Below are positions 1-37,852 of a DNA stretch of 37,852 nt, piece after piece. The notes below the pieces were generated by a model. The model saw only the letters and a list, made by a program, of their open reading frames with translations, was not told the DNA's origin and made no database searches. The DNA comes from a virus. The stretch covers positions 1 to 37,852 of the IMG/VR virus record IMGVR_UViG_3300006919_000152; one strand, 5' to 3'. A program made the translations under genes and the position numbers. Within the stretch, counting starts at the first letter, position 1. The number at the start of each line of letters is the position of its first letter.

Positions 1-1772
1 CTTCCTGCACCAGTAATACAATTAGCACTATATAAACAAGATAAAGAATCGTTAGTGTTAGCAACTGGTTCGTAGTTATACGCGTTTGGATCCATGCAAC
101 CCATAACCATTTCGATACACGAACCGTTATCCGTGTTAGCAAGTGAATCAAAGTTAAGAGCGTCACTATCCATACACCCATAAATATAAGCGATACAACT
201 AAAATCCTCCGTGTTCGCGATTGGGTTATAGTTAAGCATAGAAGGGTCCGTGCAACCATATATAAAAGGTATACAAGTATTATTGTCACTGTTTGCTAAT
301 GGGTTATAATTTAACATTGTAGAATCAGTACAACCATAAGTAAATGGTATGCAAGTTCCGTCATTTGTATTTGCTAAGCTATCGTAATTAAACATAGTTG
401 GATTTATACAACCATAAATATAAGCAATACAGGTTCCGTCATCAGTATTTGCTAGTGGTGCAAAGTTAAAAGCTAATGTATCTGTGCAACCTAATATAGC
501 TGCTTCACAAGAACCATCGTCTGTATTGGCATTAGGATTATAGTTAACCGCTATATCACTAGTACAACCATATACAACGGGTATGCAGTTTGTAGATGTG
601 TTTGCATTAGGATTGTAGTTGAAAGATCCTGGTATCATACATCCATATATTACATCTATGCAACCACCGTTGTTTATATTAGCTGTATTATCATAATTAA
701 AAGCTGTTGCATCAGTACAACCCCAAACAGCTTGAGTAACACAACTACCATCGTTATAATCAGCGGTAAAACCTTGAGTATAATATTCTAAATAACTAGA
801 GTTAGTACAACCAGGTAAATAGTAACAACTACCGTCATCTGTGTTCGCAGTGTCTACATAGTTAATAGCTAAAGGGTTCATACAGCCAAACACTTTTTCA
901 ATACATAAATCACCACAGAACGTAGGTGTTTTATATTTATACATAGGTTGTATAAAAGGCGGTAACACTTCTATCATTGTTTGTCCTAGTGGGTTTGTTA
1001 GTTTAAAACCACAGTGAGGTGTTGTTAACTGCGCTTGTGCTGTAACATAAAACTTAAACTCTACTAGCTGCGGAGCATTTAAGTTTATAGTAAAATCTTG
1101 AGTATAAGCAGCTGTATCTATATAAAACTGATATACATTTGTATCTTGTTTAACTTCTAAATATGAACCAACCCAACCATCACCAATTAAATCATATAAA
1201 GTTAAAATATAATCACAATTATTTATTAATGCCATTGTGTTAGCATTTGGATCATAGTTATACATAGTTGAATCAATACAACCAAAAACTCTTAAAGTAT
1301 TGCACGAACCGTCATCTGTATCAGCAAGTGGATTAAACTCTACATATGCCATATCCATGCAGCCCATGACGGGAGGACAAGCATCAGATACAAAAACATG
1401 TATTGAATCATTACCAAAAGCAGCATCTGTACCATATATCAAAGTATCGTTACACTGTATTAAATAGTAAGAACCATCTAAACCACCCCACAAAGCACCA
1501 TTTAAACCATCACCATAAGTATCATATATAGTAAAAACTAAAGGGCCTTCTGGCAAACACAACGGTTCCAATACAGAAGCGTAATCTGGTTGAGATCCAT
1601 AGTCATCACTATATGCAAGTACATTGTCACTAGTATCTTTTATAGTCCAATAAGTCTCACCTTGGTATTGATCTAAGTTTATAACTACAGTAGTTGGCAC
1701 ACAGTTAGGCGGCCCAGGTTGAGCGAATACCATAAAAGGCAATAACAATAATAATAATAAAATTCTAATCAT
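1..1772 (-). CDS. Secreted Cys-rich repeat protein (partial, runs off left edge)
   Basis: Open for 590 codons without a stop to the window edge, so the C-terminus is missing. It starts with a clear Sec signal peptide (poly-Leu core, ending FMVFAQ near residue 18). Next come a beta-rich segment with a DTYGDGLNG motif (residues 84-92), two Cys repeats, a second segment with DLIGDG (194-199), and then eleven more Cys repeats. Each repeat opens with GCxD or a variant, has NYxPxANT in the middle and closes with DGSC or a variant. From residue 351 the spacing is 25-26 residues. These motifs are familiar from secreted and surface proteins of Bacteroidota; adhesion or a calcium- or disulfide-stabilised stalk is inference. 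A GGAG sits just upstream of the ATG, unusual in this window, and the start overlaps the upstream stop as ATGA. It could be a tail-tip adhesin or a protein exported by the infected host. Confidence 0.85.
   Translation of the reverse strand, partial: MIRILLLLLLLPFMVFAQPGPPNCVPTTVVINLDQYQGETYWTIKDTSDNVLAYSDDYGSQPDYASVLEPLCLPEGPLVFTIYDTYGDGLNGALWGGLDGSYYLIQCNDTLIYGTDAAFGNDSIHVFVSDACPPVMGCMDMAYVEFNPLADTDDGSCNTLRVFGCIDSTMYNYDPNANTMALINNCDYILTLYDLIGDGWVGSYLEVKQDTNVYQFYIDTAAYTQDFTINLNAPQLVEFKFYVTAQAQLTTPHCGFKLTNPLGQTMIEVLPPFIQPMYKYKTPTFCGDLCIEKVFGCMNPLAINYVDTANTDDGSCYYLPGCTNSSYLEYYTQGFTADYNDGSCVTQAVWGCTDATAFNYDNTANINNGGCIDVIYGCMIPGSFNYNPNANTSTNCIPVVYGCTSDIAVNYNPNANTDDGSCEAAILGCTDTLAFNFAPLANTDDGTCIAYIYGCINPTMFNYDSLANTNDGTCIPFTYGCTDSTMLNYNPLANSDNNTCIPFIYGCTDPSMLNYNPIANTEDFSCIAYIYGCMDSDALNFDSLANTDNGSCIEMVMGCMDPNAYNYEPVANTNDSLSCLYSANCITGAG
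36..722 (-). repeat. Tandem coding repeat, about 78 bp period (9 units)
   Basis: Repeats 5 to 13 of the left-edge protein form a regular array: units begin at residues 351, 377, 402, 428, 454, 480, 506, 532 and 558, so the period is 26 residues (78 bp), with one 25-residue step. The DNA units are clearly diverged while the Cys, Asn-Tyr and Asp-Gly-Ser-Cys positions hold, which points to selection on the protein rather than recent DNA duplication. Four looser repeats lie upstream at residues 137, 164, 296 and 321. Confidence 0.85.
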
Positions 1773-2053
1773 TTTTCTCCACATTTTTTACTTGGATTAC
1801 CAACTTGTCTCCAATCTTGTTTAACCCATGTTTTTAAACTTCCACCACTACTAGTACCAGTTACGTTACTTTTAGAAGAACGTTTGTACTTACCAGCTTT
1901 ACCAGCTTTACGCTTAGCACGTATAACAGCTTGCCTTTCAGCTTTACTCATACTAGCAATTTTAGCTTTAGGCAGACATACCTTAGTGGTACCTCCGCCT
2001 TTAGCTTTTGTTGCTTTTACTTTCTTAAAAGGATTACCTTTTTGAACGTACAT
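1769..2053 (-). CDS. Small basic Cys-containing phage protein with YVQKGNPF tag
   Basis: 94 residues, very Lys/Arg rich. It opens with MYVQKGNPFKK, a tag shared with two neighbouring basic proteins. The middle has KVCLPKAKI followed by a Lys/Arg/Ala helix (SKAERQAVIRAKRKAGKAGKYKR). The C-terminal part has SLKTWVKQDWRQVG and ends KKCGEK. This combination (CLPxAKI, KYKRSSK, then a W-x-x-x-x-W segment and a terminal Cys) resembles the DUF5872-like small basic proteins I know from marine phages and large algal viruses; that family name is from memory. Role unknown: nucleic-acid binding or a virion-packaged protein is inference from charge and context. Its start overlaps the previous stop (TAATG) and its stop overlaps the next start (ATGA). 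Confidence 0.75.
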   Translation of the reverse strand: MYVQKGNPFKKVKATKAKGGGTTKVCLPKAKIASMSKAERQAVIRAKRKAGKAGKYKRSSKSNVTGTSSGGSLKTWVKQDWRQVGNPSKKCGEK

Positions 2054-2361
2054 TATTTCTTTTTCATTTTCATTTTTAAAGCAGCTGCCTTTTTCAATTC
2101 CATCATTGATTTTTTAAGCATCATACCTGATTCTTTTTTCAACTTCATTGCTGCTTTTTTCATCTTCATACCAGAAGCTTCCTTTGCTTTAATTGCTTTT
2201 ACTAAATTAGCAGGTAGTTTAGTTGCTTGTTTTTTAGTAAGTTTTGTTGCAGGTTTCTTTTTCATTTTATCATTTTTAGAAAATTCTTTTTCTGTTATAG
2301 TTTTTACTTTTAATTCCTTTGTTTTGCCGCCTTTTAGAGAAGCTTTTGCTTTTTGTTTCAT
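2053..2361 (-). CDS. Extremely Lys-rich small protein
   Basis: 102 residues, 36 of them lysine, with many Ala and Met and no Cys or Trp. The second half (from about residue 55) alternates Lys pairs with Met/Ala/Leu in an amphipathic helical pattern resembling histone-H1-like or HU-tail sequences. No catalytic motif is visible. It lies in a run of small basic genes and is coupled by TAATG to the next one. DNA condensation inside the head or after injection is a guess from composition only. The coding strand is so A-rich that its complement gives a spurious open frame of similar length. Confidence 0.7.
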   Translation of the reverse strand: MKQKAKASLKGGKTKELKVKTITEKEFSKNDKMKKKPATKLTKKQATKLPANLVKAIKAKEASGMKMKKAAMKLKKESGMMLKKSMMELKKAAALKMKMKKK

Positions 2362-2364
2362 TAC

Positions 2365-2907
2365 TTAAATTTTATTTTTAATATAGTTATACATTTCGTT
2401 ACCTAGTTTTTCACCCATTTTACTATCTGACTTGTAGTGAGCGCGGGCAACGTTCCTACTATAAGATATGTTTTCACCTGTTTTTGCAAAAGCAGATTTA
2501 GCTTTAGGGTATTTATCACCTAATACTTTAGCTATTAATATACCTTGAACAGAGTGACCAGAAGGATACGAAGGTGTTTTCATAGACTCCATTTCGTAAT
2601 CTTTAATTTTTATATTCATTTTCTTAGCCAATACTTTTGGTCTTGGCCTGTTAAAATGTTTCTTTAACTTTAATATTACAGGTGCAGAAGTTTTTATAAG
2701 CTTTGAAGCAATTTTTTTATCGTAATCTTCTACATTATTATCTTTAGCTGTTTTAGCAAATGCAGCTTCTATATTGTCAAACTTTTTTACAAAATCTTTT
2801 TTTAAAGGTATTTTGGCCAAAGCTTTTAATTCTTGAGACGTATCAAAAGTGTTGTCACCTGGTGGCTTCATCTTTTTAAAACTTGATATGTCAAAATCTT
2901 TAAACAT
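2365..2907 (-). CDS. PAP2-family phosphatase (soluble)
   Basis: 180 residues carrying the whole three-part signature of the PAP2 / haloperoxidase superfamily: K80-x6-R87-P88 (within LKKHFNRP), P115-S-G-H118, and S150-R151-x5-H157-x3-D161. In this family the first Lys/Arg, the two His and the last Arg bind phosphate, and the second His is the nucleophile. Substrates range from phosphatidic acid and undecaprenyl pyrophosphate to soluble phospho-compounds. No membrane helices or signal peptide are seen, unlike the usual lipid phosphatases of the family, so a soluble acid-phosphatase-like or haloperoxidase-like form is more likely. Residues 1-75 are a charged helical region specific to this protein. 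The start overlaps the end of the upstream 92-residue gene by 8 bases. Neighbours are small basic phage proteins. Confidence 0.85.
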   Translation of the reverse strand: MFKDFDISSFKKMKPPGDNTFDTSQELKALAKIPLKKDFVKKFDNIEAAFAKTAKDNNVEDYDKKIASKLIKTSAPVILKLKKHFNRPRPKVLAKKMNIKIKDYEMESMKTPSYPSGHSVQGILIAKVLGDKYPKAKSAFAKTGENISYSRNVARAHYKSDSKMGEKLGNEMYNYIKNKI

Positions 2908-3178
2908 CTTTTTTTAATCTTTTTCTAACTATATTCATAGTTGTTTTCATTTTAGAAGCGTAACTAGGTTTTTTACCTCTATTAAAAACATATTGTTGGT
3001 TTAAGCTACTAATAATTCTATTTAACTTACCTTTACGCGTTTTAATTAGCCAACTAGCTAAACCAGACGGCGATAAGCTTTTAAACTTACCTTTAGCGTC
3101 TGGAGCATCAGAATCGTGCCAAGTAATAGATTTAGAAGTCTTTTTCTTTTTAAAAGGATTATTGCTTTGAGTGTACAT
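2900..3178 (-). CDS. Small basic phage protein with YTQSNNPF tag
   Basis: 92 residues, basic. It begins MYTQSNNPFKKKK, closely matching the tag on the 94-residue protein downstream and the one inside the 134-residue protein upstream. The remainder has a conserved-looking block, LASWLIKTRKGKLNRI followed by NQQYVFNRGKKPSYASKM, which I recall from uncultured marine phages, where it has no assigned function. No enzyme motif. It starts one base after the upstream stop and overlaps the start of the PAP2 gene, so it is translated as part of the same chain. Confidence 0.7.
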   Translation of the reverse strand: MYTQSNNPFKKKKTSKSITWHDSDAPDAKGKFKSLSPSGLASWLIKTRKGKLNRIISSLNQQYVFNRGKKPSYASKMKTTMNIVRKRLKKDV

Positions 3179-3421
3179 TTAACACTTACCTGCTTTTTGT
3201 GTTTTACTAGCCCACATATTAGCATAAGCACTAGGATACACTTTAAACTTTCTTTTAGCAGCAGCTTTACAACTAGCACTTAATTTAGCCAATGCTGGTG
3301 ATGTTTTCTTTTTTAATGCTGTACTTTTAATTATACCATCTATTTGTTTAGCTTGACCAGCATGTGCTTTACTAGCTTTTTTTAATTTACCTGATATTGT
3401 TTTTAGTTTTGCTTTACTCAT
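3179..3421 (-). CDS. Small basic phage protein with YPSAYAN motif
   Basis: 80 residues. The first 50 are a Lys/Ala helical region. The last 25 contain KRKFKVYPSAYANMWASK and end in AGKC. A C-terminal Y-P-S-A-Y-A-N motif with a terminal Cys is something I associate with many short marine phage proteins of unknown role. It has two Cys (one mid-protein, one last residue). The neighbouring small proteins are also basic and two of them end in or near a Cys, which fits a set used together in the virion. An overlapping 73-codon frame (3058-3279) is a shadow of this gene and the next. Confidence 0.7.
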   Translation of the reverse strand: MSKAKLKTISGKLKKASKAHAGQAKQIDGIIKSTALKKKTSPALAKLSASCKAAAKRKFKVYPSAYANMWASKTQKAGKC

Positions 3422-3432
3422 AATTTTTTATT

Positions 3433-3837
3433 TTAACAGTTCCATCTACGTCTAGCAGCTTTACCTCTTTCACCGGTCCAACCTTTTGATCTAGCGCAAA
3501 ATGATTTTCTACGATTAGCCGCCTTGCTACCTTTTTTTAATTTAGAAGGATCAGTAGTAACAGCTGTTTGTAATTTACTACCTGGGTTTTTTCTTTTATA
3601 TTCTTTTACACCTTTTTCTGTCATACCACCACCAGCGGCACCACCAGTAGCACTTTTATCTTTTGATACAGGGTTAAAGTTTTTACCTCTACCTATTGTT
3701 CTTTTTGGTTCTGCTGCAAATAATGGTGACCCATCATTTCTACGCCTACCACAACTAGTAACAGCAAAAGGATTACCTTCTTGAACGTATCCTTTAGTTT
3801 TTTCAAACATACTATTTTGTCTCTTACTTCCTGGCAT
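3433..3837 (-). CDS. Basic phage protein, DUF6321-like C-terminus
   Basis: 134 residues, strongly basic. Residues 15-26 hold GYVQEGNPFAVT, the third copy of the YxQxxNPF tag, here not at the extreme N-terminus. The C-terminal part has the pattern GGMTEKGVKEYKRKNPGSKL, then Lys-rich sequence, RRKSFCARSKGW and a final RRRWNC. I recognise this as the small basic protein family called DUF6321 in phages (name from memory), function unknown. An internal Met at residue 10 is an alternative start that would put the tag close to the N-terminus, but the ATG at 3837 sits 2 bases after the upstream stop and is preferred. Confidence 0.75.
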   Translation of the reverse strand: MPGSKRQNSMFEKTKGYVQEGNPFAVTSCGRRRNDGSPLFAAEPKRTIGRGKNFNPVSKDKSATGGAAGGGMTEKGVKEYKRKNPGSKLQTAVTTDPSKLKKGSKAANRRKSFCARSKGWTGERGKAARRRWNC

Positions 3838-3839
3838 AA

Positions 3840-4163
3840 TTAAAAATCACTCATTAATAATTCATCTATTGCTTCCATTACTTCTTCTTTTGTTGCTAGC
3901 ATTTTAAATGATAAATCAGCTTGAAATCTCAACGCTTCTTCACCATCTTTAAATATTATAATAGTAGGTACAACCGCTATTTTATATTTCGTTGCTTCAT
4001 CTACATTTTTAGCTATATCAACAATACCTTTTGTTTTACAGTCTAAATCCATAAACCAAGATACACTATTAGCATCATTCCAACCAGCATTAAAATGCTT
4101 TGCCTCTATTTGTGCAAAAATAGCTTGGCTAAAAAACATTAATATAAATAATAGCTTTTTCAC
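3840..4163 (-). CDS. Exported thioredoxin-fold protein lacking CxxC
   Basis: 107 residues. Residues 1-17 are a Sec signal peptide (KKLLFILMFFSQAIFA, cleavage before Q18). The remainder reads as a thioredoxin fold: beta strand KHFNAGW, then helix, YKIAVVPTIIIFKDGEE with the cis-proline P66, and a last helix. The active-site WCGPC position is W28-N-D-A-N32, so both redox cysteines are gone; the only Cys (C42) lies elsewhere. Redox activity is therefore unlikely; a binding or chaperone role outside the inner membrane is inference. It starts with GTG in a GTGA overlap with the upstream stop. The signal peptide suggests it acts in the host periplasm during infection, not in the capsid. Confidence 0.7.
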   Translation of the reverse strand: MKKLLFILMFFSQAIFAQIEAKHFNAGWNDANSVSWFMDLDCKTKGIVDIAKNVDEATKYKIAVVPTIIIFKDGEEALRFQADLSFKMLATKEEVMEAIDELLMSDF

Positions 4164-4441
4164 CTGTTATAAAGCTTGTCTTCTATTTTCTCTAAAGACT
4201 TTTTAATTTCTTCCACATCTTTTTGTGTAGTCATAATTGTATTACGAATCATTTGATCTTTCATGTCAAACTCCATACGTGTTACATCTGGTGGTAATGG
4301 TTTAGGTAACTCTTTAGCTTCAGCAATATCCGCTTGTAAAGCAAACCACATACCTATTATAGTAGCCATAGCAAATCCTATAGCTATTAAACTTTTTATA
4401 CTTACATTAAACCCTGTATCTTCGTTTAACTCTTTTGCCAT
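4160..4441 (-). CDS. Small one-TM protein with C-terminal coiled coil
   Basis: 93 residues. A short polar N-terminus is followed by one hydrophobic helix (about residues 14-36, SLIAIGFAMATIIGMWFALQ), a Pro-rich hinge (ELPKPLPPDV), and a charged heptad-like helix to the end (EEIKKSLEKIEDKL). This layout fits an inner-membrane-anchored protein with its helical tail in the periplasm, like an i-spanin or a phage accessory membrane protein, but no spanin partner lipoprotein is identifiable and similar small proteins have other roles. It lies between the barrel-like protein and the exported thioredoxin-fold protein, one base after the former. Confidence 0.65.
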   Translation of the reverse strand: MAKELNEDTGFNVSIKSLIAIGFAMATIIGMWFALQADIAEAKELPKPLPPDVTRMEFDMKDQMIRNTIMTTQKDVEEIKKSLEKIEDKLYNR

Positions 4442-4442
4442 G

Positions 4443-5543
4443 TTAAAATATTGTATAATTTAATCCTAATTTAAAATCGTACCACTCTCTGTTCCAATAC
4501 TTATTGTACTTACCTTCTATAAAATATCCTAATTGTTTGTTTACTTTTATACCATAAATCAATCCAGCTGAATAATCATACCACTGCCCATCAACATAAT
4601 TGTGATAACTAAACTCACTACCATCGTTATAATGCCAAGGCATTAAACTACCCCAAGCATGCATCCAAGTTTGTTTAGTGTATTTATAATAATCAAAACC
4701 AACAACAATAGAGTGTTGTATAGTTTTCTTTAATTCTTCTCTTTTTTTCTGCGTATAATCTGATAACACTTGTGGTATAACAACCGCCTCCCAAACTTCA
4801 GCACTAGTAGCAACAACATTGCCATTTGGATCTCTATACTCACTATTAGCAACATCTACGTTGTAACCTTGTTCTAATGCTAAATAAGTATAATGTATAT
4901 TACCGTTATCTAACATCCATTCGTCTAAAGCATTGTAACCATATGGTTCAGCTAAACGATGCGTAAGTCCTATGTTCCAAGATAAGTTTTTACTTTTACG
5001 CTGTCTATATCTTTCAGATGCTTCAAAGTATTTAATATCAGCAAAGCCATCTTCTAAGTATTCTAATTTTAAAGCAAAGAAGTTTATACATAATTCATCT
5101 GGACAACCATCATCAGAGCTAAATCTAATAAAGTGGTGTTGATCCATATAGTCTACACCTTCTTGTCTTTTGTGATTTACTTCAAATAAATATTCAACTC
5201 CTTTTACTTTACCAACAGTGGCCGCATCACTGTAGTTAGATTCCGTTCCATCGTAAAACGTTTGTGCTTTATTTTCATAACCAAACCTTGCTATCTTACG
5301 TAAACCTATGGTAAAATTATAATCATAAGGAGTTGAAATAGTCTGCGTAGACAAGCCGTTATTTACAGAAAAAACATCAACATCAGACAGTGACGTTCCA
5401 CCGTTTACAGCAGCGTAGAAAGTAGAAAACTTTAAAAGTTTTTTAACATCTTCTTTTCCAAATGTTTGCCCGCAGCATTTTTTAGGAGCTAAACAAGCCG
5501 CTAAAGTTGCTATTATTAATAATATTATTAGTCTTTTCACCAT
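4443..5543 (-). CDS. Outer-membrane beta-barrel-like protein
   Basis: 366 residues. The N-terminus is a signal sequence with a lipobox-like LAAC (residues 14-17); a Cys-Cys pair follows a few residues later. The mature part is rich in alternating aromatic/polar stretches (YDYNFTIGLRKI, SWNIGLTHRL, HSIVVGFDYYKY, YDYSAGLIYGIKV, LGYFIEGKYNKYW). It ends in DFKLGLNYTIF, i.e. a last strand with terminal Phe as used by the BAM machinery. This is what an outer-membrane barrel looks like; the exact strand number cannot be told. Lipoprotein or normal Sec cleavage are both possible. As part of a phage structural operon it could block receptors (superinfection exclusion), alter the host surface, or be a lysis-stage protein. 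Confidence 0.6.
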   Translation of the reverse strand: MVKRLIILLIIATLAACLAPKKCCGQTFGKEDVKKLLKFSTFYAAVNGGTSLSDVDVFSVNNGLSTQTISTPYDYNFTIGLRKIARFGYENKAQTFYDGTESNYSDAATVGKVKGVEYLFEVNHKRQEGVDYMDQHHFIRFSSDDGCPDELCINFFALKLEYLEDGFADIKYFEASERYRQRKSKNLSWNIGLTHRLAEPYGYNALDEWMLDNGNIHYTYLALEQGYNVDVANSEYRDPNGNVVATSAEVWEAVVIPQVLSDYTQKKREELKKTIQHSIVVGFDYYKYTKQTWMHAWGSLMPWHYNDGSEFSYHNYVDGQWYDYSAGLIYGIKVNKQLGYFIEGKYNKYWNREWYDFKLGLNYTIF

Positions 5544-5577
5544 TTCTATATAGTCACTTATTTTTTCAATTGTTTAC

Positions 5578-8500
5578 TTAATCGTGGTAGTAACAATATT
5601 TGCTTTTGTTAGATGTTTGCATCTTACATCTTGTGCCGTCTGCTTTTCTTTTTCTGCATTGTACTTTTTTACCACCTTCTAACTTTTCAGTTTCTTCATG
5701 TATAGTACAAAAACCACCTTTAACAGCTTGGTTTTTACATCTTTTACCACTTGAGCTTACAGCTGCACACCTACCATCTTTTTTCTTTTTATTTTCTTCA
5801 ACTATAGATCTTTGTTTTTCTTTTTTTTCTTTTTTCTTTTCTTCTGCTTTTTGTACAGCTTGTTTTTTAGACTCTTGTTTCTTTTCTTCTTTTATCTCAC
5901 TTTTAACAGCTTCAATATCAGGATCTTTAATACCTAAATCCCAAGTATTCCAACCTAAAACTAAAGCTAGTCTTTGCCAAAGCTCGTTATTAGCATCTAA
6001 AGCATTATCTATGTTTAACATTTTATTAGATAATCTACCAAGTGGAATATTTGTAAAACCTTCTACAACATTACCAATACCAGACCAAATTGGATTATCT
6101 AAAGAAAAACCTCTTCTTTTAAATACATCTTTATTAAACTTTTCTGTTTGTATAGATGAATATATTTTACGTAGCTTAGACCCTATTGGTGGAGAAAAAC
6201 TAAGTAAAGATAATATTGTATACGTGTGATCAGCTCTAAAACCTTTATCTCTTTCTTTTAAGTAAGTCATTGCTGTATTTTTAACAGTACTTATAGCCTT
6301 ACCACCATAACCAATACCAGATAAAATAGAATCTAGCGCTCCATTGAGTATTCTTTCTTTCTTTTTATCATACTGTTCTTCGTCATCTTCACCTAACGCG
6401 GCAAACAAAGCCGATTGTAAAGCGCCAAATATTATACTTTGTACAACACCATAGTAAGCAATTTTAGATATATGTGTTTTGTAATCACCTCTACCATTTA
6501 CTAAGTCTCTAGATACTTTATTAATAATTCTAGCATACTGCATTGGTGTGTTTTGAAATGCTAATATTAATCTACCAAGTGGAGAAGCTTGTTGCTGTGA
6601 TATCATATCAGGTCTTGCTGACTGCTGAGCAACTTCTGATGTTTCTTGAAAATCTAAAAACGCTTTCTCTTCTGCTTGTTGTTGTGTTAACCCTTCTTTT
6701 ATATATTTTTTAACTCTGTTTCTATAAAACGTAGCGCCACCTGATGCGATAGCAAAACTATCAGCTATTTGCGTAGGTAAAAACCCTTTTTTAAGTAACC
6801 AAGCTATAGCTGCTTTAGCTTTGTTTTCTGCACCTGCTACAGCAGATGATAATTCAGCTTCGTTAATACCTCTTTGATTACCAGCACGTCTTTGTTTTAG
6901 AAAGTCAGAGTTAAATAAAAACGCAAAATCTTTCCAATACTGTGGTTGATTAGCAAATGCCGCCGCCGCCTTTAAAGGGTTATTATCAGACCAGTTGATA
7001 AAGTTTGTAGCAGATATAGTTTGAAGTAATGCGGATCTCATGTTAAAGAACATGATAGCGCCTACAGAATTGTTAACCCAGTTCATGTAAGTGTTCATTA
7101 ATCTACCGCTACCAGTTGGTCTATTTCTACCAGTTTCCATACGGTATAGTATATCTTGTAAAGCTTCTCTAAACTTACTACCGTATATAGCCTCTATTTT
7201 ATTTAAGTTTTGCGGTGAAAATATTACATCTTTATTTTGTTGCCACTCTGCTAAAAAATCAGCTCTTTTATCACCAATATTACTATCACTTAATAAATCA
7301 GAAGTTATAGTTTCTGCAAGCCAAAAATCACCAGGCGCAGAGTAACCAGCTTCTTCTTTAGATATAATACCAACACCTTCAGCAAAAGCTTTTAAGTCTG
7401 CATTTTCATTAACAACTTTTTTTAAGCTGTCTAAATCTCTTTTTGATAATCCTGGTATATTAAAACCAGCCTTGTCCCAAAGATAAACTCTAACCGCTTG
7501 ATCGTTTGTAAAGTTTAGCTCGCCAGCTTTTTTATTTATTGTTTTCTTTATTTGAGGATATTGCTTTTGTAAATTTTCATAATCATTAGCAGCGCTTTGT
7601 TTAGAAGCGTTTAAATCGTTTATTCCTCTAGCAAAAGGATCAATTAAAGCTTTTTTAAAGAAAGCCATATCAGCTTCACCTTTTTTACTTCTACCTAAAA
7701 AGTTATATAATAAACCAGCAAAATCTTGGGCTGAAGCAGGTATAATACTTTTATACTTTGTTCTTGCTCCTCTAATTTTGGCTTGAGCATCAGAAAACTC
7801 TTTCATAGATTCAACACCAGTTGATCCTTCTAGTATATCGTTAAACTCTCTGCTCATGCCTTTGCTAAATTTAATTTTAGCTTGTTGAACTTTCGACTTA
7901 ACATCAAACTGATCTAACATGTTTTTAACAGCTTGTACATTTTGTAAAGCATCATCAGCAAAATAAAAATCATTATATCCTTCACCAACTTTATCAGCAA
8001 CCCATAACGCTTTAGCTTCGCTAGTACTATTACCTAAGCCAGTTATATTTTTTAAAGGTATGTTTAAACCATTAGCTTTTAAAAAGTCAAATATAGCTTT
8101 TTGAGCTTGTGGTGGCCTTGCTGTTAGCACAAACATATTTTCAGGGCCAAACTTCTTTTGTAACTTTATTGCTTTATTAAATAATGGTGCTAACTTACCT
8201 TTAACAACTTTGTTAAAATCAGAAAAGTCAAACGTATAACCTTGATCTTGTAAGTCTTCATATGTACTAGCAAATTGTTCAGCGTTTAACGTACCAGTTG
8301 TACCATCTGGTGCTGTATATTTAACTAGTGATTTAGTTGTGGCTAATGTATCATCAAAATCTAATATACTAATACCTTTTGAATCTTTTGAGTAATTAGT
8401 TGTTCTAGCACTAAACATAGCCTTGCTAAGGGTTTTGTTGGCTTCTGTTTGTGTTTTTATACCGCTTGGCTTACCATCAATACTTATATTTAGCTCTTGA

Positions 8501-11500
8501 GCTAAACTTTGACCAGAAACAATTGAAGTAAATTTTTCAGGATTAATACCTCCTTGAGCTAGTACTTTTTCATTAAAATATCTTTCCCACCAATTATTAT
8601 CAAATATATTCCAATCTTCTGGCATTGATTGTTTATATCCAGCGGCTGATAGCTTATTGCTATCTTTTTTAGACATAACTATTAACTTGTAATTATTTTG
8701 AAGCGTTTCTAAAGTTTTTGTAAACTCTGCCTTGCTTTGGCTTATAGCAGCGTCCATTAATAATCTATAAGCCTGGTTATTTGGTAAAGCGTGCTCAAAC
8801 TCTAATGTGCCAGTTGCGGTTCTATCAATATGAGTTAGTTCAGAACCAATCCTCTGTGGGTGAGTACCTTCGTTTGTAGAACCTTTAAGCCAATGCAACA
8901 AAGGTGTTACAACCGATTTGTCTTTTTGAACACCATCGTATATAGCTAACCACATAGATTTAAAATTCTTTACATTTCTATCGCTTAATCTTTGTAGCTC
9001 TTTATTTGTGCTGTTGTCTATTAATTTTTTATCAAATTTTGTTCTAGCATAATCTTTGTTTGTTTTAAAAGAAATACCTTTTTGTCCCATGTAACCAGCT
9101 AACATGGACTTTGCATCTTTTACTAACCTATTAGGCATTATAGAAGTAGTAATAGCAACTGTAGTATTTAAAAAACCAGGCATAGAATCAAATATAGGTA
9201 TTACTTTATCAACAAGATCAACAACATAGGTTTCAGCACCAGCTTGGTCTAACGTGTCATAATATAATATACCGGCTTTTTTAGCTATAGCTTCATTTTC
9301 TTTACTAAACATAAAAGTGCTTTTACCATCTTCTAACGCTCTAAATGTTTCGATTTGCACTTGTTGTCTAACAGCTTGGTTGGTTATCATTTTACCTAAA
9401 GTATTAGCTAATGATAAAACTCTAGCAGAAGTGTTTCTATCTGTACGATTAGGCTTGCCATCTACAATACCAAATACTTCTAAAAATTGTTTTTTATTTA
9501 TATTGTTTTTTTGTTGTATAGGTAAACCTGCTTTAGTTCCAGTTTTAGCCATTTTAGCTCTTTCGCCTTTTGTGTAGAACTCATTTAGTAAAGTTTTAGG
9601 AACACCAGTTGCCATACCACCCTCTGTCGATCCTTCAGGCAGCATTTTAATTAATAAATCAGCATTTTTATTAATAAACATTTGTGATTTTTGTAACTCA
9701 CTTTTAGTTATATTAGCGTTAGTTATTAATTTTTTTGGTGCTATACCAAATAATTTACCTACAATACTAGGAACTTTATTTTTTAAATTTTTAAATGTTA
9801 ATTTATCAATATCTAAATCAGGTAATATTTTAGCAACAGTAGCGTCTACTTCTTTAGCAATATTTAATCTATCAGCTAAAACTATTTTCTTTGGCTTTGG
9901 TTTTGCCTTTGTTTCAGTAGTAACTTCTTCCGCGGCTATATCTACTTTTTCTGTAACATCTTCTGTAAACTCTTCGCCTAATACTCTTTTTGATGCTTCA
10001 ATGGCTCTTGATGGTAAAAACTTGTTTATATAAGCAGCTAATGGTACTCCAGACTCTGGTTTATATTCTCTAATTAAATCAAATATACCACGTTGTCCAG
10101 TTTCTATTTCGTCAGTTAATAATTGTCTATCAAAGTTTGGTGCTTCACTACGTCTTTCTACTATTTTACTAGTAATAGGTTTAAACGCGTTTATAATATC
10201 CATAGCACCAGCTACACCTTGATCTTCATATATACGTTGAACATTGTCAGAAGCATCTTTAGACATTTGAACAGTGTCCTCTGGTATAACTTTACCCTCA
10301 ACTAATTTACCTTTAGCACCTTCTTTTGCTACTCGTAGTATAGCTTTATTTATTTTACCGCCTTTAATGCTTTTACTATAATCTTTTACAAAATTATAAA
10401 CATCTCTACCGGTATCAAACGTAATTTCTTTACCTAAATAGTTTTGGCTAAACCTTCTAATTACATCACCAATTTTAGTAAAAAAGTTTTCGTTAAATTT
10501 CAAATTGCCGTTTATAATTTCTTCAGACATTATAGTAACAGTTTCTTCACCAAAGTTAGAGTCTCTTTCAAACATGCCATCTTTGTTAAATTTACCATAA
10601 GCTTTAAGTCTTTCACCTAACACACTTGTTTCTCCACCTAAATCACTAACATGATCAACTAAAGCATCGCCTAAATTATCTTGTAATTTTTGTTGGTTAC
10701 CTAAGGTTTTAAATAATACAGCATGCATAAACTCATGAGCCGCCGTGCCAACCATTGGCTTATCTTTATTAAGTGTTATTGTAAAACTACCATCTGTTCT
10801 TTGGTTTATAAAACCAAATTGTTTAGCAGCTTGTTTAGAATTAAATCCTTCTTCTTTAATATTAGATATTTCTTCAGAAGTCATTTCAACTACTTCACCT
10901 TCTAATCCAGCTTCTTTTATTTGTTCTTTTACTGTCTCTGTAACTTTCTCAGCAGCTTTAGCTTTGGCACTTTCTAATATAGAAATATTTTGCTCTTGTA
11001 ATGTTTTATATTTATCTTGAGCAATATTTTTCTCACTACTTGTCTTAGCTTTTACTAAAACGCTTTTCGCCTTGTTAATTTCTTCAATATTTTTAGAATA
11101 ATTAACTAAGTCTTCTCCTTGTAAATTATTAATTAACGAAGATGATTGTCTTTTAATACCAATAATTTCATTTTCTATTTCATTAATTTTTTCATTAACT
11201 ATTTCTTTACCTTCTTCAGATACGTTAGGTAAATCGTCTATTAAATCATTTAACTCTTGCGCTTTTTTAGATATTTGGTTTTTAGCGTTTTCTGGCATTA
11301 ATATAGCTTCTGCTCTATCTTTTGCTTTGTCGCTTTGTTTTGTAACTTCACCTACAGATGAAACAGCACCACCAACTAATGAACCAACAATAAAACCATC
11401 ACCCATAGAATATAATAATTCTTTTTGATCATATTCTTTGCCTAATATAACATAATCTGCCAACGTTTTAGATACTAACTCTGTAGCAGACTCTGAGGCA

Positions 11501-12300
11501 CCTTCACCAACAATACCAAACCCTATGTTTTTTACTAAATTAGCAGCCCCTCCTTTTATTAACTCTCTAGCTGCCGTAACATTTCCTTGAGAATTTAAAA
11601 ACCCTGCTCTTTTTAAAAGGCCTCTAGTTGCTAATTCAAAAGTTGCTTCTGTAATACCTGAAACTCCTGATGCTGCTAAAATTTTACCTGTTGATTTTTC
11701 TGGGTCTTCTTCAAATTCTTCTTCAAATTTATTACCAGCTACGCTAGTACCTAAAGCTATTAAACCACCGGCTCCAGTAGCAGCAGCAACTAATGATGGC
11801 GCAGATCTTAACGCTGCGTTAACAGCTCTAAAACCAGCTTGCGAATAATTTCCTTGTTCTATATCTTCGGTAATACTTTGTGTTTCGTATTCTGGTATGT
11901 TTTCTTCTAACTTTTCTATTATAGGATCGTAGCTTTCAGAATTACCAAGAACATTTGTCTTTCTAATAGCTTGTAGTGCCGCTGTTTTTTCAGTAGCAGA
12001 CATTTCACCTGGCATGATTAATTCAGTAACTCCCAACTGAATTCCTTCTTTTATATTTTCAAAACCTTTACCAAACTCTACAAAACCAAGACCTAGGTTA
12101 GACATTAACGTAGAAAAAGCACTTGGTTCTTCATCTGTCTCTTGTTGAGAAGTAAGTGTTTGTTCTACTGGTGGAACAACTTCTTCTTGAGCTTGCTCTT
12201 GTGTTGATATAACAGCACCAGGATTACTAGCTAAAAATATTTGTTCGTATGTAGGATCTACGTCTATTAAAGTTCCATCTGTTAGCCTATATCTAATCAT
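5578..12300 (-). CDS. Giant virion polyvalent/ejected protein: zincin, HAD, zinc knuckles
   Basis: 2240 residues. Visible parts in order: an N-terminal segment; a Gly/Ala-rich hydrophobic region (about 150-320) that could insert in membranes; long charged helices (320-470); a zincin motif TAAHEFMHAVL with H522-E-F-M-H526; a Lys/Ala/Glu-rich linker near 780-810; a complete HAD-like domain (D1314-F-D1316-D-T1318, T1393 in VLTARPP, K1430, D1449-D1450); a helical region I recall from other marine phage internal proteins (about 1480-1580); a long helical C-terminal region with LAFQNTPMQYARI resembling large polyvalent-protein associated domains; and two zinc-knuckle-like motifs (C2178, C2188, C2198, H2201; C2215, C2225, C2236, H2239). 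Proteins of this style are packaged and ejected with DNA. No lytic transglycosylase motif was found. Start overlaps the upstream stop (TAATG). Confidence 0.75.
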   Translation of the reverse strand: MIRYRLTDGTLIDVDPTYEQIFLASNPGAVISTQEQAQEEVVPPVEQTLTSQQETDEEPSAFSTLMSNLGLGFVEFGKGFENIKEGIQLGVTELIMPGEMSATEKTAALQAIRKTNVLGNSESYDPIIEKLEENIPEYETQSITEDIEQGNYSQAGFRAVNAALRSAPSLVAAATGAGGLIALGTSVAGNKFEEEFEEDPEKSTGKILAASGVSGITEATFELATRGLLKRAGFLNSQGNVTAARELIKGGAANLVKNIGFGIVGEGASESATELVSKTLADYVILGKEYDQKELLYSMGDGFIVGSLVGGAVSSVGEVTKQSDKAKDRAEAILMPENAKNQISKKAQELNDLIDDLPNVSEEGKEIVNEKINEIENEIIGIKRQSSSLINNLQGEDLVNYSKNIEEINKAKSVLVKAKTSSEKNIAQDKYKTLQEQNISILESAKAKAAEKVTETVKEQIKEAGLEGEVVEMTSEEISNIKEEGFNSKQAAKQFGFINQRTDGSFTITLNKDKPMVGTAAHEFMHAVLFKTLGNQQKLQDNLGDALVDHVSDLGGETSVLGERLKAYGKFNKDGMFERDSNFGEETVTIMSEEIINGNLKFNENFFTKIGDVIRRFSQNYLGKEITFDTGRDVYNFVKDYSKSIKGGKINKAILRVAKEGAKGKLVEGKVIPEDTVQMSKDASDNVQRIYEDQGVAGAMDIINAFKPITSKIVERRSEAPNFDRQLLTDEIETGQRGIFDLIREYKPESGVPLAAYINKFLPSRAIEASKRVLGEEFTEDVTEKVDIAAEEVTTETKAKPKPKKIVLADRLNIAKEVDATVAKILPDLDIDKLTFKNLKNKVPSIVGKLFGIAPKKLITNANITKSELQKSQMFINKNADLLIKMLPEGSTEGGMATGVPKTLLNEFYTKGERAKMAKTGTKAGLPIQQKNNINKKQFLEVFGIVDGKPNRTDRNTSARVLSLANTLGKMITNQAVRQQVQIETFRALEDGKSTFMFSKENEAIAKKAGILYYDTLDQAGAETYVVDLVDKVIPIFDSMPGFLNTTVAITTSIMPNRLVKDAKSMLAGYMGQKGISFKTNKDYARTKFDKKLIDNSTNKELQRLSDRNVKNFKSMWLAIYDGVQKDKSVVTPLLHWLKGSTNEGTHPQRIGSELTHIDRTATGTLEFEHALPNNQAYRLLMDAAISQSKAEFTKTLETLQNNYKLIVMSKKDSNKLSAAGYKQSMPEDWNIFDNNWWERYFNEKVLAQGGINPEKFTSIVSGQSLAQELNISIDGKPSGIKTQTEANKTLSKAMFSARTTNYSKDSKGISILDFDDTLATTKSLVKYTAPDGTTGTLNAEQFASTYEDLQDQGYTFDFSDFNKVVKGKLAPLFNKAIKLQKKFGPENMFVLTARPPQAQKAIFDFLKANGLNIPLKNITGLGNSTSEAKALWVADKVGEGYNDFYFADDALQNVQAVKNMLDQFDVKSKVQQAKIKFSKGMSREFNDILEGSTGVESMKEFSDAQAKIRGARTKYKSIIPASAQDFAGLLYNFLGRSKKGEADMAFFKKALIDPFARGINDLNASKQSAANDYENLQKQYPQIKKTINKKAGELNFTNDQAVRVYLWDKAGFNIPGLSKRDLDSLKKVVNENADLKAFAEGVGIISKEEAGYSAPGDFWLAETITSDLLSDSNIGDKRADFLAEWQQNKDVIFSPQNLNKIEAIYGSKFREALQDILYRMETGRNRPTGSGRLMNTYMNWVNNSVGAIMFFNMRSALLQTISATNFINWSDNNPLKAAAAFANQPQYWKDFAFLFNSDFLKQRRAGNQRGINEAELSSAVAGAENKAKAAIAWLLKKGFLPTQIADSFAIASGGATFYRNRVKKYIKEGLTQQQAEEKAFLDFQETSEVAQQSARPDMISQQQASPLGRLILAFQNTPMQYARIINKVSRDLVNGRGDYKTHISKIAYYGVVQSIIFGALQSALFAALGEDDEEQYDKKKERILNGALDSILSGIGYGGKAISTVKNTAMTYLKERDKGFRADHTYTILSLLSFSPPIGSKLRKIYSSIQTEKFNKDVFKRRGFSLDNPIWSGIGNVVEGFTNIPLGRLSNKMLNIDNALDANNELWQRLALVLGWNTWDLGIKDPDIEAVKSEIKEEKKQESKKQAVQKAEEKKKEKKEKQRSIVEENKKKKDGRCAAVSSSGKRCKNQAVKGGFCTIHEETEKLEGGKKVQCRKRKADGTRCKMQTSNKSKYCYYHD

Positions 12301-13592
12301 TATTTTGCTTTATAATTTGGATCATTAATATAACTTACTAATGTATCAAAAGGTCTTTCTCCTTTTTTAATAGCTTCTATTGTGCTTTCTTCAAATGAAA
12401 ATTTATCAAGATTAGCTAAGATGTATTTAGTTACACTTTCTTTTGTAGGTGCAAATGCAGTTACTTCTTCTTCACTATCATCACTTTCTACATCTCCATC
12501 ATCTGTAAAATCACCTTGTTTTTCTTTTTTTGTTTTTGTTTTAACAACAAGCTTTTTTTCTTCTGGCTCAGGCTCTGGTAAGTATTTTTCAAACTCATTA
12601 TTAATCATAGATTCATAACTATTTAAAAACAACTGATTATCTATTTCACCTTCTTGTTTGAACTTGTTTAACTCTGCATCGTATAAATTACTATTTTTAT
12701 AATCTTCAAAACTTTTTATACCAGTTACACTTTCAAACTCTGCAGCGTCTTCTGGAGTGCTTACATGTTGTTGGTAATACTTTTCCATATAAACATCTAA
12801 AAGATTTTTAAAATCTGGATTGTTCTTCTTTTGAAATAATAAATTTTTAACAGCGTCAGGATCTTTTTCTACAAGTGTTTTAATATCACTCATAAGGTTT
12901 ACGCTCATAGGTTTAAAGTTATCAGGATTTTTTTGATATTTTAATGTTGCAGCCATTTGTCTTACTTCCTTATAAGTGTCATCAATAGTTTTTTCTAAAG
13001 TATCATTATAAGCAGATCCAGTATTAAACTTAGATATTGGAACAAAATTACCTACAGTATGATCAAACCATTCATACTCGTTAGTTTCTTCATTAAAACG
13101 TTGTTCCTGTGTGTTGTTTTGTATTGCTTCGTAGTTTGTCTTTTGTTCAAAAGTAGCAGCTTCTGATATTCCCCTGTTTCTTAAATTTGCAGTTAGCTGT
13201 GCCTTTGTTTCCAAGTGGTCACTATGATTTTTTATTTCAAGATCAAGTTCATCCATTTTATTTCTAGCACTTTCAACATCTTCTTTAGTTGCTTTTCTTG
13301 TTTCGCCATCTACTACAACATTTTTACCTTCTGTAACTCTTCCTAACTCTTTTATTCTATCAGCACATTGCATAATATATTGCGTAGAATTTTCCCTTTC
13401 ATTTCTACCTATTTTTTCAATTGGAAGACCATATGGATTTTCTTCTTTTTTCTGTTTGTTATAAGTTCCAATTTTATCTAACTCTTGCTTAAGCTTTTCA
13501 GTGTAATCAACGTACTGCATATCTTTCACTAATCTAGACATGCCTAAGCTATAACCAGCTCTTTCAAATAATCCTTTATCAATTTTTGCCAT
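12300..13592 (-). CDS. Internal virion protein (helical), putative
   Basis: 430 residues, largely charged helices, no signal or membrane segment. The N-terminus (AKIDKGLFERAGYSLGMSRLVKDM) is followed by long coiled-coil-like stretches. Near residues 345-375 there is an acidic/Lys low-complexity hinge (EPEPEEKKLVVKTKTKK, then a run of Asp/Glu), then a compact C-terminal domain. It lies directly between the 279-residue glycine-rich protein and the giant ejected protein, coupled to the latter by TAATG. In podoviruses the corresponding position holds internal core / ejection proteins, and that is the basis for the call. No sequence motif proves it. Confidence 0.5.
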   Translation of the reverse strand: MAKIDKGLFERAGYSLGMSRLVKDMQYVDYTEKLKQELDKIGTYNKQKKEENPYGLPIEKIGRNERENSTQYIMQCADRIKELGRVTEGKNVVVDGETRKATKEDVESARNKMDELDLEIKNHSDHLETKAQLTANLRNRGISEAATFEQKTNYEAIQNNTQEQRFNEETNEYEWFDHTVGNFVPISKFNTGSAYNDTLEKTIDDTYKEVRQMAATLKYQKNPDNFKPMSVNLMSDIKTLVEKDPDAVKNLLFQKKNNPDFKNLLDVYMEKYYQQHVSTPEDAAEFESVTGIKSFEDYKNSNLYDAELNKFKQEGEIDNQLFLNSYESMINNEFEKYLPEPEPEEKKLVVKTKTKKEKQGDFTDDGDVESDDSEEEVTAFAPTKESVTKYILANLDKFSFEESTIEAIKKGERPFDTLVSYINDPNYKAK

Positions 13593-13604
13593 ATTTTATT
13601 TTTT

Positions 13605-14444
13605 TTACTTTCCTAAATTTGGATCACCAGGGAAAAGCGATTTAAAATTATAACCTTTAGTACCAGCACCTTTTACGTTTTGCATAAAAGTTGCAGCTTT
13701 GTCACCTAATAAACCACCTGTTGCTGCGCTAGCAAGACCAGACCCAACACCACCAATTATACCTTGTATACCTTGTTGCTTTTGTGCTTCAGCTGCTGCT
13801 ACAGCTTGATTAGCCGCTGATAATTCACCAGAGGCCATACCCATCATTGCTTGTGTTTTATCGTATTCTAAACCTCTAGCTGATTCGGCACCTCTTAATC
13901 TTTGCATCTCAGCGTCACTAGCGCCTTTTGCTTTCATTTGTTCTCTAGATAAAACATCTTGTGCTCCTTGTGCCATCAATCTTTGATTAGCCGCTTCTTG
14001 TTGACCTATAGATGCAGATGCTTGTTGCGTGGCTAATTGACCTTGGCTTGCCATTTGTTGTGCTAATGCTGCCACACCAGATCCACCTGCTGCACCACGA
14101 AGGTTTTCCATAATATTAGCTCTCTGTTGTGCGCCTTGCTGAGCTTGAAACTGTGCTTGTTGTTGGTTTACAGTTAAATCTTCGTAAACATTTTCCATGC
14201 TAATATTTTCATAAGGATTTTGTACATCAGCATATATATTACTAGTGTCTAAAGCTTCAAATTCTTGTTTTCGCTTGTTTAACTCTTGTTGTGCTCTTCT
14301 TTGTTGAGCTTCTGCAGCGCCTAAAGCAGAGTTACCACCTATAAGATTTGTAACACCGCCAACAATACCAGTCACAGCACCTAAAAACTTATTAGGGCTT
14401 CTTTTAAGAAATGTTCCAGGACCTACTATTCTACCTTTTGCCAT
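13605..14444 (-). CDS. Internal virion protein, T7 gp14-like in character
   Basis: 279 residues, rich in Ala, Gln and Gly. A short basic N-terminus is followed by a hydrophobic Gly-rich segment (FLGAVTGIVGGVTNLIGG, about 20-38), a long Gln/Ala coiled coil (about 40-225), and a second Gly-rich hydrophobic segment (GIIGGVGSGLASAATGGLLG, about 228-248). Two amphipathic Gly-rich segments flanking a Gln/Ala coiled coil are typical of the smallest internal/ejection protein of T7-like phages, which inserts in the host envelope to form the DNA channel. The assignment rests on composition and on its position upstream of two larger candidate ejection proteins. Confidence 0.55.
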   Translation of the reverse strand: MAKGRIVGPGTFLKRSPNKFLGAVTGIVGGVTNLIGGNSALGAAEAQQRRAQQELNKRKQEFEALDTSNIYADVQNPYENISMENVYEDLTVNQQQAQFQAQQGAQQRANIMENLRGAAGGSGVAALAQQMASQGQLATQQASASIGQQEAANQRLMAQGAQDVLSREQMKAKGASDAEMQRLRGAESARGLEYDKTQAMMGMASGELSAANQAVAAAEAQKQQGIQGIIGGVGSGLASAATGGLLGDKAATFMQNVKGAGTKGYNFKSLFPGDPNLGK

Positions 14445-14491
14445 ATTTGTTTATTTGTTATTTATAATCACAGTTTTTGCTGTTTTTTTAC

Positions 14492-16366
14492 TTATTGCGC
14501 TGTTAGGAACCTTTCAACATCAAAGTACAATGTTGTGTTAGCAATAGCCATATTTGAAACTGTTATATTACCTGTTATAGTTACAACGTTACTAGCGCCA
14601 TCAAAAAAGTAAGTTTGCCCAGGCACATTTCTTTGCGCCGAAGAAAGTATAATATTGTTACTTCCACTAGTAGCTAATTTTCTTGTAACAACAGGTGCGG
14701 TTGAAAAATCTATATCTATGCCTCTTACTGTCATGCCAGCAGATATATTACCTATTTCCGTCATGCCTAACTCTGTTCCAACTTTGCTATCAGTAGCAGT
14801 AGTAGATATTTGAGTTGGCGTTACCTCAACATTACTTATTGATACATCCATACCTGTAGCTGCTTTTATTTGCTGAGCGCCATGCGCAAGTATTTTTACG
14901 TTTGAATCTGATTTTAAAGCATCTACTTGTTGTATGTCAAAAGTAATGTTACCTACTTGAGCTGTTACTCTACCATTACGATCTATAGCAGTAACAAGAT
15001 TATTATTTGAATCAACACCTGCTACTTCAACATCTGGGACTGTTTTACTATTTATTGTAGTTGAATAAGTAGTTTCAGAAATACTTTGTAAAGTTTTTGT
15101 TGTTAAATAATTAGATATTGTTGCTGTTGCTGATGAAGTATTAGTACCAGTACCTGTTCTATACTGATCTAAAGTCATACCTGTTGATAGGTTAGCAATA
15201 TTTGTTATTGGCCATCTGTAAAAAACAGAACTACTACTAGTGTCTTCACCGGTAATTGCAGATGCAGCACTTGAAAATGTAACTAAAGTAACAGCGCATA
15301 AATCATTTACCGTTGGAGTTCTACTTATAGAAAAAGTTCTACCAGTTAATGCCGTACATGTAATAGAAAAAGAAGCTGTAATACTTCCACCAGTAGAAAC
15401 AGTTAAAGTGTCTGCACCTGAAGTACTATCGGTATAATGAGGCGTCATACCATTAAATGGTGGGGTGAAAGTTACTGTAACACCATCACTAACAGTGTCT
15501 AACAAACTCATTTCCAACTCGTTAACGTTATCATTGTCTGGATTAACATCAGTAACTAGTGTATGTATAGACGCGGCTATACCAGTACAAGTTATTTTAT
15601 CTCCAACTTCAACTATTTTTCTATCTGTAGTGTCTTGATCAAGTACCATTCTATTAACACCACTTACAGCCCCGTTTACAGTACCAGTACTAGTAGCATA
15701 TCTAGAAGGAGCTATACAACTTAATGATAATGTTTTTGCAGTATCTTGATGTAATATTTTTGTAATAACATTTGAGTCAGATCCTGTTGATTCGTTTAAA
15801 TTTAAAGAACCATCTAAAAATTTAGCTTCTACAAAAGGTGCATGTACAGTTTTTATATTAGCAACTGTATGTGCTGTTATAGTTATTGTATACTTTAAAA
15901 GTGCGTTATGGTCACTATCATAAGCAATTTTAGGAAATTTAACACTAAAAGTAGAATTATTGGTTAGTTCAATTATCTTTAGATTTGGCCTTGTAATAGA
16001 AAAAGTTTTTGTATCAAAATTATAATAATGAATAGCTATACTTTCTCCTACTACTTCATTGTGAACTTCTACACTATAATAACCACCAGCATCTCCTGTT
16101 AAAGTAAAATATTTAGTTTCACCTAAATAATTTATATCTCTTGTGTCAAAAGTAATAGCGTTTATTTTTCTTTCAACATATCCAAATCTAGCAATGTGAT
16201 CAGCATCAGACATTAACTTGCCATTAGCCATAAAATGAAAACCTTTTGGCGCTTGTTTACCGTCTTTAAATTTTAACAACCCACCAGTAAATCCGCCGCT
16301 ATAAGAAGAGCCAGATGAACCTGATGAGCCTGATGAACCTGAAGAACCGCCGTATCCGTTTGCCAT
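14492..16366 (-). CDS. Tail fibre / virion adhesin-like protein
   Basis: 624 residues, Thr/Ser/Asn/Val rich, beta throughout. Residues 5-25 are a Gly-Ser-Ser repeat linker. Next is a short conserved-looking segment (APKGFHFMANGKLMSDADH), which I recall from the N-termini of many marine phage proteins. The remainder is a series of Ig-like or beta-sandwich stretches, including segments of the style VGDKITCTGI and SAGMTVRGI, similar to modules in the connector protein. It ends in a strand-rich LYFDVERFLTAQ. This composition fits a trimeric fibre or surface structural protein. No enzymatic (depolymerase) motif is apparent. It begins one base after the upstream stop. Confidence 0.55.
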   Translation of the reverse strand: MANGYGGSSGSSGSSGSSGSSYSGGFTGGLLKFKDGKQAPKGFHFMANGKLMSDADHIARFGYVERKINAITFDTRDINYLGETKYFTLTGDAGGYYSVEVHNEVVGESIAIHYYNFDTKTFSITRPNLKIIELTNNSTFSVKFPKIAYDSDHNALLKYTITITAHTVANIKTVHAPFVEAKFLDGSLNLNESTGSDSNVITKILHQDTAKTLSLSCIAPSRYATSTGTVNGAVSGVNRMVLDQDTTDRKIVEVGDKITCTGIAASIHTLVTDVNPDNDNVNELEMSLLDTVSDGVTVTFTPPFNGMTPHYTDSTSGADTLTVSTGGSITASFSITCTALTGRTFSISRTPTVNDLCAVTLVTFSSAASAITGEDTSSSSVFYRWPITNIANLSTGMTLDQYRTGTGTNTSSATATISNYLTTKTLQSISETTYSTTINSKTVPDVEVAGVDSNNNLVTAIDRNGRVTAQVGNITFDIQQVDALKSDSNVKILAHGAQQIKAATGMDVSISNVEVTPTQISTTATDSKVGTELGMTEIGNISAGMTVRGIDIDFSTAPVVTRKLATSGSNNIILSSAQRNVPGQTYFFDGASNVVTITGNITVSNMAIANTTLYFDVERFLTAQ

Positions 16367-16367
16367 T

Positions 16368-16745
16368 TTATTTACTATTTATTGTTACTTCACTACCAAC
16401 TGAAAAAAGCTCAGCTTTTGTTTTAGAATTATTTTTAAAAGTTGCTTCTGCATAATACCCGTTTACATCACCATCCATTTGGTTATATTTAGAAAACATT
16501 AAAAAATCGTCTTTGCTAGGAACATAAGGATTTACAAACAAAGAGTCATCTACATCTAAGATTGTATCATTATCTTCTTTTGTAATTCGCCTTAATATAC
16601 CAACTAGCTTATTAATACCTGTGTTTTGGTTTTCAAAATCAGTAACTCCACTTACTTGCTGAGTTGTAGATGTTGCGTAAATCATATCACCAACTTGAAG
16701 TGAAGTATTTAAATTTTTAATATTACTTATAAGTATTGATATCAT
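16368..16745 (-). CDS. Small structural-region protein, unknown
   Basis: 125 residues, no signal peptide or membrane helix. It opens with ISILISNIKNLNTSLQVGDMIYATS, where the LQVGDMIYA segment resembles the start of the small beta-barrel modules in neighbouring structural proteins. It then has an acidic middle (EDNDTILDVDDS) and a beta-rich end (YYAEATFKNNSKTKAELFSVGSEV). Its ATG overlaps the stop of the 2233-residue gene (ATGA), and its stop is one base from the fibre-like gene, so it is probably a minor tail component or accessory of these two. Function not recognised. Confidence 0.6.
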   Translation of the reverse strand: MISILISNIKNLNTSLQVGDMIYATSTTQQVSGVTDFENQNTGINKLVGILRRITKEDNDTILDVDDSLFVNPYVPSKDDFLMFSKYNQMDGDVNGYYAEATFKNNSKTKAELFSVGSEVTINSK

Positions 16746-19700
16746 CTTCTAGTTCTATAATTAATTTTTCTTTGTTGTTCTTTCAACCTTAATAGCTCTA
16801 ACTCTTCTTCACTCGCGGACTCTACACGACTATCTTCTTCGATGCTTCTTGATTGTATAGCCTCTTCTAAAGCTTTTTCCTCAGCTTGTTTTGCTTCAAC
16901 TCCTGATTCGTCTCTATTTAAACGTGTTTCATCTACAACGGTATCATCAATAATATCTGTTGAAGTTTCAGTTACAATAGGTTTGTCTGTTTTAATATCT
17001 ATTGTTATTTCTGTTGAAATATCTGTATTAACATCTGTTGTATTATTTGTTACTGGCTCAAAAGATGGTGTTTCCGGCGGTAAATCTAATACTATAGGGT
17101 TTGCTTTTTCAATTTCAACATCACTAACTTGAGCTATACCTTGAAAAGTAAAATCAGAAGTATCTGCTTTATCTAAGTTTATATTTATATCTCTATTTAT
17201 ATTATTAAACCATTTACCTTCTTTTTCTAAAAACTCGCTAATATAACCAGTTTCTTTATCTGTAACAATATCACCAACATACCAGCCAAGTTTATCTGAT
17301 AAGTTGTAATACTCTTGATCATTATATTCAGTGTCCGGTTGAAAATCTAACTGTTTAGTTTCAACTGAAAATTTATCTACTTTAGATTGACTACCTTCAT
17401 AATTTAAAGTGTTAAAAGCTTTTATAACACCAGGATTATCGTTAAGTACAACGCTAATAGAAGATTCTGTAAATTGATTATAAAAAGTATTTCTATCTGC
17501 ATTGTCAACATGATGTATAAATAAATTACCTTGGTTAAAAGTGTAATAATCATTAGCCATGCTAATAGCATTTTCTGGTGTAAACGATTTAAAACTAACC
17601 CATCCTTTTATATTTTCTTTATATGTAATAGTTGTATTTATACCGTTTCCTTTTAAAGTTAAATTATATTGATCTTTTTTATCATCGTAACTACCTATAG
17701 CTATATCAGTTATCTTTAAATTATCTCTAAACCAATCGTTCATACCAGCATCTGATATAGGCGTTAAACCATCCATTGATAATCTTAAAACTTTACCTCT
17801 AACTTTATCTGTAAAATAAGCTCTATAATTTTCTGAAGCAAAAGATTCAGGATTTGTTGATATACCAAACTCACCTGAAAAAGGTATTGTTTGCCCTAAA
17901 ACATTTTCTGTTGCTGTTAAGTTGGTATTACCATCTGCATTAAATACAGCATCTTTATTTGCTAATATTTTTAAAACTTTATCTTCGCATAACGTTACTA
18001 AATCAGAGTTTCGTGAGTGTAATTTCTGTATACTTCCATATATAGGATTTACATCTTTAGTTATTTTTTCCGCTGCAATAAACTGATTTAAATTATTAAC
18101 ACCAGACACTGAATTATATATACCAGAATATATTAAACCGTATTTTCTGTGCTCTTCTTCATAATCATGTTCTAATGTTGTAGATACTTTAACTCCATTT
18201 GTTATAAACGGTAAATTAAAATTATCTCTAATTCTATTAGATTCAACACCATTACCAAAAGAAAAACAATTATGCCAAGTTAATCTATGGTTTCCATTGT
18301 ACAAACCAGGATCAATTGCAACAGTATTACCGTTTGTGAATATACTAGTAATAGCAACATTAAGTTCTAAACCATCAGGTCTTACAAAATGATAAAATGG
18401 ACCACCACCTGGATATGTACCTGTTGTTACAAAACTTGCTCCTAAAGCACCAACATTTTCAAGCGTTACAGCTGCTACTCCATTTACCTGGCCATAACCA
18501 ACAACTTTAGAATTTTCATCATAGCCATTAATAAAAGATCCAATAGGAAAAGCATCTTGTATATTTGCTGTGTTAAGACTAATAGGTATAGCGCTAGTAG
18601 CCTCATAATATACGTCTAACTCTTTTATTTCTTTAGGCTCTGTTTCAAATATAGCTGGGTTTTCAGATAATATTTCTTCTGGCTCTATGTATTCAATAAA
18701 CTCTAAGTTATATCCAACAGCTGTAACAGCACCAATATCTCTACCGTTCAAATGACCCATTGTGTTAATGTTAAACTCAGAATTATCGCTATAACCATTC
18801 ATACCAACTTGCACAAATGTAATATTTTCACCGTTTTTAGGCTTATTATTACCAATAGCAAGTTGATGTTCTTGCTGAGTTTTTAACGCTGTTTTATAAC
18901 CACCAAGATACAAAGCATAGTGTGTTGTAGTTCCGCTAACAGGAAGAGGTTCTATATATCTTATTGCTAAAAACTCATTAGAAACTCCAGTACCACCTAA
19001 ATCTGTTACTGCTTGAGTAGCTGATACTGTGTTTGTATAACTACTAAACGCCATACCAACTTTAAGTGTATTACCAGCGCTATCTATTAAATTATTTACA
19101 AATATTTTTAAATCACTAGAAACATTACTACCTGACGCGGTATCAGTACCAGTTGAACCATTTTCATCACAAAGCGCAAGAGTTACATTAGCCCCGGTAG
19201 AATTAGGTATTACACCATCAGTAAATGGATTCCAATTACCACTGTAACTTGGAGATATATTTGATAACACCCAGTTGCTACTAAAATTAAAAGATAAAGC
19301 TTCAGCCATAGACATACCTACAGAACCTTCAATATATGTATTATCTGCAGTTCCACTTAAAACTACTCCAGTTTCGGCATCGCTAGTTATAATACCACGA
19401 GAATCTTTATCCTTACTTCCCTGATTACTTCTATCACGACCAGTTTTAACAGTGCTATGTCTAAAAACTTTTTTATTTGAATTAGTACCACCAATTGTAT
19501 ACACTGTTTCTGTAGGATCTTCTTTCCACCTAAAACTAACACCAACATTAAGATTTTGAATAAAATTAAACTCACTTTCGTGATAATCGTTTGTAGTATT
19601 ATTTAAACCAGGCTGCCAGCCAAAGTTAAAAAACCCAGTGGTATCGTTATCTTGGTTAGCACCCATTATACCACCAAAAGCAATATCCATTTTATGTACT

Positions 19701-22700
19701 CCATTACTTTCATTATCTACAACTCCATCTCCTGTTCTAGTGTTAAAACCAAGTCCCATATCAATATCTTGTACAGAACTAGTAAAATTACTATTTGGAT
19801 TTGTTGTGTTGTTTCCATTATCCCAAGGTGATCTCCAACCTGTAGCATTATCTTCGTACCTACCTATATTGTTCCATGCAAGATTATCAAATCCATCGTA
19901 AGAAGTACCGGCATATGGGCCGTTATCAACAAACCAAACTTGAGTGTCTGTAGGATCATCATAAAAATTAATAGGCATTGCGTAACGCTCTAGCATAGCT
20001 TGAACATTTACAACATCTGCTGTTGTGCTTACAGCTAGATTTGCCATTGTGACTTGGTCAAACCTAAAATTATGTGTATGACCGCATCCAGATCGACTAC
20101 CTACGACTTCTCCGTTTTCATAATCAAAGTTATCATCAGGATTACCTTTACTACCAAAACCAAACTCTTGATCCCAATTAGTTTTAGCAGCCCAGTGTTG
20201 GCCGTGGTACTGCACACCTATAGGACTATCTATAAAGTTATTAGCTGGATCGTCATTGTAATTACCAGCATTAGCAACAGGTTTTAAGTGCGCTAAAAAT
20301 GGCCAATTTTTTGATGGACGTATAGTAAAAGTATTACTACCAATTTTATTTTTTATATCACCTTCATTCCAATTAACGTAATTCCAGTATGACTGAACAA
20401 GATTTATACCAAACTCGTCTCCTAAGTTGTGATTAAAAAATCCTTTTGCATATCTTCTAAAAAATAAAGCGTGTGCAGCAAATTCTCTAAAAGTATAAAA
20501 ACCCCAAAGAGCTAATTCTTGTGACGATCTAATAATATCATAATCAATTTCATCCCAAGCAGTTGTAGCCATACCATCTACTAAGAAATCACCAACATCC
20601 TCTGTATGCATTTTAATATGATCTTCATGCATGTAGTATATTTTTCTAGAGTTTAATACTCTAAAATCTAATCCTTCTAAAAATGATTTACCTATATTAG
20701 CTTTAAATACTTCATCTTCATATATTTTTACAAAAAATCTACCATCAAACTTAGGACTATTTTCTACTTCATATTTATATATATTTGTAGTAATTGCAGT
20801 TCTAATTTTAGTTGGACTGTTTCCAGCAGGATCATTAGTTATAAAGTTTACGTCATCACCAAGATTACGATCTAGTTGTACGTAGTACTTAGCATTTCCT
20901 AATGTAATACCTGAACCTCCAGAGTTACCTCTTTCATCAAAGTCATGTTCTATAGATATTATTCTATACCTATCAGAACGTTGTTTAGTTTGAGCATCTT
21001 CCCACTCTATGTATAACTGACCGTCTCTGTACTCATCTAAATTCATAGCTGTAGTACCAAAAAAGCCTTGGTAGTTCATTTCAAAAGCATCTCTTCCTTG
21101 TACAGGCCCAGCGCCAAGACTACCACTACCAAGTCCATATATATTTCTTTGACCACTATGAATTACCGAGTTAGATAACGATCTTTTTGTTTTTATATAA
21201 TCTGGAGCTTCATTTTCTATTGCAATAACTTTATATCTTGCAGCGGCTGTAACTAAAGTATCAGTATCTGAACCTTTTTTAAGAATTAAAAATGTATCTA
21301 TATCTATTTTATTTCTATCTGATGAAGGAAAAGCTAGCCAAATATTACCATCTTCAGCATCGTAAAAACGATCCATAGCCATATTGTAATATTCTCCAGA
21401 AGTTTCTTTAACGTATATTTTGTAGTATTTTAAATCATCATTGTCAGGTGGACTACCATTAAAACCAACAGTAAATCTACTATATTTATCAGCTTTATCT
21501 TTGCCTACTCTTTCAGTTCCAGACTCATTAGATATAACTGGAGTTTCTCTACCATATGCGTCACCAAAAACTACACCTATTTGATATTCTCTTAATGACT
21601 TTATTGATTTACTAGACTCTGATAATCTAGTACTAACATCAAGACCAAGATAAGTATCAAAAATAGTTTCTTCATATTGCCTATCTGTATGTACTTTAAA
21701 TTGAGGAACATATTTGCTACTACCTATATTTAAATTATAATTTTGAATATAGTTACCATATACTATTCTACTGCCAGTTATGTCTTGAGCTAAAGCTATT
21801 CTTGGTACATTGTCATATGGTCTTAACAATTGATTTGAAGGCACCACGCTATTAATTGTTTCTTTTTCAATTACAAAAGCAGCATTAGTGTTTAATATAG
21901 AGTTCCACGTATTACTACCGCCATTAGGCGCATAATCATCTGGTCTAATAGTATCTACTACATATATAATTGGAGATGGTTCATCTTTAAATAATACATC
22001 TATAGATACAACATCTTTTGGTGTTTTTAAATCAACAAGATTATATAAATTAGCTTTAACAAGTCTATTTGTCATACCTAAGTTATAACCTTTTCTAGGG
22101 TGATAATCAAAAGCGCCAGGTTGAAAAGCTACTTGTGTAAATGGTGCAAATGTAGAATATTCACCATCTTCATATTTATATCTATAAGAAAATCTAGGAA
22201 ATTTAAATTCGAAAAGTTTTTCAGTATCATCAAACAAATCAACAACATATTTTAATTCTGTTTGACCATCATCTACAACAGGTGGATTTCCATCTATAGA
22301 TAATACTTTTACTTTTATTATTGTTCCGCCAGTAGTAGAATCAACAAAGTTTTGGTTAGTTTGCCAAGTAGGTAAAGTAACACCTGTTGGCACAGTAGAC
22401 GGTGGAGGCGGGTAAAGATCTTCAATAACTCCTTTTATAACATAATCTGTTACTGGTAAACCAGGTGGAGAGCCGTCGTCATCAAAAGGTTTAAAAACAA
22501 TTTTTGTACCAACTTTTATATTATTAAAAGGTGAAGATGTTTGGTTTAATAGTGGATCTGTTTGCCAACCAGTAAGTCCATCACTAGAGTTTATACCACC
22601 AATAGAAACTAAATTACCAGTACTATCTATAGCTTCTTCTATAGCTATATTAAAAGTATTATTATCTTCTAAAGTAGTTATATCAATAAAATTTGTTCTT

Positions 22701-23443
22701 AAAGTTGTATTGGTAGACCCTGAGGATGCTACAGGGCCTCTAAAAGATGATGCGTTATTAGCTGCGTTAATCACTGGTTGTGTCAATGTAATAACACCTG
22801 TATATAACAGATTAGGATCTCTAGAAGTTTCAGTTCTCATTTTTAAAGAACTTATCGGACCTCTTTTAATAACAGTAATGTGCTTTGTTTCTACTTCTGG
22901 AGCATTTACAGTTCCTACATTTAAACCTTGACTTTCGTTAATTAAAAGTGTTTGAGTGACAGCATCTGGAGTACCTTGAGCACATCGTTCTATATTAATT
23001 TTTTTAGGCTCTGTTTTATTGTCTGTCCAGAACAACATGCCATCAATAATATTTATACCAGTAACTAAAGTATCAGAAGAAAATTGCAAAACATTTTTAA
23101 AATCTACAAAAATAGGTATAGCTACAGAATCATTTCTTTTATAGCTAAATATATAATTTGTATTAGGAGACCACACTAAATAATATAATGTATCAATTTT
23201 TTCATCTGAAACAGCACCAATAGTAACAGCGGGTTGAGGTATTTGAAAACTAGTAATAGAATTACCGTTTTTAATTTTTATTTCTCTATTACCTAATATA
23301 TTTTGAACCGTGCCAACATCAGAATCTTCTGAAGTTGATACTTGTATATTCATAGCATCTCTATACTCTCCATTAGGAACAAGTCTTTCATCAAGATCTT
23401 TGTTCATTTTACCTTTGGTAAACTGGTGTTTAATCTCTGGCAT
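16742..23443 (-). CDS. Very large tail protein (nozzle/stabilisation-like), putative
   Basis: 2233 residues. The N-terminus (residues 4-35, FTKGKMNKDLDERLVPNGEYRDAMN in two motif halves) is of a type I recognise from large structural proteins of uncultured marine phages. These open a repeated-strand propeller-like region, as in tail nozzle and stabilisation proteins. The body is beta-rich with many Asn/Gly/Thr turns. Near residues 1850-2000 further propeller-like blades occur, such as YFTDKVRGKVLRLSMDGL and NLTLKGNGINTTITYKENI. The last 130 residues change character: Thr/Asp/Ile low complexity, then a charged helix ending NYRTRR. This is among the longest genes in the window and follows the two connector genes, the place of the distal tail. 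It could also be a host-binding protein. Confidence 0.6.
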   Translation of the reverse strand: MPEIKHQFTKGKMNKDLDERLVPNGEYRDAMNIQVSTSEDSDVGTVQNILGNREIKIKNGNSITSFQIPQPAVTIGAVSDEKIDTLYYLVWSPNTNYIFSYKRNDSVAIPIFVDFKNVLQFSSDTLVTGINIIDGMLFWTDNKTEPKKINIERCAQGTPDAVTQTLLINESQGLNVGTVNAPEVETKHITVIKRGPISSLKMRTETSRDPNLLYTGVITLTQPVINAANNASSFRGPVASSGSTNTTLRTNFIDITTLEDNNTFNIAIEEAIDSTGNLVSIGGINSSDGLTGWQTDPLLNQTSSPFNNIKVGTKIVFKPFDDDGSPPGLPVTDYVIKGVIEDLYPPPPSTVPTGVTLPTWQTNQNFVDSTTGGTIIKVKVLSIDGNPPVVDDGQTELKYVVDLFDDTEKLFEFKFPRFSYRYKYEDGEYSTFAPFTQVAFQPGAFDYHPRKGYNLGMTNRLVKANLYNLVDLKTPKDVVSIDVLFKDEPSPIIYVVDTIRPDDYAPNGGSNTWNSILNTNAAFVIEKETINSVVPSNQLLRPYDNVPRIALAQDITGSRIVYGNYIQNYNLNIGSSKYVPQFKVHTDRQYEETIFDTYLGLDVSTRLSESSKSIKSLREYQIGVVFGDAYGRETPVISNESGTERVGKDKADKYSRFTVGFNGSPPDNDDLKYYKIYVKETSGEYYNMAMDRFYDAEDGNIWLAFPSSDRNKIDIDTFLILKKGSDTDTLVTAAARYKVIAIENEAPDYIKTKRSLSNSVIHSGQRNIYGLGSGSLGAGPVQGRDAFEMNYQGFFGTTAMNLDEYRDGQLYIEWEDAQTKQRSDRYRIISIEHDFDERGNSGGSGITLGNAKYYVQLDRNLGDDVNFITNDPAGNSPTKIRTAITTNIYKYEVENSPKFDGRFFVKIYEDEVFKANIGKSFLEGLDFRVLNSRKIYYMHEDHIKMHTEDVGDFLVDGMATTAWDEIDYDIIRSSQELALWGFYTFREFAAHALFFRRYAKGFFNHNLGDEFGINLVQSYWNYVNWNEGDIKNKIGSNTFTIRPSKNWPFLAHLKPVANAGNYNDDPANNFIDSPIGVQYHGQHWAAKTNWDQEFGFGSKGNPDDNFDYENGEVVGSRSGCGHTHNFRFDQVTMANLAVSTTADVVNVQAMLERYAMPINFYDDPTDTQVWFVDNGPYAGTSYDGFDNLAWNNIGRYEDNATGWRSPWDNGNNTTNPNSNFTSSVQDIDMGLGFNTRTGDGVVDNESNGVHKMDIAFGGIMGANQDNDTTGFFNFGWQPGLNNTTNDYHESEFNFIQNLNVGVSFRWKEDPTETVYTIGGTNSNKKVFRHSTVKTGRDRSNQGSKDKDSRGIITSDAETGVVLSGTADNTYIEGSVGMSMAEALSFNFSSNWVLSNISPSYSGNWNPFTDGVIPNSTGANVTLALCDENGSTGTDTASGSNVSSDLKIFVNNLIDSAGNTLKVGMAFSSYTNTVSATQAVTDLGGTGVSNEFLAIRYIEPLPVSGTTTHYALYLGGYKTALKTQQEHQLAIGNNKPKNGENITFVQVGMNGYSDNSEFNINTMGHLNGRDIGAVTAVGYNLEFIEYIEPEEILSENPAIFETEPKEIKELDVYYEATSAIPISLNTANIQDAFPIGSFINGYDENSKVVGYGQVNGVAAVTLENVGALGASFVTTGTYPGGGPFYHFVRPDGLELNVAITSIFTNGNTVAIDPGLYNGNHRLTWHNCFSFGNGVESNRIRDNFNLPFITNGVKVSTTLEHDYEEEHRKYGLIYSGIYNSVSGVNNLNQFIAAEKITKDVNPIYGSIQKLHSRNSDLVTLCEDKVLKILANKDAVFNADGNTNLTATENVLGQTIPFSGEFGISTNPESFASENYRAYFTDKVRGKVLRLSMDGLTPISDAGMNDWFRDNLKITDIAIGSYDDKKDQYNLTLKGNGINTTITYKENIKGWVSFKSFTPENAISMANDYYTFNQGNLFIHHVDNADRNTFYNQFTESSISVVLNDNPGVIKAFNTLNYEGSQSKVDKFSVETKQLDFQPDTEYNDQEYYNLSDKLGWYVGDIVTDKETGYISEFLEKEGKWFNNINRDININLDKADTSDFTFQGIAQVSDVEIEKANPIVLDLPPETPSFEPVTNNTTDVNTDISTEITIDIKTDKPIVTETSTDIIDDTVVDETRLNRDESGVEAKQAEEKALEEAIQSRSIEEDSRVESASEEELELLRLKEQQRKINYRTRR

Positions 23444-23446
23444 ATA

Positions 23447-24811
23447 CTAGTGTTTTATCCACTTAGATTTTCCTCTAAGCACTTGAGTTAATTCTTTTAT
23501 ATTTAAATTTGATAATCTTAATTTTGCAGTTCTTACAGCTGCAAATCTTTCTCTTTTAAGTCTTTGTATTATTTGTTCTGAAATATTAATTCTTCCTGAT
23601 AATATTGCGTAAGAAATATATTTGTACATAGCTTCTTCTGCAAACTTATGAACCCGCATCTCACCTTCAGTCCCAAGACTATCACTTATATAATCTAATA
23701 TCACAGTTTTTCCTGAAACATTAGAGCTAAAATGTATTTTTCCGTTAACATCGTCTATATAAAAAGATCCATTAACTTGAGCGTTTTCAGGATCTAAACC
23801 ATATCTTCTACCACTATCCGGCCAATAAGTATCATCATCTTCGTAGTCTTCGTAGTTGTTATTTTCAGACGGTACGTTTGATTTATAACTAGACCAAGTG
23901 TCAGTATCTTTTAAATCTGGTGATACAAAAGTAATTTCACCGCCAGATGTTACCGCTGTATCTGGTAATTGATCTACAACTATTGTAGTTGTATAAACAT
24001 TTGTTACAACAGTACCTATTGGAAAGTTATCGTGAGAAACTATCATGCCAACTTTAATATCAGCTATTTCAGACTCAGTGCCTGTTATTTTATAATCTAT
24101 TGTATTCCAAGACAAGTTTTCAACTATAAAAGATTCTTTTTGTGGTAATATTAAAGAGCCATCTGTTTTTGTAAAAGTTAACGTTGTACCAGCATTACTT
24201 TCTGAAGGAAACTGGTCTAAAATAGTAACATTACCAGTGCTAATACTTGTAAATTCTTTACCAATTGTTATTGTTGTAATACCACCAGAATTAGAAGTAG
24301 CTGAAACTATACAGCCAGCTGGTATGTAAGGACCAGTTACATTCATACCAACTAATATATCTTTATATTCTTTATCTAAAACTATATTTTCAGATGTTTC
24401 AACTAAAGTACCTACTGCTTGTAATTTAAAGTTTCCATCATCATCTTGTAATGGATTAGAAGCTGGATTTGAAGTGTCATTAGTTAAATACAAAGGACGT
24501 TTAATACCAGATGAATCTACGCATGACAATTTTGTATAGCTAATATAATCTTGCGGCAATACCATTTGCAAAGTAGCTGGAACTGTTATTTCTTGTGATT
24601 TTTCAGATTTAAATGTATCAAAAGATAATTCAGCTAAAGCCCTTTGAGCGTGAAAAGCCACATCTAATCTTTTTGCTTTTGGAATAATTTTATCTTCACC
24701 AACATATATAAACATAAATTGATTTATAATATCTGTTAAAGAAATAAATTGATAATTACCATAATTATTTCCATCGTAATATTGTTGAGGAGTATTGCTT
24801 AGTGTTGGCAT
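23447..24811 (-). CDS. Head-tail connector / tail protein with two inserted beta modules
   Basis: 454 residues. The N-terminus (YGNYQFISLTDIINQFM and VGEDKIIPKAKRLDVAFHAQRALAELSFDTFK) and the C-terminal helices (KFAEEAMYKYISYAILSGR, LRLSNLNIKELTQVLRGKSK) are conserved-looking and helical, as in podovirus connector/gatekeeper proteins. Between them sit two related beta modules of about 50 residues, one starting DILVGMNV near residue 151 and the other DIKVGMIV near 251, exactly 100 residues apart. It starts three bases after the stop of the other connector gene and ends three bases before the 2233-residue tail gene. It terminates with TAG, showing that TAG is a stop here. Confidence 0.6.
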   Translation of the reverse strand: MPTLSNTPQQYYDGNNYGNYQFISLTDIINQFMFIYVGEDKIIPKAKRLDVAFHAQRALAELSFDTFKSEKSQEITVPATLQMVLPQDYISYTKLSCVDSSGIKRPLYLTNDTSNPASNPLQDDDGNFKLQAVGTLVETSENIVLDKEYKDILVGMNVTGPYIPAGCIVSATSNSGGITTITIGKEFTSISTGNVTILDQFPSESNAGTTLTFTKTDGSLILPQKESFIVENLSWNTIDYKITGTESEIADIKVGMIVSHDNFPIGTVVTNVYTTTIVVDQLPDTAVTSGGEITFVSPDLKDTDTWSSYKSNVPSENNNYEDYEDDDTYWPDSGRRYGLDPENAQVNGSFYIDDVNGKIHFSSNVSGKTVILDYISDSLGTEGEMRVHKFAEEAMYKYISYAILSGRINISEQIIQRLKRERFAAVRTAKLRLSNLNIKELTQVLRGKSKWIKH

Positions 24812-24814
24812 TTA

Positions 24815-25531
24815 TTATAGTGTTGTTTGTTTATTACCTTGTTCTAATCCCATTGCACCTTGTGCAACTTCCGCTGACTTTAAATTAAAACCAGCTAGTT
24901 TTAATATTTTGTATACTAATTCTGTTTCTTCTGAAGCATGAAGCTCAAAATCTACAGCTATATTAGCATTGTAAAGAGCTTTATCGTTTACTACTACGTA
25001 AGCCCACTCAACTTTTTTAGGTTTTCTAATGTACTTTATGCCTGTTGGAGTTATTGGACTACCATTATCTACTCTTAGCACGTTGTTTCTTACGTTTGCA
25101 ACTGGCATAGCAGCTGTTGGTTTTAAAAGTGGCATTAGTTTTATCTCGCTAAACTGTTGTGTATTTATTATTTCACAATCAACACCGTTTAACTCTACTC
25201 TATTTATCCTATAAATATAATCTGGTAATATTTTATTTATTCCACCACTACCAGTACCATCATAAATAGAATTATCATTTATAACATTAGTACCATCTAC
25301 TGCTTCAAAAATACCTATTTTTTCGTATAAAATATTTAATGGATCAGAGTAAGCTTCTGTGTTACCAGGTAGCTTGCTGTTTACAGCTACATCAGCAAAG
25401 TACTGCTCAAAAATCTCCATTTGAGCGTGGTTAGCTAGTAAATTAAATTCTTGCGGAGTTACATAACCTCTCTGCTCTTTGTTAGCTAAAGTTAAAACTC
25501 TTTGATATACTGTATCTATACTTACTGCCAT
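24815..25531 (-). CDS. Head-tail connector (tail tubular A / adaptor-like)
   Basis: 238 residues. The first 45 (VSIDTVYQRVLTLANKEQRGY, then VTPQEFNLLANHAQMEIFEQYF) form a helical N-terminus seen in many podovirus and crAss-like connector proteins that bind beneath the portal. A beta-rich middle follows (YIYRINRVELNGVDCEI, GIKYIRKPKKVEWAYVV), and the protein closes with a helix (ETELVYKILKLAGFNLKSAEV). The position between the capsid block and the large tail gene supports the role. A strong hairpin lies just upstream of the start (25547-25585), so the 5' region of this gene may be under RNA-level control. Confidence 0.6.
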   Translation of the reverse strand: MAVSIDTVYQRVLTLANKEQRGYVTPQEFNLLANHAQMEIFEQYFADVAVNSKLPGNTEAYSDPLNILYEKIGIFEAVDGTNVINDNSIYDGTGSGGINKILPDYIYRINRVELNGVDCEIINTQQFSEIKLMPLLKPTAAMPVANVRNNVLRVDNGSPITPTGIKYIRKPKKVEWAYVVVNDKALYNANIAVDFELHASEETELVYKILKLAGFNLKSAEVAQGAMGLEQGNKQTTL

Positions 25532-25546
25532 AATTTCTTTTTAGTT

Positions 25547-25585
25547 TGTAGTTTGCAATCGCCCCGTAGAGCGACTGCATCTACA
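25547..25585. other. Strong imperfect hairpin upstream of connector gene
   Basis: In the 60-base gap between two genes, an inner stem pairs GCAATCGC (25555-25562) with GCGACTGC (25571-25578) around an 8-base loop. On the minus strand one of these 8 pairs is a G-U wobble. After a small internal loop (3 by 2 bases), TGTAG (25547-25551) pairs with CTACA (25581-25585). It is GC-rich in an AT-rich setting. On neither strand is it followed by a T run, so it is not an ordinary intrinsic terminator; an RNA processing, stability or protein-binding site is possible. Confidence 0.6.
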
Positions 25586-25591
25586 GTTAGA

Positions 25592-26452
25592 TTAATTTAA
25601 TCTTTTTTCAATATTTGTGTATATTTCCATACCTTCATCAGTTTTAAACCAAGCAGCCAAAGCTGAGTAAGGATGTTCGTCAAATGGAACATTCATTAGT
25701 TTTCTATCGTTAGAACCCCATGAAAAAGTTCTTTGATCTGAAGATAGTTTTAATATACCCATTTCAGTTGCTCTAATACCAAAGTTTCTAAGTACTACAT
25801 TTTCATCATTTACTAATTCTAAGAATAATTCTGGATTTCTCTTAGCATATAGTAATAAATCTCTTTTAAGCTCTTTAGAACTCATGTCTGATACTTTAGA
25901 ACCAATTTCAACACGCATGATAGCTTCAGCCATATCAATGTCAATATTTTGAGCAGCGTTTAAAGCTTCTATCTCCATTTCTAGCCAAGCTATTTCGCCC
26001 ATTGCTTGTGCAACTGGTTTTTCTTCATAAAACATTATATCTCTATCAGGATGATATAATGAAAGTAATTTTTGTAAAATTGTTTTTTCTTTAGGAACAA
26101 TCAACATACCATTTCTAAAAACAACATGTTCTAATCTTTGATCTCCTTTCATTTCATCTACAAAACAAGTTCTTTGATTTTGACAATACTTAAGTTCTCT
26201 TTCATAACCTTTTTCTTCGTCAAACCAGTGTATATTTGCAGATCTAATAGATCTTGATAAAGGTTTCTTACTACCTTTTAACTTGTATATTCTGTCTTTT
26301 ATTTCCCAACCATCTTCTAGTGTTGGGTTTTTCTTTTCAACTCTTTTTGGTTTTGTAGTTTCTACAATAGGTTTTTCAACTATTAGTTGTTCTGTAACTT
26401 GAGTAACTTCTTCAGTTACTACTTCGTTTTTTGTTTCTTTTTTCTTTGCCAT
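25592..26452 (-). CDS. Conserved phage protein after major capsid, unknown
   Basis: 286 residues, soluble. The first 45 are a low-complexity Lys/Glu/Val/Thr region. The remainder looks like an ordered conserved domain: RSIRSANIHWFDEEKGYERELKYC, a second Cys five residues later (YCQNQRTCF), VFRNGMLIVPKEK, LLSLYHPDRDIMFYE, EIAWLEMEIEALN, a long helix, and RDLLLYAKRNPELFLELVND. Genes like this commonly sit just after the major capsid gene of marine podoviruses; head completion or connector roles are guesses. The gene is separated from the capsid gene by a terminator and preceded by an AT-only leader, so it is probably expressed at a lower level than the capsid. Confidence 0.65.
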   Translation of the reverse strand: MAKKKETKNEVVTEEVTQVTEQLIVEKPIVETTKPKRVEKKNPTLEDGWEIKDRIYKLKGSKKPLSRSIRSANIHWFDEEKGYERELKYCQNQRTCFVDEMKGDQRLEHVVFRNGMLIVPKEKTILQKLLSLYHPDRDIMFYEEKPVAQAMGEIAWLEMEIEALNAAQNIDIDMAEAIMRVEIGSKVSDMSSKELKRDLLLYAKRNPELFLELVNDENVVLRNFGIRATEMGILKLSSDQRTFSWGSNDRKLMNVPFDEHPYSALAAWFKTDEGMEIYTNIEKRLN

Positions 26453-26482
26453 AATATAATATATAATAAAATTAATAAAATA
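26453..26482 (-). promoter_or_regulatory. AT-only leader of the post-capsid gene
   Basis: 30 bases, entirely A/T apart from the flanks, directly between the capsid terminator and the ATG of the 286-residue gene. Read on the minus strand it ends in TTATATTATATTATG. It resembles the leader of the scaffold-like gene (29263-29290); the last 11 bases before the ATG are identical. It could hold a promoter or simply be an unstructured A/T ribosome-loading region of the Bacteroidota type. No -33/-7 pair can be assigned confidently. Confidence 0.3.
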
Positions 26483-26510
26483 AAAGGCCGAGGCCGAAGC
26501 CCCGGTCTTT
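26483..26510 (-). terminator. Intrinsic terminator after major capsid gene, UUCG loop
   Basis: On the minus strand, 14 bases after the capsid stop, a 12-position stem (AAAGACCGGGGC pairing with GCCTCGGCCTTT, one A-C mismatch and one G-U wobble) closes on a C(UUCG)G tetraloop and runs into TTTTATTTTATT. Its G+C richness stands out sharply. This is a textbook rho-independent terminator for transcription arriving from the capsid gene. Leaky termination here would lower expression of the tail genes relative to the capsid. Confidence 0.85.
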
Positions 26511-26524
26511 AATATAAATAATGC

Positions 26525-28030
26525 TTATTTCATTAACATGAAATTGTTAGCACCTTGTGTAACTAAACATCTTTCAGATAAATAGTGGATTTGCATTGCG
26601 TCAAGTGCAGATGTAGCAGCACCAACAGAACCAGTAACCCAAGTTTTCATTTTTCTGTTGTCAGTTTGAGAAGCTCTGTATCTAACATGTAAGAAAGGTC
26701 GTTTAAGATTCTTTCCTAAAGCTTGATCGTAAACAGAAGACACACCAGCAGGGATAACAACACCTCTAATTGCAGCAGAACCTGCAATACGGTTTATTTC
26801 ACCTCTTGTAGCTTTGTCATTTAAGTATCTCATATCTGATTTATAAAAATCATAAGAACCTCTTCGGAAACCAGAGAAACCTAAGTTTAACGCCATATCT
26901 TCAGAGTTATCAAATACACCGTAAGATGTACCACCAGCTCCGTAAGAATTCATAGAAGCTAACATATCATCAATAGCTAAACTAGTAGCTCTATTTACAA
27001 ACATCATGTTTTCTTCAATAGCACCTTGCTTGTCAAACTCAGCTAATATAGCATCAAACTCAGCTAAATCAGTAGCGGCGTTAACACCAGTAACTCCAGA
27101 AGTAACATTACCTCTAGACTCAATAGCAGCAAATAAACCTTCAGTACCAGAACCACCAGCACCAGTATCAGTACCATCACGAACAATACTTCCGTTGAAA
27201 CCAATAATAGAAGCAGCAGCAGTTGTTTCAGCTTCTAACATTTGCATTTCTAAATAATCAGTAAATCTAGCTCTAGTATCACCTTCGGCTTTTAAGTACC
27301 ATAAGTAACCTGACTGACCTTCTTCACCAGTAACTTCTACCCAACCAATTTGAGATGCATCAGAACCTGATACTTCATAGTAATCTTTCATAATGATTGG
27401 CTTGTTGCTGTAAGACTTAAAAGTTGGCGTTAAAGCTGTTCTTTTAGTTGCTTCAGAAGCTCCAGTAATATCAGCATAAGCAGCTCCTTTTCCGTACTCA
27501 GAACCTACAACTAATAATATAGATCCACTAGCAGTAGTTGCGTGACCAGTTAAATCAGCTTTGTCATAAGGCTCAACTGTAATAACAGCTGTAGCTGGAG
27601 TTTCAACTACTAAACATTTAGTAACGATACCAGCTGTTGCTATAATTACAACATCGTTTACTCTAACACCATGAGATGCTACAGCAAAACCATTTTCACC
27701 GTCAGCAGACCCATCGATATCAGTTACAACTGTAAAAGTACCGTTAGTATCACCTGCTGTAGCTACTGTACCTACGTAAGATAAATGTAACCTTCCTTGT
27801 TCAGACCATACGACTTGATCAGACGTCATAGCCTCTTCAGCTCCTACTTGTGCAAGAAAACCTGAAATAGTTCTCGGTCCGAAAACTTCAGCTTCTGCTT
27901 CCATAAGATCTGGTAAATATTGTTGCTCCCATCCAGTTGAACCTCCTGCGAAGTCAATGTAATTTGAGCTTAATGTTTGTTGTTGAGGTGAAGGCACCTT
28001 GTTCAACAAACTTCCTCCTGTAATTGCCAT
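26525..28030 (-). CDS. Major capsid protein (HK97-like), putative
   Basis: 501 residues. Position (terminase, portal, scaffold, this gene, connectors), length and composition fit a major capsid protein. The N-terminus has WEQQYLPDLMEAEAEVFG and then ISGFLAQVGAEEAMTSD and VVWSEQGRLHLSY (to residue 85), a block I recognise from capsid proteins of uncultured marine phages. A Thr/Val/Asp-rich beta insertion of about 100 residues follows (about 87-185), then a mainly helical and mixed body (TAAASIIGFNGS, NMMFVNRATSLAIDDML-type segments, GVVIPAGVSSVYDQ) ending in a conserved C-terminal strand region. It has its own strong terminator directly downstream, as expected for a highly expressed gene. Ala/Gly-rich with few Cys. 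Confidence 0.75.
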   Translation of the reverse strand: MAITGGSLLNKVPSPQQQTLSSNYIDFAGGSTGWEQQYLPDLMEAEAEVFGPRTISGFLAQVGAEEAMTSDQVVWSEQGRLHLSYVGTVATAGDTNGTFTVVTDIDGSADGENGFAVASHGVRVNDVVIIATAGIVTKCLVVETPATAVITVEPYDKADLTGHATTASGSILLVVGSEYGKGAAYADITGASEATKRTALTPTFKSYSNKPIIMKDYYEVSGSDASQIGWVEVTGEEGQSGYLWYLKAEGDTRARFTDYLEMQMLEAETTAAASIIGFNGSIVRDGTDTGAGGSGTEGLFAAIESRGNVTSGVTGVNAATDLAEFDAILAEFDKQGAIEENMMFVNRATSLAIDDMLASMNSYGAGGTSYGVFDNSEDMALNLGFSGFRRGSYDFYKSDMRYLNDKATRGEINRIAGSAAIRGVVIPAGVSSVYDQALGKNLKRPFLHVRYRASQTDNRKMKTWVTGSVGAATSALDAMQIHYLSERCLVTQGANNFMLMK

Positions 28031-28050
28031 TTTTTATAAATTTTAAATTG

Positions 28051-29262
28051 TTATTTGTTTTTATTTTTAATTTTAAACTTAAAATCAGAAGAATCGTTAC
28101 CTAACACTTTAAACTTCATACCACCCGCTTCTATTTTACCATGACTTTGTCTTGGATTCATATCTACGTTTTTAGATTTAGCAATACTATTTTTCATAGC
28201 ATCAGCTTTTCCTTGTTCATAAAAGTGTTTTGCAACAGCATCTGCATTCATAGCTGTATAAAGAGATTTGTGATAACCCTTAGCGTCTGACATTTCATTA
28301 TTTTCGTTCAAAAACTTTTTGACAAAATTATTAATATCACTTTGAGTATTTTTAATCTCACTAGCATTGTTTACATTAAACCTGTATTTTTTATCCCCGA
28401 CGTTATATTCAAAACCTTTGAACTTGTCGTTAAAAACTTGATCAGTTTTTTTCATAAAAACATCAGTATTTTTTTTAGCTGCTTTTTGATTTGTTTCTGA
28501 CTCTTTGTTATATCTATTAAAGAAATCAACTGCTTTTTGCTGCTCAGTTGTGAGCTTGCTTCCAGCTTTAATATCTTCATAGTATTTGGACTTTTGCCCG
28601 TCCAAGTGGCTTTTAGCGTTGGCAACTTGCTCTTTTAACGCTAATTTTTTTCTACGTATATCTCTTTCGTCATCTGTTTCTTCGTTGTAAGAGAACTCGT
28701 CTTCCATAAGGAAGTTAATTTCTTCTGCATTTAAATGTGGCTTTGTTTGCTTGTAGTATTCATATAATAAATCTTGATTATCCATGTTACTATAATCTTG
28801 ATTAAGCTTAACATAGTCACTTAAATCACCACCAGTTTCATCCATAAAATCCATTAACTTTTGGATATTCTCTGGTATTGGTTTACCAGTAGCCTCTGCT
28901 TCAGCTACAGCTTCTTCAACCTGCTCCTCTACTTCAGTAATTTCTTCTTCTGTAGAATCTTCAGTTATTTCTTCTAATGCTGGAGCTTCTTGTGTTTCTG
29001 CTTCCGGCTGTACTTTTTCTTGTTCTTGTGCGGGCTCGGCATTTTCAGACTCTGCAACCACTCCGCTGTCGTCAGTTGAACTTGCTTCAACTTCTGTAGT
29101 TTCTTTTGGTTTTTCATTTTTCTTTTTTTTTGGTGTTGGTGGTTTACTTAAATCTACTTTGATGATATCATCATTTCCAGCTGATTCAAATTTACTTTCA
29201 TCAACTTGTTCAGTTGTTTCTTGTGTAGTTTCTTCAACTACTTGTTCTAATTTTTCTTCCAT
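28051..29262 (-). CDS. Scaffold-like acidic protein
   Basis: 403 residues located between portal and major capsid, where tailed phages keep the scaffold or prohead protease. The first 150 residues are intensely acidic low complexity (Glu/Thr/Val/Gln), broken by one basic patch (PPTPKKKKNEK). The rest is charged helical (DLSDYVKLNQDYSNMDNQDLLYEYYKQ, RRKKLALKEQVANAKSHLDGQ) with a basic C-terminus (KFKVLGNDSSDFKFKIKNKNK) of the sort scaffolds use to contact capsid subunits. No protease motif is visible. An AT-only leader like that of the post-capsid gene precedes its ATG. Confidence 0.6.
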   Translation of the reverse strand: MEEKLEQVVEETTQETTEQVDESKFESAGNDDIIKVDLSKPPTPKKKKNEKPKETTEVEASSTDDSGVVAESENAEPAQEQEKVQPEAETQEAPALEEITEDSTEEEITEVEEQVEEAVAEAEATGKPIPENIQKLMDFMDETGGDLSDYVKLNQDYSNMDNQDLLYEYYKQTKPHLNAEEINFLMEDEFSYNEETDDERDIRRKKLALKEQVANAKSHLDGQKSKYYEDIKAGSKLTTEQQKAVDFFNRYNKESETNQKAAKKNTDVFMKKTDQVFNDKFKGFEYNVGDKKYRFNVNNASEIKNTQSDINNFVKKFLNENNEMSDAKGYHKSLYTAMNADAVAKHFYEQGKADAMKNSIAKSKNVDMNPRQSHGKIEAGGMKFKVLGNDSSDFKFKIKNKNK

Positions 29263-29290
29263 AATATAATATAATAATAATTAATAAATT
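29263..29290 (-). promoter_or_regulatory. AT-only leader of scaffold-like gene
   Basis: 28 bases of pure A/T between the portal stop and the scaffold ATG. On the minus strand it reads from AATTTATTAATT to TATTATATT, and its last 11 bases match the leader at 26453-26482. No Shine-Dalgarno is present, as is usual for Bacteroidota translation. Whether it holds a promoter cannot be told from sequence alone. Confidence 0.3.
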
Positions 29291-31711
29291 TTAACGAGGA
29301 TCAAACCTACCTAAACCAAAGTCACCACCTAGTATATCATTACCTGAAGACTCAAAGTTTTTAGGTGGTTTTTTATTTAATCTTTGATCTATTAGCTCAC
29401 TTTGTTGAGAAGCTTGCATCCTAGTTCTTTCATCTTTACGATCTTCTTTTATCGTTTCTTTCATGTCTACTTGCTTCATGTTCATTTGCTGAAGCTGTTG
29501 GTTGATCTGGAACTCATATTGCATTAACCTCATTTTATGCTCAACTTCTAGTTCCATTTGTTGAGATTTTAAGCTAGACTTAACTTGCTCTAGCTGTGCG
29601 TTGGTCTGCGCTATTGCTTGATTTTTTTGAACTTCAGCTTGAGCAGCAACCTGTTGCGCTTGAGCATTAGCTTGTGCTTGAGCTTGTATATTTTGCTGTT
29701 GCATTTGCTGATCTCTTTGTAGTTTCTTTTTTCTTCTAATCTTCAATACTTGATTAGCTAATTTTACGTTTCTTATTTCTCTAACATCAATAGCATCTTC
29801 AAGATCTATAGTTTTTTGCTGTAGTGCCATTTGAATATTGTTTTCTAATACAGCTTTTTCTTCTTCATCTGGTTGTAACTCTAAAAATATACCAAAATCA
29901 TAAAGATGTAAATCAGACATTTCTTCAAGAGTTGCTAAATTATGACCACCTATTGCTTGTAAAAAAGCATCTTTAGTTGGCGAGTACTCAAGTATATCAG
30001 ATATTCTAAGCGATAAACACTCTGCGGTTTCAGTTGTTAAAAACAAACCAGCTTGAAGTATATGTCTTGTTGCAGTATTGCTGTTTGCCGCTGCAAGTTT
30101 TTGAATACCAACTAAAGCGTTTTTGTCTGGAGTACTACCGTCTCTAGCTTCGTTTAACCCGGTTACATCTCTTATCATTTGTAAGTAGTAGTTATAATTA
30201 CCTATAAGAGCTTGCATTTTATTGCCACCACTACCTGATGTTATTTCTTGTATAGGAACTTTGCCAGGATTCATTTCACCTTCACTAGTAAAAGATCTAC
30301 CTATAACACTACCAGTTTGAAAAAACATATTTAGTGCTTCTTGCGGATTATAATTTGTACCATTACCTAAATCAACTTCAGCTAAACCATCAGCGTCTAA
30401 ATAAACACCATCTGGTACCATTCGCGACATTACTTGTTGTAATTTTAAATGAGTTAACTGTATCATGTCAGCAAAACCAGTTATACGTTTTACTAAAGAA
30501 TCTATTTTACCATTGTACATTCTAGGTGCCACAATGCTGTAGTTCATTTTAACTTTAGTATAGTCACTTTTAGGTCGCATCATATTTGACGCCATTTCCC
30601 ATTTAAGTAGTTTGTCGGTACCAAGTATCATGGCGCCATCATAAAGTACTTCTATAGATCTTTGAAGTTTAGAGTAGTTAAACTCAACATCAGTAGGCGG
30701 ATTAAAAGAGTCATCTTTAGGTATTATTTTCATAGCACCACTACCTGTTTCTTTAACTTTATAAACTTCATTCATGTAGGTTTTATAATTAAAATATAAA
30801 ACTTGAATAGTGTTATTGTCTTCTTTTTCTATTGAATATCTTGAGTTATAACTGTTTCTATTATAACTTTTGTTTTTCATTATTTCTTCTAAATCAGACT
30901 CTGTTAAATGAGGAAATTGTTTAGCTAATTCGTTTACAGGTATAGTTTTAACTTCACCAACATAATATATATCATCGAAAAAAGGTGAATCACTATAAGA
31001 ATAAACTAAGTTCGCTGGGTCTACATAGTCAATAGTAACACCTTCTGAAGTATTAAACCCTGTTTTAACAGCACCTATACCTAAAACAGCTAAGTCGTAA
31101 TAAAACCTTTTTTTAATTAACTCGTATTTATTCCCTTCTAATAAAGTGTTTATTGCTTGTTCTTCTGCTATTTCAACCGCTTGCTTGTACGTAAGCTGCA
31201 TGTGTAATTGTAACTCTTCTTCTGAGTCTGGTAAAGTTTCTGGATCGTTATCTGCTATTTGAATACCAAAAGCTTGTTCTGTATATGCGTTTAATTCTTT
31301 AGTACGCATATCAGCTAATATAGACTCCATGTATTCAGTTCTTTTGCTAACACCGTAGGGGTCTTGAGAAAAAGCTTTTATATTGTACAGGCGCTCCGTC
31401 ATACCGTTAACAACAATATCTACAAACTTAGAAATAATTGGTACTGGCTTCCAATCTAAATTTAAATAGGACAAGTCACCGTTTATAGATAATTCATCCT
31501 TATATTTTTGTATAGATTGTTCGCCTCTAGCGTATAATCTTAAACTGTGAAAATTATTATAGTTAGATTTATACCTATTGTTATTTCTATCGTTATTAAA
31601 CCACTCTTGCTCTATTGCTTTACCTACTTTCAAACCGTATTCGTAACTTATTTTTTCAGCGTCACTTACTGTTTGACTAGGAAAATAACTTTTAATGCCA
31701 GAATATGCCAT
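29291..31711 (-). CDS. Portal protein
   Basis: 806 residues. The N-terminal half has NNFHSLRLYARGEQSIQKYKD, SYLNLDWKPVPIISKFVDIVV and ERLYNIKAFSQDP, a pattern I associate with portal proteins of crAss-like and related Bacteroidota podoviruses. The clip/stem region includes SVIGRSFTSEGEMNPGKVPIQ and MIRDVTGLNEARDGSTP. The last 140 residues (about 666-806) are a Gln/Ala coiled coil, a long C-terminal barrel-like extension as in podovirus portals, ending in a Gly/Asp/Phe tail. It begins one base after the terminase stop and is followed by the scaffold-like gene. Portals form the dodecameric ring through which DNA is packaged and released. Confidence 0.85.
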   Translation of the reverse strand: MAYSGIKSYFPSQTVSDAEKISYEYGLKVGKAIEQEWFNNDRNNNRYKSNYNNFHSLRLYARGEQSIQKYKDELSINGDLSYLNLDWKPVPIISKFVDIVVNGMTERLYNIKAFSQDPYGVSKRTEYMESILADMRTKELNAYTEQAFGIQIADNDPETLPDSEEELQLHMQLTYKQAVEIAEEQAINTLLEGNKYELIKKRFYYDLAVLGIGAVKTGFNTSEGVTIDYVDPANLVYSYSDSPFFDDIYYVGEVKTIPVNELAKQFPHLTESDLEEIMKNKSYNRNSYNSRYSIEKEDNNTIQVLYFNYKTYMNEVYKVKETGSGAMKIIPKDDSFNPPTDVEFNYSKLQRSIEVLYDGAMILGTDKLLKWEMASNMMRPKSDYTKVKMNYSIVAPRMYNGKIDSLVKRITGFADMIQLTHLKLQQVMSRMVPDGVYLDADGLAEVDLGNGTNYNPQEALNMFFQTGSVIGRSFTSEGEMNPGKVPIQEITSGSGGNKMQALIGNYNYYLQMIRDVTGLNEARDGSTPDKNALVGIQKLAAANSNTATRHILQAGLFLTTETAECLSLRISDILEYSPTKDAFLQAIGGHNLATLEEMSDLHLYDFGIFLELQPDEEEKAVLENNIQMALQQKTIDLEDAIDVREIRNVKLANQVLKIRRKKKLQRDQQMQQQNIQAQAQANAQAQQVAAQAEVQKNQAIAQTNAQLEQVKSSLKSQQMELEVEHKMRLMQYEFQINQQLQQMNMKQVDMKETIKEDRKDERTRMQASQQSELIDQRLNKKPPKNFESSGNDILGGDFGLGRFDPR

Positions 31712-31712
31712 A

Positions 31713-33926
31713 CTATTTTATTATTTGTGAATTTGTTCCAGTATTAGTATACTTAGAAATATTTATGTTTAATTTAGGTTTTTCAACCTTAACATTTGGC
31801 ATGTATAAATGTCTGTTATTAGCCATTATTGCTAATCCAGAACTTATAGATGCATCGTGCTTTGTTCTTTTGTTTATATCAAACTTACTCCAATCATTTA
31901 ATAATTCGTTAAAATATAGATCTCCAAACGTACCATCTTGCTTCATGCCTACATGGTCTTGTATATACATTTCAATAGCTGCCGCGTGTGCTTGTTTTAT
32001 ATCTTCGCTTGAGTTTGGTATACCACCAACTTCTTTTTCTGCTGTTGATAATTTGTTCCAAGATTTATCGGGCCTGTTCATACTAAATCCTCTATATCCT
32101 CTTCTTCTTAAATAATAAAGAAGTCTTGGTTTGTTGTTCTCTGCAAGTATAGGCATACCATAAAAAACTAATGCCATTAATACGTCTTCAAAGAATATTT
32201 CAGCTGTAGGTGGTCTTGATAAGTACTCTAAAAAAAAGCTATTCGCAGGAGCGTCCTCCATGCTAAACCTGGTTAAGCCGTGTAATGCTCCTTTAGAACC
32301 TTCTCCATCTACAGTTCCTGATATATCATAAGAGTCACAACCAAATGCTCCCATGTGTTCATTACCAGGATATTTTATACCGTTTTTCAATACCACTCTA
32401 TTTTGTAATTGCTGAGGTGGAACCCAGCTAACTTTAAATCTACCTTTTGGATCTGGGTAATAAATCACTTGTGAATCTTTTATTCCATTAATCCATTGGA
32501 AATTACCTGTTGTAACACCGAGTGTTCTAGACATTTCTTCATTATAATCTATTTGCTCATATATTTTAACAAGATTAAATATAGAGTTTTTAGTTTCATC
32601 TCTAAACGCGTGCTCTTCAGTTCTAGGAAACTGCCGGTAAAATTCGTTTAAAGCATCTTGATCACTTTTCAAGCCGTCTACTTCGTTTTGCCAACTATCT
32701 ATTACTCCTATATCTATTAGTTCACCGTCTGGGGCAAGCACATCGCTGTCAGGAGTAGTGAATACTGGAACTCCGTACTCATCAATAAATCCTTCGTAGT
32801 TCCACTCCATTGGGATAAACAAAGAGTATAAACCAGATTTTGTCTGGCCATTTCTATTTCTCTTAGTGACATCTGACGCATTGTATAATTTTTTAAAGTT
32901 ATCGCCTCCTTTGTCCAAGGCATTACTCGTTGAACCCATCATGCACTTACCAATTATTCTACTACCTAATCGTAAACATGTTTTTGTTACTCTCCAGTTG
33001 TTTAAAATATTATCTGGCCTTTCCCATTTACCGCTTTCATCATGAACTAGTAAATTTAGTTTTTCACCATCATAACTATTGTCACCAGTGTTTTTCCAAT
33101 CAATAGTCGTATCTAGTCCTTGTATATCTTCTAGCTTCTCGTTTGATGTAATTTTTTTTCTTGTGAATTTACTTGCTGGAACTCTGTAGGCTAATTCAGA
33201 CTTTGGCCTATCCATACCATCTTGAATAGGTTTAAAGAAAAAAGGATAATTAATACTAATAGGTACAACTTTATCTGTAAACATTTTTTTAGCATCTGCA
33301 CCTGTTTTAGATAATATCCCATATCTACTATCACTTGCAAGAGTGGCTAAATTAACTGTTTCTGCAGATGACATAAACGAAAACCCTGATCTTCTGTTTT
33401 TTAAGTAGCACATACCGTAGCACCTTTTGTCTGCTTTACATGCTTCCCAGAATATATAAAACAATCTATTAGCTTCTCTAAAGTCTGGAGCGCCTACATC
33501 TATTTTACTCCATTGTAAATACATGTAATGAGCACCTGTTACCCAAGTTGGTTTATTGTTGTTCATAAACCAAAAACCCTCATCTCTTCTTTTAAACTCT
33601 TCGTCTATATAATCAAACCACTGTTCTTTTTGCTCTTCAGGGTAGTTTCTCCAGTCAAATATATTTTTTAAACGCTCTATTTCTTTTGGTTGTTCAAACC
33701 GTACCCATTTATTTAACTCATGTACGTGCACTCGCACTGGCTGTTTTGGCAGCGCGATACGCAAATTTTGTATTTCAACCACTTCACCAATTTGCCCAGT
33801 TTTAGAGATAACCACGACATCATGTTCTTTATCATATCCATATTTCCATTTTTTAGATTTGTTAAGCCGACTTATAGTCGTGCGTTTAATAGGTTCTATT
33901 GTTTTAACTAAACTTTGCTCGTACAT
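31713..33926 (-). CDS. terL: Large terminase subunit (ATPase-nuclease)
   Basis: 737 residues, longer than the usual 450-650. The ATPase part has conserved blocks WVTGAHYMYLQWSKIDVG and ACKADKRCYGMCYLKNRRSGFSF; the Walker A position (176-184, KNRRSGFSF) is non-canonical, lacking GKS/T. Walker B is NLLVHDE (D296, E297), and the coupling motif is GSTS (331-334). The nuclease part supplies the acidic triad of an RNase-H fold: D531 in GCDSYD, E580/D581 in IFFEDV and D691 in KHDASISSG. Terminases cut and pump concatemeric DNA into the prohead through the portal, which lies immediately downstream. Start overlaps the upstream stop as TAATG. Confidence 0.85.
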   Translation of the reverse strand: MYEQSLVKTIEPIKRTTISRLNKSKKWKYGYDKEHDVVVISKTGQIGEVVEIQNLRIALPKQPVRVHVHELNKWVRFEQPKEIERLKNIFDWRNYPEEQKEQWFDYIDEEFKRRDEGFWFMNNNKPTWVTGAHYMYLQWSKIDVGAPDFREANRLFYIFWEACKADKRCYGMCYLKNRRSGFSFMSSAETVNLATLASDSRYGILSKTGADAKKMFTDKVVPISINYPFFFKPIQDGMDRPKSELAYRVPASKFTRKKITSNEKLEDIQGLDTTIDWKNTGDNSYDGEKLNLLVHDESGKWERPDNILNNWRVTKTCLRLGSRIIGKCMMGSTSNALDKGGDNFKKLYNASDVTKRNRNGQTKSGLYSLFIPMEWNYEGFIDEYGVPVFTTPDSDVLAPDGELIDIGVIDSWQNEVDGLKSDQDALNEFYRQFPRTEEHAFRDETKNSIFNLVKIYEQIDYNEEMSRTLGVTTGNFQWINGIKDSQVIYYPDPKGRFKVSWVPPQQLQNRVVLKNGIKYPGNEHMGAFGCDSYDISGTVDGEGSKGALHGLTRFSMEDAPANSFFLEYLSRPPTAEIFFEDVLMALVFYGMPILAENNKPRLLYYLRRRGYRGFSMNRPDKSWNKLSTAEKEVGGIPNSSEDIKQAHAAAIEMYIQDHVGMKQDGTFGDLYFNELLNDWSKFDINKRTKHDASISSGLAIMANNRHLYMPNVKVEKPKLNINISKYTNTGTNSQIIK

Positions 33927-34201
33927 TACTTAGATCTACCTTCTGCGAATCCTTTAAAGACTTTTTCCTTTCTCTCTTCAGGTGCTTTGCCCTCAAGTAG
34001 CAGTTCTTCTTCTTGGATTCTGTTAAGTATTTCGAATGCGTCAAATATAGCTAATTTTTTAGTAGCTGCTGCATTTTTAAGTCTATCTGCTGATATATCA
34101 TCGTCTGAATCTACGATTGCTTCTCTTGCTACTTTAACTAGCTCTTCAACTGCTTTATGCCCAGCCTGGATTATATTCTTCTTCGTTTCCTTGATATTCA
34201 T
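33926..34201 (-). CDS. Small helical protein upstream of terL, candidate small terminase
   Basis: 91 residues from the ATG at 34201; the frame is open further upstream to 34288, but that part would overlap the GroES-like gene deeply and reads as non-coding, so the internal start (NIKETKKNIIQAGHKA) is chosen. It still overlaps the upstream gene by 47 bases. All-helical and charged: a basic N-terminal helix, an acidic DSDDDISADRLKNAAATKK turn, and helix AIFDAFEILNRIQEEEL. It sits directly before terL with a TAATG junction, the classic place for a small terminase. No helix-turn-helix can be identified with certainty, so the call is positional. Confidence 0.55.
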   Translation of the reverse strand: MNIKETKKNIIQAGHKAVEELVKVAREAIVDSDDDISADRLKNAAATKKLAIFDAFEILNRIQEEELLLEGKAPEERKEKVFKGFAEGRSK

Positions 34202-34736
34202 ATTTGATTGTAATAAAATTAGATAAAACTCTATATAGTCTTTCGCCATCAACGATAAACTCATGTTCACTACTTGGTCTAAAACCAACTAGATCATCAA
34301 CCTTTACTGTACCGTCTGAATATTTAACAATACCTTGTAATGGTTTTTCAGATTCAATATTAAATTGATCTACAGCCTTTAAAGGTTTTACAAAACAATA
34401 ACCTTTTGGAGCTATCCACTTGTTTTTTCTTTTATATAAAAAAATTTGATCGTGGTTTATAAAATAAGTATCTTCGTTAAAATAAGATCTACTATTTCTT
34501 TCAATACCTTTCACATCGTGCCATCTACGGAAAACGTTATGGTGCACTACAACTGTATCACCTGGTTTTATGTTTGTATCACCAATTATAGGTGTTGATA
34601 TAACTTCTGCCTCTCTATTAACATACTGGTGGTTATAAATTTCTGTATTTATAATTAACTCTACATCATTTATTTTTTTAGTATTGTTATATCTTTTTCC
34701 TTTTGGCTTTACAACAAAGTTGTAAACGCTTTTCAT
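34155..34736 (-). CDS. Tandem GroES-like co-chaperonin protein, putative
   Basis: 193 residues that read as two GroES-like units. Unit one (about 4-104): strand YNFVVKPKGK, a loop in the mobile-loop position, NREAEVISTP, KPGDTVVVHHNVFRRW, then YFINHDQIFLYKR. Unit two (about 110-180): GYCFVKPLK, loop, LQGIVKYSDG, VKVDDLVGFRPSSEHEF, then GERLYRVLSNFITIKYEY. In GroES the order is VxxKP strand, mobile loop, GEVxAVG, VKxGDxV, and a closing SDILAI strand, matching both halves in outline. Phage co-chaperonins (T4 gp31, RB49 CocO) help host GroEL fold the large capsid protein. The C-terminus is an acidic tail ending NPGWA. The start is coupled by TAATG. Confidence 0.6.
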   Translation of the reverse strand: MKSVYNFVVKPKGKRYNNTKKINDVELIINTEIYNHQYVNREAEVISTPIIGDTNIKPGDTVVVHHNVFRRWHDVKGIERNSRSYFNEDTYFINHDQIFLYKRKNKWIAPKGYCFVKPLKAVDQFNIESEKPLQGIVKYSDGTVKVDDLVGFRPSSEHEFIVDGERLYRVLSNFITIKYEYQGNEEEYNPGWA

Positions 34737-34957
34737 TAGTATTGTAAGTTATACTCTACGGATACAGCCATATTCTTATTAAAGTCTTTCCAAGGTAGAA
34801 CATCTTTATTTTTTTTTATATATATAGAATATTTATCTTCTTCTTCTAGTATATCGCATATAGTATGTCCACCGTAAACTTCTTGACCTACAGCATAGTG
34901 CATTGCGTCGTTTTTGTAGTCTTTACCTATACTAATTTTTCTAATTAGCTTCGACAT
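34736..34957 (-). CDS. Small unknown phage protein
   Basis: 73 residues, soluble. It opens SKLIRKISIGKDYKNDAMHYAVGQEVYGGH and continues ICDILEEEDKYSIYIKKNK, suggesting alternating strands of a small beta fold. The last residues (MAVSVEYNLQY) look like another strand. No motif identifies an activity. Its start lies 17 bases inside the end of the upstream coiled-coil gene and its stop forms TAATG with the GroES-like start, so it is almost certainly translated together with both. Confidence 0.6.
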   Translation of the reverse strand: MSKLIRKISIGKDYKNDAMHYAVGQEVYGGHTICDILEEEDKYSIYIKKNKDVLPWKDFNKNMAVSVEYNLQY

Positions 34958-35240
34958 CTTCCTTGTGGTTTATTGCTCCAGTTTGAATATCAATATCGTA
35001 AGTACCATATTCTTTTTCAAACTCTGTTTGTAATACCGTAAGCTCATCTCTTAACCCAGCAATGTTATGCATCATCTCGTGCTTTCTTAATTCTATAGAA
35101 CCTATTTCTAATTGTGCTCTATTAATATTATTTACTGTGTTTTGAACTTTTGTTAACTGCTCATCAGTTATTTTTTCAGGTTTAACACCTTTAAGTTCTT
35201 TAATTTTTTTACTTGTTCCTTTTACTTTTGTTGTTGCCAT
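34941..35240 (-). CDS. Small coiled-coil protein, unknown
   Basis: 99 residues. A Lys/Thr-rich N-terminus leads into a long heptad-like helix (QLTKVQNTVNNINRAQLEI to RDELTVLQTEFEKEYG) and a short acidic tail. The shape recalls prefoldin-like or small structural coiled coils, and similar short proteins occur near terminases of marine phages. No enzyme motif, no membrane helix. The start has a purely A/T leader (35241-35276), the longest intergenic gap on this side, which could hold the promoter for the GroES-like/terminase group. Confidence 0.6.
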   Translation of the reverse strand: MATTKVKGTSKKIKELKGVKPEKITDEQLTKVQNTVNNINRAQLEIGSIELRKHEMMHNIAGLRDELTVLQTEFEKEYGTYDIDIQTGAINHKEDVEAN

Positions 35241-35276
35241 TTTATTTAATTTAATTATTAATTATTTAATTGTTTG

Positions 35277-36029
35277 TTATAAACCAACTTTACCCATCAC
35301 GTAGCTTGTTGTTGCTTGTCTGTTCGCGGTACTTAATACAGTGTCGCAAATAATCATTTCGTATATTCTTCCATCAAAAGCTTTTACGTTGTGACTACTT
35401 TTGTAACCACCTAGAAATTCTATGTCCACCTCTCCGTCTGGTAGTGGATTTGCTTCTGTTGCAAAACTTAAAAGAGCGTTGTTTTTATAAAAAAGCTGTT
35501 CTCTACTACTATCACGCGTATACGTTAACACGAAGTCAGCGCCCGTAGGGAAAGTACCACTTGCAAATTCATTTGTAGTACTGCCTGCGGATGATTTTGT
35601 AAGTATTTGAGTAGTGTTAGCCATAAAACCAAATACCTCTGAGTTTGATGAACCTAAAATTCTACCCTCTGTACTTGAGCTTTCTCTTCGAACCGCCATT
35701 ATTATAGTGCAAGCGTCACTTCCGCTGTCCATTAATCTTATAGCACCATCTCCAGTGGCTATAGCAAGTCTATCGCTAGCAGTGTCTTCTTCAAAATCAA
35801 CGTAACCAGCTGTAAAAGTTGGTTTAACAGAATTAGTTCTTTGAGTGGCATGTCTAGATCCTCCAGATTGATCTTCCCACTTCATTTCGTTGTCTGCATT
35901 ACCATCTGTTCCAGACAGATTTGTTTGCCCAGTGTCAAATTGATACCAAGCTAATAGTGTACTACCAAGGTCCGCTGGTGTAAAACCTAGTGCCGCACCA
36001 CCTGTTATACTATTTCCTAAGCCTAACAT
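35277..36029 (-). CDS. Concanavalin/LamG-like virion surface protein
   Basis: 250 residues, almost all beta. The core reads as a LamG / concanavalin-A-like jelly roll: LLAWYQFDTGQTN, MKWEDQSGGSRHA, a DFEEDTASDRLAI strand, CTIIMAVRRESSST, RILGSSNSEVFGF, FVLTYTRDSSREQLFYKNN and FDGRIYEMIICDTVLS. Domains of this kind bind glycans or decorate capsids and fibres. There is no signal peptide, so it is a virion component rather than a secreted one. It is coupled (TAATG) to the 123-residue beta protein. Which one is fibre and which is decoration cannot be settled here. Confidence 0.65.
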   Translation of the reverse strand: MLGLGNSITGGAALGFTPADLGSTLLAWYQFDTGQTNLSGTDGNADNEMKWEDQSGGSRHATQRTNSVKPTFTAGYVDFEEDTASDRLAIATGDGAIRLMDSGSDACTIIMAVRRESSSTEGRILGSSNSEVFGFMANTTQILTKSSAGSTTNEFASGTFPTGADFVLTYTRDSSREQLFYKNNALLSFATEANPLPDGEVDIEFLGGYKSSHNVKAFDGRIYEMIICDTVLSTANRQATTSYVMGKVGL

Positions 36030-36400
36030 TATATACCTACGTAAGCTATTACTCTACCTGAAGCTAATTTAAAACCAGTCCACCTACCGTATATAGTTAC
36101 ACCTTTTGGAAAAGTTTCACTATCAACAACATCACCACCATCAGCATCAATATCTGTACTGTTACCATCTGAGCTAGGAAAGTTTTGTGCTTCAGCAGGA
36201 ACTAAACCAGTAGCACCACTATCAAACACTGTGTCTTCTAAAAATGTTATTGCTACAAAAACTTTTGTAATTCTATTTACGTTTGAAGCTGGAGTAACAT
36301 CAGTATCGTCTCCACCTATTATTGTTATAGCTTCTGTGCCAGCAACGTGTATACTACCTAGTTGACCAAAAGCGTAATCTGTTGGATCTTTAAATGCCAT
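36029..36400 (-). CDS. Small beta-rich structural protein, putative decoration
   Basis: 123 residues. It opens AFKDPTDYAFGQLGSIHVAGTEAITI, has VNRITKVFVAITFLEDTVFDSGATGLV in the middle and ends with KGVTIYGRWTGFKLASGRVIAYVGI. The strand-rich, Asp/Thr/Gly composition with no Cys and no membrane segment is typical of phage head-decoration or head-fibre proteins, and I recall the FLEDTVFDSG block from marine phages. The gene follows the holin by 4 bases and overlaps the LamG-like gene, so the two beta proteins are probably made together. Confidence 0.55.
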   Translation of the reverse strand: MAFKDPTDYAFGQLGSIHVAGTEAITIIGGDDTDVTPASNVNRITKVFVAITFLEDTVFDSGATGLVPAEAQNFPSSDGNSTDIDADGGDVVDSETFPKGVTIYGRWTGFKLASGRVIAYVGI

Positions 36401-36404
36401 AATT

Positions 36405-36791
36405 TTATTTTTTTACTTTTTCTATTGATCGACCGCCAAAGTAAGCACCGATCACTGTTATTAATACTAATTGAAGTAAATCAACCCATGATGATTTAAC
36501 TTCGAAATTTAATGCACCTGCGTCTATAAATATTAATAGCATGGTGCATACTATTAAAAATATTAATACTAGTGGCCTAACATTTTTACTTAACCACGAG
36601 TCTGATTTTAAATCTGCCTCCCATCTTCTAGTAATGTTTTTTTCCATTTCTACTTGATAGCTGGCAATTAATTCTTTTATTTTTCTTTCTGCTTCTAGTT
36701 TTTCTTCAGCTGATGTATGTAAGTTATCTACAACACCACCTATACCTTTAACTAGCTCCGCAGCTCCACCTGATAATAATTTACCTAACAT
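36405..36791 (-). CDS. 3-TM holin family protein
   Basis: 128 residues. A soluble amphipathic N-terminus (KLLSGGAAELVKGIGGVVDNL and a charged helix ELIASYQVEMEKNITRRWEAD) is followed by DSWLSKNVRPLVLIFLIVCTMLLIFIDAG and WVDLLQLVLITVIGAYFGGRSIEKVKK. The DSWLS-NVRP-LV block, a hydrophobic helix, a gap and a second hydrophobic helix ending GAYFGGR match the holin family described for gene transfer agents and phages (3TM holins). Holins collect in the inner membrane and trigger lysis. Adjacent upstream is another small membrane protein, and next to that an HExxH protein, which suggests a lysis group. Confidence 0.8.
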   Translation of the reverse strand: MLGKLLSGGAAELVKGIGGVVDNLHTSAEEKLEAERKIKELIASYQVEMEKNITRRWEADLKSDSWLSKNVRPLVLIFLIVCTMLLIFIDAGALNFEVKSSWVDLLQLVLITVIGAYFGGRSIEKVKK

Positions 36792-36792
36792 A

Positions 36793-37029
36793 TTATTCTT
36801 TATTTTTTACTTTTTCAAATGCACTAATACCAAAGCAACCTAGCGTTACCATTACAAATGAATTGTATATTGTATCATTAATTTCTAATTGTCCTCCACC
36901 TACGTATCCCATATATAGAATACCTGTAGCTAAATCTATAATAGCAAACAATACCATTATACCAAAAGATATAAAGCCAATTATATTTTTTTCGTTTATA
37001 GTATTTTTATCTTTAAATAATTCCCACAT
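36793..37029 (-). CDS. Small two-TM membrane protein, holin-like
   Basis: 78 residues from the ATG at 37029, one base after the upstream stop; the frame is open to 37113, but that would overlap the end of the zincin-like gene. Two hydrophobic helices: NIIGFISFGIMVLFAIIDLATGILYMG (about 17-42) and YNSFVMVTLGCFGISAF (about 54-70), with charged tails EKVKNKE. The second helix and its tail resemble the last part of the neighbouring 3-TM holin (GxFG then EKVKxKE). It may be a second holin, an antiholin-like partner or a sibling of it. Confidence 0.65.
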   Translation of the reverse strand: MWELFKDKNTINEKNIIGFISFGIMVLFAIIDLATGILYMGYVGGGQLEINDTIYNSFVMVTLGCFGISAFEKVKNKE

Positions 37030-37030
37030 A

Positions 37031-37465
37031 TTATACTGATGGTTCTCCGTTGCCGTTATTCGCGTCTGTTTCCCATGGAAAATCATGGCTACCGGCTTCT
37101 TTCCACTCTCCATCTACTAATATAGAATCTACACCGTTGACATCCATTCTAGGAAAAACCTTACCGTTGTAAGTTACATCATCATCGCTATAGGCCAACT
37201 TACCTATTTTCATATCAGTTGCGTGTCTCATTTCGTGATTTATAACCTGTCTATCTTCTTCACTACCAGGTATTATATTTTCATTGACATATATAGTACC
37301 ATCCATATTAGCCTCACCCATAACCCCTTCTTCTAATGGTACTCTAATAACAGGCGTGCCAGGTACAGAGCCTTCTTCTCCAGCTTGATTACCAAAACGC
37401 ATTTTGTTTTTAATAATACCGCCTGAAGCATAGCTACCTTTTTTTGAACCTAGTTTAAATCCCAT
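37031..37465 (-). CDS. HExxH zincin-like protein beside holins
   Basis: 144 residues. The key motif is VINHEMRHATDMKIG with H77-E78-x2-H81 and D84, typical of zincin metallopeptidases. A glutamate 51 residues downstream (W131-E132 in DFPWETDAN) could be the third zinc ligand. The N-terminus is Gly/Lys rich (GFKLGSKKGSYASGG) without a signal peptide, and a strand GTIYVNENI precedes the motif helix. Phages use zincins as morphogenetic proteases or as host-directed peptidases; a lysis role is suggested only by the adjoining holin-like genes. ATG overlaps the upstream stop (TAATG). No typical endolysin fold was seen elsewhere in the window. Confidence 0.6.
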   Translation of the reverse strand: MGFKLGSKKGSYASGGIIKNKMRFGNQAGEEGSVPGTPVIRVPLEEGVMGEANMDGTIYVNENIIPGSEEDRQVINHEMRHATDMKIGKLAYSDDDVTYNGKVFPRMDVNGVDSILVDGEWKEAGSHDFPWETDANNGNGEPSV

Positions 37466-37851
37466 TATCTATCTTTATCTTTTATCATATCATCAATAGC
37501 TTTGTTGTACACTTTATCTGTATATGATTTATTCTTATAAAATACACTTCGTTCTGAAGTGGGTAAGTCTTCCTCACCTAGTAAGATTCTATATATCCTA
37601 CTAATCATTTGAGAGCATTTCCACGAAGTTTTAAATATAGAGTACATTATAGTCGTTCTGTTTCTGTGTCTCCATACATCGATCCAACCTTCTCTTTTTA
37701 ATCTCTCCCATCTTGCTTTATCCCATGAGTATGTATAAACTCCGTTGATAAAATCGTTTCGTGTAAATCTTCCTTTACAATCTAAATAAATTAATAATTC
37801 TAAATCTGCATCTTTTAACCCGTAAGTTTTACAGACCCACTTTCTAGTGAG
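37465..37851 (-). CDS. Winged-helix-like protein (partial, N-terminus off right edge)
   Basis: 128 residues are visible and the frame is open to the window edge with no start codon needed, so the first part is missing. Reading the edge sequence extends the frame 68 residues above the internal Met at 37647. The visible part has a helix-turn-helix-like layout: DADLELLIYLDCKGRFTRNDF, YSWDKARWERLKREGWIDVW, and a wing-like strand NRTTIMYSI, followed by CSQMISRIYRILLGEED. This resembles MarR-type winged helices and I recall similar proteins in marine phages. It may be a regulator or a small-terminase-type DNA binder. Confidence 0.6.
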   Translation of the reverse strand, partial: LTRKWVCKTYGLKDADLELLIYLDCKGRFTRNDFINGVYTYSWDKARWERLKREGWIDVWRHRNRTTIMYSIFKTSWKCSQMISRIYRILLGEEDLPTSERSVFYKNKSYTDKVYNKAIDDMIKDKDR

Positions 37852-37852
37852 C

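Follow-up and report, generated by a model that had tools for sequence, protein, structure and literature searches.

What do three consecutive genes that directly follow the last long gene of a phage structural block, and that all seem to encode envelope proteins, contribute to the phage? The question is raised by the window, that is, the whole stretch of 37,852 bases analyzed here, which is one IMG/VR virus record of the class linear. We tentatively read the trio, at a confidence somewhat short of even, as the core of a late trans-envelope module that helps to breach the outer membrane and so does the work of spanins with a different build. The features on which the argument turns are collected in Table 1.

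Table 1. Genes of the trio and associated features, with positions in the window
Feature	Position	Strand	Basis or remark
C, predicted exported outer-membrane beta-barrel-like protein, 366 aa	4443..5543	(-)	Signal peptide, AlphaFold2 model, structure matches
B, predicted inner-membrane protein, 93 aa	4160..4441	(-)	TM oriented N-in (best window starts at residue 17), then coiled coil
A, predicted exported thioredoxin-fold protein, 107 aa	3840..4163	(-)	GTG start overlapping the stop of B; signal peptide
D (partial, cut by the left window edge), predicted exported repeat protein	1..1784	(-)	GCxD..NYxP.A repeats; fourth module member in relatives
2240-aa gene	5578..12300	(-)	Ends the virion-type block as its last long gene, immediately before C; listed for context
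Holin	36405..36791	(-)	PHROG phrog_3427, E 2.4e-28
H2TM (H), small membrane protein	36793..37113	(-)	One strong and one weaker hydrophobic segment

The terminase of the window (31713-33926) matches the PHROG family phrog_6681 (E 5.4e-171) and is 64% identical to that of podovirus MW202828, 45% to those of the Flavobacterium elemo phages and 38% to that of Cellulophaga phi38:1. The minus-strand late genes run from this terminase to the 2240-aa gene and then directly to C, B and A; this layout, together with the terminase relatives, identifies the window as a podo-type phage, with a host that is presumably, judging by these relatives, a member of Bacteroidota. Late expression of the module is suggested by gene position; a scan of the sequence for promoters and terminators yielded sites no more numerous than in shuffles. 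The position of the 2240-aa gene was compared with that of the structural gp101 of phi38:1, and tblastn detected no relative of this gene among isolates; its product contains an HExxH-like motif (AHEFMHAV) and C-terminal Cys/His finger-like repeats. Three minus-strand genes in the left part of the window (1769-2053, 2900-3178 and 3433-3837) encode small basic proteins that have an N-terminal peptide in common, Y[VT]Q..NPF, which may be a targeting tag, and the product of 3433-3837 contains a DUF6321 domain (Pfam E 1.5e-11). A PAP2-superfamily phosphatase domain (Pfam E 2.4e-7), kept in close relatives such as L235 and L058, is encoded by 2365-2907 (minus strand), which lies between the trio and D.

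The trio consists of three consecutive minus-strand ORFs that occupy exactly 3840-5543, and the coupling that had been read from the sequence alone is there: the 2240-aa gene and C are separated by 34 nt (5544-5577) and C and B by 1 nt; B and A share 4 nt (GTGA). In this analysis, start codons were taken as the first ATG, GTG or TTG, and lipoboxes, TMs and repeats were called with simple patterns.

C has a signal peptide and, in the window, the C-terminal end YDFKLGLNYTIF; F is the last residue in 186 of 239 homologues. The AlphaFold2 model, derived from 62 diverse rows, consists of about 12 long antiparallel strands (mean pLDDT 74.5, pTM 0.67), with pLDDT below 50 in two stretches, 20-27 and 87-112. 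The best PDB match found by Foldseek is NanC (E 8.9e-6, TM 0.33 by query), and on realignment NanC and Tsx both reach Z 11.8, over 172 residues at 4.3 A and 194 residues at 4.6 A, respectively. Many other barrels score close to these two, which makes the fold class plain without singling out a closer family. Accordingly, the earlier description of an outer-membrane-barrel-like protein is borne out by the signal peptide, the C-terminal end, the model and the best solved-structure matches, which are barrels, and we regard C as an exported, predicted outer-membrane barrel. Strands 7 and 8 are separated by a conserved 75-residue insert (residues 199-273), which contains a helix at 248-270 in the model; if the C terminus is periplasmic and the strands are counted back from it, the insert would lie outside the cell by strand parity. 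C of the window has a lipobox-like LAAC, and a lipobox-like signal is present in only 87 of the 239 homologues. Searches with C returned no Pfam family and no PHROG at E<=1 and no NCBIfam at E<=0.1; at the sequence and profile level, this includes the PorP/SprF and PorV barrels of the type IX secretion system (T9SS), for which there was no Pfam or NCBIfam match and no PDB sequence match at E<=1. The barrel matches of C also include OMPLA (Z 10.5). This outer-membrane phospholipase is marked by an H-x-S motif; judged by eye, the conservation lists of C contain no conserved H-x-S, and such an activity was set aside as improbable for C. Two copies of C, 85% and 66% identical to that of the window, are present in L016 (10001-11101 and 15735-16811). 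A second, small exported barrel-like protein (~139 aa) is encoded on the opposite strand in L005 (20456-20875) and L058 (20686-21060, minus in the locus) and would fit a separate outer-membrane function.

B was described from the sequence as a one-TM coiled-coil protein, and all 246 homologues agree, with one hydrophobic segment, no second TM, and C-terminal heptads that persist in only 14 of 246 sequences after shuffling. The charge bias around the TM is more positive on the N-side in 184 of the 246 homologues, tied in 62 and more positive on the C-side in none. B is thus predicted to be an N-in inner-membrane protein that holds its coiled coil in the periplasm; the C-terminal part with the heptads comprises ~57 aa in the window, with a median of ~59 residues among the homologues. 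A single N-terminal TM, the N-in orientation and a periplasmic coiled coil, all as predicted, are the traits of an i-spanin.

The model of A is a thioredoxin fold (pLDDT 86.8), and its best structural match is the thioredoxin 6mos (Z 12.2, 82 residues, 1.6 A rmsd). Thioredoxins have a WCxxC stretch; in A, this position reads WNxxN, with N29-x-x-N32 in place of CXXC in the window and the cis-Pro, P66, kept. Among 244 homologues, NxxN is present in 234, the PT motif in 242 and CxxC in none (there is no C..C after residue 30), which rules out an active thioredoxin. A likely signal-peptidase site, [A/G/S/T/C]Q, follows the hydrophobic N terminus in every one of the 244 sequences. Of the exported thioredoxin-fold protein proposed earlier, export and fold therefore stand, and the redox-active site falls. 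A thioredoxin fold without the redox cysteines is most likely a protein-binding domain.

The secreted repeat protein that had been noticed further left, D, belongs to the same set: it lies within 9 kb of the seed gene on the same strand in all 204 well-flanked loci (defined below) of a sample made up of the best 80 loci per scan. In the window, D starts with MIRILLLLLLLPFMVFAQ. The 164 complete copies in relatives comprise 426-1927 aa (median 824), and 158 of them begin with an N-terminal hydrophobic segment such as that of a Sec signal peptide. The GCxD..NYxP.A repeats (median of 10 per protein) have no matches in 296 shuffled D sequences and none in six stretches (L082, L083, L403, L404, L424 and L425) from four trio-free isolates and lambda. 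One occurrence of the pattern, comprising three repeats, was found in marine virus AG-345-P14 (L243), where the best trio-gene match (E 0.2) is not convincing. In all seven long-contig members examined (L207, L230, L195, L340, L329, L275 and L290), D scores above the NCBIfam cut-off for the type A T9SS sorting domain (TIGR04183), a motif that would direct it to the cell surface. D of three podo-type members closer to the window (L005, L058 and L119) has no curated T9SS sorting domain and ends in similar -LIK tails. Because the window copy is cut before its C terminus and these closer relatives lack the domain, we only infer T9SS export of D here.

The sequence-only reading proposed to look for co-occurrence of the three genes in related phages and would have fallen with a lack of conserved linkage. 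Viral contigs were searched in five scans, each of which contributed its best 80 loci, so that the counts describe a sample of best matches. In the C scans, all 427 candidate stretches were confirmed, as were at least 571 of 600 with the diverse profile; for A, 401 of 434 were confirmed and, with a second profile, at least 531 of 600; for B, at least 595 of 600. The kept loci amount to 267 non-redundant ones, the window's own copies included. A locus counts as well-flanked if the sequence extends at least 4 kb from the seed gene in each direction, and partner genes were counted on the same strand, B and A within 8 kb and D within 9 kb; the C-, B- and A-seeded classes share contigs, and IMG/VR contigs are fragments of unknown completeness. 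Within this sample of the best 80 loci per scan, B, A and D each accompany C in 85/85 well-flanked C-seeded loci; A and D accompany B in 51/51 and C does so in 49/51; B and D accompany A in 68/68 and C in 67/68. Thus, C, B and A are conserved together, and linkage counts and shuffled controls rule out chance or artefact as the source of the trio. In the 221 loci of the sample with full-length C, B and A, the three genes are all on one strand and within 6.3 kb, and their sequence distances correlate (r 0.50-0.66, compared with a permuted maximum of 0.10); shared phage ancestry alone could suffice for much of this signal. Among 188 loci of at least 12 kb, C, B, A and D are all present in 161, and H, a holin or an endolysin in 112, with some of the absences caused by contig ends. 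The claim that the gene set targets the envelope is supported.

Outside the viral contigs, the module is hardly seen. Neither phage isolates nor plasmids yielded B, phage isolates yielded no C, and for A they yielded only thioredoxin matches in Streptomyces phages over 35-38% of the query; neither C nor A nor B was detected in the related isolates elemo, phi38:1, MW202828 and Immutovirus, which implies that flavophages can lyse their hosts without the module. Scanning cellular genome contigs for C brought up only two contigs, L241 and L242, which are phage-like. These contigs are binned in one MAG of the alphaproteobacterium Maricaulis and are probably phage contamination. Known anti-phage defence genes were considered and dismissed: the PADLOC profiles gave no family at E<=0.1 for A, B, C, D of L005 or H2TM.

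The module is carried by two types of phages. To span the sizes, 24 contigs were sampled, 12 large and 12 small: 9 of the large and none of the small ones contain the T4 major capsid family PF07068 (gp23), and 10 of the small ones a strong phrog_6681 podo-type terminase (E 1e-156 or better). The same terminase family matches at 1e-61 to 1e-93 in three more contigs (two large, one small) and weakly in four large ones; one small contig, G024, has neither family. In a tree of C (22 rows), the 9 T4-like rows group together with one intermediate contig inside, and so do the 10 podo rows with another inside, a topology that hints at repeated exchange of the module between phage types.

The neighborhood of the module differs between these types; in the gene orders that follow, E stands for an amidase endolysin, assigned by PHROG lysis families, and H for a small holin-like membrane protein, the window relative of which is H2TM. 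The order H-D-C-B-A-E is found in the gp23-bearing contigs L340, L326, L230 (= L324) and L329, the last with a PHROG holin directly after it, and E-H-D-C-B-A in L207; D-C-B-A-H in L360 and L275, D-C-x-B-A-H in L285 and D-x-C-B-A-H in L290 complete the gp23-bearing set. Hence, H adjoins the module in 9/9 and the amidase endolysin in 5/9 of the gp23-bearing T4-like contigs; among the 188 loci, HDCBAE occurs in 6 and DCBAH in 10. In the podo-type phages, C-B-A-(small genes)-D is the predominant order, followed by fibre-like genes and then an M15 endolysin (phrog_894), which is on the strand of the module in all 61 loci that hold it, at a median of 5.4 kb. The module is thus located with holin and endolysin genes, as two-component spanins are; in the window, the holin and H sit at the opposite end of the record from the trio. 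The relative of H in the isolate Immutovirus, gp192 (51% identity), lies beside an annotated endolysin and holin, and this ties H to lysis in a phage where no trio gene was found.

Other spanin candidates were sought in the same contigs. A lipobox screen of ORFs of 45-260 aa, which recovers lambda Rz1 and Bor and for which C is too large, found no small lipoprotein in the window and no u-spanin candidate in five trio-bearing podo-type contigs, where it returned one plausible small lipoprotein (55 aa, G015) and three spurious-looking ORFs. Upstream of D, L290 (5563-5883) and L272 (6551-6820) encode a coiled-coil lipoprotein with an LSSC signal, a more ordinary, o-spanin-like candidate, and another small gene of L340 weakly matches the PHROG 'Rz-like spanin' (E 3.4e-5). 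In the lysis region of Immutovirus, gp187/gp186 (L403, 16383-17046) are an overlapping TM/coiled-coil gene pair annotated as hypothetical; gp187 is weakly matched in 4 of 12 trio-bearing contigs, and the idea that the module replaces this pair was set aside.

We therefore have to weigh several functions against each other. That the trio encodes minor particle parts, as its place in a structural operon might suggest, with C on the same strand 34 nt after the last long virion-type gene, appears improbable: A and C have signal peptides, the phi38:1-type isolates with annotated structural genes contain no homologue of C, B or A, and a module common to T4-like contigs (gp23 in 9/12 large) and podo-type ones (phrog_6681 in 10/12 small), which have no common tail architecture, is probably structural in neither particle. 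Similarly improbable is a cassette without a joint function, made up of outer-membrane proteins taken from a host or of metabolic passengers (for instance, a nutrient pore). Lone barrel proteins of unclear role do occur in other phages (BFVD matches), but the cellular relatives are confined to two contigs of one MAG that are apparently phage sequence, four non-homologous envelope proteins are linked almost perfectly, and the pseudo-active site of A is conserved.

The weightier choice is between the breach of the outer membrane and the remodeling of the cell surface, possibly for superinfection exclusion, which we rate only slightly below the former. Under the remodeling hypothesis, the T9SS would send D outside, where C would anchor it or mask a receptor, B and A would help C and D across the periplasm, and the outcome would be to block rival phages or to keep progeny off debris. 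It is favored by the constant presence of D, by the type A sorting domain found in long-contig members, by the predicted extracellular position of the insert in C and by the precedent of the T9SS cargo of 'Cryophage', for which its authors considered superinfection effects (PMC7468147). However, the genes around the module are late and lysis genes, not early ones, remodeling has no need for an inner-membrane coiled coil or a dead thioredoxin, and D of the closer podo-type members lacks the curated domain. Remodeling thus explains D better and the lysis neighbors worse, and we rate lysis above it. The gene neighborhood, with H and the endolysin adjoining the module in T4-like contigs, favors the lysis side. 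Against lysis stands D itself, a surface-directed protein without a known lysis role, for which remodeling is the better fit; in addition, fibre-like genes separate the trio from the endolysin in podo-type phages, the C-terminal part of B is short for a lone bridge across the periplasm, the related isolates do without C, A and B, and more ordinary spanin candidates exist in L290, L272 and L340.

If the lysis reading holds, D-C-B-A, often with the small holin-like gene, would be a late trans-envelope module of marine phages with presumed Bacteroidota hosts. B and A would form a periplasmic link from the inner membrane to C, with D outside; after the holin and endolysin have removed the wall, the B-A-C link would let the phage disrupt or fuse the outer membrane, with an integral barrel in the spanin role instead of a lipoprotein. 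In its fullest form, this scheme would make the module a lysis or egress machine that is widespread among marine Bacteroidota phages and passed horizontally between them: C would replace the lipoprotein o-spanin, B and A would form the bridge, and T9SS-exported D would complete the span to the exterior. This form strikes us as doubtful.

Each of the inner membrane, the periplasm, the outer membrane and the surface would receive a protein from the D-C-B-A set. The module offers concrete candidate genes, present in many marine viral contigs, for the breach of the outer membrane in Bacteroidota phages; should it serve surface remodeling instead, phages would have in it a widespread means of exploiting the host T9SS. 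Either way, four protein families without an assigned function gain a shared context, and the thioredoxin-like A gains a structural hint.

Among known systems, the closest are the lambda Rz/Rz1 two-component spanins and the unimolecular spanins, with which the module would share the N-in B with its periplasmic coiled coil, an outer-membrane partner and genes near the holin and endolysin. It differs from them in that the partner, C, is a predicted 12-strand barrel with a lipobox-like signal in a minority of homologues, that two further exported proteins, A and D, take part and that no gene is embedded in another. Being a barrel and not a consistent lipoprotein, C does not belong to the known spanins and departs from the o-spanin pattern of an outer-membrane lipoprotein. 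In the literature, Croceibacter and Bacteroides phages are listed among the spanin-less ones, with an OMP as o-spanin offered as speculation (Kongari et al. 2018, PMC6139136), Bacteroidetes phages are said to use u-spanins exclusively (PMC12596118), and u-spanins are annotated in some flavophages (PMC8776804). No description of the D-C-B-A gene set was recognized in the open-access literature.

The type A sorting domain of D in long contigs resembles that of the phage-encoded T9SS-domain proteins reported in 'Cryophage' (PMC7468147) and in the crAss-BACON phages (PMC6949934); as far as the available portions of these papers go, their cargoes are variable enzymes or BACON proteins, and linked barrel, coiled-coil and thioredoxin genes go unmentioned. 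A resembles thioredoxins in its fold and cis-proline and differs from them by NxxN in place of CXXC, by export and by linkage to barrel and coiled-coil genes. Finally, lambda Lom is a phage-encoded outer-membrane barrel, and the OMP-like proteins of cyanophages and the OMPs of phiAS5 and nt-1 (BFVD matches) are also phage outer-membrane barrels. One close structural match of C among phage proteins in BFVD, A0A516LKJ4 (E 1.1e-23, 21% identity), is listed without a name. Compared with these phage-encoded barrels, C is larger than most, is weakly matched and comes linked with B, A and D.

Follow-up and report, generated by a model that had tools for sequence, protein, structure and literature searches.

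A giant polyvalent protein of probable virion type in flavobacterial podoviruses combines zincin, HAD phosphatase and sigma-70 region-2-like parts

Polyvalent proteins, surveyed by Iyer et al. (2017, PMC5512222), are very large phage proteins in which unrelated enzymes are joined, with a zincin as a hub. Delivery and self-processing have been proposed for them, the survey laying stress on autoproteolytic processing by the zincin, which carries its HExxH motif on one helix and a glutamate on a later one. Neither HAD phosphatase nor sigma-like domains are mentioned in the main text of that survey. Other giant virion-delivered proteins, the N4-type and crAss-type virion RNA polymerases, start transcription at infection. 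A standing question is by what means phages lacking a virion RNA polymerase gain control of transcription within the first minutes. Phages of Bacteroidota are poorly understood, and a literature search of incomplete coverage turned up no publication on sigma factors carried in virions. Here, we describe a protein of 2240 amino acids that resembles the polyvalent proteins in its size, in its union of unrelated enzymes around a zincin, and in the delivery and self-processing that we propose for it. Polyvalent proteins as such are already known; HAD and sigma-like modules would extend their list of parts. The protein also resembles the N4 and crAss enzymes as a giant chain that, as proposed here, would be delivered from the virion to act on transcription at infection. 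It differs from them in that it contains only a sigma-70 region-2-like (sigma2-like) segment and would need the host polymerase; Pfam and PHROG gave no match to an RNA polymerase catalytic domain in the chain. Its conserved set of zincin, sigma2-like and HAD parts makes it a concrete, testable candidate for early transcription takeover, and suggests that these very common marine viruses may deliver into the host a protein that takes hold of its transcription machinery as infection begins.

The window, meaning the whole stretch of DNA analyzed, is a 37.9-kb IMG/VR virus record (IMGVR_UViG_3300006919_000152, 37,852 nt). The giant gene sits at the downstream end of a set of structural genes that encode, among others, a portal protein and a large tail protein; for the latter, five relatives, cultured or named, have a homolog. 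Relatives of the portal occur in 87 phage records. Based on these and on the crassvirus-muzzle C-terminal domain of the tail protein, the phage belongs with podoviruses that infect Flavobacteriia, namely MW202828, Maribacter Panino, Elemovirus, Cellulophaga phi38:1 and phi18:3, and Tenacibaculum Gundel. Its kin are thus Pachyviridae, Pervagoviridae and Elemovirus. Cellulophaga phi14:2 was considered as a close relative and rejected, as it is a member of the Crassvirales. The features of the locus, all on the minus strand, are as follows.

5578..12300, minus: open reading frame of the giant protein, ATG to stop, 2240 aa
11311..11916, minus: N-terminal Gly/Ala-rich hydrophobic module (residues 129-330), from blastp to flavophage giant proteins
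10231..10893, minus: zincin metallopeptidase domain (residues 470-690), from the invariant H..H and E and an AF2 model
10723..10737, minus: HEFMH zinc-binding motif (residues 522-526), from conservation in relatives
10543..10545, minus: predicted third zinc ligand, E586, from 81 of 82 relatives
9973..10233, minus: sigma-70 region-2-like segment (residues ~690-776, conserved aromatics at 746 and 757), from profile and fold searches
9271..9933, minus: block of high conservation that follows the sigma2-like segment (residues 790-1010), without known family, from column conservation
8431..9270, minus: variable module (residues 1011-1290), from column conservation
7846..8388, minus: HAD phosphatase domain (residues 1305-1485), from motifs, conservation, DUF2608 and Foldseek
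5926..7848, minus: conserved helical C-terminal module (residues 1485-2125), directly after the HAD domain in nearly all relatives
6391..6447, minus: strongest hydrophobic segment (residues 1952-1970), from hydrophobicity
5584..5769, minus: two DUF5763-like zinc-knuckle motifs (residues 2178-2239), accessory, from motif and sub-threshold Pfam match
16742..23443, minus: tail protein with crassvirus muzzle C-terminal domain, 2233 aa (PF25729, E 7e-9)
29291..31711, minus: portal protein (phrog_6547, E 4e-152)

A direct search with the 2240-aa protein retrieved 29 relatives, while a profile of its HAD domain detected no fewer than 556 loci in IMG/VR; the same profile found no match at E ≤ 0.01 in 50,697 annotated phage records. 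In cellular genomes it hit 12 loci, all in metagenome-assembled genomes and several in unrelated phyla; we take these for viral contigs placed in cellular bins. The 101 full-length relatives of the giant protein, on which the family counts below are based, range from 2068 to 3450 aa and vary in N-terminal length and in intervening modules. Along the window protein, column conservation peaks at residues 680-1000, 1305-1480 and 1480-2120. The last of these peaks falls in a helical module of ca. 660 aa that stands immediately C-terminal of the HAD domain in nearly all of the 101. PDB sequence searches returned no meaningful match for the profile of this module and no useful match for the block at 790-1010, and PHROGs and Pfam offered nothing usable for the zincin or the C-terminal module. 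Since a zincin, a HAD domain and a sigma2-like segment, i.e., several unrelated catalytic or binding domains, occur in one phage chain, the protein is probably a polyvalent protein.

The original prediction of a zincin motif, HEFMH, at residues 522-526 is exact in its position and is borne out by the relatives. It is the sole HExxH in the chain, where composition would yield ca. 0.004 by chance. Both histidines are present in all 82 aligned relatives (H522 and H526, 82/82 each) and the presumed third ligand, E586, in 81; E523 is kept in 80, and the other two have Asp at this position (HDxxH). A profile of the domain matches 80 of the 101 full-length relatives, and each of the remaining 21 has one H[ED]xxH motif, located N-terminally of its HAD domain. 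In an AF2 model of residues 470-1290 (pLDDT 83), HExxH sits on one helix and the glutamate on a following core helix, the arrangement that defines the zincin superfamily. Neither Pfam nor the PDB gave a peptidase match of weight, and a PDB sequence search with the zincin profile gave no meaningful match. The assignment, from motif and predicted fold, is therefore to the superfamily only, and at that level we are highly confident that residues 470-690 form a zincin.

That residues 1305-1485 adopt a HAD fold is virtually certain. The motif set noted earlier proved exact in its positions and invariant wherever covered: D1314/D1316/T1318 (motif I, DxDxT) in 66 of 66 rows with residues there, and T1393 (II), K1430 (III) and D1449/D1450 (IV) in 67 of 67. 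In some relatives, an insert of ca. 200 residues splits the domain after motif I. An AF2 model of residues 1290-2140 (pLDDT 72) has the Rossmann-like HAD fold, and Foldseek matched it to PSPH at probability 1.00, with an E-value of only 0.03 for the 851-residue query. Pfam DUF2608, which we take to be HAD-related, matches the domain below threshold in all 22 members compared. The domain is thus like the HAD superfamily phosphatases PSPH, EYA2 and BT2542 in all four motifs and in fold; it differs from them in that this sub-threshold DUF2608 match is its only link to a family, and a PDB sequence search with its profile gave no meaningful match. As the fold matches (PSPH, EYA2, BT2542 and Ceg4) are generic HAD phosphatases that leave the substrate unfixed, with no polynucleotide phosphatase among the PDB matches listed, the proposal that the domain acts on nucleotides or nucleic-acid ends finds no support. 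Its attribution to the TARPP type was dropped, our literature search having found no paper that joins TARPP with phage.

In the part of the chain that separates the zincin from the HAD domain, the best conserved block opens with PITSKIVERR...DEIETGQRGIFDLIREYKPESGVPLAAYINKFLPSRAI, and its core aligns gaplessly to sigma-70 region 2. The segment occurs in at least 88 of the 101 relatives, at a median distance of 23 aa downstream of the zincin; it did not figure in the earlier account of this protein. We list the support from weakest to strongest. A PDB sequence search with the whole block returned four matches at E ≤ 1, three of them sigma factors. Comparisons with a sigma2 profile by hhalign gave E-values of 1.4e-3 and 5.7e-4, equalled by 1 of 150 and 0 of 150 shuffles, respectively. 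In Foldseek against the PDB, sigma factors took ranks 1-3 and 22 of 44 matches (best E 0.93, none individually significant), and viral sigma factors were among the matches in BFVD. A diverse profile, built from 40 highly divergent relatives whose alignment columns average 18% identity, aligned to the sigma2 profile at E 1.7e-5, a value matched by none of 400 shuffles. Agreement held for three kinds of sigma separately (1.5e-4 for cellular, 5.9e-4 for gp55-like and 2.2e-4 for ECF-dominated profiles). These pairwise hhalign values are uncorrected for the choice of motif, which had been spotted by eye before testing; the PDB and fold searches are free of this bias. When the diverse profile was run unguided against all PDB sequences, FliA came first at E 0.005, and 16 of the 26 listed matches were sigma factors of many kinds.

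Narrower comparisons gave less. A small narrow sigma2 profile yielded P 0.19, with the register exact; a narrow profile of close relatives found 2 sigma factors among 10 weak PDB matches; and an ECF-dominated HMM found no match in single sequences. Sequence-by-sequence methods are too weak here; it is the diverse profile, together with the fold searches, that carries the assignment. Pfam PF04542 did not match the segment at E ≤ 10, for which reason we name it sigma2-like and do not class the protein as a sigma factor. On strong but indirect grounds, the segment resembles sigma-70 region 2 in its motif and register, in its predicted fold and in several profile comparisons; it differs from sigma-70 factors in falling below PF04542 detection, in that the window protein does not retain the two tryptophans of the -10 region, and in that no region 4 was found, either in the whole-block searches or in a single-sequence search of residues 790-1010. 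The part matching the promoter-opening helix retains aromatic residues, with Y/F at 746 in 39 of 40 and an aromatic at 757 in 38 of 40. Taken at the level of fold, it is quite likely that residues 690-776 are sigma2-like.

The gene of the giant protein shares its genome slot within the structural operon with those of Cellulophaga phi18:3 gp123, phi38:1 gp101, Gundel gp074, Elemovirus gp20 and Panino 0069, and a hydrophobic N-terminal module is common to the window protein and these giant virion structural proteins of cultured flavophages. By blastp in a six-sequence set, this module matched Panino 0069 (E 3e-12) and phi18:3 gp123 (E 7e-7, residues 165-469), E-values that come from a small set and from sequence of biased composition. 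The zincin is shared with elemoC gp20 (E 4e-6) and the C-terminal module with Gundel gp074 (E 1.3e-5), and the Gundel and elemoC giants also appear among the fold-search matches. The cultured giants differ in having no detectable HAD domain of this type and no clear sigma2-like segment; their middles hold other domains (DUF3293, GNAT-like). In the record's own notes, phi18:3 gp123 and several of its neighbors are marked as MS/MS-detected, gp123 being the slot counterpart in a phage that is distantly related and whose giant protein differs for the most part in its middle; proteomics of the Cellulophaga phages was reportedly published in a 2013 PNAS paper. Because of the slot and the homology to giant flavophage virion proteins, one of them MS/MS-detected, the window protein is very likely a virion protein, and it is probably delivered into the cell. 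Of the original description as an ejected protein, virion membership is thus backed by position and homology, while ejection is something we infer from the type of protein.

On these grounds, we propose that the chain is packaged in the virion and most likely delivered with the DNA, its hydrophobic modules aiding passage through the envelope. The zincin would cut the polypeptide, itself first, and so free the parts; the sigma2-like part would dock on host RNA polymerase and bias it toward the early genes of the phage or against those of the host; and the HAD domain would take a phosphate off a small molecule or a protein. To this reading as a whole, a virion-borne polyvalent protein processed by its zincin and engaging host RNA polymerase through its sigma2-like part, we assign a probability of roughly 55%. 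For its parts, self-processing stands at even odds, and engagement of the polymerase is put forward tentatively, at slightly less than that. Delivery and processing have published precedent among polyvalent proteins (PMC5512222); the transcription step is one that we infer beyond it. A bolder form, in which abundant marine flavobacterial podoviruses inject a sigma-like factor that is freed by the zincin and redirects host RNA polymerase before phage expression, strikes us as doubtful, as does its corollary that a virion-carried sigma factor replaces the virion RNA polymerase.

The sigma2-like part might instead shut host transcription off, by taking the place of sigma on RNA polymerase while not guiding the enzyme to phage promoters. 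Such a device would fit the finding that nothing beyond region 2, where most core binding occurs, is recognizable and that no region 4 was found, whereas the aromatics of the promoter-opening helix, largely kept at 746 and 757, speak against it, and we consider it unlikely. A purely structural role is rather improbable: the gene does lie in a structural module with portal and tail genes, and zincin processing inside the head has also been proposed for polyvalent proteins (PMC5512222), yet an internal head or ejection-conduit protein whose zincin processes head proteins and which is not an effector in the cell would leave the strongly conserved HAD domain and sigma2-like segment without obvious assembly function.

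The C-terminal tail bears on the remaining alternative. The two motifs described there, C-x9-C-x9-C-x2-H (2178-2201) and C-x9-C-x10-C-x2-H (2215-2239), are indeed present and hold all six cysteines of the protein; the first scores 22.2 bits against Pfam DUF5763 (PF19067; E 1e-4), below the cut-off of 26.3. One or two such knuckles follow the C-terminal module in 29 of the 101 relatives, with the Cys-Cys-Cys-His spacing pattern kept and never found earlier in the chain, and are absent from the other 72, which makes the tail a real but optional part and not one central to function. The original prediction of a host-takeover machine, with the zincin cleaving a host protein, the HAD domain dephosphorylating nucleotides or nucleic-acid ends and the tail binding nucleic acid, is therefore also rather improbable, although both enzyme domains are real and effector zincins, and with them possible host-protein cleavage, are a published alternative (PMC5512222): most relatives lack the tail, the HAD matches are generic, and the sigma2-like segment is left out. 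The hydrophobic Gly/Ala segment of that prediction does exist, but mainly near the N-terminus, at residues 150-330 (29% G+A; peaks at 170-188 and 295-313), whereas residues 1740-2050 hold only 19% G+A overall and have their hydrophobic peak at 1952-1970.

Among the neighbours of the giant gene, which encodes the 2240-residue virion-type protein, the following features of the window are considered here:

3-1784, minus strand: partial ORF with cysteine repeats (594+ aa), running off the window end
2365-2907, minus strand: phosphatase of the PAP2 superfamily (PF01569, E 2e-7)
3433-3837: DUF6321
3840-4163: thioredoxin-like ORF
12300-13592, minus strand: 430-aa gene, adjoining the giant gene upstream
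16742-23443, minus strand: 2233-aa protein whose C-terminal domain is of the crassvirus muzzle type (PF25729, E 7e-9)

Because homologs of the 430-aa gene occur in only 3 of the 170 loci fetched, compared with 136 for the 279-aa gene next upstream (13605-14444), its distribution makes it look like a recent replacement or insertion. Further upstream, the muzzle domain occurs in a phage with relatives outside Crassvirales; homologs of the 2233-aa protein were found in Elemovirus, phi38:1, Gundel, Panino and MW202828.

In some relatives (L017, L059, L066, L158 and L163) an insert of ~200 residues after motif I splits the HAD domain, possibly representing a cap or inserted domain, and the spacing between the HAD domain and the conserved helical C-terminal module is 430-460 residues in L059, L117 and L076. 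HAD-containing relatives also occur on MAG contigs labelled Maricaulis, Woesearchaeota, Ilumatobacteraceae, Aliivibrio and others (L172-L183); these contigs are probably of phage origin and were wrongly binned with cellular sequences.

The PAP2-superfamily enzyme, encoded downstream of the giant gene, constitutes a second phosphatase type. The partial ORF at the window end has a start resembling a signal peptide and contains many GCTDPxxxNYNPxANTDDGSC cysteine repeats, which are of a type known from secreted Bacteroidota proteins and are unusual for a phage.
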